From Alphaproteobacteria bacterium (GTDB lineage: Bacteria > Pseudomonadota > Alphaproteobacteria > Caulobacterales > Maricaulaceae), in the NCBI GenBank assembly GCA_018222865.1, contig JAAEZM010000006.1:124001-188000 (forward strand): a stretch of 64,000 nucleotides of DNA, written 5' to 3'. The notes beneath the pieces are model-generated. The model saw only the letters and a program-made list of their open reading frames with translations, was not told the DNA's origin and did no database searches. Positions 1 to 64,000 of the stretch are shown here, in pieces; positions within the stretch are counted from its first letter, which is position 1; the number at the start of each line of letters is the position of its first letter. The translations under genes and the position numbers were made by a program.

Positions 1-377
1 GCCTTGATCCTATCCAATACGCGCTGTGCGAGATGATGGGTCGGCGTATTGCCGCCATTCCAGACCCGGTTGAAGTCGGGCTGCCCGTCCAGATGCCGCT
101 TGCCGGCCTCGGTTGCGTGGACATTTCCAACGAAGATGAGCAGTGGGCGAGGCTGGGCATGCGAGCGCAGCCAGCGTGCCAGACGCTGAAGAACAAAAAA
201 GCTTGTCGTTTCATTGCCATGCAGAAGCAGCGACAGGAAGACCGGCTGGCCCTTGCCGCCCGGCATATGGATCAGGGTTGGGTCTGGAAAAACACGGCGT
301 ATCTCGGTCGGTGCCAGGGTGAGAAGGCGATCGGGGAGCTGATCGAGTGTGATCTCTGCAAGGGTCAGATCCGCCAT
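1..377 (-). CDS. Succinylglutamate desuccinylase/aspartoacylase-family metallohydrolase, 3' end cut by window edge
   Basis: The reverse strand is open from an ATG at 377 to the window edge (about 125 residues). The translation has LLHGNET, the HxxE zinc-binding signature of the AstE/ASPA carboxypeptidase-like family, followed by GNVHATEAGKRHLDG and DFNRVW, which match the family's substrate-arginine region. Such enzymes hydrolyse N-acyl amino acids; AstE removes succinate from succinylglutamate. The start overlaps the 3' end of the upstream ligase gene by 13 bases, so translation is probably coupled. It could be the AstE for the astA/astD locus at 7.9-10.4 kb, but its operon partner points equally to a peptide- or glutathione-related role. 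Family call firm; substrate unknown. Confidence 0.75.
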   Translation of the reverse strand, partial: MADLTLAEITLDQLPDRLLTLAPTEIRRVFPDPTLIHMPGGKGQPVFLSLLLHGNETTSFFVLQRLARWLRSHAQPRPLLIFVGNVHATEAGKRHLDGQPDFNRVWNGGNTPTHHLAQRVLDRIK

Positions 378-1786
378 CGATGCACCGGTGCTCCGTCTTT
401 CTGGTTCTCAATATAGTCGAGTACGAGTTTCTGGTGGTCATTGCCATGGCAGTTGGCGTGCGCGCGTTGCCAGGCCGCCCCGTTCTGGCCATTGCGGGAG
501 CGCGCTTTGACGATGCCGATATAATGCCCGGCTTCGGCCGGATCGATGCCGGCTGCAATGAGCGCATCGCGCGCGGCATCCGCGAGTTCATCTCGGATCA
601 GGCCCTGTACATTGGCTACGCGCCCATCGAGCCAGACACAGTCGGCGGCATAGCCCTCTTTCGCACAGGCGTAGAAATTCCGGCGCGCCATTTCAAACGG
701 CAGGCGTTCCTCAAGGTCCGGCAGCATCTCCAAATGCAAGGTCAGGCCGATGCAGAATGCCGTATTGGCGACAATATCAACGAGTGTTGGTCCTGCCGGC
801 ATGACCCGGCTTTCGACCCGCAAATGCGGCGTTTCACCGGGCTGGACGATCGGCCGGTTCCAGCGCCAGACCGTTCCGTTTTGCAAACGCAAATGCTCCA
901 GCTTTTCTTCCGGCGTGTCACACACCATTGGCAGGAAAGGCTCATAAGCGTCGAGATTGTCGAGGAAGAGTTCCATCAAGCTTTCGCGCACATGCGCGCG
1001 CCCGAAAGTCACCCGCGCCGCACGGCGACCATCGCCCTGGCGTGGGCCCGGTGCATCAAGAGCGCTTTCAAAGGCCGCAATCCGTGTCTCTTCCCACAAG
1101 CGACGACCGTAAAGATAAGGCGAGTTGGCGCTAGCCGCGACCAGTGGAGCAGAAGCGATCTGAGCCGCATTATAACGTCTGGCCGCGTTCTGCTGCGTCA
1201 TCATCAGGTGGACCTGAAGCGAGGTGCAGGCGGCCTCCATCATCAAATGGGTCTGGACCAGATCCAATTCTTCGCGACCTGCAATATCGATCTTCAGGGG
1301 CTCGCCGCCGCGCATCATGAAAAGTCGCTCATTGAGGAGGCGATAGCGTTCTGACGGGGTGGCATCGTCAATCCGCAGCATGGTTTCGCGCAAAGTGGCG
1401 GGGATGCCGGTCATCAGGGTTTTCATACCCATCGCCTCGGCCGTGTCCTCGGCCTTGCGCCAAAGCTCGGTGAGGTCTGATTGCAAACGCGAGAAGACCC
1501 GTTTCTCAAGTTTAAGCGGGTCAGCATTGAACTCGAAATTATATGCGGCGAGTTCGGGAACGATGCGCTCATCATCCAGCTTGTCGAGAAATTCCAGATT
1601 GCGCGGCGCGGGCAGGCCGTTTTCATCCATGAGCCAGGCTTCCAGCTCAAGTCCGATTGATGGTCGGATTGGTCGCTCGAAACGCTCGGTCTTGAACCAG
1701 CTCATCAGGCAACGCGTTTCCTCGCGCAGCCGGGTCTTGAAACCGGCTTCGTCGAGCCGCTCCTTTTCGGAAATCTCGCGTCCCAT
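365..1786 (-). CDS. GCS2-family carboxylate-amine ligase (glutamate-cysteine ligase-like)
   Basis: 473 residues. The segment around IGLELEAWLMDENG, the AYNFEFNADPL stretch and the conserved arginine-rich C-terminal half (HLRVESRVMPAGPT) are typical of the GCS2 ATP-dependent ligases, which join glutamate or a related carboxylate to an amine; gamma-glutamylcysteine synthesis is the best known reaction. I place the start at 1786, behind a GGGAGGG ribosome site, rather than at the upstream in-frame codon at 1843. The 3' end overlaps the AstE-like gene. An egtB gene lies elsewhere in the window (53.7 kb), so a role in gamma-glutamylcysteine supply for glutathione or ergothioneine is possible but is inference. 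Confidence 0.8.
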   Translation of the reverse strand: MGREISEKERLDEAGFKTRLREETRCLMSWFKTERFERPIRPSIGLELEAWLMDENGLPAPRNLEFLDKLDDERIVPELAAYNFEFNADPLKLEKRVFSRLQSDLTELWRKAEDTAEAMGMKTLMTGIPATLRETMLRIDDATPSERYRLLNERLFMMRGGEPLKIDIAGREELDLVQTHLMMEAACTSLQVHLMMTQQNAARRYNAAQIASAPLVAASANSPYLYGRRLWEETRIAAFESALDAPGPRQGDGRRAARVTFGRAHVRESLMELFLDNLDAYEPFLPMVCDTPEEKLEHLRLQNGTVWRWNRPIVQPGETPHLRVESRVMPAGPTLVDIVANTAFCIGLTLHLEMLPDLEERLPFEMARRNFYACAKEGYAADCVWLDGRVANVQGLIRDELADAARDALIAAGIDPAEAGHYIGIVKARSRNGQNGAAWQRAHANCHGNDHQKLVLDYIENQKDGAPVHRWRI

Positions 1787-2000
1787 AAAGCCCTCCCTTT
1801 TTGTCAGGTTATGGGGGCTTTGGCGCTTTGGCGATGCGACCAAACGGCCCCCGCGGCCGGCCAGCCGCCCTGGGCCGATTGAAAACCCAACAGCATTGGG
1901 GTGCGAATCTGGATAAATTCACGGTTCCGGTCAGTTAATGAATTGGTTAATATTCATCCGACGGCGTCGCTCGCGGCGCCAAAGGGTGGGGGAGTTCCTG

Positions 2001-3677
2001 GTGAAGAGATCTGCGACAGCTGGTCTGGCAAGCGTTTTGGCCATGCTCATGATGAGCTCGGTTTCGGCCGAGGCGCGTTTCGCCTGGACGCAGGATGCCG
2101 GTGAGGCCGTTTCCATTGCGGCGGCGCAAGCCGGGACTGTGGATCCATCAACAATTGATCCGGATTCCGAGGCTGCACCTCTCGATGTGGAGCTGGAGGA
2201 AGAGGTCGAGCCGGAAGTCGAGCTGCTCTCCATGCCGTCTGCCTCGGCTTGGGATGAAGACGCCCTTCAGGCCGTTGCCGGTGTCTTGTTTGACGCGCCC
2301 AGCCATGGCCTGCCTTCCCTTGATGATCAGGCCTTCCGCATCGCCAACCCTACCGTGGCGAGTGAGCAGCGCATCGCTCTGGCGCAGGACGCCTTCTTGC
2401 GATTTGGCGGCTGGTTGCGTTTCGGCTTGGTCGATCAGGAAAGCCTGGAGCCGCGCCGTCTTCGCAATGCGGAGACCAATATATTGATTGAAGCGCTGTT
2501 TGAGGGGCTGGAGGCCGGCGATCTGCGGGCCGCCCTGCGCGCCTTCGAGCCGAATGTGCGCGATTATAATGTCCTGCGCGCAGAAATGATCCGGATGCGG
2601 ACCCTGCAACCCATCTGGCCGCAAATCGATGCGGGCGGGGCGTTGGAAATCGGCGCCAGCGGGGATCGGGTCGATCAATTGCGTCGCCGCCTGGAAGCTG
2701 AGGGCCTTTATCGCGCCGATTGGAGCGAGGGTGATCTTTTCGATGCGCGTCTTGAGACTGCGGTACGCCGTTTCCAGGGGCGGGTGAACCTCTCTCCGAC
2801 CGGGCGCATGGATCGCAGCACACTGCGTCAGCTCAATATTTCCCCGCAGGACCGGATTGCTCAATTGCGGGCGAATATGGAACAGCGTCGCTGGCGGGAC
2901 CGCGATCTTGGTCGCCGGCATATCTGGGTCAATATTGCGGATTTCCGCCTCGAGGCCTGGGCTGACGGCGCGCTGGAACGCGTCCATGAGGTCATGGTGG
3001 GCAGTGCCGCCAGTTCCACACCGGAATTCTCCGACATCATGGAGTATTTGGTGATCAATCCCTGGTGGGGTGTGCCCGGAGGATCTGCGCGCTCCCGCTT
3101 TCGCGCTATTCGACGCAATCCGGCGATTGCCCGTCAGCGCGGCTACAGGATTTTCGACGGTGCGGGGCAGGCGGTCTCTGCCTATGACATTGATTGGAGC
3201 CGGTGGAATAACCGTTGGCCCTACACTTTGTCTCAGGCCCCTGGACCGACCAATCCGATGGGGGAGATCAAGTTCAAATTCCCCAATCGTCACCTGGTCT
3301 ATATCCACGATACGACCGAGCGCGACCAGTTTTACCGGACACGTCGCGACTTCTCTGCCGGTTGTATCCGCGTGGAGGACCCGATGGGGCTGGCCGAATG
3401 GGTTCTGGATGGACAGGACGGGTATGACCGCGCGCGTATTGATGAGACCGCTGCGGGCAATACGCCAACGGTGATCTGGCTTGATGAGCAGATCCCGGTT
3501 CACCTGGCTTATTGGACGGTGGTCGGGGATGATGATGGCGGCGTGCGCTATCTCAATGATCTATATCGTCGCGATAATCCGCTTATCGACGCTTACCGGT
3601 CTGCCTATGAGGCGATTGAACCGGATGAAGCGATGGTTGCGGCATCGCATGATGCGCTCTCAACAGTGTGGAATTAA
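2001..3677 (+). CDS. L,D-transpeptidase, YcbB/LdtD type, with peptidoglycan-binding domain
   Basis: 558 residues: a signal peptide (about 1-24, ending VSAEA), an acidic linker, a scaffold region, a peptidoglycan-binding domain (GDRVDQLRRRLEAEGLY to GRMDRSTLRQLN) and a C-terminal YkuD domain. The catalytic signature reads YIHDTTERDQFY then SAGCIRVEDP, with Cys455 as nucleophile and the upstream His present; Ala-Gly-Cys replaces the commoner His-Gly-Cys. It should form 3-3 peptidoglycan cross-links in the periplasm. I chose GTG at 2001 because GGGGGAG lies 6 bases upstream and a normal signal peptide follows; an ATG at 1938 would add 21 arginine-rich residues. Monocistronic. Confidence 0.88.
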   Translation: MKRSATAGLASVLAMLMMSSVSAEARFAWTQDAGEAVSIAAAQAGTVDPSTIDPDSEAAPLDVELEEEVEPEVELLSMPSASAWDEDALQAVAGVLFDAPSHGLPSLDDQAFRIANPTVASEQRIALAQDAFLRFGGWLRFGLVDQESLEPRRLRNAETNILIEALFEGLEAGDLRAALRAFEPNVRDYNVLRAEMIRMRTLQPIWPQIDAGGALEIGASGDRVDQLRRRLEAEGLYRADWSEGDLFDARLETAVRRFQGRVNLSPTGRMDRSTLRQLNISPQDRIAQLRANMEQRRWRDRDLGRRHIWVNIADFRLEAWADGALERVHEVMVGSAASSTPEFSDIMEYLVINPWWGVPGGSARSRFRAIRRNPAIARQRGYRIFDGAGQAVSAYDIDWSRWNNRWPYTLSQAPGPTNPMGEIKFKFPNRHLVYIHDTTERDQFYRTRRDFSAGCIRVEDPMGLAEWVLDGQDGYDRARIDETAAGNTPTVIWLDEQIPVHLAYWTVVGDDDGGVRYLNDLYRRDNPLIDAYRSAYEAIEPDEAMVAASHDALSTVWN

Positions 3678-3980
3678 ACGCGCCGCTTGAGGCCGCCTTC
3701 TGCGCTGAACGACGAGGCGAGCGTGTGGCGCACCTGCGTCCTGGTGTCGCGTGTGTTGTGGTGCTTTGCGCGTTAAGTGGGTGCTCGAATTAACTCTAGA
3801 AAATTGAGTTTCAAGGGCTTAGCACTCTTCAGCAAGGGCGGATTCGCCAAGTGTAGCCTTCATGGAACGCTATGGAAATAATGCACTAAAGCGCCATTTT
3901 GTGGCGCTCTGAACTGGCGTGTCTCCCGCATTTGTTGTAGTGAATTATGCAGGAATAGTCCGCTGGGGACCATTCCACGC
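3678..3980. other. Intergenic region upstream of ompA, no gene seen
   Basis: No reading frame with a ribosome site or recognisable product. A short inverted repeat AGCGCCA-TTTTG-TGGCGCT lies at about 3890-3911 without a following T-run, so it is not an obvious terminator. The ompA promoter must lie in or just after this stretch, but no convincing -35/-10 pair stands out. Confidence 0.5.
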
Positions 3981-4039
3981 GATTCGGATTGTTCGAATCT
4001 GGTCAGTCACACCAAGGAGGCGGAAGCCTCCGGAGGGGG
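3981..4039 (+). promoter_or_regulatory. ompA leader with two stem-loops and a strong ribosome site
   Basis: Stem 1 is GATTCG (3981-3986) pairing with CGAATC (3994-3999). Stem 2 is GGAGGC (4016-4021) pairing with GCCTCC (4026-4031) across a GGAA (GNRA-type) loop. It is followed at once by GGAGGGGG (4032-4039) and the ATG. The upstream arm of stem 2 is itself a Shine-Dalgarno-like sequence kept paired, leaving the second one free. Such leaders often stabilise abundant outer-membrane protein mRNAs; that role is inference. Confidence 0.6.
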
Positions 4040-4040
4040 A

Positions 4041-5099
4041 ATGATGAAAGCAAGGCTTTTTGCGGCAGCTGCCGTCGGAGCCATCCTCGCAGCGGCTCCG
4101 GCATTCGCTGACGAAGGTTGGTACGCGCGCGGCGCGGTCGGTTATGGTGCACCGGGTGACACGGATGTGTCCGGTGGACTTACGGGTGAAATCAACGGTG
4201 AGGGCGACTTCCGCGAAGCGGTTGCTCTCGGCTACGAGTGGGCAGACGGTCTGCGCCTCGAAGGTGAGCTGGCTCACCGTTACAATGATACCGGTGGTAT
4301 CAACAACAACGCGAACAGCACGTCTGACTTCCAGATGTGGTCGCTCATGGCGAACGCTCTGTTCGACTTCGACACGGGCTCCTTCTATACGCCGTACATC
4401 GGTATGGGTATCGGCCTGACGGACGTTTCTGGTTTCCTCGCTGGCCCGACGACGCCGGCTGTTCCGGGACCGGGCGTTTCCGTACGTGACGACGACACGG
4501 CTTTCACATGGCAGCTGCTCGCTGGTGTTGGCTGGGAGCTCACCGAGCGCCTGACCCTCGACACTGAGTATCGCTATGTTTCTGTGGCTGGCACGGACTT
4601 TGGCAGCGTTTCTGTAGACTCCCTGGCGGGTCACGAAGCTTGGGTTGGCCTGCGTTATTCCTTCGCAGCTCCGCCGCCGCCGCCGCCGCCTCCGCCGCCG
4701 CCGCCGCCACCTCCGCCGCCTCCGCCGCCTCCGCCGCCGCCGCCGCCTCCGCCGGCTTGCGACGATGTTGAGCGCGTCGTTTACTTCGAGTGGGATCGCG
4801 CTGACCTCACCGATCAGGCTCGTGCGGTTATCGCTGCGGCTTCCAACGACACGGGCTCTTGCTCCGTGACCACCGTTGGCGTTGCGGGCTACACCGACCG
4901 TTCTGGTGCAGCAGCATACAATGTTGGTCTTTCTGAGCGCCGCGCTCGCGCGGTTCGTGACGAGATGGTTCGCCTGGGCATCCCGGCGTCCGCTATCACG
5001 ATCAACGCTTTCGGTGAGACGAACACGGCTGTTGCCACGGCTGACGGCGTGCGTGAGCCGCTGAACCGTCGTGCAACGATCACGATCGATCTCGACTAA
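4041..5099 (+). CDS. OmpA-family outer membrane protein with polyproline linker
   Basis: 352 residues. Signal peptide about 1-23 (ending APAFA), then an OmpA-like beta-barrel of about 185 residues rich in Gly/Asp/aromatics, a run of exactly 28 consecutive prolines (codons at 4671-4754), and a C-terminal OmpA/MotB peptidoglycan-binding domain with VVYFEWDRADLT, GYTDRSGAAAYN and LSERRARAV. The protein tethers the outer membrane to peptidoglycan. Start at 4041 (ATGATG) behind GGAGGGGG; an intrinsic terminator follows at 5124, so it is a single-gene unit and probably highly expressed. Codon usage is strongly biased, as expected for an abundant porin-like protein. Confidence 0.93.
   Translation: MMKARLFAAAAVGAILAAAPAFADEGWYARGAVGYGAPGDTDVSGGLTGEINGEGDFREAVALGYEWADGLRLEGELAHRYNDTGGINNNANSTSDFQMWSLMANALFDFDTGSFYTPYIGMGIGLTDVSGFLAGPTTPAVPGPGVSVRDDDTAFTWQLLAGVGWELTERLTLDTEYRYVSVAGTDFGSVSVDSLAGHEAWVGLRYSFAAPPPPPPPPPPPPPPPPPPPPPPPPPPPPACDDVERVVYFEWDRADLTDQARAVIAAASNDTGSCSVTTVGVAGYTDRSGAAAYNVGLSERRARAVRDEMVRLGIPASAITINAFGETNTAVATADGVREPLNRRATITIDLD
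4671..4754 (+). repeat. Proline-codon microsatellite (28 Pro codons)
   Basis: 84 bases of consecutive CCG (22), CCT (5) and CCA (1) codons inside ompA. Gain or loss of triplets by slippage would change the length of the periplasmic linker without shifting the frame. The antisense strand reads as poly-Arg and is not a gene. Confidence 0.9.
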
Positions 5100-5123
5100 T
5101 CTGATCCTTTCGGATTTGGGAAA

Positions 5124-5151
5124 CGGCCCGGCATTGCGCCGGGCCGTTTTT
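5124..5151 (+). terminator. Rho-independent terminator of ompA
   Basis: GGCCCGGC (5125-5132) pairs with GCCGGGCC (5138-5145), closed by C5124-G5146, with a 5-base loop and a following T5 run, 25 bases after the ompA stop. Confidence 0.92.
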
Positions 5152-5297
5152 CTTTGCACGGATCGTGCTCGTTTCCGGTAAAACTGAGCCAGATCCGGTC
5201 GCATTTTTCCCGGTGCTGAGTAGGTGCTTGACCCGCTGAAAACAGCAGGTCAAATCGGCGTTGACTGCTCTATGCAAATTCGCCGGGAGGAAGAGAC

Positions 5298-6584
5298 ATG
5301 AGTAAGCCGGACAAGCCGTATCGCAAGAAATCCGTCGCTGGGCACGAACTGAGCCCGGAAACACAAATGATGAGCTATGGGTATGATCCCAAGCTCTCTG
5401 AGATGTCGATCAAGCCGCCGGTCTTCCTGACCTCGACTTTCGCATTCTCGACCGCCGAAGAAGGCGCCGCCTTTTTCCGCGTAACGCTTGGCCAGGCCGA
5501 AAAGGGTGATCCCGAAGCCGCGGGCCTGATGTATTCGCGCTTCAACAATCCGAATATGGAAGTGCTGGAAGACCGTCTGGCGATTTTCGACGGCGCTGAG
5601 GAAGCAGGCGTCTTTGCGTCCGGCATGGCGGCAATCTCCACTACCCTTATGGCGCTGGCCCATGCAGGATCCGTGATTTTGCAGTCCACGCCGCTTTATG
5701 GTGGCACTGAGAGCCTGATCCGGAAATTCCTTCCTCACTACGGCATCAAGGCTGTCGATTTTGATGCGGGAGCGGAAGAGTCAGCGATCGCAAAGATCGC
5801 TGAAACGGCCATGGCAGAGGGCGAGGTCTCCGTAATCTATTGCGAGACCCCGACCAATCCGACCAATGATCTGGTGGATTTGGCCGCAATCGGTCGTGTT
5901 GCGGACCTGATTGGCGAAAAGCAGGGCATGCGTCCGAAAATCGTGGTCGATAATACTTTCCTCGGTCCGGTAAACACCTCGCCGCTGAGCCTGGGCGCGG
6001 ATGTGCTTGTCTATTCACTGACCAAGTATGTCGGCGGTCACTCCGACCTCATCGCCGGTGCGGCCCTGGGCGATAGCGATAGCATGGCGAAAATCCGTAG
6101 CCTGCGAAGCTATCTGGGGACCAATCTTGATGCACACACATGCTGGATGCTGCTGCGCTCCCTTGAGACGGTGAAAATCCGCATGGAGGCTGCTGCAAAG
6201 GGTGCACGCAAGGTCGCGGAATTCTTGCGTGATCATCCAAAGGTCGATCGCGTGCGTTATCTTGGTTTCCTGGAAGAGGGCAGCCGTGATGCGCGCGTCT
6301 TCAATGCACAGTGTGTGACGGCCGGATCCACCTTTGCCTTTGATCTGGCAGATGAGGCGGCCGCATTCCGCATGCTCAATGCATTGCAGGTCATGAAGCT
6401 GGCAGTCAGCCTGGGCGGAACAGAGACGCTGATCTGTCATCCGGGGTCTACGACCCATCGCGGGGTCGATCCTGCGCTGCGCGACCGGCAGGGTTTCACC
6501 GATGGATTGGTCCGGATCTCGGTTGGTATCGAGAATCCTGACGATCTGATCGCTGACCTCAAACAGGCTCTCGAGCACGCATAA
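5298..6584 (+). CDS. Cystathionine gamma-synthase-family PLP enzyme
   Basis: 428 residues of the Cys/Met-metabolism fold-type I PLP family. Visible signatures are the SRFNNPNMEVLEDRLA substrate/PLP segment, FASGMAAI, the ETPTNPTNDLVD stretch and the lysine that forms the aldimine in YSLTKYVGGHSD (Lys243). The C-terminal SLGGTETLICHP and RISVGIEN segments are also typical. Members include cystathionine gamma-synthase, O-acetylhomoserine sulfhydrylase and methionine gamma-lyase; the exact reaction cannot be told from sequence alone. The ribosome site GGGAGGAAGAG lies just before ATG 5298. A GC-rich hairpin follows the gene. Confidence 0.85.
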   Translation: MSKPDKPYRKKSVAGHELSPETQMMSYGYDPKLSEMSIKPPVFLTSTFAFSTAEEGAAFFRVTLGQAEKGDPEAAGLMYSRFNNPNMEVLEDRLAIFDGAEEAGVFASGMAAISTTLMALAHAGSVILQSTPLYGGTESLIRKFLPHYGIKAVDFDAGAEESAIAKIAETAMAEGEVSVIYCETPTNPTNDLVDLAAIGRVADLIGEKQGMRPKIVVDNTFLGPVNTSPLSLGADVLVYSLTKYVGGHSDLIAGAALGDSDSMAKIRSLRSYLGTNLDAHTCWMLLRSLETVKIRMEAAAKGARKVAEFLRDHPKVDRVRYLGFLEEGSRDARVFNAQCVTAGSTFAFDLADEAAAFRMLNALQVMKLAVSLGGTETLICHPGSTTHRGVDPALRDRQGFTDGLVRISVGIENPDDLIADLKQALEHA

Positions 6585-6591
6585 ACGCCTT

Positions 6592-6618
6592 TACCCCGCC
6601 GTTCTCAGCGGCGGGGTA
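6592..6618 (+). terminator. GC-rich hairpin after the PLP enzyme gene
   Basis: TACCCCGCCG (6592-6601) pairs perfectly over 10 bp with CGGCGGGGTA (6609-6618). There is no T-run, so termination may be weak or factor-dependent; it separates this gene from the M20-astA-astD operon. Confidence 0.55.
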
Positions 6619-6650
6619 GACCTGCTCGTTTAAACCGCTATCACTGCCTC

Positions 6651-7913
6651 ATGCTTGAACATGTTGAACTGAGCGCGCAGGAGCGCGAAATCCTCGACTG
6701 GGTCGATAGCCGTGGCGATCATATGATCGAAACGGTGAAAGCCTGGTCCGTGATCAATTCAGGTAGCCGCAATCCTGACGGTCTGGAGGCGATGCGGGCT
6801 GCGCTCGAAGAGGCGTTCGCTGAGACCGGCGGGCAGATTTCCTCCTTCGACCTGCCATCCTCCACGGTCGTCGATCCGGACGGAACGGTGCGCCAGCAGG
6901 AATACACGCCGGCCTTCCATTGCCGCATCCGGCCGCAAGCGCCGATCCGAATTGTCATGACGGGACACCACGACACGGTCTTCCCGAAGGACTCGCATTT
7001 CCAGGGTTTGGAGATGTGGGATGAGGATACGCTCAACGGTCCAGGCGTAGCGGATATGAAGGGCGGAATTATTGTGATGCTGCACGGCATCCTGGCGCTC
7101 GAGCGCTCGCCCTGGAAGGACGAGATCGGGATTGATGTGCTCATCAGCCCGGATGAGGAAATCGGCAATCTGGGGTCCGGGCCGGTCCTGGCGGAACTGG
7201 CTGCCGGTGCTGATATCGGGATGACCTATGAGCCGGCTCTGGCGGATGGCTCCTTGGCCGGTGCGCGCAAGGGATCGGGCAACTGGTCCTTGAAAGTCAC
7301 GGGCAAGGCCGCGCATGCAGGCCGCGAGCACCATCTCGGTCGCAATGCGCTCGCTGCGGCTTGCGCTTTTGGCGTCAGCCTGGATGAGCTCAATGGCAAG
7401 CGCGAGGGGGTGACTTTCAACCTCGCCAAGATTGATGGCGGTGGTCCGCCCAATGTTGTACCGGATACGGCTGTTGTGCGGTTCAATATCCGCGTTTTTA
7501 ACGAGAATGATCAGATCTGGGTCGAAGCCGAGCTGGAGCGTCTTCTCGATGAAATCCGGATCCGCGACGGTATTGGCGCTGAGTTGCACGGTGGTTTCAC
7601 GCGGCCACCCAAACCCATGACGCCGGCCAATGCGAAAATGTTTGAATGGACCCGTGCCGCCGGTGGTGCATTGGGCCTGAATATTCGCTGGCAGGACACC
7701 GGCGGTGTTTGCGAAGGCAATAATCTGTGGGCGGCAGGTTGTCCCAATGTCGATACGCTCGGCGTGCGTGGCGCGGATATTCATTCCGACCGCGAAATCG
7801 TCAAGCTGTCCAGCTTCACCGAACGGGCCAAGCTGTCCGCCATCATGTTGATGAAATTCGCGCAGGGTGAGTTCGATGCGCGTGAGGCCCGAGCGCTGGC
7901 GCGCAAGGCCTAA
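6651..7913 (+). CDS. M20-family metallohydrolase of the arginine-succinyltransferase operon
   Basis: 420 residues of the ArgE/DapE/carboxypeptidase G2 M20 family. Metal-binding signatures are present in order: TGHHDTVF, GPGVADMKGG and SPDEEIGNLG; a dimerisation domain lies about residues 205-320. It directly precedes astA (15-base gap) and astD (5-base gap), so a hydrolase acting on an N-acyl intermediate of arginine breakdown is the simplest reading; substitution for the missing desuccinylase is conceivable but unproven. The start at ATG 6651 has only a weak ribosome site. Confidence 0.8.
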   Translation: MLEHVELSAQEREILDWVDSRGDHMIETVKAWSVINSGSRNPDGLEAMRAALEEAFAETGGQISSFDLPSSTVVDPDGTVRQQEYTPAFHCRIRPQAPIRIVMTGHHDTVFPKDSHFQGLEMWDEDTLNGPGVADMKGGIIVMLHGILALERSPWKDEIGIDVLISPDEEIGNLGSGPVLAELAAGADIGMTYEPALADGSLAGARKGSGNWSLKVTGKAAHAGREHHLGRNALAAACAFGVSLDELNGKREGVTFNLAKIDGGGPPNVVPDTAVVRFNIRVFNENDQIWVEAELERLLDEIRIRDGIGAELHGGFTRPPKPMTPANAKMFEWTRAAGGALGLNIRWQDTGGVCEGNNLWAAGCPNVDTLGVRGADIHSDREIVKLSSFTERAKLSAIMLMKFAQGEFDAREARALARKA

Positions 7914-7928
7914 TCATAAGGGGAATAC

Positions 7929-8945
7929 ATGCTGATCGTTCGCGCTGGACGCAAATCGGATATCGATGACTTGATCCGACTGTCCAAGGAAGCCGGTACA
8001 GGCTTTACCAGCCTCGCTGTGCCGCCAGAAGCTCTGGAAGAACGTCTGGTCAAAGCTGAAACGGCCTTCAGTCGCAGCGGTGGCGGTCAAATCGAAGAGA
8101 CCTACCAGCTGATGCTCGAGGACACCGAGAGCGGCAAGATTGTCGGCTGTTCAGCGGTCAAGGCGATGGTTGGTGTCTCCAAGCCCTATTGGGACTTCAA
8201 GATTATCACCCTCGCGCAGCATTCCGTTGAGGCGGATCGGCGATTCGATATGGACGCCTTGCTGCTGGTCAATGATTTCGCAGGCGCTACCGAGGTCGGC
8301 ACGCTGTTTGTGTCCGAGGCCGGACGCGGCGGTGGGGCAGGGCGTTTGGTGGCTCAGTCTCGCTATCTCCTGATGGCCGCAGACCGCTCCCGCTTCGGCG
8401 AGAAAGTCCTCGCGGAGCTTCGTGGCATCGTCCATGAGGATGGGTCTTCGCCCTTCTTCGATGCGGTCTCGCGCCCCTTCTTCAAGATGGATTTTGCCGA
8501 GGCGGATCGACTGAGTGCGAATACGGATAACCAGTTCATTCTCGATCTGGGGCCGCAGCACCTCATCTATCTCGACCTGCTGCCCGCTGAGGTTCGCGAC
8601 GTGGTTGGAAAGCCTCACCGGGACGGGGTGGGCGCGATGCGTCTGCTCGAGTGGGAGGGCTTCCACTATGATCGTTACATCGACATTTTCGACGGTGGAC
8701 CTCTGGTTTCGGCCTGGACGGAGAATATCAAAACATTGCGCGAAAGCCGCACTGTGACGGTCCGGGCTGCGACGACGATGGGCGGTGTGCCAGGTATCGT
8801 GTCCACAGACCGGCTGGAAGATTTTAGAACCTGCCAGGCAGAAGTGATCATCGATCACGATACGATCGGCCTGTCATTTGAAACCATGGCCGCGCTGGAC
8901 CTGCGCGACGGCGATAAAGCCCGCTTCTGGCGGCGCACGGGGTAA
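7929..8945 (+). CDS. astA: Arginine N-succinyltransferase
   Basis: 338 residues, the usual AstA length. It opens with an acyltransferase-type start (LIVRAGRKSDIDDLIRLS) and carries the family segments FTSLAVPPE, GTLFVSEAGRGGGAGRL and FAEADRLSANTDNQFI. AstA moves succinate from succinyl-CoA to arginine, the first step of the AST catabolic route. Ribosome site AAGGGGA precedes the ATG. Sits between the M20 hydrolase and astD. astB and astC are not in the window. Confidence 0.93.
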   Translation: MLIVRAGRKSDIDDLIRLSKEAGTGFTSLAVPPEALEERLVKAETAFSRSGGGQIEETYQLMLEDTESGKIVGCSAVKAMVGVSKPYWDFKIITLAQHSVEADRRFDMDALLLVNDFAGATEVGTLFVSEAGRGGGAGRLVAQSRYLLMAADRSRFGEKVLAELRGIVHEDGSSPFFDAVSRPFFKMDFAEADRLSANTDNQFILDLGPQHLIYLDLLPAEVRDVVGKPHRDGVGAMRLLEWEGFHYDRYIDIFDGGPLVSAWTENIKTLRESRTVTVRAATTMGGVPGIVSTDRLEDFRTCQAEVIIDHDTIGLSFETMAALDLRDGDKARFWRRTG

Positions 8946-8950
8946 GCGTT

Positions 8951-10396
8951 ATGAATTTGATCAATGGCGAATGGCGTGAAGGCCGCGCGGAGGTCTTCAA
9001 CTCTGAAGATCCGGCTCATGGCAATGAAATCTGGACCGGGCGTGCTGCGAGTGCTGAGGATGTCGATGAGGCCTTCCGCGCCGCGCGTTCAGCTTTTCCG
9101 GCCTGGGGGCGGACGCATTATCCTGAACGCGTCGCTCTGGTTGAGGCCTATAAGGCTTATCTGGAAGCGCATAAGCTGGAGCTGGGCGAGCTGATCTCCA
9201 AGGAGACAGGCAAGCCCTTATGGGAAGGTCTCACCGAGGCCGGGGCGATGATTGGCAAGGTCGACATCTCCAAGTCAGCCTATCAAGATCGCACTGGCGA
9301 AACCTCAAGCGATACTGCTTTCGGCTATGCAGCGATGGCGCACAAACCGCTCGGCGTCATGTTCGTTCTCGGGCCGTATAATTTCCCGGGCCACCTGCCG
9401 AACGGGCATATTATCCCAGCGCTGCTGGCAGGAAATACCATCGTCTTCAAACCGTCCGAGATCACACCGGCTGTGGGTGAGTTCATGGCCAAGGCCTGGG
9501 ACGCCGCAGGGCTTCCTGCCGGCGTGTTCAACCTTGTTCAGGGCGCGCGTGATACGGGCGCTGCGGCGCTGGATCATGCCGATCTCGATGGCGTACTGTT
9601 CACTGGCTCCTGGCCGACTGGTCGCTTCATCCATGAGAAATTCGCGGGTCGGCCGAATGTTCAGCTGGCGCTGGAAATGGGCGGGAATAATCCGCTTGTC
9701 GTCTGGGATGCGGCTGATGCTGAAGCTGCGGCACGGATCGCGGTTCAATCCTCCTATGTAACGGCCGGCCAGCGCTGTTCTTGCGCACGCCGCCTGATCG
9801 TACCGGCGGGTGAGACGGGTGATGCCATCGTCAATCGGGTTGCCGAGATTGCCGGTGAGCTCAGCCTGGGGGCCTGGGATGATGAGGTGGAGCCGTTCAT
9901 GGGGCCGCTCGTCTCCGCGCGCGCTGCGGAAAACGTTCTCAAGGCTCAGGCCGATCTGATCGAACGCGGCGCGAAGCCCGTGCGCGCTGCCGAGCGTGAT
10001 GCACGTGGTGAGGCCTTCTTGCGCCCGGGCATCCTCGACGTGACCGGGATTGAGGTGCCGGACGAGGAAGTCTTTGGGCCTTTGATCCAGGTGGTCCGTG
10101 TGGACAGTTTTGAGGACGCGATACGCGCGGCCAATGATACTGCCTACGGCCTCTCAGCCGGCCTTGTCTCCGACAGTGAAGCTCTATGGAACCAGTTCTG
10201 GGTGGAAAGCCGGGCCGGTATTGTCAACTGGAACCGGCCGACCTGTGGCGCTGCCTCCAACATGCCATTTGGTGGACCCGGCCAATCCGGAAATCTGCGT
10301 CCGAGCGCCTATTATGCGGCGGATTATTGTGCCTATCCGGTAGCCACCCAGGCCGCACGCGAGCCTGAGCGCATGGGAATTCGTGGCCTCGACTGA
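8951..10396 (+). CDS. astD: Succinylglutamate-semialdehyde dehydrogenase
   Basis: 481 residues, aldehyde dehydrogenase superfamily with AstD-like character: GPYNFPGHLPNGHI, the glutamate in ALEMGGNNP and the catalytic cysteine in GQRCSCARR (Cys276). It oxidises N-succinylglutamate semialdehyde to succinylglutamate with NAD. Starts 5 bases after astA and ends before an intrinsic terminator, so it closes the operon. Confidence 0.93.
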   Translation: MNLINGEWREGRAEVFNSEDPAHGNEIWTGRAASAEDVDEAFRAARSAFPAWGRTHYPERVALVEAYKAYLEAHKLELGELISKETGKPLWEGLTEAGAMIGKVDISKSAYQDRTGETSSDTAFGYAAMAHKPLGVMFVLGPYNFPGHLPNGHIIPALLAGNTIVFKPSEITPAVGEFMAKAWDAAGLPAGVFNLVQGARDTGAAALDHADLDGVLFTGSWPTGRFIHEKFAGRPNVQLALEMGGNNPLVVWDAADAEAAARIAVQSSYVTAGQRCSCARRLIVPAGETGDAIVNRVAEIAGELSLGAWDDEVEPFMGPLVSARAAENVLKAQADLIERGAKPVRAAERDARGEAFLRPGILDVTGIEVPDEEVFGPLIQVVRVDSFEDAIRAANDTAYGLSAGLVSDSEALWNQFWVESRAGIVNWNRPTCGAASNMPFGGPGQSGNLRPSAYYAADYCAYPVATQAAREPERMGIRGLD

Positions 10397-10432
10397 GGTC
10401 AGCTCAGCATCAAACCATCTGACCGAGAATCA

Positions 10433-10475
10433 GGGCGGGCCGGTTCCACGAAGGAGCGGTCCGCCCTTTGCGTTT
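10433..10475 (+). terminator. Terminator of the M20-astA-astD operon
   Basis: GGGCGG (10433-10438) with CCG (10440-10442) pairs with CGG (10457-10459) and CCGCCC (10461-10466) around a purine-rich loop, followed by TTTGCGTTTT. The remaining 258 bases up to the next gene hold no gene I can support. Confidence 0.75.
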
Positions 10476-10733
10476 TCGGGCGACGGGCATCATTGGATGA
10501 GCCTGCCAAGAGATCTGGGCACCATGCGCCATGCCCGCTGTTGAAAGCCTTGAGTTTGACAATGGCCCAGGCGGAGCAGGGCAGGTGGAGCAGGGCTGGC
10601 GGGTGCGTTTTCCGGTCGATGAAATGCACGGTGCGCCTTGCTCGACTGAGCGCGCGCAGGAAGCTGATTGGTTTCGCGTTGAAATTAGTCGAATCCTGTC
10701 ATATTCCAGACCCCGAATGGGGAGAGGTAAGTC

Positions 10734-11159
10734 TTGGCCAAACCGGTCAGCATAGTTCTGGTTGATGATGACCCGGATGAGCATTTGCTCTTCCGAGAAG
10801 ATCTCACGGATGCGGGCGTCCTTCTGGACTTCCAGGCCTTTACGCGCGCGGACGAGGCGCTCGAGCACCTTCGACAACGCGATATTCATCCTGTCCTGAT
10901 CCTCACCGACCTGTCTCTCGCCGCCGATGCAGCCTTGACCCTCATTGAGGACTGCCAGGCCTATCTGCATGGCGGAGCGATCGGTTGCTATTCCGGGACC
11001 TTAAATCCGGAGATGGATGAGCTCTGCCGTGAACGCGGTACAAGCTTCTACATCGTCAAGCCCGTCACGCGTGAGATCATGCTACAGGTCGTCGAGACGC
11101 TGAAAGGGATCACCGTTGAGGAGCATGACGACGGCAAGGTTTCCTTCGTCGCCGAATAG
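10734..11159 (+). CDS. Single-domain response regulator (receiver protein)
   Basis: 141 residues forming one receiver domain: VLVDDDPDEH (acidic pair), ILTDLSL with the phospho-acceptor Asp, and IVKPVT with the conserved Lys. No output domain, so it probably signals by protein contact. The start is TTG at 10734, supported by GGAGAGG six bases upstream. No kinase gene adjoins it. Confidence 0.8.
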   Translation: MAKPVSIVLVDDDPDEHLLFREDLTDAGVLLDFQAFTRADEALEHLRQRDIHPVLILTDLSLAADAALTLIEDCQAYLHGGAIGCYSGTLNPEMDELCRERGTSFYIVKPVTREIMLQVVETLKGITVEEHDDGKVSFVAE

Positions 11160-11180
11160 TCTCCTTGCCGGCAGAAGCTT

Positions 11181-11546
11181 CTAAGCTTTCGAGACAAAGA
11201 AACAGATCTTGTTGCGATCAAGATCGCGCACATAGCCCGAAAAGAATGGACCTTTCTGACAAGGCTCGCCTTCATCCGTGCCGCCGAGCGCGATGGCCTG
11301 GGCGTGAAGGCGTCTGACCTCTTCAATAGACCCGGCATCCAGGCCGAGCATGGTGCCGTTGCCATGACAGGCCGGGTGTTCGTCATAGGGAAGGGCCAGG
11401 GCGAAGGTGAAGTCCTCCCCTTGATAATAGGCCATGCGCTCTGTTTGCGCGAAACGCTTGGGGCCATTGGGCTCGAAAAGCGCATCATAGAAGGCCATAG
11501 CGGCATTCATATCATTCGTCCCGAATACGAAATAGCTCATCTTCAT
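11181..11546 (-). CDS. VOC-family (glyoxalase/bleomycin-resistance-like) protein
   Basis: 121 residues with the beta-alpha-beta pattern of vicinal-oxygen-chelate proteins: SYFVFGTNDMNAAMAFYDAL, metal-ligand candidates near HPACHGNG and the closing FFSGYVRDLDRNKICFF. Substrate unknown. Ribosome site GGAGAG. Divergent from the WYL regulator at 11634 with 87 bases between them that hold two inverted repeats, so it is probably that regulator's target. Confidence 0.8.
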   Translation of the reverse strand: MKMSYFVFGTNDMNAAMAFYDALFEPNGPKRFAQTERMAYYQGEDFTFALALPYDEHPACHGNGTMLGLDAGSIEEVRRLHAQAIALGGTDEGEPCQKGPFFSGYVRDLDRNKICFFVSKA

Positions 11547-11556
11547 TGTCAGATCT

Positions 11557-11622
11557 CTCCAGTGTCGCGCGGCCGGTATGGCCGCTCTGGAGATGTATTG
11601 ATTAAGCCGACATTTTATGTCG
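11557..11622. promoter_or_regulatory. Two inverted repeats in the VOC/WYL divergent promoter region
   Basis: A nested repeat at 11557-11592: CTCCAG/CTGGAG outside and GCGGCC/GGCCGC inside. A second, CGACAT-TTT-ATGTCG, at 11608-11622 lies just before the regulator start. The second looks like an operator for the neighbouring HTH regulator (inference). Confidence 0.5.
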
Positions 11623-11633
11623 TATTAGTTTAG

Positions 11634-12368
11634 ATGGGACGCGCAAATGTCAGTGACCGCCTGCAGCGATTGGAGCTTCTGGCTGCACAACTCAAGCAGG
11701 ACGCCTTGTGCACGGTATCCGGACTGGCGCAGCAATTTGGCGTGAGTGAGCGCACCATCACCCGGGACCTGGCCCTGATGCGCGAACAGGGGCTACCCAT
11801 CGATGCAGATCGGGGGCGAGGCGGTGGCGTGCGCCTGGATCGAAACTGGGGCGTGGGGCGCCTTAATCTTGCTTATCCGGACGCGGTAGATCTTCTGGTC
11901 AGTATCGAAGTGGCGGAGCGTATGGAGTCGCCCTTGTTTCTGGCCGGGTTGGGGGCGGTCAAACGGCAATTGATTGCGTCGTTTTCTCCCGACCGGCGCG
12001 AGAAAGTCGAGCGGCTGAAATCACGAATCCTCATTGGCGATACGGCATCAGCCTATGTTCAGCTTGGCGTATCGGCTCCAGCCGGGCCTGTGGTCCAGGC
12101 GCTTCACCAGGCGTTTGTGGAGCAGGAAAGACTGGAGATTGCGTATCGGCGCGAAGACGGGGCGACTTCTCAGCGCCTGGTCGAGCCGCACTATCTGCTG
12201 CTGCAATATCCGGTCTGGTATGTGATTGCTTTTGACTATCTGCGAAAGACTGCGCGCGTTTTTCGCTGTGATCGGATCACAGAAGCATCGCGCACGGATG
12301 AGGCTTTTTCTCTTCTGCCCCGCACAGTGTTCGAGAACGTGCTTGAGGGGAGTGCTTTAAGGCTCTAG
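11634..12368 (+). CDS. YafY-type transcriptional regulator (HTH + WYL domain)
   Basis: 244 residues. N-terminal winged HTH of the HTH_11/DeoR type (residues about 8-60: LCTVSGLAQQFGVSERTITR), a middle linker, and a C-terminal WYL domain (about 135-215) in which VWYVIAFDYLRKTARVFR corresponds to the ligand-sensing core. It probably represses or activates the divergent VOC gene in response to a small ligand. Starts at ATG 11634. Confidence 0.88.
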   Translation: MGRANVSDRLQRLELLAAQLKQDALCTVSGLAQQFGVSERTITRDLALMREQGLPIDADRGRGGGVRLDRNWGVGRLNLAYPDAVDLLVSIEVAERMESPLFLAGLGAVKRQLIASFSPDRREKVERLKSRILIGDTASAYVQLGVSAPAGPVVQALHQAFVEQERLEIAYRREDGATSQRLVEPHYLLLQYPVWYVIAFDYLRKTARVFRCDRITEASRTDEAFSLLPRTVFENVLEGSALRL

Positions 12369-12376
12369 GCGAGGCA

Positions 12377-13258
12377 CTAGACCGCCTCCGCCTCCGCCAA
12401 CAGACCGCCTTCGCGCGCATATTCCTGCGTGCCCTTTGTATAAACTTTGTCGCCCTCAATAATATCTGACGGTTTGAGTTCTGGCAGGGTGGGCAGGCGC
12501 TCATAGAGCGGTGCGAAATCGGCGTAGGTCGCCTCCATCAGCTCCTCATAGCTGTCGATCACAAAATAGGTCTGCTGGAAGTCGTCATAGCGATAGTCTG
12601 TACGCATCACGCGCTCGAGATCGAAATGCACACGGTTGGGCGAACGGGCCTCGAGGCAGAAAATGGACTCGGCCTTGGAGGAGACGATACCTGCGCCGTA
12701 AATGCGGCGGCCTTCCGGCGTATTAATGAGGCCGAACTCCACCGTATACCAGTAAAGCCGCGCCATATTCTTGATCGTGTCAAACTCCAGCGAGCGCAGC
12801 CCGCCCTTGCCATAGGCTTCCATATAATCCGCGAATACGGGCTGGGTGAGCAGTGGGACATGACCGAAGACATCGTGGAAAATGTCGGGCTCGGGTAAAT
12901 AGTCCAGCTTGTGGCCATCGCGGATAAAGCGACCGGAGACAAAGCGGCGATTGGCGAGATGCTCGTAGAATTGCTTCTCATCGATCAGGCCGGGAACGGT
13001 GACCACAGTCCAGCCGGTCAGTTTTTCGAGCTTTTCATTGACCCGGCGAAAATCGGGAATCCCGCCCTCATTGAGATTGAGCAGTTCCAGCCCCTTGAAA
13101 TGCTCGGGTGCTGCGCGGCCCTTGAGGATTTTCATCTGCCGTTCGAACAGGGTCGTCCAGATCGCGTGTTCCTCCGATGAATAGAGGTCCCACTTCTGGT
13201 CGATCGTCATATCTGCATTTGGAGTCTGGGCACTGACAACCGGATCATTGACGGGCAT
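12377..13258 (-). CDS. phhA: Phenylalanine 4-hydroxylase
   Basis: 293 residues, the length of bacterial single-domain aromatic amino acid hydroxylases. Iron ligands are visible as His128 and His133 in HDVFGH and Glu174 in WYTVEFG; FVSGRFIRDGHKLDYLPEPD is the pterin/iron region. It converts phenylalanine to tyrosine using a pterin and O2. No pterin recycling gene adjoins it. A palindromic operator candidate lies just upstream (13275-13298). GGAGCGCGCC precedes the start. Confidence 0.95.
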   Translation of the reverse strand: MPVNDPVVSAQTPNADMTIDQKWDLYSSEEHAIWTTLFERQMKILKGRAAPEHFKGLELLNLNEGGIPDFRRVNEKLEKLTGWTVVTVPGLIDEKQFYEHLANRRFVSGRFIRDGHKLDYLPEPDIFHDVFGHVPLLTQPVFADYMEAYGKGGLRSLEFDTIKNMARLYWYTVEFGLINTPEGRRIYGAGIVSSKAESIFCLEARSPNRVHFDLERVMRTDYRYDDFQQTYFVIDSYEELMEATYADFAPLYERLPTLPELKPSDIIEGDKVYTKGTQEYAREGGLLAEAEAV

Positions 13259-13274
13259 GGCGCGCTCCTGAGCT

Positions 13275-13298
13275 AACTAGTTTCATTTGTAACTAGTT
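13275..13298 (-). promoter_or_regulatory. Palindromic operator candidate upstream of phhA
   Basis: AACTAGTT occurs twice (13275-13282 and 13291-13298), and the 16 bp spanning them (13279-13294) fit the imperfect palindrome AGTTWCAWWTGWAACT. The size and symmetry suit a MarR-type or similar dimeric regulator. It lies 17-40 bases before the phhA start codon, where binding would block transcription or initiation. Confidence 0.55.
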
Positions 13299-13308
13299 AT
13301 AGCGCGAA

Positions 13309-13348
13309 CGGGGCGCGGCGGAAATGGTCATTTCCGCACATCGCCCCG
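13309..13348 (-). terminator. Nested hairpin between the crystallin-like gene and phhA
   Basis: Outer stem CGGGGCG (13309-13315) with CGCCCCG (13342-13348), inner stem GCGGAAATG (13318-13326) with CATTTCCGC (13329-13337). It follows the crystallin-like gene on the same strand and probably ends its transcript, although no T-run follows. Confidence 0.5.
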
Positions 13349-13371
13349 TAAAGCTCACTCTGTGTGCCGGC

Positions 13372-14592
13372 CTAGCGCGTGCACAGCACATTGACGATGG
13401 GGGCGCACTGGCCGCGGCGACACTCGCGGTTGGAGCCCAGGAACCAGGTGCGGGCCCGGTTATAGCGGTCGACATCGTAGTGCTCAGCCTGGCTGTAGCC
13501 GCTATCCCGGCAGATCCGGTCTGCGGTTTCCTGGTCGCAGCGATTGCCATTGCCGCGCAGGCAGCGATCCACGCCGAAACCATTGATCTCAGGGCGCGGG
13601 AAGAAGAGGGCGTCCACACCGCGCACACCGCCATCAATATCCTGACGGCCGCCGCCCGGATAACCGCCAGGCGGGAAACCGCCGCCTGAACCATCCAGCC
13701 GGCGCGCTGAAGAGATCATGTCGTCGAAACCATAGTCTCTCAGATTATCAATGCGCTCAGCGGTGAAGGTCTCGCAATGGCCGCGATAATTGGCGTGTTC
13801 GCAGAACTCCCAGGTCTCGCCGCGCGCGATAGAGAGGCTCGAGGCATGGTCGTGGAAACGGAGCGGGCCGAAGTCCGGCGTATCATACTCCAGGTCGACC
13901 CGTTGGCCGCGATAATCCTGCGCCGAGTAGAGGAAGACACCATTGCGCGGGCGATTGCCGCGGCGATTGGTGTCATCGGGCTGGGCAGAACTGATTTCCC
14001 GGTCCATGCCGCCGCCAATGTTTGGCATATCCGCGCGGACTTCCATGCACGCGCCTTCAAAGCGCTGGTGCTGGCATAAGCGCCAGGAGCTGGTGCCGCT
14101 ATAGCGGATGGAGCGCGCCCGGTCGTTGAAATCGCGGCGGCCCAGATCGCTTTCTTCACGCCGCAAAGTGATGGAGCTCCCGGTATAATTTGGTCCGGAA
14201 TACAAGGTTAGGGCTTCGCCACCTGGGTGATTATTCGAACCACCGGAACTTCCGCCACTGCCACCGCTTTGAGAGATCGCGCGCACAGAGGTGAGCTGAT
14301 TATTCAGCCGGCCCAGCGAGGCAGTATCGGCATCGATCGTCAGGCACATGCCTTCCATATCGGTATGCTGACAGACCCGCCAGGTCCCGGAGACGACGCG
14401 GATCGAGCCGACCCTGTCATTGAAACCGACGCGTGAGAGATTTCGGATATAGCGGTCAACGCTCAGGCTTTCGCCTTGATAATTGGGCTGGTCGTAGAGG
14501 ATGATTTCCTGGGCGGCCGCGCTGGTGACGGCAGGCCCCAAACCGATTATCGCGAAGCTCGCAAGGCTCGCCAGTCTATTCAAAACGCTCAT
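13372..14592 (-). CDS. Secreted protein with three beta/gamma-crystallin domains
   Basis: 406 residues: signal peptide (about 1-28, ending SAAAQ), then three crystallin-type domains, each with two copies of the calcium-clamp signature N/D-N/D-x-x-S/T-S: NDRVGS and NNQLTS; NDRARS and DREISS (variant); HDHASS (variant) and DDMISS. Gly/Ser linkers separate the domains. The last 90 residues are a separate Cys-rich, glycine-proline-led tail (PPGGYPGGG, then several Cys). Microbial beta/gamma-crystallins bind calcium and often act outside the cell. I use ATG 14592 behind GAGGGAGAG; a TTG at 14598 is also in frame. Function unknown. Confidence 0.85.
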   Translation of the reverse strand: MSVLNRLASLASFAIIGLGPAVTSAAAQEIILYDQPNYQGESLSVDRYIRNLSRVGFNDRVGSIRVVSGTWRVCQHTDMEGMCLTIDADTASLGRLNNQLTSVRAISQSGGSGGSSGGSNNHPGGEALTLYSGPNYTGSSITLRREESDLGRRDFNDRARSIRYSGTSSWRLCQHQRFEGACMEVRADMPNIGGGMDREISSAQPDDTNRRGNRPRNGVFLYSAQDYRGQRVDLEYDTPDFGPLRFHDHASSLSIARGETWEFCEHANYRGHCETFTAERIDNLRDYGFDDMISSARRLDGSGGGFPPGGYPGGGRQDIDGGVRGVDALFFPRPEINGFGVDRCLRGNGNRCDQETADRICRDSGYSQAEHYDVDRYNRARTWFLGSNRECRRGQCAPIVNVLCTR

Positions 14593-14715
14593 GTCCAACT
14601 CTCCCTCGGGACGGGTTACGCAATACGGTGACGAGCGTGCCGCCTCCAGCCTGAACCCATCCCGAAAAGAGTAGTCAGATTACATTCATCTCGCCAAGCG
14701 TGTTGCTATGACGAT

Positions 14716-16485
14716 TCAGTATCCGATTGCCGAACCGTCTTTGCGCATTTCCGAGGCAGCGTGATAAACGCCGGTCTCCGGGTCACGCCAGATGGCTTGA
14801 TAGCCCCCGAAACCGCCATCGCCCGGTGCGACGACATGGCCGCGCGCTTCCAGCTCGGCGATGACATCTGCAGGCACACCGCTTTCCAGATAGACCGTTC
14901 CGACATCATTGGCCTGACCGATACCATCAGTTGGCTGGGTTGAACCGGCATGCCGCCAACGCGCCGCATCGCCGGCTTCTTGAACATTGAGATCGAAATC
15001 GATCATGTTCACCAGGATGTTGACGTGACCCTGGGGCTGCATGGCGCCGCCCATCAGGCCGAAACTCATCAAGGCATCGCCATTTTGAGTCACCATGGCA
15101 GGAATGATGGTGTGGAAGGGGCGTTTGCCCGGAGCGTAAACATTGGGATGGCCTTCTTCGAGCGAGAAGAGCTGGCCACGATTCTGCAACATGAAACCCA
15201 GACCGTCCGGCACAAGGCCAGAGCCCATGCCGCGATAATTGGACTGGATCAGAGACACCATCATGCCATCGCTATCGGCCACGGTCAGATAGGTCGTGTC
15301 GCCGTCTTCCAGAATAGCCGGATCGCCCGGTCCGACCTGCTGCATGGCTTCGCTCATGGAGATCAGGGCGCGGCGCTGATCAGCATACTCATCCGAGACC
15401 AGGGCTTCGATGGGAGCGGGCGAGAATGCCGGGTCGGCATAGAAGCGGGCGCGGTCCTCAAAGGCCAGACGCTTGGCTTCGATCATCACATGCAGGGCGT
15501 CGGCACTCATGAAACCCATTTCTGAAAGGTCGTACCCCTCCAGAACTTGCAGCATTTGCAGCGCGGCAATGCCCTGGCCTTCAGGCGGCAATTCCCAGAC
15601 ATCATAGCCACGATAATTCACCGAGACCGGGTCTACCCAGGTCGACCGGTGCGCGGCGAAATCCTCATACCGCATCGCTCCGCCAATCCGGCGCATATAG
15701 GCATCGACTGTGCGGGCGATCTCGCCCTGGTAGAAGGCTTCGCGGCCGCCCTCGGCAATCAGGCGATAGGTGTTGGCCAGATCGGGATTGCGGAAGATCT
15801 CACCCTCGCGCGGGGCATCGCCATCCTCGGTCACATAGGTGGCGCGCGCATTATCGAATTCCTCGATCATCCCCATTTCGACGGCGGGCTCGAAGCGTTC
15901 GAGATTCATCTGCCAATAAAAGGCAATGGTTTCGGTGATCGGGAAGCCGTTTTCGGCATAATCGATCGCCGGCGCGAGCACTTCATTCATTGGCATGCGG
16001 CCGAAGCGTTCATGGATCTCAAACCATCCATCAACCGTACCCGGTACGGAGACCGGCAGGGACCCGCCCGGCGGGATTTCACCAAAGGCTTCGCTGCGCG
16101 CCAGCAGGTCTTCATAGCTCAGGCCCTGGGGCGATCGTCCAGCGCCGTTGAGGCCGTAAACCTCACGGGTTTCCGGATCCCAGATCATTACGAAGATATC
16201 GCCGCCAATTCCGTTTCCGGTAGGCTCCATGAGGCCGATCGCCGCATTGGCGGCAATCGCGGCATCCACGGCATTCCCGCCATCGCGCAGAATGTTGATC
16301 GCCACTTGCGACGCGAGCGGGTGTGCGGTGGCGGCGACACCGTTCTGGGCGATCACAGGCGAGCGGGTCGCGAAATGGTCGCCAGAAACGCGATCACCAG
16401 GGTAATGCGTCTGCGGCTGCGCGATAGCGTGTTCAAAGGTCATAAGCGAGAGCGTGGCTAGAGCAAGAAGAGAGCGTTTCATCAT
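14716..16485 (-). CDS. ggt: Gamma-glutamyltransferase
   Basis: 589 residues with an N-terminal signal peptide, so periplasmic. The proenzyme architecture is clear: large-subunit segment GGNAVDAAIAANAAIGLMEP and GIGGDIF, then the autocleavage site DGDTTYLTVADSDG, where the first Thr of TTY becomes the N-terminal nucleophile of the small subunit, then NYRGMGSGLVPDGLGF and the GLMGGAMQPQGHVN segment. It hydrolyses or transfers gamma-glutamyl groups from glutathione and related peptides. Confidence 0.95.
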   Translation of the reverse strand: MMKRSLLALATLSLMTFEHAIAQPQTHYPGDRVSGDHFATRSPVIAQNGVAATAHPLASQVAINILRDGGNAVDAAIAANAAIGLMEPTGNGIGGDIFVMIWDPETREVYGLNGAGRSPQGLSYEDLLARSEAFGEIPPGGSLPVSVPGTVDGWFEIHERFGRMPMNEVLAPAIDYAENGFPITETIAFYWQMNLERFEPAVEMGMIEEFDNARATYVTEDGDAPREGEIFRNPDLANTYRLIAEGGREAFYQGEIARTVDAYMRRIGGAMRYEDFAAHRSTWVDPVSVNYRGYDVWELPPEGQGIAALQMLQVLEGYDLSEMGFMSADALHVMIEAKRLAFEDRARFYADPAFSPAPIEALVSDEYADQRRALISMSEAMQQVGPGDPAILEDGDTTYLTVADSDGMMVSLIQSNYRGMGSGLVPDGLGFMLQNRGQLFSLEEGHPNVYAPGKRPFHTIIPAMVTQNGDALMSFGLMGGAMQPQGHVNILVNMIDFDLNVQEAGDAARWRHAGSTQPTDGIGQANDVGTVYLESGVPADVIAELEARGHVVAPGDGGFGGYQAIWRDPETGVYHAASEMRKDGSAIGY

Positions 16486-16562
16486 GATGGGGATCTAAGC
16501 GCGCACCTGCATATTGTCCAAGCGGAAAGCATATTGCAGATGCTCACATCCTCGAGGGGCGC

Positions 16563-18698
16563 TTAGCGATTGCGATCTCCATTGCCATTATCGTCTTCGC
16601 TCTCCTCGCTGCCGCGAGAAAGATTGTTGAAAAGGCCCTGAAGCAAAAGCTCAGCCGGGTCGGGCTGGCTTTCTTCCTGAGTGTCCTCTCCGGATGGGGT
16701 GTCCTCCGCACTTTCATCGGAGCCGCCCAGACCAATCGCGTCCAGCAGGCTGTCACGCAAAATATCCTCCGGATCGCGGGACTGGCCATTTCCGCCTCCA
16801 AGTGCATTCGACAATGCGCTTGAAAGCAGGGCTTCGCCGACCGCTTCAGTATCAACGCCAACCGAGACATCATTGAAACCACCACGGATCCGGACCGGGA
16901 TCACCACGCCCTGGAGATCGGCTGAACCACCCTGACCTTCAATCGAGGCGACCAGACGCGGACGCAGGCGGTAATCAAGATATTGCTCGCCCAGATCCAC
17001 ATAACCGGCCCCACCCATGCGCAGGAGCGGGCTCAAAAGCGCGAGATCGCTATTCTCTGCGCGGCCAGCTGAAACGGTGAAGGATCCGGTCAGCGAGGAG
17101 AAGTCCGTCTGGGCCGCATCGCCTGTCGCCGCGGCGTCGGTATCATCGCTGGATGTGTCGGACTGGGCTTCACCGGATGTGCCGAAGAAACTCGACACAT
17201 TGCGGATCGTCTCGGCGACATTGATGCCGACAATCGCGCCATCCGCGAACCCGAAATTGCCGCGGCCGGACAACCCGCTCATGATCGCAGCCTGGCTGGA
17301 ACCCGCGCTTGAAACGTCTAGGAAGACGTCACCAGTGCCCATCAAGCGTTCAAACCCGGCAGCCGCCTGTAGGAAGGGCTGGGCATCCAGATCGTCGAGA
17401 TTGGCGACCAGGCGATAGGTCGGGCGGGCCGTGCGCGCATTGGCAATCACCTGGAAACTGCCCGTGCCCTGGTAAAGGTCGAAATTGGACAGGTTCGCAT
17501 CCAGGCGGCGATTGCGGAGATCCACATCCAGATCGACATTTTCGATATCGATATCGCCATATTCGAACAGGCCGACATTGAGATCGAGATCGGCATCCAC
17601 AAGGCCCAGTGAGGAAAGATCAATCTCCTCCGTGCTCCAGGGGGGCAGGCCGGCATTACTGCCGCCCGAATTGCCTTCTGCGGTCTCGGGCAGGTAGGGG
17701 GTGACATCAAGGCGCGGCAAGGTGAGATTGCCGGTGATGGCGGGGCGTGTTCCGCCCAGCGCGACCGCCAGCGAGCCATTGCCGGTTATTGCGTCAAAAG
17801 CGATGCTCTCGGCTGTCAGGGCGATCCGGCTTGCGCTGGCGCTGATCGGACCGCGCGCTGCAAAGCGCTGCATATTCTCGCCTGGCGGGAGCGGGGAGCC
17901 GGCGAAGGCCGCGAGCGTGCGCACGGACGGCACATCAATATCGATCCGCCCGTCAAACGCGAAATCGCTCGATTCCGGCAAATTGCCATCAAGTGAGGCG
18001 GTCAGCAGATTGCCGCCCAAGCTCAGGCTGAGCGGTGTTTGCGCGCCTTCAAAGACGCCGCGAACCGACCCGACCTCACCGGAGAAAGTAATGCGTTCGC
18101 CATCGGCTGCGAGTGAGCCATCCAGCGCCGCGGGCGCATCCAGGGAGGGCAGGGAGATCCCGAGTGTCAGCCCGGTGATCTCGCGGACCTCATTGCCATT
18201 GCGATAGATGATATGCGCGTTCTCGATGCGGACATCGCCAAAGGAAGCGTCAAAAGGCAGCGCGCCTGGTGTGCGTTCAAACGTCCCGCCGCTCGTGGGT
18301 GCGGGGGCATCAGGCGCGCGGAACGTCCAGTTATTGCCGGCGCGGCCCTGCTCCAGGCGAATCACGGGATCCACCAGAACAAATTCTGAGATCTCCACAT
18401 TGCGCGAGAGCAGCGGCAAAAGCTCCACACCGACGCGCAATTGCGCCATTTGCGCCATCGGCTCCTCGCCGAACCCGTCAGCATTGGCCAGGCGCACGTC
18501 ACGTGCGGTAAATTGCACGCTGGGCAGGATCTGGAAGGAAAGCTCCCCGGCCAGGTCCACCTCGCGGTTCAGCACGCGGCTGGCTTCCTGTGTCAGCCGG
18601 TCGCGATAGGTCTCGGCGGGTATCAAAACCGGGGCGACCAGGGCGAGGATCACCAGACCCAGGACGAGGATCAGCAGGAAGCGCAGAAGACGGAGCAT
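16563..18698 (-). CDS. AsmA-family envelope protein
   Basis: 711 residues. One N-terminal membrane anchor (LLRFLLILVLGLVILALVAP), an AsmA domain start (YRDRLTQEASRVLNREVDLAG), a long beta-rich middle and the C-terminal AsmA segment (VLISPLLRMGG-like, YLDYRLRPRLVA). AsmA-like proteins are inner-membrane-anchored periplasmic bridges linked to phospholipid transport or outer-membrane biogenesis. The C-terminal 60 residues are acidic and low in complexity. Start 18698 is favoured by GAGG six bases upstream; an ATG at 18710 adds four residues. Confidence 0.88.
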   Translation of the reverse strand: MLRLLRFLLILVLGLVILALVAPVLIPAETYRDRLTQEASRVLNREVDLAGELSFQILPSVQFTARDVRLANADGFGEEPMAQMAQLRVGVELLPLLSRNVEISEFVLVDPVIRLEQGRAGNNWTFRAPDAPAPTSGGTFERTPGALPFDASFGDVRIENAHIIYRNGNEVREITGLTLGISLPSLDAPAALDGSLAADGERITFSGEVGSVRGVFEGAQTPLSLSLGGNLLTASLDGNLPESSDFAFDGRIDIDVPSVRTLAAFAGSPLPPGENMQRFAARGPISASASRIALTAESIAFDAITGNGSLAVALGGTRPAITGNLTLPRLDVTPYLPETAEGNSGGSNAGLPPWSTEEIDLSSLGLVDADLDLNVGLFEYGDIDIENVDLDVDLRNRRLDANLSNFDLYQGTGSFQVIANARTARPTYRLVANLDDLDAQPFLQAAAGFERLMGTGDVFLDVSSAGSSQAAIMSGLSGRGNFGFADGAIVGINVAETIRNVSSFFGTSGEAQSDTSSDDTDAAATGDAAQTDFSSLTGSFTVSAGRAENSDLALLSPLLRMGGAGYVDLGEQYLDYRLRPRLVASIEGQGGSADLQGVVIPVRIRGGFNDVSVGVDTEAVGEALLSSALSNALGGGNGQSRDPEDILRDSLLDAIGLGGSDESAEDTPSGEDTQEESQPDPAELLLQGLFNNLSRGSEESEDDNGNGDRNR

Positions 18699-18849
18699 GG
18701 CGGGCCTCATTCAGACAAGTTCGCGTTGTTGATGACACTATCTACCCCAGATGACGATTTCTTGGCGAGACAGGACGAGGCCAAGCGGCTAATTTAATCG
18801 TGGAGAGATAGAGTGAGCTTCCGGTTTCGGAGGCGTTTAGGGGGATTAA

Positions 18850-19674
18850 ATGACGTCTAAGTCTTTAACTAAGCAAGATGAAAGCGCTGCGCGCCGCGAG
18901 ATCTTCAATCGTCGTGAAATGATTATCGCCTTGGCGGCCGGTTCGGCCGTGCCGTTCATGGCCGGCTGTGCTGATAATGCGGCCCTCGGTCGCAACCAGC
19001 TGCTGCTGATTTCCGATGATCAGCTCATGCATCTGTCCGATCAGGCCTGGTCAGACAGTCTCAGCCGTCAGCGCGTCTCGCGCGATCCGTCCTATACCCG
19101 CAGGCTCAATCGCGTGGGCGATCGTGTGGTTGCGGCGTCCGGACAGACGCATCTCAACTGGGAATTCGTTGTCTTTGATGATCCGACCGTCAATGCCTGG
19201 GTCCTGCCCAATGGCAAGGTTGGCTTCTATAAGGGCATTCTCGATATCATGGATACGGATGACCACATCGCCACGGTGATGGGGCATGAAGTAGGGCATG
19301 TCACCGGGCGCCACTCCGCCGAGCGCGCCAGCCAGCAATTGGCCGCCCAGGTGGGGATGGAGCTTCTGGCAACTGCCCTCGGCGCCAGCTCGAGCACGGC
19401 GCAATATAATGATGATATTGGCGCTGCGCTGGGTATGGGCGTCTCCTTGGGCATTCTTCTGCCCTATAGCCGCCAGCATGAGTATGAAGCGGACCGTCTC
19501 GGCGTCGATTACATGGTGGCCAGCCGCTATGACCCGCGCCAGGCGATTGATTTCTGGGTCGCCATGTCGACCCTGCACCAGGGCGGCCGCCTGGAATTCA
19601 TGTCCACTCACCCCTCAGACGATAACCGCATCGCAGCCATGCGCAGCCACATGCAGGCGAGAAGTTATATCTGA
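18850..19674 (+). CDS. M48-family metalloprotease, probable lipoprotein
   Basis: 274 residues. The zinc motif HEVGH with downstream glutamate (HEYEADRLGVDYM) marks an M48 peptidase (LoiP/BepA-like). The N-terminal hydrophobic stretch ends in FMAGC, a lipobox-like cysteine, but is preceded by a long charged N-region (about 22 residues) with twin arginine (NRREM), so a Tat-type lipoprotein signal is possible. It probably works in envelope protein quality control. Monocistronic. Confidence 0.9.
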   Translation: MTSKSLTKQDESAARREIFNRREMIIALAAGSAVPFMAGCADNAALGRNQLLLISDDQLMHLSDQAWSDSLSRQRVSRDPSYTRRLNRVGDRVVAASGQTHLNWEFVVFDDPTVNAWVLPNGKVGFYKGILDIMDTDDHIATVMGHEVGHVTGRHSAERASQQLAAQVGMELLATALGASSSTAQYNDDIGAALGMGVSLGILLPYSRQHEYEADRLGVDYMVASRYDPRQAIDFWVAMSTLHQGGRLEFMSTHPSDDNRIAAMRSHMQARSYI

Positions 19675-19732
19675 TTTTTGGCGGCTTCTCTGCGACGCCT
19701 CTGTTCGCTGAAGAGCCGCTTAACTCCGTGCC

Positions 19733-19801
19733 GCCCCACGCCCCCGGCCCAACCACCCGCACAGGGTACCCTCATGGGTGGTTGGGCCGGGGGCGTGGGG
19801 C
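19733..19801. repeat. 26-bp perfect inverted repeat
   Basis: The arms at 19733-19758 and 19776-19801 are exact reverse complements over 26 bp and strongly GC-rich. The 17-base loop contains the palindrome AGGGTACCCT. The right arm is also the start of the direct repeat that follows. Confidence 0.95.
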
Positions 19802-19956
19802 CGGTGTGGCCATGGCGGCTCGACCGGGGCGCTTGGTCGCAAAGCCGATCCGCCATCTCTCTAAGACCGTGGTTGGGCCGGGGGCGTGGGGCTGGTGCAG
19901 CCATGGCGGCTCAACCGGGGCGCTAGGCGGCACAGTGGATCCGCCATCCCGTCGCC
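19778..19956. repeat. Two tandem copies of a roughly 88-bp intergenic repeat
   Basis: Copy 1 at 19778-19865 and copy 2 at 19869-19956, offset 91 bp. The first 58 positions differ at only about five places (GTGGTTGGGCCGGGGGCG start, CCATGGCGGCT core), and both copies end in GATCCGCCATC. With the inverted arm to the left, this looks like an interspersed palindromic repeat family rather than a gene. The space from 19957 to the tRNA holds nothing I can identify. Confidence 0.85.
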
Positions 19957-20063
19957 CGTCGCTGCAAAACAACAGAAACCCGGCTTGCCAGATCAAGGGC
20001 ACGGCGCTAGTTTCCCGCGCCTCACGCCAAGGCGTTTATCGCCATGAGCCGTGAACCAAGCGT

Positions 20064-20140
20064 GCCGCCTTAGCTCAGTTGGTTAGAGCGCTAGATTGTG
20101 GATCTAGAGGTCTCCCGTTCGAACCGGGAAGGCGGTACCA
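20064..20140 (+). tRNA. tRNA-His (anticodon GTG)
   Basis: 77 bases including encoded CCA. Acceptor GCCGCCT pairs with AGGCGGT, giving a G1-U72 wobble. The D-arm is normal. The anticodon stem is CTAGA/TCTAG with loop TTGTGGA (anticodon GTG), and the T-arm is CCCGG/CCGGG around TTCGAAC-type bases. The base before position 1 is T and position 73 is A, so the usual histidine identity elements G-1 and C73 are absent, as reported for a clade of alphaproteobacteria. Confidence 0.97.
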
Positions 20141-20148
20141 TTTTTCTC
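20111..20148 (+). repeat. Left attachment site (within tRNA-His 3' end)
   Basis: 38 bp identical to 22986-23023. It starts in the T-arm (TCTCCCGTTCGAACC) and ends in the T-rich tail TTTTTCTC after CCA. Confidence 0.92.
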
Positions 20149-20300
20149 AATAAATACAAAAATTTACGCGATAATTCCGATTGCGCCAGATTGCCTGCGG
20201 GCAGACCATTTTACAGTTGAACCGTAAAATGAACCTATTTGGCATTTTTGTTTTGCCGCAAAATCAAGGCCTTGTTAAGCGCGAGCGGTAGACTGCCTAT
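20149..20300. other. Left end of the island, no gene; two inverted repeats
   Basis: AT-richer than the flanks. Contains CATTTTAC (20207-20214) with GTAAAATG (20224-20231), and TTTTGC-C-GCAAAA (20251-20263). Such repeats near an attachment site could be recombinase or directionality-factor sites; this is inference. Confidence 0.45.
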
Positions 20301-20537
20301 CTAGCGTTCTGAAGGCGTCCGTCTCGCTTGTTTGCGCCGCCAGCGTTCGAGCGCTTTGTCCGCATCTTCTACTGTCCAGCTTGATTCCGAGTGCGGTAAC
20401 GGGTTGAAGAACGTGAAGGTGACCTTGCCGGCTGGCAGCATCTCCAACGACCTTATAGGAAGCTCGCTTCGGTCAATTTCGCACAGCACTGTGTGAATTC
20501 TGTCCGACCTCACGTTGATCGCTTTGGTTCTCGGCAC
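20301..20537 (-). CDS. Small hypothetical protein of the island
   Basis: 78 residues from a GTG start, divergent from the three-gene operon. The sequence includes VTFTFFNPLPHSESSWTVED and a basic C-terminus (RWRRKQARR). No family recognised and no clear ribosome site. It could be a regulator or be spurious. Confidence 0.4.
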   Translation of the reverse strand: MPRTKAINVRSDRIHTVLCEIDRSELPIRSLEMLPAGKVTFTFFNPLPHSESSWTVEDADKALERWRRKQARRTPSER

Positions 20538-20652
20538 CGGCTTTCTGCTACGTTGATTGATAGAAACCCCGCAATTGTGCAGTTATTCGAGGAAGTTGTG
20601 GGTGAGCGAGAACTGTGTATCCTAAGTTGTTCTGACGGTTGAGGTTGTCGAT

Positions 20653-21498
20653 TTGGACTATTTCGCTTTCGTGCTTATGCCCTTCGATGAAAAATTCGAA
20701 GATACTTACAAGTTTGGAATTCAGGCGATAGCGGCCGAAAAAGGGATCCGTGCTGAACGGGTCGACGAGCAGACATTCTCTGAGCCAATCCTTGAGCGAA
20801 TATACAGACAGATCGATGCTGCAGATCTGATCATCGCAGACATGACTGGGCGAAACCCCAACGTTTTTTACGAGGTGGGGTATGCGCATGCTCGTGCGAA
20901 GTTGGTGGTTCTCCTAACTAGCGATGCGGCGGATATTCCGTTCGATCTTAAGCACCACAGGCACCTCATTTACGGTGGATCCATCAAGCAACTTACGCAA
21001 AAGCTCGGGGACGAGTTGTCTTGGTGCAAAGAGGAGTTGGTTAGACGAGCTGCATCACCTTATCTGGCTGTGTTGAAGTCTGCTTCCGGGAGTCTTGAAA
21101 AGAAGGGCGCCTGGCGAGACGAGGGCCAAGCGACGATTCAACTTGAATTGAAGAATGTCTCGGGTGCGCGCGGACCTGAGATTGATGCTGTTGTTGTGCA
21201 TACCGGTCCATCGTGGAGGTTTTCCTATAAAGGAGAGGAAGTGGATGCCGCCTCCTCGCCAAATGAGGGTTACGCTGAGCAGCATATTTTTCACCCTAGA
21301 CTTAAGCGGCTAGGGTCTGGGCAATCTATTCCTGTGCGGTTGCATGGAGTGAAGACTTTGTGGTCGAGTTTCGGAGAGGGGGGGCGACAAGAGGAGTACC
21401 GAATTAAGGGAGTTATGGAAGTCGAGTTCATGACCGATGCTGGATCGTTCTCAAACACTATTCAGTTGAACGTTCTATTCGACGAGATTCCTTTCTGA
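20653..21498 (+). CDS. Nucleoside 2-deoxyribosyltransferase/TIR-like effector candidate
   Basis: 281 residues. The N-terminal 120 residues have the Rossmann-like pattern of nucleoside-deoxyribosyltransferase/TIR-like nucleotide-binding proteins: FAFVLMPFDEKF, ERIYRQIDAADLIIADMTGRN and NPNVFYEVGYAHA with its conserved Glu, then KLVVLLT. Domains of this kind are common effectors in bacterial anti-phage signalling, where they bind or cleave nucleotides. Residues about 140-281 look all-beta and are unrecognised. The start is TTG 20653 with GAGG upstream. The stop overlaps the next ATG by one base (TGATG). Role is inference from fold and island context. Confidence 0.7.
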   Translation: MDYFAFVLMPFDEKFEDTYKFGIQAIAAEKGIRAERVDEQTFSEPILERIYRQIDAADLIIADMTGRNPNVFYEVGYAHARAKLVVLLTSDAADIPFDLKHHRHLIYGGSIKQLTQKLGDELSWCKEELVRRAASPYLAVLKSASGSLEKKGAWRDEGQATIQLELKNVSGARGPEIDAVVVHTGPSWRFSYKGEEVDAASSPNEGYAEQHIFHPRLKRLGSGQSIPVRLHGVKTLWSSFGEGGRQEEYRIKGVMEVEFMTDAGSFSNTIQLNVLFDEIPF

Positions 21499-22046
21499 TG
21501 AGCGACGCAACAGAACTTCATCACGCTTTGGCCCCCGCTTATGCTCGACTCGAGCAGGTCCGAGCCATCTGGGTCGACGCTTCAAAGAAATACTTTGAGC
21601 CAGCGAGTTTCCAGATTGCGCTTCAGCATTTGATTACTACGAGCCGCACGGTTTCCTTCGTCTTGCAAAAGCAAAAGGCGAACATCCCAAACTTTGATGA
21701 TTGGTACGAGCGGAAGCAGCTCGATTGGCGCGCTGATGATGTTATGCGATGGGCGGTGAATGCCAGAAACACGATCGAAAAAATTGGCGACCTGGAAACC
21801 TACAGTGAAGTCAGAGCGACTTTGATTGCGGGCCATGTTTTAGGTCCAGAGTCTATTTGGGTACCGGAACAAAAGTTCGGATTGCCCATAGATTTCTTGA
21901 AATCGATACCGACGAAGTATCTGTCAGCGCATGTTGTTGCTCACGGGCATCTGATCCTAGAGCGTCGGTGGGTCGCCAACACTCTCCCTGCGCATGGGCT
22001 TCTGGAGGCCATGTCTCATGTGATGCAAAACTCGCTTCGGCGCTAA
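21498..22046 (+). CDS. Unknown protein, second gene of the island operon
   Basis: 182 residues, mostly predicted helical (LHHALAPAYARLEQVRAIWV, YERKQLDWRADDVMRWAVNA). No signal peptide or membrane segment. I do not recognise the family. It is translationally coupled to the gene before it (one-base overlap) and followed 11 bases later by a third gene, so the three products probably act together. It may be a sensor or partner of the TIR-like protein. Confidence 0.65.
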   Translation: MSDATELHHALAPAYARLEQVRAIWVDASKKYFEPASFQIALQHLITTSRTVSFVLQKQKANIPNFDDWYERKQLDWRADDVMRWAVNARNTIEKIGDLETYSEVRATLIAGHVLGPESIWVPEQKFGLPIDFLKSIPTKYLSAHVVAHGHLILERRWVANTLPAHGLLEAMSHVMQNSLRR

Positions 22047-22057
22047 ACGAGGCGTCC

Positions 22058-22807
22058 GTGAACTTGGACGGAGACGGCGCGCACCAAGTAGAATGCAACC
22101 CGCCAATTATGAGCCCCCTTCTTATGGATCGGGCTCTCTATATCGCGCTCAATACAGGTGAAGAGATCGGTATGCGAACCCATCGCGTGCCGCCAGATGG
22201 CGCAGGGGTCCGGCGCAATTACGGGAAGGTGTTTCGCAAACTCGATTTTGGTCGAGTTGCGTCTGCTCGAACTCTTGATGAGGTTGCAGAGGCGTTCTTC
22301 AGGAACGCTCGCATAATACTAAAGCATGACGGGTATCATATTCCTTTGGCCGTCTTCCTTCGGGATAATGAGATCTTATCCATCGCCTCAGCCGAGTTTC
22401 CAAATAGAGGGTCGAAATACCTAGTCATAAGGGAGCTGGCCCATTATGCGTTGTCCCTCGGGGCAACTCAGTGCGTAATCGTTAGCGAGGCTTGGGCTGC
22501 GGAAGCGGCCAAGATGGAACCTGGTGAGTTTCCTGACACCGCCGAGGGCCGAGTTGAAATCCTTTCCCTCGTGGCTGCAGATAGTGACGGTCAAGCATTT
22601 CAGCTCACAGCGCCAATGAAACGAAGTTTGCTGAACAAGAAGAAGGTAAAAAAAATTGGTTTGACCGCTCGAAACGACCTTAAGGGAGTTTCTATTGTTG
22701 CGCCATTTCAGCAGCTTTGGGGGTGTCTAGATGTTGGTGCGGAGCCAGAGGAGGTTATCATCGGTGATGGCGCCGCTTCGGCCGCTGAACCCGACCCTAC
22801 GCCTTAA
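22058..22807 (+). CDS. Unknown protein, third gene of the island operon
   Basis: 249 residues from GTG 22058, chosen because GAGG lies five bases upstream and the start falls just after the previous stop; the open frame extends back to 21857 but would overlap the second gene by 190 bases. ATG codons at 22109 and 22124 are alternatives. Notable segments are FRNARIILKHDGYHIPLAVFL, ELAHYALSLGATQCVIVSEAW and GRVEILSLVAADSDG, an alpha/beta pattern. A Lys-rich patch (NKKKVKKI) lies about three-quarters through. Family not recognised. Confidence 0.6.
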   Translation: MNLDGDGAHQVECNPPIMSPLLMDRALYIALNTGEEIGMRTHRVPPDGAGVRRNYGKVFRKLDFGRVASARTLDEVAEAFFRNARIILKHDGYHIPLAVFLRDNEILSIASAEFPNRGSKYLVIRELAHYALSLGATQCVIVSEAWAAEAAKMEPGEFPDTAEGRVEILSLVAADSDGQAFQLTAPMKRSLLNKKKVKKIGLTARNDLKGVSIVAPFQQLWGCLDVGAEPEEVIIGDGAASAAEPDPTP

Positions 22808-22985
22808 AACCTGACCAAATTATCCGCAACCGATGTCCGGGAATTCCCATCGTTTTATCGAATCTTGGGGTCAGAAAATTTTGTCGAATTTTACAAGTGC
22901 TTGAACCAAAACGACCCATAAGTGCGGCATATTACAGCTAACTTATTGATAAATAAAGATCCAGACGTGTTTGCGCCTCTAGTCT
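22808..22985. other. Right end of the island, no gene
   Basis: AT-rich, without a supported frame. ATAAGT (22918-22923) and ACTTAT (22941-22946) form an inverted repeat about 40 bases before the right attachment site. Confidence 0.4.
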
Positions 22986-23725
22986 TCTCCCGTTCGAACC
23001 GGGAAGGCGGTACCATTTTTCTCTCTCATGCTCACCGCTTCCGGACCCTCGCTGATACCTTTCGCGAGCGTGCGTATCAGCAGGTAGAGACCGCAGAGTT
23101 CGGCGGTTTCTTCAACTGTTGCGAAGAGGTCGCGCGTCAGGTCGGGGTGGCCGAGATGGTCAGGGTCGATCTGGGCGATGTATTCGCCGGCAATGAGCTC
23201 GATACCGACAGCGCCGCTCAGGTAAATCGTGCCGGCAATCACGAGGCCCAGCGCCTGTTTGAACTGCAGTGAGAAAAACCAGCGCCACAGCGTGATCCCG
23301 GCCAGTATGACGATGATCAGATATGGGATTGGCCAGGCCGCATAGGGCAGGTTCTCCGTTCCAAGATAGAAGCGCATGGCCGCATCCACGCGCTCATGGA
23401 TTGAGGCGAACTCATCAATGGCCATCAAGGCGAGGGCAGTAGAGACGATCCACCAGCCACGATGCAGCCATCCACCCGGGATGGATCTGTGTGCACTGAG
23501 CCCGGCCAGGAGGCTGGCCCCCAAAAGCAGCAGGACTGAAAAGAGCGTGGGCAGGTTCTGTTCGCGATCAAGGTGCAGCAGCGTCACCACTCCCCAGCCA
23601 TCCTCGATGCCGGCGCCGTGAAGCAGGACGAGCGCAAAGGCATTGCCAAGACACAGCGCGATCAAGATCTGTTTGATAATCGTTTCTATCCGCGCCGGCG
23701 GGATTGCAAACGTGATGGGGGTCAT
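22979..23725 (-). CDS. Multi-spanning membrane protein of unknown function
   Basis: 248 residues with about six hydrophobic spans (ILIALCLGNAFALVLLHGAG, LFSVLLLLGASLLAGLSAH, WWIVSTALALMAIDEF, PYLIIVILAGITLWRWFF, LGLVIAGTIYLSGAVGIELI and a last one near ELCGLYLLIRTL) and acidic residues at the span edges (AIDEFASIHERVD). Start at ATG 23725, preceded by AAGGAG; the longer open frame to 23935 runs through regulatory DNA. The final 13 codons lie in the right attachment repeat. Before insertion the frame would have ended two codons further on, inside tRNA-His, so only the last residues changed. Confidence 0.7.
   Translation of the reverse strand: MTPITFAIPPARIETIIKQILIALCLGNAFALVLLHGAGIEDGWGVVTLLHLDREQNLPTLFSVLLLLGASLLAGLSAHRSIPGGWLHRGWWIVSTALALMAIDEFASIHERVDAAMRFYLGTENLPYAAWPIPYLIIVILAGITLWRWFFSLQFKQALGLVIAGTIYLSGAVGIELIAGEYIAQIDPDHLGHPDLTRDLFATVEETAELCGLYLLIRTLAKGISEGPEAVSMREKNGTAFPVRTGED
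22986..23023 (+). repeat. Right attachment site (duplicate of the tRNA-His 3' end)
   Basis: Exact 38-bp copy of 20111-20148 without the rest of a tRNA. The reverse strand of this repeat encodes the last codons of the membrane-protein gene ending at 22979. Confidence 0.92.
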
Positions 23726-23856
23726 GCACGGCTCCTTGGTCTGACTTAACGGAATAGCCTCACATTCGGGTCCGGTGGATGCGTGCGCGTGCCAGGACGT
23801 AAGTGACAGATAAAACGGGTGAAAACAGATCGATTGTCCTTGCCCGACTGGGCGGA

Positions 23857-23904
23857 TTGCAAAATGCGAGGCGGAGCGGCTCTTTTTGCAATCTGCAATC
23901 CGCA
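23857..23904. promoter_or_regulatory. Activator dyads upstream of the polysaccharide export operon
   Basis: TTGC-AAAAT-GCGA at 23857-23869 and TTGC-AATCT-GCAA at 23886-23898, the latter overlapping TGC-AATCC-GCA to 23904. The same dyad recurs at 32.8, 34.5 and 39.8 kb. They lie 71-118 bp before a -24/-12 promoter, the normal position for sigma-54 enhancers. Confidence 0.68.
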
Positions 23905-23926
23905 TCCTGCGACACACTCCACGGAG

Positions 23927-23953
23927 TGAATTCATAAGCGATTGAATTCATAA
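23927..23953. repeat. Direct repeat TGAATTCATAA between dyads and promoter
   Basis: Two exact 11-bp copies (23927-23937, 23943-23953) 16 bp apart, each containing the palindrome TGAATTCA. The position between enhancer and promoter suggests a second regulator or a bending site. Confidence 0.6.
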
Positions 23954-23974
23954 TGATTTAAGTGCGTGCGCGGC

Positions 23975-23990
23975 TGGCCCCTCGCTTGCG
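23975..23990 (+). promoter_or_regulatory. Sigma-54 (-24/-12) promoter of the polysaccharide export operon
   Basis: TGGCCCC-TCGC-TTGCG against TGGCACG-N4-TTGCA: GG and GC are correctly spaced (10 bases between) with 13 bases to the AGGAGG of the first gene. Confidence 0.72.
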
Positions 23991-24014
23991 GATCTATCCG
24001 TCAGGAGGTTCGCC

Positions 24015-24248
24015 ATGCGACATGATTTCAAACTGTCTTCTTCTCAATTGCGCACATTCGATCGTGCGCTGTTCAGCTTTCTTCAAGGCGCTTTCGAACG
24101 CCCGGAGTCGCGCAGTGTTTTTGTCGAGGCGCGGCCGGATGGCGAAGGCACGGTCAAGACGATTGATTGCCGTTGCCCGGTGATGGCCCGCGAGCTGGCT
24201 GCCGAGATCGCCGAGGCGCTGTCGCGCCGCGCTGCGCGCGGGTTTTAA
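24015..24248 (+). CDS. Small hypothetical protein leading the polysaccharide operon
   Basis: 77 residues, mixed charge, no signal peptide (FSFLQGAFERPESRSVFVEA, RELAAEIAEALSRRAARGF). A perfect AGGAGG lies six bases before the ATG, and the next gene starts four bases after its stop, so it is very likely real and co-transcribed. Family not recognised. Confidence 0.65.
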   Translation: MRHDFKLSSSQLRTFDRALFSFLQGAFERPESRSVFVEARPDGEGTVKTIDCRCPVMARELAAEIAEALSRRAARGF

Positions 24249-24252
24249 AGTC

Positions 24253-25485
24253 ATGCGCTGCGGTCTGGTCTCCATACTCGCCCTTGCCCTGGCCTCCTGC
24301 GCGACCGCGTTTGAGGAGCCTCGCAATACGGCCGATATGACCTATGAGGGTTATACGAGCGCCCGGCGGCCGATGAGCGGTATGCGCGAAGTGCCGCTGA
24401 GCGGGCAGGGTCGTTATGGCGATCTGGCCCGCTGCGCCGACGCCGACCTGCCGATGTCAGCGCCTGAAAGCGTAGCCTTTGCTGCCAGTGCCGCCATGCA
24501 GACCCCGCCGCTTTCACCGGGCGATATGCTACGGCTGACCGTGCCGGCCGGTGAAGCCTTTGAGGGCAATTATGTCGTCGCGCCCAATGGTACGCTGACC
24601 ATTCCTCATCTCCGCCCGATCCGCGCGGCCGGCTTCCGCGTCGAAGTGGTGGAGGCTCTGGTGGCCCGGATGTTTGTGGAAGAGGGGATTTATCGCGCGG
24701 GCTTCTTGCAGCTTGATCTTGATGTTGCCCAGTGGGCGCCGGTCCAGGTGCATGTGTCCGGAGCGGTTTTCCAGCCCGGCGATTTGATGCTGAATGACCG
24801 CAATCCCGAGCTCGTACAGGGCTCGCGCGTGGAAGCGCAAGGCGATATCGCCTCGGGCCGGACGCTGGTCTCGGCCTTGTCATCAGCAGCGGGTCTGCGC
24901 CCCGATGCTGATGTCCGACATGTGGTTCTCGTTCGGGATGGGCAACGGCAAATCTTCGATATGTCCGGAGCCTTCACGGGGCAGCGCATGGCCGACCCGA
25001 TGCTGGCCACGGGCGACCAGATCCATATTCCCTCGCGCGGGTGTTTCCAGGAGGCCTTGGCGCGTCCGAGCCGTATCACTGTGCCGGGCATTCGCGTCTT
25101 CATGTCCAATCTGACGACGCCTGCCTCGTCCAATTCCCAGTCCGCCATCAATAGCCAGAGCACCAGCCTGCCCTATGGCACCCGCTTTCTGCAGGGGCTG
25201 GTTGCAGCCAATTGCGTAGGCGGGACCCAGGCGACGAATGCTGATCGCTGGGCGGTGCTGATCTCGCGCAATCCGATCACGGGTGAAAGCGAAGTCATTG
25301 CCCGTTCGATCGAGGGGCTGGTCCGCCGCGCCGATCGCGACACCTTCAATCCCATCCTTCTGCCGGGTGATGGCATCGCTTGCTACGACTCGCACGTGAC
25401 CAATCTGCGCGATGTGATCAGCGCATTCAGCGGGGTGCTGACGCCCGCGATCAACCTGACCATTCTCAGCGGAGCTGCACGATGA
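24253..25485 (+). CDS. Polysaccharide export outer-membrane lipoprotein, Wza/HfsD type
   Basis: 410 residues. The lipoprotein signal ends in ALASC; a Poly_export domain (about 90-180: LSPGDMLRLTVPAGEAF, YVVAPNGTLTIPHL) and SLBB-like segments (VQVHVSGAVFQPGDLM, LVSALSSAAGLRPDADVRHV) follow. It should form the outer-membrane exit channel for the polysaccharide. The stop overlaps the start of the chain-length gene (ATGA), so the two partners are coupled. Comparable to HfsD in Caulobacter holdfast export. Confidence 0.88.
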   Translation: MRCGLVSILALALASCATAFEEPRNTADMTYEGYTSARRPMSGMREVPLSGQGRYGDLARCADADLPMSAPESVAFAASAAMQTPPLSPGDMLRLTVPAGEAFEGNYVVAPNGTLTIPHLRPIRAAGFRVEVVEALVARMFVEEGIYRAGFLQLDLDVAQWAPVQVHVSGAVFQPGDLMLNDRNPELVQGSRVEAQGDIASGRTLVSALSSAAGLRPDADVRHVVLVRDGQRQIFDMSGAFTGQRMADPMLATGDQIHIPSRGCFQEALARPSRITVPGIRVFMSNLTTPASSNSQSAINSQSTSLPYGTRFLQGLVAANCVGGTQATNADRWAVLISRNPITGESEVIARSIEGLVRRADRDTFNPILLPGDGIACYDSHVTNLRDVISAFSGVLTPAINLTILSGAAR

Positions 25486-26951
25486 AGCGTCCGCTGACCC
25501 AGAACCCGCCAGAGCCGCCGCCTTACCCTCGCAAAAGCGCAATGACGCGCGAGGCGGCTTATGAGACCGCCCGGAAATCGCTCCTCGGGCGGATCATCAT
25601 TGGCTCTGGCGGGCCCCGTCGCTGGTTTCGATACATGCTGGTCTTGATGATCGGTGCCCTTTTCTTCGGCAGTGTCGCCGCGGCCTATTATCTCCTCTCC
25701 CCGCGGACCTATGTCAGCGGCTTCACCTTGACCCTGCCGGGGTCCGGCGCGGGCGCGAGCGTCAATCTGACCGATCTGGGCCAGGCGACATCGGCGACGT
25801 CCTCGGCATTTTCCAGTGCTTCGCTGAGCCCCACCGAGAATTACAAACGCCTCCTGCAATCGGACCGCGTGCGCGGAACGGCAGCAGAGGCTCTCAACGT
25901 TCAGTCGCGGGAATTCGCTGGTATTCGCGTGCGCCTGGTCGATCAAACGCCGCTCATCTATGTGCGTCTCACCGAGAGTGATCCTGATCTCGCCTACGCT
26001 TCCGCTAACGCGCTGCTGGCGGCATTTCAGGCCAATCTCGATGAATTGCGCCAGGAGGAGCTGGATGCACGTGACCAGGCCTATCGCCAAAGCCTGGCCG
26101 GCTATGAGCTCAATGTCGCTGCGACCCGACAGGCTGTCATAGCCTATCAGGCAGAGAATGGCCTGATCTCCATCGATCAGTATCAAACACTGGTGACACA
26201 GACCGATGAGCTCGAACGCACTTTGGAGGAAACCCTCGATCGCGCCCGCGCCCTGGGCAATCGCTCCTCGCGTCTGGGCGAACTGATCGAATTGCCTGAA
26301 GAAGTTGCGGCGCGCGTGCTGATCCTGCGTGGGGACCAGGTCTTTGAAACCCTGCGTGAGCAATTGGCCGAGAGTGCAGCCCAGATTGCCAGCTTCCAGC
26401 AAATGTACGGCCCGAACCATCCCGATATGCGTGCAGAAACCGAGCGCCATGCCGGCCTGGTCGAGGCGCTCAATTCACGCGGCGAGGCCCTGCTGGGCGT
26501 GGCCGGTTACGGCATGTTGCATCTCGCCGAGATCAATATCGATGGCGAGCGTGCCGAGCTTCTCCGTCAGGTCGTCGACCTGTCGGCGCAGGCTGAAGGC
26601 GCGCGTGCAGAAGCGCGTTCGCTGCAGGACCGTCTCCTGCGCAATGAGCAGCGGGTTGAAGACCTCGCACCCATTGCAGCCCGGCTGGATTCGCTGCTAC
26701 GCGAGCATCAAGTCGCGGAGACGGTTTTCGCCTCGGCTCTGGCGCGCCTGGATACATCCCGGGCCGATGTTTTTGCTTCCTACCCACTGGCGCAATTGCT
26801 GGAGCCGCCGGCGCGTCCGGAAGGCCCGTCCTCACCGTCGAAGAAGATTGCTGCCTTGGCGGCGTTCGGCGGATTTTTCCTCTACTGCATGGGAGTCTTG
26901 CTGCTATGGCTGCGCCTGCCGCTGATCCGCGCTCTGTGGAAGATTATATAA
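25482..26951 (+). CDS. Wzz/GumC-type chain-length and co-export protein
   Basis: 489 residues: an N-terminal membrane span (MLVLMIGALFFGSVAAAYYL), a Wzz domain, a long coiled-coil periplasmic region (about 180-400, with heptad-like LDELRQEELDARDQAYRQSL) and a C-terminal span (LAAFGGFFLYCMGVLLLWL). There is no Walker-type tyrosine-kinase domain, so any kinase must be elsewhere. The true start is ATG 25482, overlapping the wza-like stop by four bases. HfsA-like role inferred. Confidence 0.85.
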   Translation: MKRPLTQNPPEPPPYPRKSAMTREAAYETARKSLLGRIIIGSGGPRRWFRYMLVLMIGALFFGSVAAAYYLLSPRTYVSGFTLTLPGSGAGASVNLTDLGQATSATSSAFSSASLSPTENYKRLLQSDRVRGTAAEALNVQSREFAGIRVRLVDQTPLIYVRLTESDPDLAYASANALLAAFQANLDELRQEELDARDQAYRQSLAGYELNVAATRQAVIAYQAENGLISIDQYQTLVTQTDELERTLEETLDRARALGNRSSRLGELIELPEEVAARVLILRGDQVFETLREQLAESAAQIASFQQMYGPNHPDMRAETERHAGLVEALNSRGEALLGVAGYGMLHLAEINIDGERAELLRQVVDLSAQAEGARAEARSLQDRLLRNEQRVEDLAPIAARLDSLLREHQVAETVFASALARLDTSRADVFASYPLAQLLEPPARPEGPSSPSKKIAALAAFGGFFLYCMGVLLLWLRLPLIRALWKII

Positions 26952-28207
26952 TCTCCGTCGCGCTCATAAGCACCTGGCCGGTCTATTTCCTCGGCGGGCT
27001 TTACGTGCTGGGGCCGGTGCTCGGCGTCTGCCTGACCGCGATCGTCGTCGTTCGCAAATATATCCGGACACCGCAAACCAAACGTCCCGAACCACCCGCC
27101 ATTCCGATTGGCGTCTGGTTCTGGATTGGCGGTATGGGGTTGATGCAGGTCGCGCTCCTGGGCGGACATTGGTCCTACGAGCTCTCGACCGGTCAGACGA
27201 TCAAATCGACCATTGGCTGGGCCAAGGGCTGGGCACTTTTCGCCATGTTCACCCTGGCTGGCGCTTGTCTGGATATCCGCTTTGCAACGGTGATCCGCGC
27301 TGCCGGTATTACGGCGCTGATCTCCCTTCTGCTGACACCCATTCTGTATGTCGCCCCGATGGTCGGTCTGCCCGAGATACTCTTCATATCTCCGCTAAAG
27401 GCCGTCGGCGGCCCGGGGCCGGAGTTTTTCGCGGTGCAGCTATATTCCATGGACCCGGCGGATGGTCTGCCGCGCTGGCGCTATTTTACCCCATGGTCGC
27501 CAGCCGCAGCGTTGATCGGAAATCTTTATCTGATCCTGGCCATTGAGGATGAGCGCAAGATCTGGCGGATCATCGGCATTGTCTCTGCCCTGACAATTAT
27601 CGTCCTGTCGAAGTCGCGACTCGGGCTCGTCACCGCGGTTCTCGTCTGGCCCACCGCCTTCGGGGTCTCGCAGCTTCGCCGGAGTGTGCTCTGGCTCGGT
27701 GCGGCTGTGCCGGTCTTCTTCGCAGGCCTGTTCTCACCCGTCATCCTCGCCCAGCTCGGGGCCGCCTATGAAGGGTTTCGCGGCATGCGGGCCAACTCCA
27801 CGCGCGTTCGCGAAGCGCTGGGCCGGATTGCTGTCGATCGCTGGTGGAATGAGGCCCCCGTCTGGGGGCACGGCGTTGTCGAGCGCGGCCCGCATTATGT
27901 CGAATACATGCCGATCGGCAGCCACCATACCTGGTTTGGCCTCCTCTTCGTGAAAGGCATTGTCGGCGTCGCTGCGCTGGTTATCCCGCTCCTATGGAGC
28001 CTGTTGGAGTTTGCCCTGCTGGCTTTATCGAGCCGCATTGGCCGTGCCGCCTTCGCGATCACCATCCTCCTGGTTCTCTTCACGGTTGGCGAGAACCTGG
28101 AAATCCTGACCTACCTCTTCTGGCCTGGCCTCCTCGTTATGGGGATCGCCATGCGTGAAGCCGCAGAGAAACGGTCTGCCATCCTTGCTGAAGCGAGACA
28201 GTCATGA
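26906..28207 (+). CDS. O-antigen ligase/polymerase-like membrane protein
   Basis: 433 residues with about ten membrane spans and the long soluble loop (about 270-345, including HGVVERGPHYVEYMPIGSHH) typical of Wzy/WaaL-type enzymes; the histidine pair before TWFGLLFVKG matches the family's H-containing loop end. It polymerises or transfers lipid-linked glycan at the periplasmic face. Overlaps the preceding gene by 46 bases and the next by four. Confidence 0.78.
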   Translation: MAAPAADPRSVEDYIISVALISTWPVYFLGGLYVLGPVLGVCLTAIVVVRKYIRTPQTKRPEPPAIPIGVWFWIGGMGLMQVALLGGHWSYELSTGQTIKSTIGWAKGWALFAMFTLAGACLDIRFATVIRAAGITALISLLLTPILYVAPMVGLPEILFISPLKAVGGPGPEFFAVQLYSMDPADGLPRWRYFTPWSPAAALIGNLYLILAIEDERKIWRIIGIVSALTIIVLSKSRLGLVTAVLVWPTAFGVSQLRRSVLWLGAAVPVFFAGLFSPVILAQLGAAYEGFRGMRANSTRVREALGRIAVDRWWNEAPVWGHGVVERGPHYVEYMPIGSHHTWFGLLFVKGIVGVAALVIPLLWSLLEFALLALSSRIGRAAFAITILLVLFTVGENLEILTYLFWPGLLVMGIAMREAAEKRSAILAEARQS

Positions 28208-29397
28208 TCACACCGCTGCGTCCCCTTCTATTCGTTCCCCGGTATTGGCCAGGCATTGGCGGCTCAGAACTGCATTCGCGGCGCCTCGCGCAGGAGCTTG
28301 CCTTGCACTGCGAAGTGAATGTGGCGCGCACCTGTTCGACAGAGACTATTGCGACGGACTACGCTTTCGCCGAGGCAAAGCCCGCCCGGCAAATGGATGG
28401 CCGGATACCGGTCTCAACGATTGCCCCGCCTGGAGCCTGGCAGCCCGCCTTGAGGAGCTTGGCCCGGCTGGCTGAAACGTCGCGTCCCGCTCGCTTCCTA
28501 TATGGGCGCGCTGCCCGTGCATGCGCGAAGGCCAGCCTGCGGCCGCTGACAGAGGGAGCGGATGTCGTCCACGGAATTTACAACGGATTTACGCCGGGAG
28601 TGGAGGCCTTGCGATCCTTTGGCAAACCCTTTGTATGGACACCGCTCGCACACACCACCAAGCCGACCGGAACCGCATGGTCCAGCCCGGGTTTCAAACG
28701 CCTCTATCGCAAGGCAGATGCCTTGATTGCGATGACCGAATATGAGCGCGAATGGCTGATTGCCCAGGGCGCTCAATCGTCTCGCGTCCATGTCTGCCCC
28801 ATGGCTGCTCTCTTTGAAGAAGGCGTGCCCGATCCGGCCGGCTTTCGGACGCGATACGGGATTGGCGACAAGCCGATGGTTTTATTCCTCGGTCGGACGG
28901 CTGACTATAAGGGTTATCGTCAATTGCTTGATGCCGCCCCGGCCATATGGCGGCGACACCGCGATGTACACATTGTTTTCGCTGGACCGGTGACCGATGC
29001 CGCATCCGAGGCCTTTGCCGCATGCAAGGACCCGCGCCTGATCATTGCCGGGCTGGTGTCAGGCGAGGAGAAAAAGTCAGCGCTTGCAGCCTGCTCCATG
29101 CTCTGCCTGCCCTCGACCGAGGAAAGCCTGGGCGTGGTCTATCTTGAAGCCTGGTCTTTCGAGAAACCGGTAATCGCGGCGGATATTCCGGTCATGCGTT
29201 CGGTGATTGACGCGGGCGCAGATGGCCTTCTTGTCCCGCAGGAGGCAGCGCCGATTGCGCAGGCAATTCTTCAGCTGCTGGACAATCCTCGTCGGGCGGA
29301 AGCCATGGGTGCACGCGGCGCTCTAAAAGTTGATGCCGAATATAACTGGGCCCGCATCGCGGCCGATCATCTGAAGATCTACAACGCGGTTCTCTAA
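28204..29397 (+). CDS. Glycosyltransferase family 4
   Basis: 397 residues with two Rossmann-like halves. The N-terminus shows the acceptor-side glycine loop PRYWPGIGGSELHSRRLAQE; the C-terminal half has FLGRTADYKGYRQLLDA, the donor-binding PSTEESLGVVYLEAWSFEKP with the EX7E pattern, and VIAADIPVMRSVI. A retaining cytoplasmic sugar transferase that extends the lipid-linked repeat unit. Last gene before a strong terminator. Confidence 0.9.
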   Translation: MITPLRPLLFVPRYWPGIGGSELHSRRLAQELALHCEVNVARTCSTETIATDYAFAEAKPARQMDGRIPVSTIAPPGAWQPALRSLARLAETSRPARFLYGRAARACAKASLRPLTEGADVVHGIYNGFTPGVEALRSFGKPFVWTPLAHTTKPTGTAWSSPGFKRLYRKADALIAMTEYEREWLIAQGAQSSRVHVCPMAALFEEGVPDPAGFRTRYGIGDKPMVLFLGRTADYKGYRQLLDAAPAIWRRHRDVHIVFAGPVTDAASEAFAACKDPRLIIAGLVSGEEKKSALAACSMLCLPSTEESLGVVYLEAWSFEKPVIAADIPVMRSVIDAGADGLLVPQEAAPIAQAILQLLDNPRRAEAMGARGALKVDAEYNWARIAADHLKIYNAVL

Positions 29398-29418
29398 GCC
29401 GCGACCTCATCATGGAAA

Positions 29419-29448
29419 CGCCGCCGGCGAAGAGCCGGCGGCGTTTTT
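29419..29448 (+). terminator. Terminator of the polysaccharide export operon
   Basis: CGCCGCCGGC (29419-29428), loop GAAGA, GCCGGCGGCG (29434-29443), then T5. It separates two convergent operons. Confidence 0.93.
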
Positions 29449-29475
29449 GGCGTTGCGCTGCACTGCCGCTGGGGA

Positions 29476-30468
29476 CTAGGCAGAACCAGCGCGCGCCAGA
29501 ACCGCACCTTCAAGACGCCCATAGAGGTGTGTGGGCATCAATCGCAGGGCCAGGGCGGCCAGAAGGGTCACGCTGGTCTTCAGGGGTTCACGGATCAGGA
29601 CATTGGGAGCGCGCTTGAGTGCGGCAATCGCAAGGTCGAAAGCCAGTCCGCGATCGCGCATGCGAACGGCCCGCCGAGCGAGATAACGAAGCTGGAAGGC
29701 TTCCGCTGTGGCTTCCCAGCGATGAGCGAAGTCCGGGGCGAGATCGCGAACCTTGTCGCGCACATACAGCCAGCTTTCGAACTGCTTGACGACATTCGCC
29801 GATAGCCCGCCCGCATTGACCCGATAAAGGGTTAGCGGCCCTGGGATACCCTCAAACTTCCAAGACGTGGAAAGGGCGATCTGCAGCCAGCAATCGATAT
29901 CTTCAGACTGCCGCAGGCTTTCATCGAACCAGACGTCTTCACCGGGATGGTCGGGCGATGGGCGCGCTATTTCCGTGAAGACTTGCCTCCGGATCACCGG
30001 TGTGGAGCCATTACTGACCGGGTTGCGCAAGAATATGTCCTGCGGCTCGATATTTCGGAGCTTCGGTGTCTGATCGATACCGAGATCATGCCCGTCATCA
30101 TCGATGAGATGCGCACCGGAAAAGCTGACACCTATGTCCGGATTGTTATGCAGGTGATCGAGGTGACGCGCGAGCTTGTCCAGGTGCCAGAGGTCATCGG
30201 AATCCAGGAAGGCGATAATATCAGCGCGTGCATAACGAATGCCTGTGTTGCGCGCGCCTGCGAGCCCGCGATTCTTTTGGCTGATAATTCTGACGCGCGG
30301 ATCGACATATTCGCGGCAGATATCGATCGAGCGATCCGTGCCGCCATCATCAATGATGAGAAGCTCGAAATCCTCGAAGCTTTGGTTGAGGACGCTGTCG
30401 ATCGCGGCTCTGACAAAGCGCTCGACATTATAGACCGGCATGACAACGGAGATTGCGGGCAGGATCAT
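29476..30468 (-). CDS. Glycosyltransferase family 2 (first)
   Basis: 330 residues, GT-A fold: ISVVMPVYNVERFVRAAIDS at the N-terminus, LIIDDGGTDRS, the metal-binding FLDSDDLWH and an acceptor-side ED motif (RQSEDIDCWLQ). The C-terminal 60 residues contain a hydrophobic segment. An inverting transferase using a nucleotide sugar. Last gene of the reverse operon; its start overlaps the upstream gene's stop by four bases. Confidence 0.88.
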   Translation of the reverse strand: MILPAISVVMPVYNVERFVRAAIDSVLNQSFEDFELLIIDDGGTDRSIDICREYVDPRVRIISQKNRGLAGARNTGIRYARADIIAFLDSDDLWHLDKLARHLDHLHNNPDIGVSFSGAHLIDDDGHDLGIDQTPKLRNIEPQDIFLRNPVSNGSTPVIRRQVFTEIARPSPDHPGEDVWFDESLRQSEDIDCWLQIALSTSWKFEGIPGPLTLYRVNAGGLSANVVKQFESWLYVRDKVRDLAPDFAHRWEATAEAFQLRYLARRAVRMRDRGLAFDLAIAALKRAPNVLIREPLKTSVTLLAALALRLMPTHLYGRLEGAVLARAGSA

Positions 30469-31400
30469 CGGACATACTCCTTGATGGACGGAATGGGCAG
30501 AAGCAGCGCCAGGGCTGCGGCGAGCGTCAGGCCGACGCGGCGAGGCATGCGTACGAAAATCAGCGGATCTTTAATCAGGGCACGGGTGATAAAGGCGAGA
30601 GCTGTCGCCGGGAGGTTGCCGCGCAGTGCCCGGCGGGCCTGATTGCGGTGAAAATCTGCCACAAGCGCCTTCATGCGCGGTCGAAGCAATTCCGGAGCGA
30701 TCGCGTTCGCCCGGGCGATGAAACGGCGCCAGCTCTTTGCGGTGCGTCCAAGATCGGAGGACCGGGAGACCCCGCCCATGCGATAGTGAAGCAGAACCCG
30801 GTCAATCCCTTCGACGGTCCATGGAGACTGCGCCGCTGCGCGAAAGAGCAAGTCCTGGTCTTCGATATAGGCCATGCGTTCATCGAACCCGCCCAATCGC
30901 TCCAGTAAGGCAGCGCGCGCTATGATGTTAGAGGTGGTGCAAACGGGGTTCTCCGAGAGCAGATCCTCAGCGTTCAGCACATCATGATGCGGCGAGGGCT
31001 CGGTCTGGCTTGCTCCCTCTTCGCCAAGAAAGGCGAGGCGAGTAAAGACAATCCCGGTTTGTGGATTGCGTCCAAAATGCTCAAGACATGTCGAGAGACG
31101 TTCGTGATGCCAGATATCATCGGCATCGAGAAAGGCGATAAGGCGGCAGTTGGCATGAGCGATACCGGTATTGCGAGCGGCCGCCGGACCGGCATTTTCC
31201 TGTGAGACAAGGCGCACGCGCGTATCAGAGGTAGCAATAACCTCTGCCAGTTCACGGGATCCGTCCGTGGAACCATCATCGACGAGGATCAACTCCCAGT
31301 AACGGCAGGTCTGAGCTTGTACAGACAGGACAGATTTCAGCAGCGTCTCATGAGCGTTGAAAACGGGCATGACGACGGAAATGATGGGGGGTGAGGTCAT
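30465..31400 (-). CDS. Glycosyltransferase family 2 (second)
   Basis: 311 residues, GT-A fold: IISVVMPVFNAHETLLKSVL, LVDDGSTDGSRELA, FLDADDIWH and YIEDQDLLFRAA. Paralogous to the next gene, consistent with duplication and use of different sugars or linkages. Start placed at ATG 31400, which overlaps the flippase stop (ATGA); the longer open frame to 31841 is a shadow of the flippase gene. Confidence 0.88.
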   Translation of the reverse strand: MTSPPIISVVMPVFNAHETLLKSVLSVQAQTCRYWELILVDDGSTDGSRELAEVIATSDTRVRLVSQENAGPAAARNTGIAHANCRLIAFLDADDIWHHERLSTCLEHFGRNPQTGIVFTRLAFLGEEGASQTEPSPHHDVLNAEDLLSENPVCTTSNIIARAALLERLGGFDERMAYIEDQDLLFRAAAQSPWTVEGIDRVLLHYRMGGVSRSSDLGRTAKSWRRFIARANAIAPELLRPRMKALVADFHRNQARRALRGNLPATALAFITRALIKDPLIFVRMPRRVGLTLAAALALLLPIPSIKEYVR

Positions 31401-32674
31401 GATTTTACTCCTGAAGGATGCGTGCGCTGCGTCGGCGTTTCGCAAAGCGAAACGGTCAGCGGATAAAGGGAAAGGGCCGTCAGCGTGGCACTGAGCGTCA
31501 GAGCGATAACCGCGGCCTGAAGGCCAATCTGCGCGCCCAAAAGCAGGGAGCCGAGGCAGATCAAGGTCATTGCCGAGACCGCGAAGAGTTCGAGGCGCGG
31601 CTGGCCGTTTGCGCGTAGCAGGAGGGCACAGCCATCGGACAGCAATTTTGCCGGACCGCTCAGGCACAAGATGGCGATGAGCGGTATTGCATGGCTCCAC
31701 TCGGCGCCGAAAATAATCGGGACATAGATGGGTACGGCAGCGGCCTGCAGCAGGAAAAGACCAGCGAGCGGCGCACCCGCCGTGCGCATGCCCTTGTGGA
31801 AGGCGCTGAGCGCTGACCCTGTCCGCCGTACGCTTTCGCAAAGGTTCGGATAGAAGGCGCCGTTAAAGGCTGTCGACAAGGCCGAGGACAGTCCGAGCCC
31901 GGCATTGAAGGCGAAATAATAAATCCCCAGCAGTTCTAGCCCGCAGACCGCGCCGATGATCAGCTTGTCGACATGCATGCGCATGGCGGTGAGGAGCTCT
32001 GATCCGAGTACCGGTGCGGCGAAACCGAGCAGTTTCCTTGGTGCCGCAAGCTTGGCCGTACGGTCAGGTCGCCACGGTCGTCCCCACATGACGCCGACCA
32101 GCCAGATCGGCGCTGTGACGAGCTTGGGCAAGACGATCGCCCAGGGGCCGAAGCCGCTGAGCGCCAATACGGCCGTGAGCAGATTGTCCGTGGATACCTG
32201 GACTGCATTCACCGTCGCAAGCCGGCGCATATTCTGGGTGCGTTGAAGCATCCATCCATGTGCGACACCGGGCGGCATAATCAGATAGACGCCGGCAAGG
32301 CAGGCGATCATCCAGCCGATATCAGCCGAACCGGTCTGGCGAGCGATGATCACGGCGATGCCACATTGAGCTATCGCCAGGACAAGACCCGTCAGCCAGC
32401 CGGCCAGATGTGCGGTTCGGATAAGGCCTGGCAGTTCCTTATCGCTTGCCGCGACAACAGCTGCCCCGACACCGTTTTGATTGAAGACGCGAACGAGTTC
32501 GAAAACAGTGATCGCGACCGCTGCGGCGCCGAACTCAATCGGGGTCAGCGTACGCGCCAGGGCAATCGCGGCGAAGAGGCGCGTAACCCGCGAGACCGCT
32601 TCGCCTGAGGCGAGCCAGCCGATATTCTTCAGCAGGGTATGACGCGCGAGCATGTTTCGGACCGTGTGGATCAT
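31397..32674 (-). CDS. Polysaccharide flippase (Wzx/MATE-like)
   Basis: 425 residues with about twelve membrane spans and the N-terminal pattern of polysaccharide transporters (NIGWLASGEAVSRVTRLFAAIALAR begins the first span region). It should flip the lipid-linked repeat unit across the inner membrane, like HfsF. First gene of the three-gene reverse operon; a -24/-12 promoter candidate is 40 bases upstream. Confidence 0.85.
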   Translation of the reverse strand: MIHTVRNMLARHTLLKNIGWLASGEAVSRVTRLFAAIALARTLTPIEFGAAAVAITVFELVRVFNQNGVGAAVVAASDKELPGLIRTAHLAGWLTGLVLAIAQCGIAVIIARQTGSADIGWMIACLAGVYLIMPPGVAHGWMLQRTQNMRRLATVNAVQVSTDNLLTAVLALSGFGPWAIVLPKLVTAPIWLVGVMWGRPWRPDRTAKLAAPRKLLGFAAPVLGSELLTAMRMHVDKLIIGAVCGLELLGIYYFAFNAGLGLSSALSTAFNGAFYPNLCESVRRTGSALSAFHKGMRTAGAPLAGLFLLQAAAVPIYVPIIFGAEWSHAIPLIAILCLSGPAKLLSDGCALLLRANGQPRLELFAVSAMTLICLGSLLLGAQIGLQAAVIALTLSATLTALSLYPLTVSLCETPTQRTHPSGVKS

Positions 32675-32713
32675 GAGCGTTTCCTTTCGCTAATCCACAC
32701 ACTTCAAGTCCGG

Positions 32714-32729
32714 CGCCAATGTCGCGCCA
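32714..32729 (-). promoter_or_regulatory. Sigma-54 (-24/-12) promoter candidate of the flippase operon
   Basis: Reverse strand TGGCGCG-ACAT-TGGCG against TGGCACG-N4-TTGCA: GG/GC spacing correct, three mismatches. A start near 32702 gives a leader of roughly 28 bases. Confidence 0.58.
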
Positions 32730-32796
32730 GGTCAGAATATAAATTTAAAAATAGGAGGTTAGGGTGGTTGTTTCAGCGTGCGGTATCGGCAGGTTT

Positions 32797-32845
32797 CCGC
32801 ATTTTGCAATTCACCCCTCGCAATCCGAAGCATGGCCTAACGCAA
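32797..32845. promoter_or_regulatory. Three activator dyads between the flippase operon and the sugar-transferase gene
   Basis: Reverse strand TTGC-AAAAT-GCGG (32797-32809), TTGC-GAGGG-GTGA (32811-32823) and TTGC-GTTAG-GCCA (32833-32845), each one mismatch from TTGC-N5-GCGA. They lie 68-116 bp upstream of the reverse -24/-12 element. They might also serve the forward gene at 32978, for which I see no clear -24/-12 element. The rest of the 303-base intergenic region holds no gene. Confidence 0.55.
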
Positions 32846-32977
32846 ATCCGGAATTTGGGTTGGGGTGGGTGCTGGGTGGTGGAGAAATATATTAATAAAA
32901 ACAAGTTGTTGAATTTATTCTTGAGGCGCTGGACCCGTCTCTGAAGCTTTCAGGGCAACCCAATATGGAGTTGTTCG

Positions 32978-34438
32978 ATGGTTGATTTATCTCTGAATCC
33001 AAATGTCCGGAGCCTTGCACCGGTCGCGCGCTTCAAACCCAAGGCGGTGGTGGATAATACCGGTGCGTCCCAGCCTGTCGGACCGAGCGTAGATGTGCTT
33101 GGCCTGCCGCTCCTGGCCATGCGCCGCGCGGATGCGGTCAAGGCATTGGTCGGACGTGTGGTCCGCGGGCACAAGACCCGCATTGCCTTCGTCAATGCGC
33201 ATTGCGTAAATGTCGCCGCGTCCGACTGGCAATACCAGCAAGCGCTGCAATCGTGCGACGCGGTACTTCCTGACGGGATCGGCATTGAAATCGCCAGCCG
33301 TCTGGGCGGTGAACCGATCAAAGACGATCTCAACGGCACGGATCTCTTCTTTCCCCTGTGTAAAGCGCTCGCCGGGGCCGGCAAGTCGGTCTTCTTCCTG
33401 GGCGGCCGCCCCGGCATAGCCGATGCGACAGCAGCGGCCGCAGCGGCCAAAACACCCGGGCTGAAAATCGCCGGGAGCTGCCATGGCTATTTCGGGCCAC
33501 AGGATGAAGACGCGATCATCGAGAAGATCAATTCCCTGCAGCCTGATGTCGTATTCGTAGCGATGGGCGTACCGGCCCAGGATACCTGGCTGGCGCGGGT
33601 GGCTGGCCGGCTCGACGCATCCCTGCTCGCCGGCGTTGGCGGACTGTTTGACTTTGTATCAGGCGCAACAAAACGCGCACCATCCTGGCTGCGCCATGCC
33701 CGCCTGGAATGGACCTACCGGCTCATTCAGGAACCCAAGCGGATGTGGCGTCGCTATCTGGTGGGCAATATCGCCTTCCTGGGCCGCGCACTCGGCTATG
33801 GCTGGGCCAAGCGCCGGGAGGCGCGCCGCAACTGGATCAGCGCCGGGCTGAAACGCGCTCTGGATATCACCGTCGCAGCGGCCGCCGTAGCTGCCCTATC
33901 GCCATTGCTCCTCCTTACGACGCTGGCGATCAGGCTGGAGAGCAAGGGTTCGATACTTTTCCGGCAGGTTCGCGTTGGCGAAAATGGCGAGACTTTCGAA
34001 ATGCTCAAATTCCGGTCCATGTTCATGGATGCCGAAGCACGCCTCGAAGACTTGCTGGCGGCAAATGACCGCAATGATGGCGTGACGTTCAAGCTCAAGC
34101 ATGATCCGCGCGTGACACGTGTCGGGCGGATCATCCGCAAATACTCAATCGACGAGTTGCCTCAGCTTTTCAATGTGCTGCGTGGCGAGATGTCTCTGGT
34201 TGGTCCGCGTCCCGCCTTGCCGAGGGAGGTGGCGAATTATTCGAAAGTCGATTTGCGACGCCTCAAGGGCAAGCCGGGTATTACAGGCATATGGCAGGTC
34301 AGCGGTCGCGCCGATATTCCCTTCCAGCGCATGGTCGAGATGGATGTTGATTATCTCAATAACCGATCGCTCATCACCGATATCATCATCCTCGCTCGCA
34401 CACCCCTTGTGGTGATCATGGCGAAAGGCGCTTACTAG
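32978..34438 (+). CDS. Fusion of WecG/TagA-type glycosyltransferase (GT26) and polyprenyl-phosphate sugar transferase
   Basis: 486 residues in two domains. Residues about 38-235 are a GT26 domain (FVNAHCVNVAASD, VLPDGIGIEIASRLGG, VFVAMGVPAQDTWLAR). Residues about 285-486 are a bacterial sugar transferase (PF02397-like): a membrane hairpin (ALDITVAAAAVAALSPLLLL), LKFRSMFMDAEARL, DELPQLFNVLRGEMSLVGPR and GITGIWQVSGRADI. The second domain should load the first hexose-1-phosphate on undecaprenyl phosphate (HfsE/PssY role) and the first should add the next sugar, so one protein could make a lipid-linked disaccharide. Start at ATG 32978, GGAG upstream. Confidence 0.9.
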   Translation: MVDLSLNPNVRSLAPVARFKPKAVVDNTGASQPVGPSVDVLGLPLLAMRRADAVKALVGRVVRGHKTRIAFVNAHCVNVAASDWQYQQALQSCDAVLPDGIGIEIASRLGGEPIKDDLNGTDLFFPLCKALAGAGKSVFFLGGRPGIADATAAAAAAKTPGLKIAGSCHGYFGPQDEDAIIEKINSLQPDVVFVAMGVPAQDTWLARVAGRLDASLLAGVGGLFDFVSGATKRAPSWLRHARLEWTYRLIQEPKRMWRRYLVGNIAFLGRALGYGWAKRREARRNWISAGLKRALDITVAAAAVAALSPLLLLTTLAIRLESKGSILFRQVRVGENGETFEMLKFRSMFMDAEARLEDLLAANDRNDGVTFKLKHDPRVTRVGRIIRKYSIDELPQLFNVLRGEMSLVGPRPALPREVANYSKVDLRRLKGKPGITGIWQVSGRADIPFQRMVEMDVDYLNNRSLITDIIILARTPLVVIMAKGAY

Positions 34439-34463
34439 ACGCGCGAAGTTCTAAAAAAGTGAG

Positions 34464-34517
34464 TTGCAATATGCGACGAATGAGCGTTGCATATTGCGAT
34501 GCTTTTGCGGATTGCGA
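34464..34517. promoter_or_regulatory. Three perfect activator dyads upstream of the kinase/activator operon
   Basis: TTGC-AATAT-GCGA (34464-34476), TTGC-ATATT-GCGA (34487-34499) and TTGC-GGATT-GCGA (34505-34517), spaced 23 and 18 bp. They lie 66-119 bp before the -24/-12 promoter at 34583, the usual place for sigma-54 enhancers. Confidence 0.75.
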
Positions 34518-34582
34518 ATATCATGGCTCAAGAGGGCCGCGCTAAGGTTCTGAAAACTCGGGCTTTCGGAGGGCGTCCAGCC

Positions 34583-34598
34583 TGGGCCGGGGTTTGCA
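34583..34598 (+). promoter_or_regulatory. Sigma-54 (-24/-12) promoter of the kinase/activator operon
   Basis: TGGGCCG-GGGT-TTGCA against TGGCACG-N4-TTGCA: only two of twelve fixed positions differ and GG/GC spacing is exact. Predicted start near 34610, with the ribosome site GAGGGAGAG at 34615-34623. Confidence 0.75.
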
Positions 34599-34628
34599 GT
34601 CCATCCCTTCATGCGAGGGAGAGACATA

Positions 34629-36965
34629 ATGAGCAAACCATCCGGCAAGACGATTATCGCGCCTTCAAAGAGCGGTTCATTGGGCATGGGTGAGCATGTC
34701 GATGAGGACCCGGAAGCGGCGCTCCACGCGGCGATCCTCCAGGCGGCGCTCGACTGCATCGTCATCATCGATAGCGATGGTGTGATTGTCGAATTCAACG
34801 AAGCGGCGGAAAACACTTTCGGGCATCGGCGCGAGGATGTGCTGGGTCAGCCCATGGCAGAGCTGATCATCCCTGAAGCCTTGCGCGGCGCACATGATGC
34901 CGGTTTCGAGAAATATCTCAGCACGGGCCAGCACGCTGTCCTTGGAAAACGGATTGAAGTCCCCGCGCTTCACGCGAGCGGGCGGGAATTGCTTGTCGAG
35001 CTGGCGATCACGCCGGTTCATCTCACCGATCAGACCTATTTCACGGCCTATCTTCGAGACATCACCGAGCGTAAGGCGGATGAAGAGGAGCTCAAACGCT
35101 CGCGCCAACGCTATCGCGATCTTTTCGAGCGGTCCGGCGATGCCATCTTCATCCATACGCTCGAGGGCGAGATCGTCGACGCCAATAAACGCGCTGAAGA
35201 ACTTACGGGCTGGGATCGTAAAGCCCTGATCGGCACTCATCTTTCACGCCTGCACCCGGAAAGCGATCAGGCGAAATGCAAGGCCGCGATTGAGGCGGTT
35301 CAGTCAGCGGGCGAAGCCCGGCTCGAGGTCCGCTTCATTCACCGTTCCGGGGTTCAGATACCGACCGAGGTCAATTCCCGCTCCGTCGATACAGATGATC
35401 GTACGCTGGTTCATGGCGTGGTGCGCGATGTCTCGGCGCGCGCCGCGACGGTGGCAGAGCTGCGCACAGCGAAGGCGGAAGCCGAGCGCGCGAGCGCAGC
35501 GAAAACCGAATTCCTCGCCAATATGAGCCATGAAATGCGCACGCCTCTCAACGGCGTCATCGGTCCGCTTGGCCTTATTGCCCGCGAAGGGCTCTCCGAA
35601 AACACGGCGCAAATGATCGACCTCGCAGAGCGTTCGGCGGAAAGTCTCCTGACCTTGATCGATGATGTGCTCGATATCAGCCATATCGAGTCCGGGCAGG
35701 TTGATCTGGTGGAGGAAGTCTATTCGCCCAATGACTTGCTGGGCCAGGTCAGGGAGATTTTCTCCAATTCAGCGGCCGATAAGGGCATTGCGCTGGATGT
35801 CGCGTCCCTGCCGAAAGACTTGCGCTTGCTGGGCGATCCCGGCCGTGTTCGTCAGATCCTTTTCAATCTGGTCGGCAATGCCATCAAATTCACCGATCAG
35901 GGCGGTGTGGTGCTGGAAGCTGACCTGGCAGACGAGAATGGCTCGTCGATCGTCAGGTTTCACACGATCGATACAGGTATCGGCATTGCCGAAGACGTTC
36001 TGCCCAAGCTCTTTTCGCGCTTTGAACAGGGGCTGGCCGCGCCCTCCTCGGTGAGTGAAGGTGTTGGTCTCGGCCTCGCGATCACCCGTGAACTTGTTGA
36101 GCTTATGGGCGGGAAAATCACGGCTATGAGCCAGCTTGGGGCAGGCAGCCGCTTCTCCGTGACTTTGCCCGCAAACGTGCAAAACAGCGCTCAAAGCAAT
36201 GCCGGCAAAACCTCCCAGCCATTACAGCACCTTCACGGGCGTATCTTGCTGGCTGAGGATAGCGAAACCAATGCGGCAGTGGTTGCCAGCATGCTCGCCA
36301 AGCTTGGCCTGGAGCCGGAAATCGTCTGCGACGGTGCGGCAGCCGTCCAAGCCGTTGAGAGCGACGCCTATGACCTCATCATCATGGATGTCGGCATGCC
36401 GGTCATGGATGGGCTGGAGGCCTCGCGCCTGATCCGGTCGACAGGCCATGCGACACCGATCATTGCTCTAACCGCCCATGCCTTGCCGGAGAATCGCGAG
36501 CAGACCCGGGCGGCGGGGATGAATGGTTTCCTCACCAAACCCATTCGTTTGAAGGATCTGTCACGGGAATTGGAGAAATGGTTACCGCGCGCCGAAGCTG
36601 CGCATCATGCAGTGCTCAGCGCCGCGCATATCGATGAGCAATGGAACGGCGATGTCGCCGGGCATGCTTTCGTCCTGCGCATCTTCGTTGGAGAGCTCCA
36701 GAAGCGGCTCGACCGCATTGCGGAACATCTGCAGGCGGGGGAACTGGCAAAACTTCAGCACGAGGCCCATGCCGTTAAGGGCGGAGCCAGTAATATCGGT
36801 GCAGAAGCCCTGGCGCACGCGGCCTCGGCGCTGGAACAAGCCAGTCTGGGATCGGGCCCGGATGGTTTGATCGACCGGCTGGTCGCGGATGTGAAGCAGT
36901 GTTCCGCTGCGTTTGTCGAAGCCGCGGAAAAAAGCCTGGCGCAAAGTGAAGGGAGAGGCGGATGA
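34629..36965 (+). CDS. Hybrid sensor histidine kinase (PAS-PAS-HisKA-HATPase-REC-HPt)
   Basis: 778 residues, no membrane span, so a cytoplasmic sensor. Two PAS domains (about 30-145 and 155-270; FNEAAENTFGHRREDVLG and FIHTLEGEIVDANKRAEEL), H-box ANMSHEMRTPLNG with His301, N-box NLVGNAIKFTD, G-boxes DTGIGI and GVGLGLAI, a receiver with Asp587 (LIIMDVGMPVMDG) and an HPt domain with His714 (HAVKGGASNIG). All phosphorelay stations are present. I use ATG 34629 behind GAGGGAGAG; 34611 is in frame but lies at the predicted transcript start. The stop overlaps the activator start by four bases, so the activator is the likely phosphate acceptor. Confidence 0.92.
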   Translation: MSKPSGKTIIAPSKSGSLGMGEHVDEDPEAALHAAILQAALDCIVIIDSDGVIVEFNEAAENTFGHRREDVLGQPMAELIIPEALRGAHDAGFEKYLSTGQHAVLGKRIEVPALHASGRELLVELAITPVHLTDQTYFTAYLRDITERKADEEELKRSRQRYRDLFERSGDAIFIHTLEGEIVDANKRAEELTGWDRKALIGTHLSRLHPESDQAKCKAAIEAVQSAGEARLEVRFIHRSGVQIPTEVNSRSVDTDDRTLVHGVVRDVSARAATVAELRTAKAEAERASAAKTEFLANMSHEMRTPLNGVIGPLGLIAREGLSENTAQMIDLAERSAESLLTLIDDVLDISHIESGQVDLVEEVYSPNDLLGQVREIFSNSAADKGIALDVASLPKDLRLLGDPGRVRQILFNLVGNAIKFTDQGGVVLEADLADENGSSIVRFHTIDTGIGIAEDVLPKLFSRFEQGLAAPSSVSEGVGLGLAITRELVELMGGKITAMSQLGAGSRFSVTLPANVQNSAQSNAGKTSQPLQHLHGRILLAEDSETNAAVVASMLAKLGLEPEIVCDGAAAVQAVESDAYDLIIMDVGMPVMDGLEASRLIRSTGHATPIIALTAHALPENREQTRAAGMNGFLTKPIRLKDLSRELEKWLPRAEAAHHAVLSAAHIDEQWNGDVAGHAFVLRIFVGELQKRLDRIAEHLQAGELAKLQHEAHAVKGGASNIGAEALAHAASALEQASLGSGPDGLIDRLVADVKQCSAAFVEAAEKSLAQSEGRGG

Positions 36966-38395
36966 GTATAGGCCGTGTTCTGATCATTGAGGACAGTCCG
37001 TCACTGGCTCGAACCTATGAGGCCCAGCTTAAACGGGACGCTGCGGCGATCGAGATCGTGGAAGACGGCGCCGGGGGCGAGCGGGCTATGGGGGCGGGCC
37101 GTCCCGACTGCATCCTGCTTGATTTGGGCCTGCCCGACGCCAACGGGATGGACTTGCTGCGCTCCTGGCGCGCCGCGGAAATCTCGACACCGGTTGTCGT
37201 CATCACGGCCAATGGCTCCATCAATACAGCCATCGACGCCATGCGCGAGGGGGCCACGGATTTCCTGGTAAAGCCCTTTGGCGCTGAGCGCCTTGTCACG
37301 ACAGTCAAGAATGCGGTCGAGAAATCCAAGCTTGAGAAAGTCGTCAAAGCCTTTGAACAGAGCAAGCCGAAGGCGCAATTCGCTGAATTCGTGGGGTCAT
37401 CCCTGCCGATGCAGGCGGTCTACCGGGTCCTGGAATCAGCCGCGCCCTCCAATGCGGGCGTCTTCATCACCGGTGAAACCGGAACCGGCAAGGAATTGGC
37501 CGCGCGCGCCGTGCATACATCGAGTGCGAGGGCTGGCCGCGCCTTCATCGCCGTCAATTGCGGCGCCATTCCCAAAGATCTGATCGAGAGCGAACTCTTT
37601 GGCCATGTCAAAGGGGCGTTTACCGGTGCCACGACGGACCGGGCCGGGGCTGCCGAACTGGCCAATGGCGGCACGCTCTTTCTCGATGAAATCGGCGAAA
37701 TGCCCATCGATCTTCAGCCCAAATTGCTGCGCTTCCTGCAAACGGGGACTTATGCGCGCGTCGGTGACAGCCGGATCCGGCAAACCGATATCCGTATCGT
37801 CGCGGCCACCAATCGCGACCCATGGGGCGCTGTGAGGGCTGGGCGATTGCGTGAGGATTTGTATTTCCGGCTGAATGTGATCCCGGTTGAACTCCCGCCG
37901 CTGCGCGATCGAGCCGGTGATATCCTGATGCTGGCCGATGCCTTTCTCGCTCGCTATGCGGAAGAGGAAGGGCGCGCTGATCTCAAATTCGCGGACGATG
38001 CCCGCCAGGCGCTGTTGCAGCATTATTGGCCCGGCAATGTCCGTGAATTGGAAAATCTCGTTCGGCGATGCGTGGTTCTTGCCGAGGGCGATGAAATCGC
38101 GGCCTCTGATTTGTCACTGACCCAGGGGTTTGCGGCGGCTGCGCCGACACACTCTGCGCCGGATCCTGTACAGCCTGCTGCCCTGGCGCCTGCACCCTCG
38201 GTCGCGGCGCCTTATCCGCCTGTAAACACAGCCCCCGTCGCTGGCGGTATAGAACCGCTTTGGGTGGTCGAGAAGCGTACGATCGAGCATGCGATTGCGC
38301 TGTGCGGTGACAATATCACCGAGGCCTCCAAACAGCTCGAAATTGCCCCGTCCACCATCTATCGCAAACGCGAGCAATGGGCTGAGAAGACCTGA
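36962..38395 (+). CDS. Sigma-54-dependent response regulator (REC-AAA+-Fis HTH)
   Basis: 477 residues. Receiver domain with Asp54 ([13 protein letters not shown]), AAA+ domain with Walker A GETGTGKE, the sigma-54 contact motif GAFTGA (residues 218-223), [13 protein letters not shown] (Walker B) and an arginine-finger region, a proline/alanine-rich linker (about 385-425), then a C-terminal Fis-type HTH ([20 protein letters not shown]). Couples phosphorylation to ATP-driven opening of sigma-54 promoters. Translationally coupled to the kinase. LuxO/NtrC-like architecture; its likely sites are the TTGC-N5-GCGA dyads. Confidence 0.95.
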
Positions 38396-38401
38396 CCGGT
38401 C

Positions 38402-39715
38402 TTACTCGGCGGCCGGGGCATAGCTGGCGAGGCGGGCGCGTTCGCGAGCATTGACAATGCCCAGCCGGTCGCGGTGTTTGGCGATTGAACGCCGGGCGAT
38501 TTCAACACCCTCCGCGCACAGCGCCTGCGAGATCGCGCCATCGGACATCTCTCCGGGAACAACCTCATTGGCAATCATTTTTTCAATGCGCGCGCGGACA
38601 GCAGCCGAGGCTGTCGCGGCATTCTCCCCAGCCTCACTTACAGCCGTCGAAAAGAAGCTTCGCAATGGCAAGACGCCCCGCGGTGTTTCGATATGCTTAT
38701 GGGCCACCGCCCGGCTAACCGTTGATTCATGAAGCTCGAGCCGGGTCGCGATTTCCCGCATGGTGAGCGGGATGAGGGCCTCCGTGCCCTCGCTCATGAA
38801 CCGGTGCTGAAAAGCGATAGCCAGCCGAGCGACGCGCAACAGGGTGTCGCCGCGCTGGCGCAATGCCTGCTTTAGCCAACGCGCTTCCTCATGCTTGCCC
38901 TGAAGGAAGGATCTGGCCTTGCCCGCCAGAGCCGGATTGCGGTGCCAGCCGCGATAAGCGGGTTCCAGGGCAATGCTCGTCGTGGGATCCCAGCTCAAGG
39001 CGACAGCCCATTCACCGCTTTCAGAGCGCTCGGCCCGCAGATCCGGAATGATCTCGATCGCGTCGGCCGTTTCGAATCCGTAGCCGGGCTGAAGGTCGAG
39101 CGTTCTTAAATGGGCAATCATGGTTTTGAGTTCAGTCTCTGAAACACCGCAGCGTCTGGCGAACGCATGTGCCGGCTCTGTTGCCAAGGCGTGCAGGTTA
39201 TCAAGCAAGGCCTGCCAGCGCGGACAGGCGGCGCTTTGGGGGTCGAGCTGGAGTGCAAAGCATTCAATGATTGAACGCGCTCCAACGCCTGCCGGTTCGA
39301 AGGACTGGACCAGAGCCAGCGCATCGTCTGCGCCCCTTGCATCGGCCAGGTGGGCCCAGTCGTCTGCGTTTAGTCGGCCGCTGGGTTCAATGTGCTCGAT
39401 AATCCGGAGCGCCAGCGCCCGGATGTGCGGGGTGGTTCGGGTCAGCGCAAGCTGGTGTTTGAGATGATCGGAGAGATTGAGCCTGGCCGGTGTGGTGGCG
39501 GTCCAGTCAGCCAGCGCGGCGGAATTGCTGCGATTGCGGCTCAGACTGGAGCGCTCGGCGATCAGCGGATTGGCTTCGCAGATAGCCATGATTTCCTCTT
39601 CCAGCGCCTCACCGGAGAGCTGAAGCAAGAACATTGTTCGCTGCATTTGCGGCGACAGGGTCTGGGTTTGGCTTTGTTTCTGAAAAACGTTCAGGCGCTG
39701 TGCGTAACTGCTCAT
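38402..39715 (-). CDS. rpoN: RNA polymerase sigma-54 factor, divergent paralogue
   Basis: 437 residues, shorter than most RpoN proteins (about 480-510). Region I is Gln-rich as expected (QTLSPQMQRTMFLLQLSGEA), followed by a core-binding middle and the C-terminal RpoN box, here ARRSIAKHR in place of the usual ARRTVAKYR. MREIATRLELHESTVSRAV is the preceding HTH. Start at ATG 39715 with GGAGG five bases upstream. It lies tail to tail with the activator gene (6 bases between). Placement and divergence suggest a second, pathway-dedicated RpoN rather than the housekeeping copy. Confidence 0.9.
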   Translation of the reverse strand: MSSYAQRLNVFQKQSQTQTLSPQMQRTMFLLQLSGEALEEEIMAICEANPLIAERSSLSRNRSNSAALADWTATTPARLNLSDHLKHQLALTRTTPHIRALALRIIEHIEPSGRLNADDWAHLADARGADDALALVQSFEPAGVGARSIIECFALQLDPQSAACPRWQALLDNLHALATEPAHAFARRCGVSETELKTMIAHLRTLDLQPGYGFETADAIEIIPDLRAERSESGEWAVALSWDPTTSIALEPAYRGWHRNPALAGKARSFLQGKHEEARWLKQALRQRGDTLLRVARLAIAFQHRFMSEGTEALIPLTMREIATRLELHESTVSRAVAHKHIETPRGVLPLRSFFSTAVSEAGENAATASAAVRARIEKMIANEVVPGEMSDGAISQALCAEGVEIARRSIAKHRDRLGIVNARERARLASYAPAAE

Positions 39716-39816
39716 GGGAACCTCCATGACCAGTATCACTGCAGGGGGGTGCAATGGGAAGGGGTAGTAAAAACAACGGGCTAAGTCATGTGTGAAGCAA
39801 AGCGCGAGGACCGGGA

Positions 39817-39851
39817 TTGCGCTTTGCGACGGCTTTTATTGCCACTTGCGA
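39817..39851. promoter_or_regulatory. Two perfect activator dyads upstream of the rpoN paralogue
   Basis: TTGC-GCTTT-GCGA (39817-39829) and TTGC-CACTT-GCGA (39839-39851), 22 bp apart, 102-136 bp before the rpoN start codon. I found no good -24/-12 element on the reverse strand here, so control could be through another sigma factor, positive or negative. Confidence 0.6.
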
Positions 39852-39905
39852 GAGACCCGTCTGGTCAATTGGTGCGTACCGGCTTTTAGCGTCGGAAGAG
39901 CAAAA

Positions 39906-40988
39906 CTACTCCTCGCCATACCCCGTCATTTCCAGATAACCGCGCCCGCCATGGCTGCCGGTAATGATCACGGGGCCCTCCCAATAGGCGACACTGGTTT
40001 CCATCCAGCTTTGCGGATTGACGGCATTGATCTCGACATCGAGATCGCGCTCGGCCAGCTCGACCCGCCAGCGGGTGGGGATGGTCCGTCCGGCGACCTC
40101 ATGGGTTTCCAGGGCAGTCAGGGTCAGATCGCCATCTTCATAGGCGGTGACTTCGCCCTGCGGTGTGATCCAACTGGCGGCGGTATAGACGCTGCCATCA
40201 CTCTGGCGGAGCTGGAAGCCCATCAATTTCTCGCCACTGTCCAGGTGGAAGGATACCCAGTCCCAGCCCAGCTGGTTCTCGGAGAGCGGTTGCGAGGAGT
40301 ATTCCCGGTCCAGCCAGGCTTCACCGCTCACACTGACGGGCCCGTCCGGAAGCTGAAGCGTGCCGCTGAGCGTGTAGAAAGGCTGGGAATAATAATAGCT
40401 GGCCTGACCGCTCGCCGATTTCACCGAAAAACCATCCTCGCCATGAAAAATCAGCGGGCCTTGTGCGGTCAGGGCGAGGTCATAAGCGAAATCCTCGCCC
40501 CGGGCGGTCAGATCCAGGGCATCGAGAGCGTCCCCATCCGGCGCGATCCGTTCAGCCGCGCTGCGCATCGACCATTCATCGATATAGGCCTGGAAGGGGT
40601 GAGGGTCCGCCCCGGCAATGCCGAAACCGCCTCTTGCCAGTCGCTCTGCGCTGTAATGCGCCTGCGGGGTCGTCACAGCGGCATGCCCCATCCACAATTG
40701 CGGTGTCTCCCAGCCCTCACCGGAATGCGGCGCCAGGGCTGAACGGAACAGCGTCCACTGAGCGCCATAAACGCGCCCCTCCGCATCTTCCATTACCGCG
40801 GTGAGATACCACCACTCGATCCGGTAGGGCGGATGGGCGCCATGGTCTTCCGGGAAGTCAAAGCGCGTGCCGCGCTCGGGTACAGCAAAGCCCTCAGCTT
40901 CAACGCCCAGCCCTGCAAAGCCTTGCGCATGAACAGGGGAGAGGACGGCGGTGACGGCGAGCATCAAGGACAGGCAGAACATCGGCAT
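39906..40988 (-). CDS. AttH/carotenoid 1,2-hydratase-like (lipocalin-like) secreted protein
   Basis: 360 residues with an N-terminal signal peptide (ending SPVHA). The duplicated lipocalin-like fold of the AttH family is suggested by FPEDHGAHPPYRIEWWYLTA near the N-terminus, GQASYYYSQPFYTLSGTL and SGEAWLDREYSSQPL. The function of AttH proteins is unsettled; they usually occur, as here, with a MacB-type ABC transporter. Begins three bases after the permease gene, forming the end of a three-gene operon. Confidence 0.85.
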   Translation of the reverse strand: MPMFCLSLMLAVTAVLSPVHAQGFAGLGVEAEGFAVPERGTRFDFPEDHGAHPPYRIEWWYLTAVMEDAEGRVYGAQWTLFRSALAPHSGEGWETPQLWMGHAAVTTPQAHYSAERLARGGFGIAGADPHPFQAYIDEWSMRSAAERIAPDGDALDALDLTARGEDFAYDLALTAQGPLIFHGEDGFSVKSASGQASYYYSQPFYTLSGTLQLPDGPVSVSGEAWLDREYSSQPLSENQLGWDWVSFHLDSGEKLMGFQLRQSDGSVYTAASWITPQGEVTAYEDGDLTLTALETHEVAGRTIPTRWRVELAERDLDVEINAVNPQSWMETSVAYWEGPVIITGSHGGRGYLEMTGYGEE

Positions 40989-40991
40989 GGT

Positions 40992-43400
40992 TCAGCGCTC
41001 CTGGGCAAAGACTTGCAGGAAATCCCGCGGCGGGCGCTTGACCAGGCTGCGCGCAGGCAAAAGCGCGGCGATCAGGGCGGCCAGGACGGCAAGGCCCAAA
41101 AGGCGCAGCCAGTCGCCGGGAAAAACATGCATGGGAAGGCGCCAGCCAAAGGCTTCGACATTGACGATGGCCAAAAGGGCCCAGGCCAGGACAAGCCCGG
41201 TCGGGACGGCGATCAGCCAGGTCAGCAGCGCCAGAATACCCGCACGCAGCATTTCCAGCCGGGCCAATTGTCCCCGGCTCAGCCCTATCGCCCAGACGGG
41301 CGCCAATTGCGGCAAGCGCATACTGGCCAGTGTGACCAGGCTGGCAAACATCGCAAACGCCGCGACAGACAGGGTGAGGACATTGAGCGCACCGGTCACA
41401 GTAAAGGTCCGGTCGAAAATCGAGAGCGAGAAGGCCTTGATGCCTGCCTGGTCGATCAGGCCGAATTCAGGCAGGTCAAAGCGCGCCTCCAGCTCTCTCA
41501 TCAAGGCCGGTACATCTTCCGGCGGCAGGCGCACGCCATAGCGCAGATTCGCCACCCTCTCGCCATAGCGTTCGACCAGCGGGTCCAATCCGATAATCGC
41601 CTGGGCGTTGGGATTGCCATAATCCGAGTACACCGCCACCAGGGGCAAGGCGCTGGTATCGGCCAGTGTGATCGGATCACCCAGTGAGAGGTTCAAGCGT
41701 CGCCAGGTCTGTTCATTGATCATCACCCCTTCGCCCGCCGCGACGGCATCCCAGGCATTCGGGGCTGCGGCGAGCAAAGGCCAATGATCACGATATGTGG
41801 AATGATCGACAATGCCGAAGACTTCGCCGGGCTGGCCCGCGATTGTGGAGTTCGCGCTCCATATCGGCAGTACCGCATCAGAGCGTGCATCCAGCCACGC
41901 ATAGAGCTCCTGCGATTGAGCTTCATCGCTTGCAGAGACGTAGAGTTCAGCCGCCAGACGTTGGTCGAGCCAGCCGACAAAGGTCAGCCGGAAGCTGGAG
42001 ACCATGGTGCCAACACCGACATTTGCTGCCAGGGCGAACATCAGCGCCATCAGGGCGAGGGAGAGGCCAGGGAGTTGCTGGCGGGTGTCAGCGAGGAACC
42101 ATTCGCTCACCGGTCCTTTCATGCAGCGCTGCGCCAGGTTGAGGACAAGCGCCAGACCCGGCGGAAGTAGCAGTGCGGCGCCGACAAACAGACCGCCAAG
42201 CATCGCAAAACCAGCCAGCATGCCGGAGAAGAAAACGGGAATGAGTGCCGCCAGCGCCAAGAGCGCAAAGGCGAAAACGGCCTGTTGGATATAGCGCCGA
42301 CTGGACGCAATCGCCCAGGCCCGGGGCTGGGCTGCGGCGAGAAGGGGCAGGACAGCCGCCTGTCGTATCGAGACGGCGGTGGCGCTCAAGGCGCCAAAAA
42401 CAGCGATCGCAAAACCAGACAGCCACCATTGCGGTCGGATCGCCAGCTCGCCGGAAACAGCTGCACCATAAAGGCCGCGCAGGGTAGCAGCGACACCGGG
42501 CAGGAGGGTGCTGGCGACAAGATAGCCCAGGACAACACCCAGAGCTCCGGCGATAAGAGCAAGGACGAGGGCCTCGATGAGCAAGGCGATGACGATGGAA
42601 GAGACCGGCGTTCCCAGCGCTCGCAGCGTTCGCAAACTCGCCCGCCTTTGCTCAAACGCCAGTCCGATTGCGGCATAGACGATAAAGAGGCCGACAGCGA
42701 AAGAGAGGAAACCAAAGGCGGTCAGATTGAGATGAAAACTGCCGGTCAGCTGGGCGATATCATTTGCGGCGGCGCCATCGGATTGCTCAAGCGTGGGGAC
42801 GAGCTGCTCCAGCGGAGTACGCCCCGGCCGCGCGCTATCATCGATGAGAATGGCGTCTATCACCCCTTCGCGGCCAAGCAGTCGCGCGGCGACGGCGATG
42901 TCAGTGAGGATTTGTCCAGGCGTGACATTGGCGCTGGCAAGCACCGGGGGCAGACCTGTACCGGTTAAGCTCTCGACATCTTCCGGGGCGACAAGCAGCA
43001 GGCCGGGCTGCGTGAGGAATTCCAGGCCGATGATTTGGTCACCAGGGGCCAGGTTTCCGCCCTCGCTTCTTGTGCTCAGCGGGTCTATGCCGGTCAGGCC
43101 AAATACACCCCCACCGACCTCCAAATCCCCCTCGATCAAGGGGGAGGCGGCCCAGCCATCGCGGCGGAGCAGGGCCCATTGTTCGACCGGTATGCCAGCT
43201 TCTCCAGCGTGAAGGCGCGTCAGACGGCCTGCGCCCATGGCAGCGCTGGCTTCGCCATAGCTGGCACGCGCTTCCGCATTAATCGCCTGCACACTGGTCC
43301 ACAAGGCGGTCGCCAGCCCCAGCCCGATGATGAGCGTTGCGAGTTGGCCGGGTTTGCGGCGCCAGTGGGAAAGCAAGGCGAGGAGGGCGGTCAGCGTCAT
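40992..43400 (-). CDS. FtsX/MacB-type ABC transporter permease (AttF-AttG-like)
   Basis: 802 residues with two FtsX-type modules: an N-terminal span (ATLIIGLGLATALWTSVQAI), a periplasmic domain, three spans around 250-360 (LSFAVGLFIVYAAIGLAFEQ, VIALLIEALVLALIAGALGV), a second periplasmic domain and three C-terminal spans ending near RSLVKRPPRDFLQVFAQER. True start ATG 43400, overlapping the ATPase stop by four bases. Such systems transmit ATP-driven movement across the membrane, often for lipoprotein or lipid export; here probably with the AttH-like protein. Confidence 0.88.
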   Translation of the reverse strand: MTLTALLALLSHWRRKPGQLATLIIGLGLATALWTSVQAINAEARASYGEASAAMGAGRLTRLHAGEAGIPVEQWALLRRDGWAASPLIEGDLEVGGGVFGLTGIDPLSTRSEGGNLAPGDQIIGLEFLTQPGLLLVAPEDVESLTGTGLPPVLASANVTPGQILTDIAVAARLLGREGVIDAILIDDSARPGRTPLEQLVPTLEQSDGAAANDIAQLTGSFHLNLTAFGFLSFAVGLFIVYAAIGLAFEQRRASLRTLRALGTPVSSIVIALLIEALVLALIAGALGVVLGYLVASTLLPGVAATLRGLYGAAVSGELAIRPQWWLSGFAIAVFGALSATAVSIRQAAVLPLLAAAQPRAWAIASSRRYIQQAVFAFALLALAALIPVFFSGMLAGFAMLGGLFVGAALLLPPGLALVLNLAQRCMKGPVSEWFLADTRQQLPGLSLALMALMFALAANVGVGTMVSSFRLTFVGWLDQRLAAELYVSASDEAQSQELYAWLDARSDAVLPIWSANSTIAGQPGEVFGIVDHSTYRDHWPLLAAAPNAWDAVAAGEGVMINEQTWRRLNLSLGDPITLADTSALPLVAVYSDYGNPNAQAIIGLDPLVERYGERVANLRYGVRLPPEDVPALMRELEARFDLPEFGLIDQAGIKAFSLSIFDRTFTVTGALNVLTLSVAAFAMFASLVTLASMRLPQLAPVWAIGLSRGQLARLEMLRAGILALLTWLIAVPTGLVLAWALLAIVNVEAFGWRLPMHVFPGDWLRLLGLAVLAALIAALLPARSLVKRPPRDFLQVFAQER

Positions 43401-44053
43401 GTGAGCTGACCGCGGGTAAGATGGGCATGACGGGTCAACCGACCTGCGGCGTGAGTTGAATGCGTTGCCATGACCAGCGCCGTATCGGCATCGCGGCACA
43501 GCTCCAGCATCAGCTCCAGCACATCTTCGCTGGTGGCCTCGTCGAGATTTCCGGTGGGTTCATCGGCCAGCAACAGGACCGGGCGAATGGCCAGGGCGCG
43601 TCCGACTGCAACGCGTTGCTGCTGTCCCCCCGATAATTGTTCGGGATAGCGCTGCAGATACTCTGTCAGACCCAGCCGTTCGGCGAGTGTTTGTATCCAG
43701 GCGGGATCATGCTGCTTGGCGAGACGGGCTTGCAGGGCGAGATTGCCCGCAACGGTCAGCGACGGCACCAGATTGAACTGCTGGAAGACAAGGCCGATCC
43801 GCTCGCGACGCCAACGCGCCCGGCCAGAATCGTCCAGCGCCGTGACCGCCTCCCCGGCGATCCGAATGGCACCGGCATCGGGCTGGTCCAGCAGGCCGAT
43901 AAGGTGGAGAAGCGTACTCTTGCCGGATCCAGATTCGCCGGTGATCGCCAGGCTCTCGCCAGCCTCCAATTCGAGGCTGACCCCGCGCAGGACCGATTGG
44001 CTCTGTGGCCCGTGCCCGTAGGATTTTTCCAGATCTTCAACGCGCAGCAGCAT
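43397..44053 (-). CDS. ABC transporter ATP-binding protein (LolD/MacB type, AttE-like)
   Basis: 218 residues. Walker [11 protein letters not shown]-loop [10 protein letters not shown], signature [14 protein letters not shown], Walker [15 protein letters not shown] and the switch His in MATHS. The subgroup matches ATPases of FtsX-type permeases. Start taken at ATG 44053, with AGAGGG just upstream; an ATG at 44071 adds six residues. First gene of the AttE-FG-H-like operon. Confidence 0.92.
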
Positions 44054-44212
44054 GCTGTTCCCTCTTATCATTGTCCCTGATGTAGCACTTCGAGCGGCCG
44101 CATACAGAGCCCATCGCCTGTGACATGCTGTTGTCCATGTTGCGACGTCATGGCTGGCTTGTCCGCCCCTCTCATCGCCTTAGCTCTTGGGCGAGTTATC
44201 GAGGACGCATGA

Positions 44213-45538
44213 ATGTCGAGACGTAAGCGTGACACGGAAGGCATGGCGGTGCCGCGTGGCCGTTTGAGCCGAATGGCCGGGCTGGGTGCGACAGCCCTGG
44301 GTATCGGAGCGAATGTGCTTGGGGCGGGCCTCAAGTCTGCCGCTAGCGGCCAGAAACCCGATTGGCGGGGTGCCGCGCTGAGCCCGGGCAATGCAGCGCG
44401 CTTGACCGGTGAGCTCGCCCGAATGCGCGGTGCTGCAATGAAGGTGGGCCAGCTTCTTTCCATGGATGCGGGGGATTTATTGCCGCCGGAATTCGCGTCG
44501 GTTCTTGCCCGGCTGCGCGCCGATGCCCACCCCATGCCGCCGCGGCAATTGCGTGATGTACTCGATCAGAATTGGGGCGAGGGATGGTTTAAGCGCTTTG
44601 CTCGCTTTGACCTTCGGCCGCTGGCCGCAGCCTCTATTGGCCAGGTCCATCGTGCCATTTTGCCGGATGGGCGCGATCTCGCCGTGAAGGTCCAATTCCC
44701 CGGCGTTCGCGAGAGTATTGAGAGTGATGTTGATAATGTCACCAGCCTCCTGAAGCTATCAGGGCTCTTGCCCTCGGGCATCGAATTGGCGCCGCTTATG
44801 AAGGAAGCCAAGGAACAGCTGCATCGAGAGGCGGATTATATCGCCGAAGCGAGCGCGCTGGCGGCCTTTAATTCCTATTTGGACGGTGACCCCCGTTTCA
44901 TCCTGCCGCGGGCCCATCTGGATCTGACCCGCCAGGATGTGTTGGCGATGGACTATCTCATCTCCAAACCGCTCGAGATTTTGCAGGACGAGCCCCAGCA
45001 CGTGCGAGACACAGTCGTTACGGCGCTGTTTGAACTCCTATTCCGGGAAGTGTTTGAATTTGGGTCCATGCAGTCTGATCCCAATCTGGCGAATTACCGT
45101 TATGATCCGGAGGCGGGCCGGATTGTCCTGCTTGATTTCGGCGCCGTTCGAGACATCCCGAAAACACTGGCACAGACCTATCGCGCCTTCTTCAAAGCCG
45201 GCGCGTCTGCTGACCGGTCAGGCCTGCGTGAGACGGCTGAAGCCATCGGATATATCAGTTCTCGAACACCGGATGCTGTGACCGAGGCTTTGGTCGATAT
45301 CATGCTGGAGGCCTGTGAGCCTTTGCGCGCAAAAGACGGGTTTGATTTCGGACAGTCTGATCTCGCCCTGCGTTTGCGCGATAAAGGCATGGAGCTTGGA
45401 TTTGCTGACGGGTATCGCGAAATCCCACCTGTGGATGTGCTTTACCTGCACAGGAAGTTCGGCGGGCTTTACCTGCTCGCCCGCCGTCTTCAAGCGCGTG
45501 TCGATATTGCGGGGCTGGCTCAGTCCTATCTGGACTGA
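44213..45538 (+). CDS. ABC1/UbiB-family atypical kinase
   Basis: 441 residues. The N-terminal family motif KxGQ appears in MRGAAMKVGQLLSMD, the alanine-rich nucleotide loop is AAASIGQVHRA, VKVQFPGV carries the ATP-binding Lys, and the catalytic segment is DPNLANYRYD followed by LLDFGAVRD. The N-terminal helix (LGATALGIGANVLGAGLKS) resembles the ADCK3/COQ8 membrane-associating region. Members support ubiquinone synthesis or lipid homeostasis. Monocistronic. Confidence 0.88.
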   Translation: MSRRKRDTEGMAVPRGRLSRMAGLGATALGIGANVLGAGLKSAASGQKPDWRGAALSPGNAARLTGELARMRGAAMKVGQLLSMDAGDLLPPEFASVLARLRADAHPMPPRQLRDVLDQNWGEGWFKRFARFDLRPLAAASIGQVHRAILPDGRDLAVKVQFPGVRESIESDVDNVTSLLKLSGLLPSGIELAPLMKEAKEQLHREADYIAEASALAAFNSYLDGDPRFILPRAHLDLTRQDVLAMDYLISKPLEILQDEPQHVRDTVVTALFELLFREVFEFGSMQSDPNLANYRYDPEAGRIVLLDFGAVRDIPKTLAQTYRAFFKAGASADRSGLRETAEAIGYISSRTPDAVTEALVDIMLEACEPLRAKDGFDFGQSDLALRLRDKGMELGFADGYREIPPVDVLYLHRKFGGLYLLARRLQARVDIAGLAQSYLD

Positions 45539-45548
45539 CGGCTGAGAC

Positions 45549-46928
45549 TTATTCTGCTGCCGCCGCTTGCTTGACCTGAACCTGTGTGGGGCGTTTGCCC
45601 TCGAGGCCGTAAAGGTCGACTTCCAGGCTGGAGATCGCGTGGACGAGCGTGTTGGGAGCGATGGTCTGTTTGCCGGTCCACTGGATGTTGGGGAAGCGAT
45701 CCAGAATACGCTTGAAAGCGAGCTGAAGCTGCATTTGTGCGATTTTCTGACCCAGGCATTTGTGCGGGCCGTGACCAAAGGCGAGGTGCTTGTCCCAGTT
45801 CTCACGCTCCAGATCGAAGCGATCCGGGTCCGCAAAGACGGAGGGGTCGCGATTGGCGGCGGGATACCAGAGGATGAGTTTTTCGTCCTTGGCGATGCGC
45901 TGGCCGTTGAGTTCGGTGTCCTCAAGGGCGGTGCGACGCATGTGCTGCACCGGTGAAATCATCCGAATGGCTTCATTGGCCATGCGGGGAATAAGATCCC
46001 GGTTCGCGATGACTTTCTCCCGCTGATCCGGAAACTCCGTCATCAAGCGAATAGTGCCAGATAGCGAGTTCCGCGTGGTGTCATTGCCCGCGAAAATGAT
46101 GAGCAGCCAGGATCCGTCGAGATATTCTTGCGGCAAGGGTTTGCCGGCCATCTGGGTATTGGCGATGGCGGTCATGAGGTCGCGGCGCGGATTGTTCCGG
46201 CGGTCCGCCATGACGCGTTCGCCATAATCGAACATCTCATTGACGTAATGATAGAATTTGATGGGGAACCAGGGGCGGCGCGACAAGAGCGACCAGGGAT
46301 TCACGAAATACTGATTAGCCAGCTCGAGATAATGCATCCACTGGATGATTTTCGGACGGTCTTCCTCATCAATCCCCAGCATCTCGCACAGGGTGAAGAG
46401 TGGCAGCTCCTGGGAAAAGAGTTTCACGAAGTCGACGACCGGGCCTTTGCGCTCGCATTCATCAAGAAGTGCGTCGATCTTCGCCTCGACCCGTTCGGAG
46501 AGCTCCGTAACAAACCTTGGAATGAAGAAGTCTTTTTGCTGGATGCGCATTTCCATATGGTGCGGCTGATCCAGGTTGATGATGGAGTTGAACGCGGCGG
46601 GAATGAGTTTTTTCGGCTTCCATTCCTTGCGCGGCATAACGAACATATTGATCGAACCGCGTTCCGAGGAGAAGACATCCGATCTGAGTTCGGCCTCCTT
46701 GATGTCATCATACCGTGTAACCGACCAGAACCCCGCGCCTTGGCGCTTCGGGCTTTGCCACATGATCGGAGCTTCCTCACGCATGGCGGCGAAGAAGTCA
46801 TGAGGATGTCCATTGGTCCAGGAATTGGGATCCCAGAGATCAAACCCGTCCAGACGCGCATAAGTCTCTTTGAACGTGGGGTCGGACTGATCGCGGTCTT
46901 CAAGGATGACATCGCTAACGAGCTGCAT
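45549..46928 (-). CDS. Cytochrome P450
   Basis: 459 residues. I-helix AGNDTTRNSLSG, the ExxR pair in NEAIR, the PERF-like ADPDRFDLER and the heme-thiolate loop FGHGPHKCLGQ are all present. The GNDTTRNS type of I-helix is shared with soluble bacterial P450s acting on hydrophobic substrates such as alkanes, terpenes or sterols; the substrate cannot be fixed here. No ferredoxin or reductase gene adjoins it. A palindromic operator candidate is 25 bases before the start. Confidence 0.93.
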   Translation of the reverse strand: MQLVSDVILEDRDQSDPTFKETYARLDGFDLWDPNSWTNGHPHDFFAAMREEAPIMWQSPKRQGAGFWSVTRYDDIKEAELRSDVFSSERGSINMFVMPRKEWKPKKLIPAAFNSIINLDQPHHMEMRIQQKDFFIPRFVTELSERVEAKIDALLDECERKGPVVDFVKLFSQELPLFTLCEMLGIDEEDRPKIIQWMHYLELANQYFVNPWSLLSRRPWFPIKFYHYVNEMFDYGERVMADRRNNPRRDLMTAIANTQMAGKPLPQEYLDGSWLLIIFAGNDTTRNSLSGTIRLMTEFPDQREKVIANRDLIPRMANEAIRMISPVQHMRRTALEDTELNGQRIAKDEKLILWYPAANRDPSVFADPDRFDLERENWDKHLAFGHGPHKCLGQKIAQMQLQLAFKRILDRFPNIQWTGKQTIAPNTLVHAISSLEVDLYGLEGKRPTQVQVKQAAAAE

Positions 46929-46952
46929 GGGGTAGGCCTCATTTGTCTAAGC

Positions 46953-46963
46953 GAACACTGTTC
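46953..46963 (-). promoter_or_regulatory. Operator candidate of the P450 gene
   Basis: Palindrome GAACA-C-TGTTC with a third half-site GAACA at 46971-46975. TetR-type regulators often use such sites, and they often control P450 genes; the regulator gene is not adjacent. Confidence 0.45.
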
Positions 46964-47126
46964 ACTTTATGAACATTACGGTTGTGCTGACCGCTTTGGC
47001 AAGGCGAAAAGGGCGTCCGATCAAATCAGCGAGGCTGGCTTGCTAGGCTCGTGAAATGATAGATTGATTTTGAGATAGCGCTTTCTATTTGCGCGATCAG
47101 GCCGTATTGAGCGCCTTATTAGTGTT

Positions 47127-47615
47127 ATGCGAGAAGGCCAGCCGGTGAGCGGGAACACACTATCCTTGAAATCGCGGGCCAAGCTCTTGTCCTGCCATCC
47201 CGAGCTTCAGCGGGTCGTGAATTACGCTGAAGCTTGGATGCCCTTCCCATTCCTGGTTCAAGAAGGGCACAGGGCGCGCGCCCGCCAGATGCGCCTTTTT
47301 GAGCGCGGCCGCGCGCTGCAAGAGGGACGCTGGCTGATTACGCAGCCGGAGATGGTTGCCACCCATTATGATGGGCAAGAGCGGCTGTCCAAATACAATA
47401 TCGACCCGTCACAGGCGGTAACGCTGGCGCCTGATCCGGCCTATCCGTGTGATCGTGATCGCTATCATGTGATGGCGGGCGTGGTCCTGGCGGCGGCGGC
47501 CTATCTGCGAATCCCGGTGCGCTGGGGGAGTGAGTGGTCGGACGCTCTTCAAGACGAGCCGGAGCCCGCGATCGAACGTCTCGGGCATTTCCAGCTTAAT
47601 CGGCCGACATTTTAG
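47127..47615 (+). CDS. M15-peptidase/endolysin-like protein with degenerate active site
   Basis: 162 residues. The layout follows phage-type L-Ala-D-Glu/VanY-like peptidases: SRAKLLSCHPELQRVVNYAE, PFPFLVQEGHR, MRLFERGRA, a central metal segment, AAAYLRIPVRWGSEW, and a terminal GHFQL. But the usual metal segment S-R-H-x-x-G-x-A-V-D-L reads SKYNIDPSQAVTLAP, so the His and Asp ligands appear lost. It may bind but not cleave peptidoglycan. No signal peptide. No other phage genes nearby. GTG 47142 is an alternative start. Confidence 0.6.
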   Translation: MREGQPVSGNTLSLKSRAKLLSCHPELQRVVNYAEAWMPFPFLVQEGHRARARQMRLFERGRALQEGRWLITQPEMVATHYDGQERLSKYNIDPSQAVTLAPDPAYPCDRDRYHVMAGVVLAAAAYLRIPVRWGSEWSDALQDEPEPAIERLGHFQLNRPTF

Positions 47616-47964
47616 TCTCAGCCGACCGAAGCGCATCCTCTAATTCGAAGTTGAATTGTTCCAAGTTCCTAATCAGCCGCAAGCGCATATGATCTTGTGG
47701 CTTCAACCCCGTTTTTTCACTTTGCACGAGTTGATCTGACATCAGGTGCAGTTTTGCCGCCCGACCCGCGAAGAGCTGGGATACACTGGGAAAGTGCTCG
47801 TCGACAATTTGCATGGAGCTTTCAAGACTAACACCTAGAAGCTCGTGGATGGCGTGGTCGGTGGTTTTACCGCGGCAAGATTGTTTGTGAGCATCATACA
47901 GGACACAGATCAAACCGGTAAGTGAAGCACTGACTTCGTATCGAACTCTCATCATATTATTCAT
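47596..47964 (-). CDS. Hypothetical protein
   Basis: 122 residues, soluble, mostly helical (ELLGVSLESSMQIVDEHFPS, LRLIRNLEQFNFELEDALRS). Overlaps the 3' end of the convergent M15-like gene by 20 bases. Base composition is AT-richer than its neighbours, which may indicate transfer. Family not recognised. Confidence 0.55.
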   Translation of the reverse strand: MNNMMRVRYEVSASLTGLICVLYDAHKQSCRGKTTDHAIHELLGVSLESSMQIVDEHFPSVSQLFAGRAAKLHLMSDQLVQSEKTGLKPQDHMRLRLIRNLEQFNFELEDALRSAETKMSAD

Positions 47965-48101
47965 AGCGACCCTCCACTCATATAGTATGAGTCTCTATGA
48001 ACGATGTCCGTTGGGATTTGATTCTAAATTGAACAAATCTTTAAGCATCGGCTAGCGGATCAAGTCTGTAGGCCAGCTAGTCGGATAGTGCGTTTGAAGA
48101 C

Positions 48102-48506
48102 CTATTTGTCAGACGGGCTCGCCTCGCCATCAGGCGTTTCAGGACTGGTCCGCTGTTCAACAATAGCGCGGGCCGCATCCAGGCTTTCGACTTCCTCAAT
48201 CATGTCGATGGGGCAACGCCCATTCTCGGTCAGGATGAATTCGGTTCGCGGCATGGTGATGCGCTCATGCTCATGAAAGCTCGTACCGATCCGTGTGCCA
48301 GAGCGAAGGCCCCAGCATCCGCGGCGAAGTGTGACCAGATAATGCCGTCGCGGGCCGCTATTGATCACCAGGTGCTCGTTATCAATCACCGAATAGCCGC
48401 TGATCATGCCGATACGGACTGAGCTGGGAGACTGGGCTTGTGCAGCGCCGGGGGCTGTCAGAAGCGTGCTCGCGGCGATGGCGAGAAAAAGGGTGCGCAT
48501 CTTCAT
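48102..48506 (-). CDS. Secreted protein of the DUF6491 type
   Basis: 134 residues: signal peptide (1-25, ending AQAQ), then IGMISGYSVIDNEHLVINSG, RRHYLVTLRRGCWGL and a second cysteine in NGRCPIDMIEEVE. The two cysteines and the HYL motif fit the small periplasmic DUF6491 group of unknown function. The C-terminal tail is low in complexity. GGAGAG ribosome site. Confidence 0.7.
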   Translation of the reverse strand: MKMRTLFLAIAASTLLTAPGAAQAQSPSSVRIGMISGYSVIDNEHLVINSGPRRHYLVTLRRGCWGLRSGTRIGTSFHEHERITMPRTEFILTENGRCPIDMIEEVESLDAARAIVEQRTSPETPDGEASPSDK

Positions 48507-48640
48507 GATCGCTCTCCTGCAAGTTTCGTCCCTCTGATCGAAACTGTAACGCGAAATCGGGGCACGCCAAGAGCGTTAACGCGAGATTAGTGGGCTGGTC
48601 CGACTCTCTTGGTTGATTCTTTTTCGTCCTGGAGCTGTTG

Positions 48641-49429
48641 ATGGTCAGCCGCGTCGACGCACATATTCCCGATTTCGCTCAGAACCTCTTGCGTGAAGCT
48701 GCACGCGAGACCGGTGCTGATTTCGATTTTCTGGTGTCCACAGCTGCTCGCGAAAGCAATTTTGACGCGGATGCTCAAGCACGGACATCCAGCGCTGCAG
48801 GCATGTTTCAATTTATCGAGCAAACCTGGCTTGGCATGATGGAGCGTCATGGCGCTCAGCATGGGTTTGGTGCGCTCGCGCAAGCGATCAGCCGGGATGC
48901 GGGCGGACGCTATGAAGTCCGCGACGACCAAATGCGCCAGGAAATTCTCGACCTGCGTTTCGATCCGGCTGCTGCGGCGCGGATGGCAGGGGAGTTGGCT
49001 GCGGAAAATGCGGCAATAATCGAGGAAAGAACCGGGCAATCGGCCGGGGCTGGCGAACTCTATGCGGCGCATTTCCTCGGTGCTGGCGGTGCAGCCTCGC
49101 TGATTGAGGCGGTTCAGTCCAATCCTGACCAGCGCGCTGACCGGCTATTCCCGGCAGCGGCGGCGGCGAACCGACCCATTTTCTACGATAATGGTCGTCC
49201 ACGCACAGCCTCGGAATTGCTGGAAAACTTGACCGGCACAGCCCGGTCCACGTCTGCTGTACCTGCGCGGCAAGGCTCAGCCGAGGTGCCCGCGCGGACA
49301 CTCGCCGCCTCAGCTGCGCCGATTAATCCGGGATCATTCCAGGTCGGGAATGGCGAATTATCGCCCATGCTGGTTGAGATCCTGGCCTCGCTTGATGCGC
49401 CGGCCTCCTCGCGCGATCGCAAGGCTTAA
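48641..49429 (+). CDS. Lytic transglycosylase-like protein (PleA/SLT type)
   Basis: 262 residues. An SLT-like lysozyme domain occupies about 10-170: TAARESNFDADAQA holds the catalytic Glu, SSAAGMFQFIEQTWLG follows, and LYAAHFLGAGGAASLI closes it. The C-terminal 90 residues are Ala/Pro-rich and unstructured. No signal peptide, as in Caulobacter PleA and flagellum-linked transglycosylases. Start at ATG 48641 behind CTGGAG. The role in making room for flagellum or pili in peptidoglycan is inferred from the resemblance. Confidence 0.78.
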   Translation: MVSRVDAHIPDFAQNLLREAARETGADFDFLVSTAARESNFDADAQARTSSAAGMFQFIEQTWLGMMERHGAQHGFGALAQAISRDAGGRYEVRDDQMRQEILDLRFDPAAAARMAGELAAENAAIIEERTGQSAGAGELYAAHFLGAGGAASLIEAVQSNPDQRADRLFPAAAAANRPIFYDNGRPRTASELLENLTGTARSTSAVPARQGSAEVPARTLAASAAPINPGSFQVGNGELSPMLVEILASLDAPASSRDRKA

Positions 49430-49522
49430 CAGCCCGCTTACTGGCAGCGCCCTTTGGCAAGCTTTCATTAAGCATGCGGCGATTAAACTGAATTGCCCAA
49501 GTTGTTTTTTGATGAGGCTGCG

Positions 49523-50662
49523 ATGACTGTCGCTACGCTGCGCAATCGACTGACTGATGAAGATATCCGCCGTCTGGTTCGAGGATCGGACCCGGAAGAG
49601 CGTGCTCTGACGGTTCGCAAGATCTGTCACCGCATGGAAGAGGTTGATCTTCCAGCTGATGAGCGCGCCGCTGCGGAACGGATTCTCGAGCTGATTCTTC
49701 GCGATAGTGCCGAGCTCGTGCGTCGGGCGATGGCTGTCACCCTGCGCCAGTCGAAAAATCTGCCGCATGAGATCGCGATGCAGCTGGCGGCTGATGTCGA
49801 AAGCGTCGCAACGCCGGTTCTCTTGTCTTCGCCGATGCTTGACGCGGATGACCTCGTCGCCCTGGTTAAAGCCTCCGATAGCGTCAAGCTGTGCGCGATT
49901 GCAGCACGCCAGGACGTGCCGACCGCGGTCGTCAATGAATTGATCGAGACCGGCGATGAGAAAGCCGTCGGGATTGCCGCCTCCAATGATGGTGCGGATT
50001 TCGATCAGAAAAGCTATGAAAAGGCTTTCGCGGCCTTCTGTGAAAATCGCGGTGTGATGGACGCCTTTGTGGCGCGCTCTCACCTGCCGCTTGATGTGAC
50101 AGAGAAGCTGATTGCGCATGTCTCGGATGAGGCAATGCAGCGGCTGGTAAGCCAGCACGCCTTGCCGCCGCAAGTCGCCGTCGAGCTTTCCGAGGCGACA
50201 CGTGAACGCGCAACGATCGATCTCGTCGAGCAGGCCGGTCTGGCGCATGATGCGCAGCATTTTGTCCAGCAATTGCGGATGAATGGCCGTCTGACGCCAT
50301 CAATCATTCTGCGCTCAATGCTGCGGGGACATGTCCATTTTGTTGAGCATGCATTTGCAGAGCTTGCCGGCGTGTCTCACAACCGTTCCTGGTTGCTGGT
50401 GCATGATGCCGGGCCGTTGGGGCTGAGGGCGATCTATGACCGCACGGGTATGCCGCCACGCCTTTTCCCGGCCTTCAGGGCTGCGATCGACATTTTCCAC
50501 TCCATGGAAGTTCCGACCGATTCTGCAGGGCGTGAGCACTTCCAACGGGTCCTGGCCGAGCGAGCGATCACGCGCTTCCAGGGGATTCCGGAAGATGATC
50601 TCAACTACATCCTTGAGCGTATGGATGAAGAAAACCAGCCGCCCTTGCGAGCGGCTGGCTAA
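49523..50662 (+). CDS. DUF2336 helical-repeat protein (first)
   Basis: 379 residues, almost all helical, with HEAT-like repeats (VRRAMAVTLRQSKNLPHEIA, AIAARQDVPTAVVNELIETG). DUF2336 proteins are widespread in alphaproteobacteria and of unknown function, often near two-component genes. I use ATG 49523 with GAGG five bases upstream; a TTG at 49493 is also in frame. A paralogue lies at 52591 on the other strand, with HPt, receiver and NAD kinase genes between. Confidence 0.82.
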   Translation: MTVATLRNRLTDEDIRRLVRGSDPEERALTVRKICHRMEEVDLPADERAAAERILELILRDSAELVRRAMAVTLRQSKNLPHEIAMQLAADVESVATPVLLSSPMLDADDLVALVKASDSVKLCAIAARQDVPTAVVNELIETGDEKAVGIAASNDGADFDQKSYEKAFAAFCENRGVMDAFVARSHLPLDVTEKLIAHVSDEAMQRLVSQHALPPQVAVELSEATRERATIDLVEQAGLAHDAQHFVQQLRMNGRLTPSIILRSMLRGHVHFVEHAFAELAGVSHNRSWLLVHDAGPLGLRAIYDRTGMPPRLFPAFRAAIDIFHSMEVPTDSAGREHFQRVLAERAITRFQGIPEDDLNYILERMDEENQPPLRAAG

Positions 50663-50695
50663 TCTTTGCCGGAATTTGAAGTTTAGTCGGGACGC

Positions 50696-51196
50696 CTAGT
50701 CGGTGTCCCAAGGCTTCGCGAACTCGGCCGTCTGCGTTTCCAATTCCTCGGCCAGAGCAGCAGCAACCGCATCATTGGTATCACGAATATTCTGGCTCAA
50801 GGCAGCGCGGATCGCGCCCACATGGGCGAGGGCGAGGGCGCGAGAGGCCTCCTGGCGCTTTTCCGGCATATCGATCATCTTGGTCAGCGACTTGGCAAGA
50901 CGGGTGATGATCGGGAATTCATAGGTCGATCCCAGGCCACGCAAATCATGGGCGCGGATGAATAATTGCTCGCCCTCATCACCTTTGAGACCGGTCTCTT
51001 TGACTACCTTGGCGGCTTCCTCGAGCTTGACGACTTCTTCTTCGAGCCAGGCACCGAAATCACCACGCAGATCTTTCATGGCCTCCTCGGCCTTCTCGAT
51101 CAAATGCAGATCGCCTGCGCTGATCGGACCCCCGATCTTGATCTGCAGCATGTTTGGCGGATTGATGATCTCCGCTTCCTGATCGGGCTTCGCCAT
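50696..51196 (-). CDS. Histidine phosphotransfer (HPt) protein
   Basis: 166 residues, helical. The phosphotransfer signature is AHDLRGLGSTYEF, with the histidine on the expected helix. N-terminal residues 1-40 are extended. It lies 10 bases after the receiver gene on the same strand, so the two probably form a phosphorelay pair; no kinase is adjacent. Start at ATG 51196 with GGAG upstream. Confidence 0.75.
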   Translation of the reverse strand: MAKPDQEAEIINPPNMLQIKIGGPISAGDLHLIEKAEEAMKDLRGDFGAWLEEEVVKLEEAAKVVKETGLKGDEGEQLFIRAHDLRGLGSTYEFPIITRLAKSLTKMIDMPEKRQEASRALALAHVGAIRAALSQNIRDTNDAVAAALAEELETQTAEFAKPWDTD

Positions 51197-51206
51197 AAGG
51201 GGTCTC

Positions 51207-51713
51207 CTAACTCGCGGCAATAAATGTGGGTTGATGATCGGCCTCCGCCTTGCGCGGTGTCGCGCGGCGGTCCGGGCCGAAGAAATCTGCAGTCGTTATG
51301 AATTCGCGCTTGTCCTCGAAGGCTTCGCGAATCGTGGTGGCCAGGGTGGCCGCCGTAAAAGGTTTGACCAGGAAGGCATTGGCGCCGGCATCGCGGGCCT
51401 GTTTGATGCGCTCCCCGTCGGAATAGGCGGTCAGCATGATAACCGGCACGAAGGGGGCCGGGCTGGTGGCCGGGGCGCGCAGGGCACGGACCAAGTCGAG
51501 CCCGTCGCGCGGCGACATCTTCCAGTCGGTGATTACCAGATCGGTGCGCTGGCGTGATAGCTGCTCCAGGGCGCTATCGACACAATCAGCTTCCATGACG
51601 CGTCTGAAGCCGAAGCTTTGCAGGGCCGCGCGCAAAATTCCGCGCAAGGCGGCATTGTCATCAACGAGGATGACCCGCTTGTCTGAATAGTCTGCCTGCG
51701 CTGCTGCCGTCAT
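51207..51713 (-). CDS. CheY-like response regulator
   Basis: 168 residues, a single receiver domain: VILVDDNAALRG, phospho-acceptor Asp in LVITDWKMSPRDG, LTAYSD and FLVKPFTAATL with Lys. The C-terminal 35 residues are an extended tail (FFGPDRRATPRKAEA), a pattern often seen in alphaproteobacterial receivers. In operon with the HPt gene. Confidence 0.85.
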   Translation of the reverse strand: MTAAAQADYSDKRVILVDDNAALRGILRAALQSFGFRRVMEADCVDSALEQLSRQRTDLVITDWKMSPRDGLDLVRALRAPATSPAPFVPVIMLTAYSDGERIKQARDAGANAFLVKPFTAATLATTIREAFEDKREFITTADFFGPDRRATPRKAEADHQPTFIAAS

Positions 51714-51783
51714 GGCACTGCTCGCCCCATTTCCTAGGTCTGCGGCAGACTAACGCAGCTTGCTTAACGCCAGCCTAAACTGT

Positions 51784-52560
51784 CTAGTTTTGGAACTGTT
51801 CGGTCAGGATCCGTTCTGTCAGGTCACGATCCTTGTCGAAAAGCATGGTCAAGGTGATGTCGGAGGCTTCTTCAATGTCGACGCGTACGACTTCACGAAA
51901 TTCCTTATTGTCCGCCACCGCGGAGACGGGCCGGTAGCTCGGTTCAATGATTTCAAGCCCCACCTTGGCCTCGTGTGGCAGCAAGGCACCGCGCCATCGG
52001 CGCGGACGAAATGCGCTGATCGGTGTCAGGGCCAGGACTTTCGAATCGAGTGGAAGAATCGGCCCGTGAGCGGAAAGATTATAGGCCGTAGAGCCGGCCG
52101 GCGTGGCCACAAGCACGCCGTCGGCGGCGAGGTTTGCCATGCGCTCCTTGCCGTCAATGAGCACTCTGATCTTGGCGGTCTGGCGCGTTTCGCGCAGCAA
52201 AGACACCTCATTAATCGCCAGAGCTTCAAAGCGGTTACAATGCACATCCTCGCCGCGGGCGCGCAGCGGGTGAATGCGGGCCGGTTCTGCATCCGCGATT
52301 CTCTGGGGCAGGTCGTTCTCGTGAAAATCATTCATCAGGAAGCCGACCGACCCGAAATTCATGCCATAGACTTTCGCCCCGGTGGAAATCGACGTGTGGA
52401 GGGCGTCCAGCATCAACCCGTCCCCGCCCAGCGCGACCAGAATATCGGCGTCATACATGGAGACCGAACCATAGCGGTCCTCCAGGCGCGCCTTGGCGGC
52501 CTTCGCGCCGGGCTTCGGGCTCGCGAGAAAAGCGAATTTGGGATTGGAATCAGTGCTCAA
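51784..52560 (-). CDS. nadK: NAD kinase
   Basis: 258 residues, the short alphaproteobacterial form. Nucleotide-binding GGDG occurs in VALGGDGLMLD, with the family segments GMNFGSVGFLMN and ATPAGSTAYNLSAHGPIL. It makes NADP from NAD with ATP or polyphosphate. Neighbours are a DUF2336 gene upstream and the receiver/HPt pair downstream on the same strand. Confidence 0.95.
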   Translation of the reverse strand: MSTDSNPKFAFLASPKPGAKAAKARLEDRYGSVSMYDADILVALGGDGLMLDALHTSISTGAKVYGMNFGSVGFLMNDFHENDLPQRIADAEPARIHPLRARGEDVHCNRFEALAINEVSLLRETRQTAKIRVLIDGKERMANLAADGVLVATPAGSTAYNLSAHGPILPLDSKVLALTPISAFRPRRWRGALLPHEAKVGLEIIEPSYRPVSAVADNKEFREVVRVDIEEASDITLTMLFDKDRDLTERILTEQFQN

Positions 52561-52590
52561 GGAATGAAGTCCCGCTCAGTGCGGGGGCAT

Positions 52591-53649
52591 TCAAGCCTTG
52601 CTGCCCATCTGGCGCAAGACCTTGGCCGCCTTTTCCTCACCATACATGCGGAAGACATTGGCGGCCGCAGTCATGGCCTCTCCCTCCAGCGCCTGGTGCA
52701 GACGGCCATGATATCGAAGCGCTTTATGGACGATTGGGTAGGCGGTACGATCAAGCCCCGCAGCCTTGCAGGCCATGGCTGCAGCCCGCACGCCATTCAT
52801 CGCCAGTGCCACCCGCCATTGCGGGACAGTGAGTTTGCAAAGGCGCGCGAACGCGTGATCGAAAACGGCCTCATCCCCGCGCTTGAGCGCTTCGACAGCA
52901 AATTCACCGTTCAGGCGCTTTTCCTCTGCGGCGAGCTCAACCACTTTCTTGGCTTCGTCCTCAACGCTCTCATTGGAGACCTTAACCGCGGCTTCAATCG
53001 TCAGATTCTCGACGCGGTCCCGGTCCAGGCCGAAACGACGGCAAAGTTCCTCGCGCCAGCTTTCCGGCAGCATGATGGAGAGGCGGGTTGCGTAATCCGT
53101 CGACAGATCATGCCGACGCGCGAGGGCCTCGCGCAGACGAGGGTGCCCCTTGGCGACAGTGAGGCAAATCTCCAGCGTATGCTCGGAAATCTCGGCCGTG
53201 TCATTATCGGCAAGCGCGCGCAGGACCGGGGCTTCGGCCGGGACGGCCAGCGTATCGGTTACGCGCAGCCGCAGATTGGGGCGTTTGGCGAGTATCAAGC
53301 GGTGATCAGGTGAGGCGGTCTGGGCAATGAAGACCATGTCTTCTTCCGTCAACGCCTGGGATTTTTTGATCACAATGCTGGCAACTTCAATATCTTGCGT
53401 TGCGAGATGACGCAGAATGGTTTGAGGTGCCCACTCACAGGCAGAGAGTTTCTCTGCCATCGCCAGCTGGGTTTCCTGCTGGCTTGTTGCGGAGATTGTA
53501 ACGAGGAGTTCTCCGGCGACCGGTCTGGCGCTCTCAGAAAGCGGTTGGGCGATGCATAGTTCCGTAACACCGAGCGCGAGCTGGTGTCGTTGGCGCGGAT
53601 CGCGCATTTTCGCCAATTGCTTGAGTGCTGCTGCTGGATTCCCGGTCAT
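52591..53649 (-). CDS. DUF2336 helical-repeat protein (second)
   Basis: 352 residues, HEAT-like helices throughout (MAEKLSACEWAPQTILRHLA, IVIKKSQALTEEDMVFIAQT). Same family as the protein at 49523 but clearly diverged. Ends 30 bases before nadK and may be co-transcribed with it. Function unknown. Confidence 0.8.
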   Translation of the reverse strand: MTGNPAAALKQLAKMRDPRQRHQLALGVTELCIAQPLSESARPVAGELLVTISATSQQETQLAMAEKLSACEWAPQTILRHLATQDIEVASIVIKKSQALTEEDMVFIAQTASPDHRLILAKRPNLRLRVTDTLAVPAEAPVLRALADNDTAEISEHTLEICLTVAKGHPRLREALARRHDLSTDYATRLSIMLPESWREELCRRFGLDRDRVENLTIEAAVKVSNESVEDEAKKVVELAAEEKRLNGEFAVEALKRGDEAVFDHAFARLCKLTVPQWRVALAMNGVRAAAMACKAAGLDRTAYPIVHKALRYHGRLHQALEGEAMTAAANVFRMYGEEKAAKVLRQMGSKA

Positions 53650-53739
53650 GCGTTCGTGCTTTTTATAGTTGTTCTGTTTCTTATGGCCGATCTGGTTTGA
53701 GAACTTATTAATTCGATTGCCCTGCGAGAGTTTAGACTA

Positions 53740-54999
53740 TTGGAAAACAAGACCACACATCCGAAATCGACGATCTATACGCGTGTCAGGGATCGATCTC
53801 GTGCTTTGATTGAGGCTTTGACGCCTGAGGACATGACGGTCCAGACCATGCCGGATGTCAGTCCGACGAAATGGCATTTGGCGCACACGACCTGGTTCTG
53901 GGAGCGCTTCCTCTTGCTGCCAAACCTGCCTGGGTATGAAGAATTCGATAAGAGCTACAACTACTTATTTAATTCATACTATGAGCAGGTCGGCGCCCGT
54001 CATCCACGACCGGAACGGGGTTTTCTCAGTCGCCCATCGGTTTCGGATATCATGGACTACCGGGCGCATGTGGATGCGGCGATGGCTTCTTTACTTGGCG
54101 CTAACCAAGAAGAGAATTTTTCCTCTTTCGAGACTCTAATTGATATCGGCATCGCGCACGAAGAACAGCATCAAGAGCTCTTGCTGACCGATATCAAGCA
54201 TGTGCTCTCCAAGCACCCGTTCGGTCCGGCAGCTTATACAGCACCAAAACCCGCCAAGCGGCAGGTTCCTGGCCTGCGCTGGCATGAGTTTGACGGCGGA
54301 TGTTTCGCCTTTGGTCATGACGGGCATGGATTCGCCTTCGATAATGAAGGCCCGCGCCATGAAGCAATCCTGACGCCCTTCGCACTTGCCTCGCGTCCAG
54401 TGACGAATGCGGAATACCTCGCCTTCATAGAAGATGACGGCTATCGCACGGCGACGCTCTGGCTCTCTGAAGGATGGGGACGGATCCTGGATGAGGGCTG
54501 GGATGCCCCCCTTTACTGGCGCCGCCGCGAGGATGGGAGCTGGAGCGAGTTCACCTTGCATGGCGAAGTCCCGTTGGATCTGGACGCGCCTGTGACCCAT
54601 GTAAGTTATTTTGAAGCGGCAGCTTTCGCTGAATGGGCGGGAGCCCGCCTGCCGGAAGAGCGTGAATGGGAGCGGGCCGCTGCGGGTCACTCTCTGGCAG
54701 GGCGCTTCATGGCCCCGGGTGTGAGCTCACATCCACAAGCGGGAAGCGGAGACGGTTTGATCCAGCTCTATGGTGATGTGTGGGAGTGGACCCGGTCGGC
54801 TTACAGCGCATACCCGCGCTATCGCCCGGCGAGCGGAGCGGTCGGCGAGTATAATGGCAAGTTCATGTGCGGGCAGTTCGTTCTGCGCGGTGGATCCTGT
54901 GCCACACCGCCCGGGCATATACGGCCGACCTACCGGAACTTCTTCCCTCCAGATGCGCGTTGGCAGTTTTCCGGGATCCGACTGGCTAAGGACATTTGA
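53740..54999 (+). CDS. egtB: Ergothioneine biosynthesis protein EgtB (sulfoxide synthase)
   Basis: 419 residues. N-terminal DinB-like domain with the iron-ligand pattern KWHLAHTTWFWERF and HEEQHQELLLTDIKH, and a C-terminal FGE-sulfatase domain (FAFGHDGHGFAFDNE, LPEEREWERAA, GDVWEWT, RNFFPPDARWQFSGIRLA). It couples hercynine to a thiol donor with O2. The start is TTG 53740. EgtD, normally the next gene, is absent; a class II aldolase gene follows instead. Confidence 0.93.
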   Translation: MENKTTHPKSTIYTRVRDRSRALIEALTPEDMTVQTMPDVSPTKWHLAHTTWFWERFLLLPNLPGYEEFDKSYNYLFNSYYEQVGARHPRPERGFLSRPSVSDIMDYRAHVDAAMASLLGANQEENFSSFETLIDIGIAHEEQHQELLLTDIKHVLSKHPFGPAAYTAPKPAKRQVPGLRWHEFDGGCFAFGHDGHGFAFDNEGPRHEAILTPFALASRPVTNAEYLAFIEDDGYRTATLWLSEGWGRILDEGWDAPLYWRRREDGSWSEFTLHGEVPLDLDAPVTHVSYFEAAAFAEWAGARLPEEREWERAAAGHSLAGRFMAPGVSSHPQAGSGDGLIQLYGDVWEWTRSAYSAYPRYRPASGAVGEYNGKFMCGQFVLRGGSCATPPGHIRPTYRNFFPPDARWQFSGIRLAKDI

Positions 55000-55074
55000 C
55001 CCGAAGCCTGTTGAGAGAGAAACTGTCGCCAAGCAAAACGCGATAAGCGCAATCGGTAAGGGGAGGTCTTTGAT

Positions 55075-55842
55075 ATGGACGACCAGGCTAATATCAGTGT
55101 GAAGGATCAGGTCAGCGAGGAAGAGTGGAAGGCGCGGTGCGATCTCGCAGCGCTTTATCGCCTCGTGCACATGCATGGCTGGGATGATCTTTTCTTCACC
55201 CATATTTCCATGCGTATTCCCGGGCCGGAGGAGCACTTCCTGCTCAATCCGTTTGGCCTTCTCTATGAAGATGTTACGGCATCAAATCTTGTGAAGATTG
55301 ATCTTGAGGGTAATGTGCTGCCGCCCTCACGATATGGGATCAACCCGGCGGGTTTCACCATTCACTCGGCGATTCATGCCGCACGCTCAGACGTGAATGT
55401 AGCGCTCCATCTTCACTCTGATGCCGGTGTTGCCGTCGCAGCCCAGAAACAGGGTTTGCGGCCGATCAGCCAGCTCGCGATGAATATTTTCAACGATGTC
55501 AGCTATCACGATTATGAAGGTGTGGCGCTGGAATCGGATGAGAAGGCGCGCCTGGTGAAAGACCTCGGTGAGAAGAATCTGATGATTCTCCGCAACCACG
55601 GCACGTTGTCAGTTGGCGATCACCCGTTTAGCGCGTATGTTAGAATTTATCTACTTGAGCGCGCATGCAAGGTTCAAGTCATGGCGCAGGCAGGCGGGGA
55701 GCTGATCGAATGGGATCAGGCCATGCAGGATCGCGTATTCGGTCAGTCTGCGGAGATCTCGTCCAACGAGTTCTTCAAAGAAATTGGCTGGGCTGCGATT
55801 CTCGACCGTGTCCGCCGCGAAAGCCCGGGTTTCGACACCTAG
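55075..55842 (+). CDS. Class II aldolase/adducin-family protein
   Basis: 255 residues. Zinc-ligand pattern: HLHSDAG with two His, and the later RNHG; TPxGF-like FLLNPFGLLYEDVTASN near the start. Family members split sugar phosphates or act as epimerases; without the usual catalytic context the substrate is open. GGGGAGG upstream of the ATG. The next frame begins inside this gene. Confidence 0.85.
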   Translation: MDDQANISVKDQVSEEEWKARCDLAALYRLVHMHGWDDLFFTHISMRIPGPEEHFLLNPFGLLYEDVTASNLVKIDLEGNVLPPSRYGINPAGFTIHSAIHAARSDVNVALHLHSDAGVAVAAQKQGLRPISQLAMNIFNDVSYHDYEGVALESDEKARLVKDLGEKNLMILRNHGTLSVGDHPFSAYVRIYLLERACKVQVMAQAGGELIEWDQAMQDRVFGQSAEISSNEFFKEIGWAAILDRVRRESPGFDT

Positions 55843-56612
55843 GCTTCTGCCTCTCAGGCCTGTTTTGCCTCGCCCCATCGCCGGCTTTTGCCGGTGCATG
55901 GGTGCAGGAGTCGGGCAAGGGCATTTTGATCATCACCAGTCTTGCTGACCGGGCCGATGGCTATTTTGACGCCACCGGCACGCGTCAAAGTGATGGCTTC
56001 TTCTATAAGGACGAAATCGCCGTCTACGGGGAGTATGGGCTCAACGAAACCTATACCGTCCTCGCGCGCCTGGCCTGGCAAGATGTTGAGCAGAGTTTCG
56101 GCCAGAATTACGACCAGGCAGAGGGCGTGGCAGCCAGCCAGTTGGGACTGAGGCGGCTTTTGCTCGCCCGGGACCGCAATGTCATCTCCGTGCAGGGATC
56201 GGTATTCCTGCCCGGAAGCGGTGAAAACATCGCCAATCAGCCCTTGGGTGAGGGCGAGCGAGGCTATGAGCTCCGCGTGCTCGGCGGTCGATCCTTCGGC
56301 GGGCAAAGTTTTGGAGACGTGCAACTCGCCTACCGCGCGCGTGATGGCCGTTTTCTGGACGAAATCCATCTCGATACGGGCTTTGGTTTCGGGCTGACCG
56401 AAATATGGCGCGTGGGCGTTTCGAGTTTTTCAGTCTGGAGTATCGAATCGGCACGGCCTGGCGTGCCGGCGTTCGAGCAGCACAAGCTGCAGTTTTCCCT
56501 GCTGCGAAGCGGGGAGAGCTTCGACGTTGAAATCGGTTTGATGGCAACGCCGGCAGGCGAGAGCGCGCTGGATGAGCGCGCTCTATTTCTGTCGACCTGG
56601 CGGCGTTTCTAG
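55710..56612 (+). CDS. Probable outer-membrane/periplasmic protein, start uncertain
   Basis: 300 residues if it starts at ATG 55710 (ATG 55665 adds 15). The convincing part begins about 55842: a signal peptide (LGFCLSGLFCLAPSPAFAGA) followed by a beta-rich, Gly/aromatic-rich body with alternating strands (YTVLARLAWQDVEQSF, YELRVLGGRSFGGQSFGDVQ), like outer-membrane barrel proteins. No ATG, GTG or TTG occurs in frame close to the signal peptide, so translation starts inside the aldolase gene, uses an unusual codon, or the start was lost. Function unknown. Confidence 0.6.
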   Translation: MGSGHAGSRIRSVCGDLVQRVLQRNWLGCDSRPCPPRKPGFRHLGFCLSGLFCLAPSPAFAGAWVQESGKGILIITSLADRADGYFDATGTRQSDGFFYKDEIAVYGEYGLNETYTVLARLAWQDVEQSFGQNYDQAEGVAASQLGLRRLLLARDRNVISVQGSVFLPGSGENIANQPLGEGERGYELRVLGGRSFGGQSFGDVQLAYRARDGRFLDEIHLDTGFGFGLTEIWRVGVSSFSVWSIESARPGVPAFEQHKLQFSLLRSGESFDVEIGLMATPAGESALDERALFLSTWRRF

Positions 56613-57166
56613 CGCGCGGTTTCCACTGCCATATAGGCAATGACGTCACGACGGGCATTGGGATCGCGAAGGCCGACAAAGCTCATGCGATTGCCAGGCA
56701 CCATGGCGCGCGGGTTTTCAATCCAGGCATCCAGTGTCTCGACATCCCAGACTAGACCCGCAGCTTCGAGCTGGCTGGAATAGCTGAAGCCTTCCTTGGC
56801 TGCAGCCGGGGCGTTGAAGATGCCATGGAGATTCGGGCCAACAAGATGACGACCGCCTTCGGTCAGTGTGTGACAGGCCTGGCAGCGGCGATACTGGCGC
56901 GCACCATTGGCCAGATCCGCATCAAGATAAGTCTCACCGAGGGCTGCAAGCGTCGCGCTGTGGTCCTCGACCTCTTCAACGACCTCTTCGACAACTTCTT
57001 CAACTGCAGCCGCGGCCGTATCCGCAGCGTCTGGAGCTGCGGCTTCGACGGAATGCTCAACCGTTTCGGCTGGAGCCGGCGTGTTCTGTGCGGTCTGCTC
57101 GGGTTCCGATCCGCCACACGCTGCGAGCGCCAGGGCCGCCAGAGACGGGAGGATAATGCGATACAT
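56609..57166 (-). CDS. c-type cytochrome, lipoprotein
   Basis: 185 residues. The signal peptide ends in a lipobox (LALAACGG); then an Ala/Glu/Val-rich linker with repeating VEEV units, then a cytochrome c domain with CQACH heme site, GPNLHGIF and the methionine-ligand region PGNRMSFVGL. A membrane-tethered electron carrier similar to mono-heme CycM/c2-type cytochromes. The gene ends overlap tail to tail with the preceding one by four bases. Confidence 0.9.
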   Translation of the reverse strand: MYRIILPSLAALALAACGGSEPEQTAQNTPAPAETVEHSVEAAAPDAADTAAAAVEEVVEEVVEEVEDHSATLAALGETYLDADLANGARQYRRCQACHTLTEGGRHLVGPNLHGIFNAPAAAKEGFSYSSQLEAAGLVWDVETLDAWIENPRAMVPGNRMSFVGLRDPNARRDVIAYMAVETAR

Positions 57167-57259
57167 GGGACAACTCCGTTGGCTTGGATTTGCCCGCTAT
57201 ATACGCCCACGCGCTCGATAGTCCACGCGACAGGATGCCGCCGAGCCGGAAATTTGACG

Positions 57260-58489
57260 TTATTGGTAAGGGTCGACGGTCTGATAGGTTGCGGCATTGC
57301 CGATGGCGGTGGCGGTGCCGGAGATGGCGTTTCCGCTGCCCAGCTGACCATTCACGGTCGAATTGATCGTCGCGCTATTGAGCTGGTTCATATCGCCATA
57401 GGATGTGACCGGGCAATCTGAACAGATATAGCTGGTCGCCGCATTTCCGTAAGCGGTCGAGAAGAGGGCCGCATTGCCGCCGGTCTGCCCCTGCAAGGAC
57501 GCTGTGGAGTTGACGGTTCCGGTATTGGTCTGATCAAGGCCCATGAACGCATCAGCGCCGATATTCGACAGGATGGCGGAATTGCCCACACCCTCAGAGG
57601 AAATCGACAAGGTATCCACATCATAAAGACCGACCACCATCCGGGCTTCGGAAGCAACCTGGCCTGAATTGGTCTGCTCGCCCTGGAGGTGGGCATACCC
57701 GTCTTCATTCTGGATGCGAACCGCATTGCCATTGGCTGCAGCGACGGCTTGCGTGCTTACAGATCCGCCACCCGCCTCGATAAAGGCGCGGCCGGAGACG
57801 CGGCCTCGATTGTCCTGGTCTACAGTGACGATCTGGCTCGGGCCCATATAGCCTTCTACGGAAACGGAGTTGCCATTCGCTGTGCCAAGCACAATCGCGC
57901 TGTCGCCAATACCGCCGGTCGGGGCAAGAATGAAGGCGTCCGCCGTTACGCTGGCTCCACTGTCCTGGCGCAGGTTGAGATTCGTCTCGCCGCCATAGGC
58001 GATGGATTCATACGCATTCGCGGCCGCGCTTGCGGTTGTCAGCGAGTGCATCGCATAGCTTGAAATGGCGAGCTCGGCTTCTGCGCTGACCGATGCGCCA
58101 TCAAGCGCAGTCTGCGCCGAATTCACATCCATACCGTCATCGACCATCACGCTGGCCGAATTGCCAAGCCCGATAGCGGTCGTGACGGCCATGCCATCAA
58201 TGATGTCTGCCGTGGTCGAGGCGCGACTCGCGACATTGCCGGAGAAGGTTTGGCTGTTTTCGATATCATGCGGCGTGATGAGGTCGAACGTCGCAGCATT
58301 CGCCATGCCGATGGCGCTCATCACCGAGGCATCCGCCTGATCCGCTTCAACCTGGGCGACGACATTGATCGCCGCATCCAGATTGATCTGACCATTCAGG
58401 ATCTCAGTTGTATCGTCCGCGAAGGTAGCTGTTGATGTTAGCGTCGCGGCGCTCATGGCCGTGATCAACAGTTTGACGCGCTTGGACAT
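57260..58489 (-). CDS. hfaD: Holdfast attachment protein HfaD-like
   Basis: 409 residues with a signal peptide (ending TATFA) and a long Ala/Ser/Asn/Gly-rich body made of imperfect repeats around GNSA/GNAA units (IGLGNSASVMVD, TANGNSVSVEG, GVGNSAILSN, AYGNAATSY), a solenoid-like surface protein. Order hfaA-hfaB-hfaD and the CsgG-like partner identify it as the holdfast anchor seen in Caulobacter. Start at ATG 58489 behind GGGAG; it overlaps the hfaB 3' end by 86 bases. Confidence 0.82.
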   Translation of the reverse strand: MSKRVKLLITAMSAATLTSTATFADDTTEILNGQINLDAAINVVAQVEADQADASVMSAIGMANAATFDLITPHDIENSQTFSGNVASRASTTADIIDGMAVTTAIGLGNSASVMVDDGMDVNSAQTALDGASVSAEAELAISSYAMHSLTTASAAANAYESIAYGGETNLNLRQDSGASVTADAFILAPTGGIGDSAIVLGTANGNSVSVEGYMGPSQIVTVDQDNRGRVSGRAFIEAGGGSVSTQAVAAANGNAVRIQNEDGYAHLQGEQTNSGQVASEARMVVGLYDVDTLSISSEGVGNSAILSNIGADAFMGLDQTNTGTVNSTASLQGQTGGNAALFSTAYGNAATSYICSDCPVTSYGDMNQLNSATINSTVNGQLGSGNAISGTATAIGNAATYQTVDPYQ

Positions 58490-59402
58490 TTGAAGTCTCC
58501 CGTGAGCCATAGGCTGTCGAGGCATTGATGCCGCCGCTCACATTCGTGCTGCCGCCGATCGGGTCGGAATAGGTACAGGCTGCTGTTGGATCGATGCCGT
58601 AGAGCTGGGCGGAAATCTCGAGAACGGCACGCTCAATGACAGAGCGGACAGCGAGCTGGACCGGTTCAAGAGAACGCCCGCCGCCAGAAATATCGATCAC
58701 GGCCTCATCCCAGAAGGCAAAGAGGCCGGCGCTGATTTCGCGACCAATGATCTGCTTCTGATAGGAAATGACATCGACCGTTTCCATGGTCCGCGTATCA
58801 TTGAGGCGCAGGTCCAGGCCGATATTCATCACCCAGGCGCGGCGATTGAACAGGCCGGTCGGATCGCTGTCGAAGCGGTCACCGCCCAGAACATCAATTC
58901 CGTTGGAGCGGATATTATAGTTCAGCTCGGTAATGCCGCCGACCAGATGATAATCGGAGCCGGGCAGGGAGGCGGCATAGATCTGCCGCTGGCCGCCATC
59001 TTCCTCACCGATCAGGGCGTTGTTCGCATAGCGCAATTCAAGCTCGGAGACGGATGTGTCAAAGCGCTCGACCAGGCGAATACCTGCCTTGGCAAATGCC
59101 GAGATCGCCATCAGCGAGGCCCCCTGGGTGACCGCTGCGCCGGTTCCATCGCTGGAGGCGCGACCGGTATAGTCTGACAGGCGCCCCACGGCGATGCGCG
59201 GCGATTGCAGACCGTTTGCGCGGGCATAGTTCGCCAGGCAAACCAGCGCCTCGGAATAGGGCGTCGGGTTGGTTGTGACCGGAGCGCCGCCGATGGGCTG
59301 CGCGTAGAGGCCATCCGCACCGGAGCGGTCTGAAGTTGTTGCACATCCTGCCAGAGCAATCGCGCTCGCCAGGCTGGCCAGAAGAAGCTTAGTCTTCGTC
59401 AT
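58404..59402 (-). CDS. hfaB: Holdfast attachment lipoprotein HfaB-like (CsgG family)
   Basis: 332 residues. Lipoprotein signal ending ALAGC, then a CsgG domain: PRIAVGRLSDYTGR, LMAISAFAKAGIRLVERFDTS, YHLVGGITELNYN, FNRRAWVMNIGLDLRLNDT and LEPVQLAVRSVIERAVLEIS. It should form the outer-membrane secretion pore for HfaA and HfaD. ATG 59402 overlaps the hfaA stop by 14 bases; a GTG at 59411 is possible. Confidence 0.9.
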   Translation of the reverse strand: MTKTKLLLASLASAIALAGCATTSDRSGADGLYAQPIGGAPVTTNPTPYSEALVCLANYARANGLQSPRIAVGRLSDYTGRASSDGTGAAVTQGASLMAISAFAKAGIRLVERFDTSVSELELRYANNALIGEEDGGQRQIYAASLPGSDYHLVGGITELNYNIRSNGIDVLGGDRFDSDPTGLFNRRAWVMNIGLDLRLNDTRTMETVDVISYQKQIIGREISAGLFAFWDEAVIDISGGGRSLEPVQLAVRSVIERAVLEISAQLYGIDPTAACTYSDPIGGSTNVSGGINASTAYGSRETSNVQARQTVDHGHERRDANINSYLRGRYN

Positions 59403-59811
59403 TATCTTCACTCACATCGCCATTGGCATTGGCATAGGCGTTGACATCGCCACTATTGACTTGGGTCGAGTTCACGATGACCGTGTTCCAGTTTCCCTGG
59501 ACATTTACATTAAGTTGGTTGCCGATCGCTGAAGCGCTCGAACCGACACCGCCATTGCCATAGCCATTGACCTGGCTCGACACGCCGACACCGGTTTGGA
59601 TCAATCCATCGATGACAACCCGCGTCCCGTTGGAGGAGCGGCCCGCAGCACCTGCGCTGGCCGTTACGCCTGACCATGCACGTTGTTCCTGCCCTTGCGT
59701 ATAGCCATAGGGGCGTTCCCAGTTCGCCGAGGTTGATTGCGCCTGTGCGGCGGCACCGCATGCGGCGAAGCTCAGAGCAATCAGGGCCGGAATGGCGAAG
59801 TGCGTGGTCAT
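59389..59811 (-). CDS. hfaA: Holdfast attachment protein HfaA-like (curli-like)
   Basis: 140 residues with a signal peptide (ending AAAQAQ) and a Ser/Asn/Gly-rich curlin-like body (SSQVNGYGNGGVGSSASAIG, NQLNVNVQGNWNTVIVNSTQ), ending in an acidic tail. First gene of hfaABD. Start at ATG 59811 with GAGGA upstream. A consensus-perfect -24/-12 promoter is 40 bases before the start codon. Confidence 0.85.
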   Translation of the reverse strand: MTTHFAIPALIALSFAACGAAAQAQSTSANWERPYGYTQGQEQRAWSGVTASAGAAGRSSNGTRVVIDGLIQTGVGVSSQVNGYGNGGVGSSASAIGNQLNVNVQGNWNTVIVNSTQVNSGDVNAYANANGDVSEDNDED

Positions 59812-59850
59812 TGGCTTGTGTCCTCTTTGGCACGTTTGTATGGGTGGAGT

Positions 59851-59866
59851 TGCAACGCGCGTGCCA
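59851..59866 (-). promoter_or_regulatory. Perfect sigma-54 (-24/-12) promoter of hfaABD
   Basis: Reverse strand TGGCACG-CGCG-TTGCA equals the textbook consensus at every fixed position. Predicted start near 59840, leader about 29 bases. Upstream at 59921-59940 lies GGTTTGAACC followed by GTTTTGAACC, a possible enhancer different from the TTGC-N5-GCGA dyad. Confidence 0.85.
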
Positions 59867-59965
59867 GAGGGGGAGCGCCGGAAATCCCTTTCTCCTGTAG
59901 GGGGAAAGCGTTTGTGTTCCGGTTTGAACCGTTTTGAACCACAATTCCGGGCCAAGGGGGAAAGC

Positions 59966-60625
59966 ATGAGTGTGCCGCAGCGGGACGATGGTGATCCAGG
60001 CGGGCGTCAGCGCGAGCCGGTTTTCAATTCCTTGCCGCCGGGCGTGCTGATAGTCGCGCTTCCAATCATTCTGGCGCAGCTGGTCTCCTGGACATTGCCA
60101 GAAGCGGGCCGCTGGATCTTCGAAGCATGCGTCGTCGCCATTGCCGGGCCAGGCGTGCAGCTGGCGCCGCAACCGCTCGGGCCTTACTTCCCGCTCATCG
60201 GACATGTGCTGGTGCATTTCGGCATGCTGCACATCGCGATGAATCTCGTCATCCTCGTCTCGATGGGGCGGACCGTGTGCACTTCGCTCGGCTGGGGGCG
60301 TCGCGGCACGACCGGTTTTATCGCCCTTTTCGTGCTGTCCTCGATTGCGGGCGCCGTCGCACAGATTGTGATGAATGGCGGCGAGCAGATGTTGATGGCC
60401 GGAGCGTCAACCGGGGTCAGCGGCGTACTGGTTGCTGGCGGCTGGGCCATGGGCGGTTATCGCGGCATGCTCCGCTTTGCCTTGCCTTGGATAGGCGTCA
60501 ACCTTCTGCTCGGCCTTCTGGGAATGGCATGGCCGATCCCTGTGGGATGGGCCGCCCACATTGGTGGTGCCGTCGCGGGTGCGATCTTGTTTCCCTTTAT
60601 TCAGGCCATATTCCGCGACGCTTGA
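59966..60625 (+). CDS. Rhomboid-family intramembrane serine protease
   Basis: 219 residues with six spans. HVLVHFGMLHIAMNLVIL is the family's HxxxN region, the catalytic serine is in GASTGVSGVL and the catalytic histidine in WAAHIGGAVAGA. Start at ATG 59966 behind AAGGGGG, with the N-terminus cytoplasmic. Divergent from hfaA. Confidence 0.92.
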   Translation: MSVPQRDDGDPGGRQREPVFNSLPPGVLIVALPIILAQLVSWTLPEAGRWIFEACVVAIAGPGVQLAPQPLGPYFPLIGHVLVHFGMLHIAMNLVILVSMGRTVCTSLGWGRRGTTGFIALFVLSSIAGAVAQIVMNGGEQMLMAGASTGVSGVLVAGGWAMGGYRGMLRFALPWIGVNLLLGLLGMAWPIPVGWAAHIGGAVAGAILFPFIQAIFRDA

Positions 60626-60628
60626 GTG

Positions 60629-61240
60629 TTACCAGAGCCGCTCAAGTCGGCGTTCTCCCGCAATCTCCAATCCTTTGATGATGGCTGTCCCATCACGTTG
60701 AACCGAGAGAATAAGTCGTGGCGTCTGGCTCTCATCACGCAGAATCTCGTCCAGCGCGAGCGCCATTTCACGTGAGGCGTAATAGCGGTTCAAACGGTAA
60801 TCGACGCGAATGTGGCGGACGTCACTCTCGACGTATTCAAGTTCAACCTCGCCGGTCTCGGGATTGGTGACTTCAACCCATTCATAGTCTGACGCGTAGG
60901 CGGAGGTGACCAGCCCGCGCAAGAACACGCCGTCAGATTGGCGCTCGGTCGAGATGTGTTGGGCGGTCCAGACGCCATCGGCATCTGGCGCGATGTGCAC
61001 GTATATCAAGTCGCCCACATCCACCTCCTGGCCACCGGGAATTTCATTCCCGTTCAGCTCTGCCATGGAGATGCGAAGCAGCGAATAATGCCCCAGAAGG
61101 ATGTCGCGTGGATCATAGCCCTCAACCGCGACAATCACTTCGGTACCGTGGGCGCGTTTATGGGCGTGGCTGACCAGCATGAAGGTCAGGAAGCCTGTCA
61201 TGGCCAGTCCGACCAAACCGAGACGAAGAAGATAGCTCAT
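60629..61240 (-). CDS. GDYXXLXY-domain membrane protein
   Basis: 203 residues. One N-terminal span (LGLVGLAMTGFLTFMLVSH), then the family signature, here DPRDILLGHYSLLRISM (GHY instead of GDY). The last 100 residues are beta-rich (YVESDVRHIRVDYRLNRYYA). The start overlaps the DUF2157 stop by four bases; the two families almost always occur together, so they probably form one membrane complex of unknown function. Confidence 0.82.
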   Translation of the reverse strand: MSYLLRLGLVGLAMTGFLTFMLVSHAHKRAHGTEVIVAVEGYDPRDILLGHYSLLRISMAELNGNEIPGGQEVDVGDLIYVHIAPDADGVWTAQHISTERQSDGVFLRGLVTSAYASDYEWVEVTNPETGEVELEYVESDVRHIRVDYRLNRYYASREMALALDEILRDESQTPRLILSVQRDGTAIIKGLEIAGERRLERLW

Positions 61241-62580
61241 GGCGCGTCTCCGGTCTGGCTTTGCTGCGCTCCCGGCAAGAGCGCGCTTCGCCATCTGAGA
61301 ATCGCGAAACTCAACGCAAAGAGCAGCAGGCCGGCACCGAGGAAGAAGACCGAAGCGGTCAGCAGGCCTTCGAACGTTTCCCAGTAGACATAGAAGGTGT
61401 GCATCACAAAGCCGATAATCCCCATTGTACCGGTTGCGCGATACCCGTCCTGCGAGCCGATGAGAATCAGGGCGACACAGAAGGCGTAATAGACCGCGCC
61501 GATCAAAAGACGGGCAGCGAAGAACACGCCGGGATCGCTGATCTGGTTCAGGTAAATCATCAGGTAAACCGCAAGCGCCGCAGCGCCGAGGCTGGCCGCT
61601 AATCCGGCGCGCATTGCCAGACTGCCCGAGCGCAAAACGCTCATACCCCCGATCGCGATGATGCAAACAGCGCCGATGAGGAGATAGGATTGCGGGACGA
61701 TGAAGGCTTCAATCTCGCTGGCTGGATCGAGCAGCGCATCTTGCATCCCGCCAAGCGGCCATTGGATAAACGCACCGCCAATAATCGTCGCGAAACCAAG
61801 CCAGGCTGAGATAATGCCGGTTCCCGTCCATCCTCGATTGCGCAATTGAGCGGCCGCGACCGCGAGCGCACCGTAAACAAGCGGGTGAAGCAGAACGAAA
61901 GCGTTGGCACGAACGTCATCAAATCCGAAGCTCTGCCAAAGGGCATTTGAAATCCATACCAGCAGAGCAAGGCCCAGTAGGTTGGCCGAAACACGCGATT
62001 CCAGCCGGCTCGCGCTTATCAGCACCACCGCCCAGATGGCCAGATAGCTCCATATGATTTGCGGTGCCGCTGGATTGATGACCTCCGCGAACACCCACCA
62101 AGCCCCCAGTATTGTCGCTAAAATCAGCGCGGGGCGAGAGGGGATTGACCAGGCGACGGCGAGGGCGCCAAAGGCCCACACAAGAAGCGCGGTATTGCGA
62201 AAGCTCTCCATATTGAAAGTCTGCGCGGTCAGCGCGATGGCGGCTCCGAAGAGCAGGGCACCCAGCAGGGCGAGCGCCTGTCCAATGACTTGCGCGCCTT
62301 TATCCAGAGCGCGACCGGCGCCGAGAAGGGAGAGCATCAAGGCCGCGATAATGCAGCCAAACGCGAGCAGTTTGGGCATCGCGTCCCAATTGGCTGCGAC
62401 AAAGCTGATGGCGGACATCGCCAGCAATATGGCGCCTAGGATGGATAGAGCTCCTGCAGCGCTCCAGGCCGGAGTGCGGTTTTCGAGATCAGCGAAAATC
62501 GCTTCCCTTTTATCTGGCTCGATCCATCCGGCCGAGATCCAGCGTTCAATATCGCGCCGAACGCGCCTGCCATAGCTCAT
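61237..62580 (-). CDS. DUF2157 membrane protein
   Basis: 447 residues. An N-terminal cytoplasmic DUF2157 segment (RRDIERWISAGWIEPDKREA) is followed by about twelve or more membrane spans (LSILGAILLAMSAISFVAAN, LALLGALLFGAAIALTAQTF and others). First gene of the pair with the GDYXXLXY protein. Function unknown. Confidence 0.85.
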   Translation of the reverse strand: MSYGRRVRRDIERWISAGWIEPDKREAIFADLENRTPAWSAAGALSILGAILLAMSAISFVAANWDAMPKLLAFGCIIAALMLSLLGAGRALDKGAQVIGQALALLGALLFGAAIALTAQTFNMESFRNTALLVWAFGALAVAWSIPSRPALILATILGAWWVFAEVINPAAPQIIWSYLAIWAVVLISASRLESRVSANLLGLALLVWISNALWQSFGFDDVRANAFVLLHPLVYGALAVAAAQLRNRGWTGTGIISAWLGFATIIGGAFIQWPLGGMQDALLDPASEIEAFIVPQSYLLIGAVCIIAIGGMSVLRSGSLAMRAGLAASLGAAALAVYLMIYLNQISDPGVFFAARLLIGAVYYAFCVALILIGSQDGYRATGTMGIIGFVMHTFYVYWETFEGLLTASVFFLGAGLLLFALSFAILRWRSALLPGAQQSQTGDAP

Positions 62581-62768
62581 CCGATTTCCCCTGCTGGCTT
62601 GTCGCCCTCACACCCTCAGCTTAGCCGGGCGTTTGCGGGTGTCTACGTTAGTTTGGTTTACGCGCCGGGGCTTTCAGCGCCTTACGATACCATCGTGAAG
62701 CTGGTCCGATTTCGCGAAGCGGTGATGCTTGTGGTATAAGGAAACTTCAAATCGAGGGAGAGCGACCC

Positions 62769-63200
62769 ATGCGCGTTGAGGATATTCTGAGTGTGAAGGG
62801 GAGTTCAGTGGTGACCATTGCGGACGGATGTCCATTAGTCGAAGCCGCGCAGGTTCTCGACAGTCACGCGATTGGTGCTCTTGTCGTTGTCGATAATGCG
62901 AACCGGCCCGTTGCTGTCCTGACGGAGCGCGACATAGTTCGCGAGATCGCTGTAAACGGGGAGGCGTCCCTGAACCGCAGCGTCGCCAACGCCGCAACCC
63001 CATCATTTGTGACGGCTATGCCAGATGAGAGCATAGAAAGCGTGATGCTGCGAATGACCGATCGGCGCGTACGCCATCTTCCTGTCCTGGATCCGCAGGG
63101 CAGTCTCGCCGGAATCATTTCGATTGGCGATGTTGTGAAATCGAAGATCGCGGACGCAGAGGCTCAGACCGCTGCAATGCGCCAATATATCCAGTCCTGA
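62769..63200 (+). CDS. CBS-domain pair protein
   Basis: 143 residues, two CBS motifs (about 7-62 and 72-128: ALVVVDNANRPVAVLTERDI, RHLPVLDPQGSLAGIISIGD). CBS pairs bind adenosyl ligands and regulate partner proteins. GGGAGAG before the ATG. Monocistronic. Confidence 0.9.
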   Translation: MRVEDILSVKGSSVVTIADGCPLVEAAQVLDSHAIGALVVVDNANRPVAVLTERDIVREIAVNGEASLNRSVANAATPSFVTAMPDESIESVMLRMTDRRVRHLPVLDPQGSLAGIISIGDVVKSKIADAEAQTAAMRQYIQS

Positions 63201-63499
63201 TATCCAGACCTGAAAGCGCTGAGTGCAGTTAGTTCGTGTGGCGGAAACACTAGCCATTGCAGGCTTGGATCAAGGGCGAGCCCAAAACTTTGCAAGAAAG
63301 TGCATGCGAGGGGGTTGCGCCAAACGCGGCTTCCTGTAGAACCGCGCCTCTCGACGGCGCTGCCGCAGCGGATTTGCCCTTGCGGACCAGCGTCGTTTCT
63401 CTATTATGCGAGGTCTTGTCGTTTTTTCGATTGAGGCCCGGTGAGTCGGAAGCGATCCGCCGGGGCAGCAAATTTTTCGCCGAAATACTGGCGCTGAAA
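63201..63499. other. Region without a supported gene
   Basis: Both strands are open for 70-80 codons (forward 63257-63502, reverse 63270-63509 and 63250-63471), but the frames overlap one another, lack ribosome sites and resemble no family, so I annotate none of them. Confidence 0.4.
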
Positions 63500-63930
63500 T
63501 GAACTGCACTAACTCTGAGAAAACGTCATTGACTTCGAAAATCGGGCGGCTTAAACCCCGCCCTCCTCGACGGGGCGGCCCGCTGCAAGGCGCGCAAGAT
63601 CAGAGAGGGAAGGCGATCAGTCTTCAGTGTTACATAGGTGTTTTGAGCAATCATGATGCCGGGCGATTTCGTTAACGAAATCAACTGGTTCAGCTCACTG
63701 CACAAGCACTGAAAAAGCTGATTGACTTCAAAAACTGGGCGGCTTAAACCCCGCCCTCCTCGACGGGGCGGCCCGCTGCAAGGCGAGCAAGATCGGAGAG
63801 GGAAGGCGATCAGCCTTCAGTGTTACATAGGTGTTTTGAGCGATCATGATGCCGGGCGATTTCATTAACGAAATCAACTGGTTCCGCTCACTGCGCAAAC
63901 GCTGAAAAAGCTGATTGACTTCAAAAACGG
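63500..63930. repeat. 193-bp tandem repeat, two full units and part of a third
   Basis: The anchor ATTGACTTC recurs at 63528, 63721 and 63914, exactly 193 bp apart. Units 1 and 2 are nearly identical throughout; unit 3 diverges after about 63925. Each full unit has GGGCGG/CCGCCC/GGGCGG segments (unit 1: 63544, 63558, 63573) able to form two alternative hairpins. 193 is not a multiple of three, so this is not an in-frame protein repeat. Confidence 0.9.
63665..63682. repeat. 18-bp palindrome in repeat unit 1
   Basis: GATTTCGTTAACGAAATC is a perfect palindrome; the copy in unit 2 (63858-63875) carries one change (GATTTCATTAACGAAATC). Confidence 0.9.
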
Positions 63931-64000
63931 CGCGGACTAAACACCGCGCTCCTCGCTAGAGAGGTTGCCCCGACGGGGTGGCGGATCTGGCACCGGAGGC

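Follow-up and report, generated by a model that had tools for sequence, protein, structure and literature searches.

The window, by which we mean the whole 64-kb stretch of DNA that was analysed, carries what is probably a Wzx/Wzy-type exopolysaccharide cluster, together with a kinase/activator operon and a second gene for sigma-54. The cluster genes on the forward strand are a small conserved ORF (24015–24248, 77 aa, no Pfam match), which is the first gene behind the wza promoter, a wza-like polysaccharide export protein (24253–25485, Pfam Poly_export and SLBB_2), a Wzc-like chain-length determinant (25380–26951, matching NCBIfam TIGR03007 below its cut-off and without Pfam match), a Wzy/ligase-like protein (26906–28207, Pfam Wzy_C at 27.4 bits, just below the cut-off of 31.7), a group 1 glycosyltransferase (28204–29397) and a WecG-type glycosyltransferase fused to a bacterial sugar transferase, the initiating enzyme (32978–34438). 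Two family-2 glycosyltransferases (29476–31841) and a Wzx-like flippase (31397–32674) are encoded on the reverse strand. Matches to PEP-CTERM models in the cluster are below cut-off. An Rfam scan of 20000–45000, covering described RNA families only, returned a tRNA as its sole match and no Qrr RNA; a Qrr-like RNA was on this basis not kept as a candidate product near the cluster, although one of an undescribed kind may exist.

The regulatory genes comprise a hybrid histidine kinase (34629–36965, forward strand, 778 aa) with the domains PAS-PAS-HisKA-HATPase-REC-HPt, a response regulator of the LuxO clade (36962–38395, forward strand, 477 aa) with the domains REC-AAA+-Fis and the recognition helix PSTIYRK, referred to below as the activator, and rpoN2 (38402–39715, reverse strand, 437 aa, RpoN box ARRSIAKHR). 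The domain matches agree with an earlier sequence-only reading of this DNA, in which a kinase, a REC-AAA+-Fis activator and an RpoN paralogue were placed side by side; that reading called the rpoN copy divergent, which is incorrect, as the gene is on the minus strand and convergent with that of the activator. The same reading noticed a ribosome site just after the predicted kinase start, and it was right to do so: ATG 34629 stands behind a good ribosome site, both are conserved in relatives, and the upstream ATG 34611 is unsupported by the alignment with them. Comparison of wza, wzc, the wzy-like gene, the two family-2 glycosyltransferases, wzx, the WecG-sugar transferase fusion, the kinase and the activator identified cluster counterparts in the source genome (G000), G008, G014, G004, G039 (where they are rearranged), G141, G133 and G137. 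In a ninth genome, G177, a shorter contig carries the same counterparts with the exception of wza.

Among curated models the activator matches LuxO best (552 bits), with NtrC next (397 bits), and the best solved structure by sequence is also of LuxO (5ep0). The score misses the cut-off of 800 for the LuxO quorum-sensing equivalog (NF041946), on which a protein of Vibrio sp. HI00D65 (L106) also reaches only 592 bits, and the activator misses the PEP-CTERM regulator PrsR as well (TIGR02915, 374 bits against a cut-off of 502.6). A tree was built from 55 of 110 collected proteins. In it the activator belongs to a 22-member clade (support 100/100) together with a LuxO-family protein of Vibrio and members from a Rhodospirillales and a Bradyrhizobiaceae MAG, while the 33 other, NtrC-type proteins stand outside this clade. 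The recognition helix PST[IV]YRK is found in 22 of the 110 proteins, and these are the same 22 that make up the clade. Six LuxO-like genes collected later stand outside the tree; four of them end in PSTIYRK, and the other two read PSTLYRK (L205) and PCTIYRR (L204). An alanine scan of LuxO reported in PMC11407668 lists Ser423, Ile425, Tyr426, Arg427, Lys428 and Leu429 as critical in the recognition helix. When the activator is aligned by eye from the numbering of that paper, the first five of these residues match and the sixth, Leu, is Arg, while Gly409, given there as critical too, aligns with Asp. Judged by its sequence, the activator is thus a member of the LuxO clade and not a LuxO quorum-sensing equivalog.

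The enhancer (upstream activating sequence, UAS) of LuxO is given as TTGCAWWWTGCAA in PMC10162802 and PMC11443567, and this is one base from TTGCAATATGCGA and from TTGCATATTGCGA of the cluster. Dyads that resemble it are found upstream of candidate targets both in this cluster and in its relatives. The sequence-only reading had written the dyad as TTGC-N5-GCGA and placed it three times before the kinase/activator operon, which a pattern scan of the window bears out (exact matches at 34464, 34487 and 34505). It also placed the dyad at 23.86, 32.8 and 39.8 kb; there are exact matches at 23857, 39817 and 39839, and the site at 32.8 kb is not exact, reading CCGCATTTTGCAA at 32797. The further statement that the dyad always lies in intergenic DNA next to polysaccharide genes or rpoN does not cover every match, three of the nine in the window being elsewhere (1272, 38079 within the activator gene, and 59024 within a CsgG-type gene).

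As first written, the dyad is not above chance in the window: nine matches are observed against a mean of 5.93 expected, a number reached in 16 of 100 shuffles, and the pattern is too loose to serve as a genome-wide marker. A second form, TTGCNNNNTGCGA, is still loose (48 matches in the genome, 15 for the reversed control). The tighter form common to the best cluster matches is TYGCANNNTGCRA, which occurs at 14 places in the genome, against eight for the reversed control. Four of the 14 are in the cluster (23857, 23886, 34464 and 34487), that is, within 16.1 kb of 3,011 kb (binomial p 8e-7, a value that is too favourable because TYGCANNNTGCRA was derived from these same cluster sites).

With up to one mismatch allowed, there are nine dyads in the four upstream stretches. 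Three precede wza (23857–23912; those at 23857 and 23886 perfect, that at 23900 with one mismatch), the second and third of which were absent from the sequence-only reading, and three precede the kinase/activator operon (34464–34517; those at 34464 and 34487 perfect, that at 34505 with one mismatch), where the spacing is similar in the alignment with G008, G014 and G004. One lies between wzx and the sugar transferase gene (32797–32809), one mismatch from TYGCANNNTGCRA and aligned with near dyads of one to two mismatches in three relatives. Two weak ones lie before rpoN2 (39817–39851; at 39817 and 39839, one mismatch each), aligned but degenerate in relatives. Scaled from 173.8 kb of the source genome, the number expected in place of these nine is 0.144. 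The background is one of whole DNA rather than intergenic DNA alone, from which L070 (19.9 kb, one perfect dyad) is excluded and in which six of the nine stretches used (L071–L076) were chosen for holding a looser match. A rival account, in which AT-richer intergenic DNA yields such dyads by chance, is consistent with the lack of enrichment of the first pattern and draws something from the whole-DNA background; it is nevertheless very improbable, given the excess of the refined form and the conservation of dyad positions in relatives, which contradicts chance.

Beyond the cluster, each of the ten perfect dyads overlaps an ORF of at least 70 codons. The only one of them with an all-A/T centre (C2:221863) is inside a 411-codon ORF and was set aside. 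Two others (C5:103965 and C23:370159) are close to where a longer ORF begins and may mark further targets.

Sigma-54 promoter elements were assessed for conservation in alignments of four species (G000, G008, G014 and G004). The near-consensus -24/-12 promoter of the sequence-only reading is recovered before the kinase operon as GG-N10-GC at 34584–34597 on the forward strand (conserved 4/4, column-shuffle mean 0.000), and a second such element precedes the wza operon at 23976–23989, also forward (4/4, shuffle mean 0.005). Variant sigma-54-like elements of the form GG-N10-GA, which depart from the sigma-54 consensus, are found before wzx (32704–32717, reverse strand) and before the sugar transferase gene (32931–32944, forward strand), each conserved 4/4 with a shuffle mean of 0.010. 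If the start of transcription is taken to lie 12 bp downstream of the -12 element, the dyad centres are at about -139, -116 and -98 for the kinase operon, -138, -109 and -95 for wza, -111 for wzx and -153 for the sugar transferase gene. The LuxO sites at the qrr genes of V. fluvialis are reported at -89 to -120 (PMC11443567).

The -24 elements of the cluster in the source species (TGGCCC, TGGGCC, TGGCGC and TGGACC) can be set beside the canonical TGGCACG-N4-TTGCW, which occurs once in the source genome, at 59866–59851 on the minus strand, before a curlin-like/CsgG operon. In a survey of 13 same-genus genomes this element was present, with two mismatches or fewer, in all 11 loci found (the incomplete genomes G007 and G012 gave no match), and it is retained also in species without rpoN2 and without the activator. 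The cluster promoters thus look unlike the one presumably served by RpoN1, a contrast that is suggestive only, because the f2 relatives with one rpoN (G141, G133 and G137) also have untypical elements. GG-N10-GA as a mark of RpoN2 is weakened as well, since the same three genomes show, by eye, TTGAA before wzx; their sugar-transferase element is GG-N10-GC (3/3). An HfaA/HfaB-like operon 20 kb from the cluster has a sigma-54 promoter; from 59030 to the end of the window, no dyad was found at up to one mismatch. HfaA is described as resembling CsgA, and HfaB as resembling CsgG (PMC6707917).

Of 149 genomes searched, 19 have LuxO-like genes (E 6.2e-122 or better). In 19 of 20 regions the activator gene is immediately preceded by a kinase-like match, which in G010 comes after it. 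The density of perfect dyads around the LuxO-like genes of the relatives and the window is about 19 times that of the remaining genome. The 20 regions surrounding these genes (659 kb) hold 41 perfect copies of TYGCANNNTGCRA against two of the reversed control; 18 of the regions contain one or more, the exceptions being G033 and G083. Near 77 other NtrC-type genes among the matches listed (1,224 kb; 77 of at least 80 loci, three others of the 80 being LuxO-like) only four perfect dyads are found, which gives a binomial p of 6e-15, a value limited by the fact that related species do not supply independent regions. G177, which with L201–L206 is counted outside the 659 kb, has five perfect dyads.

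In more distant bacteria, eight of nine LuxO-like loci (L105, L106, L107, L201–L204 and L206) lack a perfect dyad, and it cannot be taken as a mark of every LuxO-like locus. The exception is Paroceanicella profunda of the Rhodobacterales (L205), where two perfect dyads (7931 and 7961) and a GG-N10-GC element (8005) precede a run of genes with two kinase-type genes and the LuxO-like gene. The Azospirillum LuxO-like genes of L201 and L203 adjoin lactate and citrate genes. The apparent link between dyad and activator is therefore strong within the group of relatives and thin beyond it (18/20 regions compared with 1/9 distant loci). The distant loci would fit the idea that another regulator binds the dyads and that the LuxO-like protein acts elsewhere; we regard this as unlikely, given that the dyads resemble the LuxO UAS, that LuxO and the activator have a common recognition helix, that dyad and activator co-occur among relatives, and that the dyads lie at a UAS-like distance from sigma-54 promoters.

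The role of RpoN2 is a separate matter. The sequence-only reading proposed that the system has its own sigma factor, and suggested a count of rpoN genes; the source genome (3.01 Mb in 31 contigs) has two. RpoN2 is a full RpoN, with AID, core-binding and DNA-binding domains, the RpoN box, and a TIGR02395 score of 310.7 against a cut-off of 277.35. Among the 149 genomes, leaving out a split gene (G085) and a fragment (G093), an intact second rpoN is found in five (G000, G004, G008, G014 and G039), only in clusters with the activator, and G177, from beyond this set, brings the total to six. This supports the proposal in part; against it, the three f2 relatives combine such a cluster and its dyads with a single rpoN, so that activator and dyads presumably work there without RpoN2.

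The f2 relatives also suit the view that transcription of the whole regulon falls to the housekeeping RpoN1, with RpoN2 an accessory, redundant or decaying copy that travels with the cluster. In G010 a broken second rpoN lies beside an intact activator gene, and RpoN2 diverges faster than RpoN1 and the activator: its identity between G000 and G008, G014 and G004 is 62, 60 and 47%, and the G000–G008 value compares with 84% for RpoN1 and 90% for the activator. Several observations weigh the other way. All six intact copies are inside the cluster, and the DNA-binding domain is retained with common replacements, the RpoN box reading [AS]RR[SC][IV]AKHR in 6/6 RpoN2 and ARRTVAKYR in 4/4 RpoN1 (a set without G039, for which the wrong ORF had been taken). 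RpoN2 dN/dS is 0.13–0.23 in three usable same-genus pairs, with dS saturated and the G014 lines excluded for a stop upstream of the start taken in. In the sister genus (G039 and G177), moreover, rpoN2 has its own dyads and a common CCCGGCC-N6-TTGCTC, i.e. GG-N10-GC. On balance, transcription of the whole regulon by RpoN1 is a serious possibility that falls somewhat short of probable.

The sequence-only reading further supposed that the regulon is self-amplifying. This fits the kinase/activator operon, which has its own dyads and promoter, and it does not carry over to rpoN2 of the source species, where the dyads are weak and neither GG-N10-GC nor GG-N10-GA is conserved between them and the gene in the four-species alignment; self-amplification through rpoN2 is for this reason unproven in that species. 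In the sister genus it is plausible, because dyads and GG-N10-GC both precede rpoN2 there. The dyads before rpoN2 could alternatively serve negative or non-sigma-54 control of this gene, or a divergent galE-like gene (named by eye from its sequence) that starts beyond them in G008, G014 and G004. The missing promoter element and the position of the galE-like gene both accord with such a role, which the combination of dyads and GG-N10-GC in G039 and G177 speaks against, and we consider it somewhat doubtful.

Taken together, the likeness of the enhancers, the recognition helix, the conserved promoters and the co-occurrence support the idea of the sequence-only reading that the polysaccharide cluster forms a sigma-54 regulon under the activator, and make it probable that a SypF-SypG/LuxO-like phosphorelay activates its own operon and the exopolysaccharide cluster. 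Judging by its domains, the PAS-PAS hybrid kinase would hand phosphate on to the LuxO-clade activator by way of the REC and HPt domains that it contains itself. The phosphorylated activator would then bind the paired or triple TYGCANNNTGCRA dyads about 95–150 bp upstream of the sigma-54 promoters and turn on wza with the genes behind it, wzx and the initiating sugar transferase, as well as the kinase/activator operon, which would give positive feedback. The sigma-54 used may, as the co-occurrence suggests, be the RpoN2 of the cluster, alone or shared with RpoN1. We suggest more tentatively, as an idea that is rather unlikely to hold in full, that a private RpoN2 with an altered RpoN box suits the unusual promoters of the cluster and is insulated from RpoN1, which would serve the canonical TGGCACG-N4-TTGCA, forming with the LuxO-clade activator and its enhancers a self-contained subsystem that in the sister genus also amplifies its own sigma factor.

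The LuxO enhancer and activator are so far mostly known from Vibrio quorum sensing. The presence of a near-identical enhancer and the same type of activator at an exopolysaccharide cluster, conserved in relatives, suggests that this family may have controlled polysaccharides earlier and more widely than Qrr RNAs. No report of such a circuit was found among the papers listed in searches of the open-licence literature. The cluster-borne sigma-54, present, absent or broken according to lineage, offers a natural series for how a paralogue becomes tied to one activator.

The PrsK-PrsR-RpoN system controls PEP-CTERM/floc genes. It resembles the present one in that a polysaccharide locus has a kinase and a sigma-54 activator dedicated to it, and differs in that the activator here is under the PrsR cut-off and the kinase here has REC and HPt domains.

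In Cereibacter sphaeroides, RpoN1–4 have each been studied with their own activator (PMC11999139), and the pairing of an RpoN paralogue with a particular activator in an alphaproteobacterium is common to both cases. The functions described in that paper are flagellar, nif and ctrA control, in contrast to the exopolysaccharide cluster and LuxO-clade activator here, and the question of how a sigma-54 paralogue comes to be linked with a single activator is left open for Cereibacter in the same source (PMC11999139).

Homologues of LuxO beyond Vibrio, including Bradyrhizobium, were listed already in 2004 (PMC524169). With LuxU-LuxO-qrr of Vibrio, as described in PMC11443567 and PMC11407668, the present system has in common the activator clade, the recognition helix, the enhancer sequence and the promoter distance. 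Unlike that system (PMC11443567), it shows no Qrr by Rfam, its likely targets are protein-coding operons, and kinase and HPt are fused in one protein.

The SypF-SypG pair is reported to control the syp polysaccharide locus of Vibrio (Aliivibrio) fischeri (PMC10162802). As described there, a hybrid kinase with an HPt domain feeds a LuxO-related sigma-54 activator that turns on the polysaccharide genes. The same is predicted here, where the gene for such a kinase adjoins that of the activator and sigma-54 promoters precede polysaccharide genes. The UAS reported for SypG is TTCTCANNNTGMDWN, unlike the LuxO-like dyads of this cluster, and the present system differs from the V. fischeri one described in that source (PMC10162802) also in its second rpoN within the cluster and in its alphaproteobacterial host. 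Most likely, the circuit works like SypF-SypG with LuxO-type enhancers.

In one relative's genome, G010, the LuxO-like activator gene is intact while the adjoining second sigma-54 gene (rpoN2) is broken, carrying internal stops and being recovered as two separate matches (contig C130, 49306-50318). Two sigma-54-like elements in which GA replaces GC at -12, at 32704-32717 (reverse strand) and 32931-32944 (forward strand), flank one divergent promoter region on both sides, and each is conserved in all four aligned species. Directly 3' of the wza promoter, a strong ribosome site precedes an ORF of 77 codons (24015-24248, forward strand), which is without a match in Pfam; this ORF is conserved in G008, G014 and G004, and small ORFs occupy the equivalent position in four further relatives (G141, G133, G137 and G039).

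A second LuxO-like clade, represented by loci L053 and L066 of genome G074, L063 and L064 of G044, and L061 of G073, has a gene of 474-492 codons with perfect dyads upstream; at L053, this gene contains an outer-membrane efflux protein domain. On Azospirillum argentinense plasmid p1 (L206), wza, wzc, wzy-like and sugar-transferase genes share a stretch with a LuxO-like gene, there is a near dyad at 20956, and wza is preceded by a TTGGCAGGAAGCTTGCT element. On Azospirillum plasmids at loci L201 and L203, the LuxO-like gene is accompanied by a large response-regulator/kinase gene, and the two are flanked by lactate-use genes and citrate synthase; the same activator family perhaps has another role there.

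The sole perfect copy of the canonical sigma-54 promoter form TGGCACG-N4-TTGCW in the genome (59851-59866, reverse strand) precedes a curlin-like gene, named by eye (59395-59811, reverse strand), followed by a CsgG-domain gene (58407-59411, reverse strand). All 11 loci found within the genus retain this promoter with at most two mismatches, so sigma-54 may govern holdfast anchoring there; the gene pair resembles HfaA/HfaB of the holdfast anchor.
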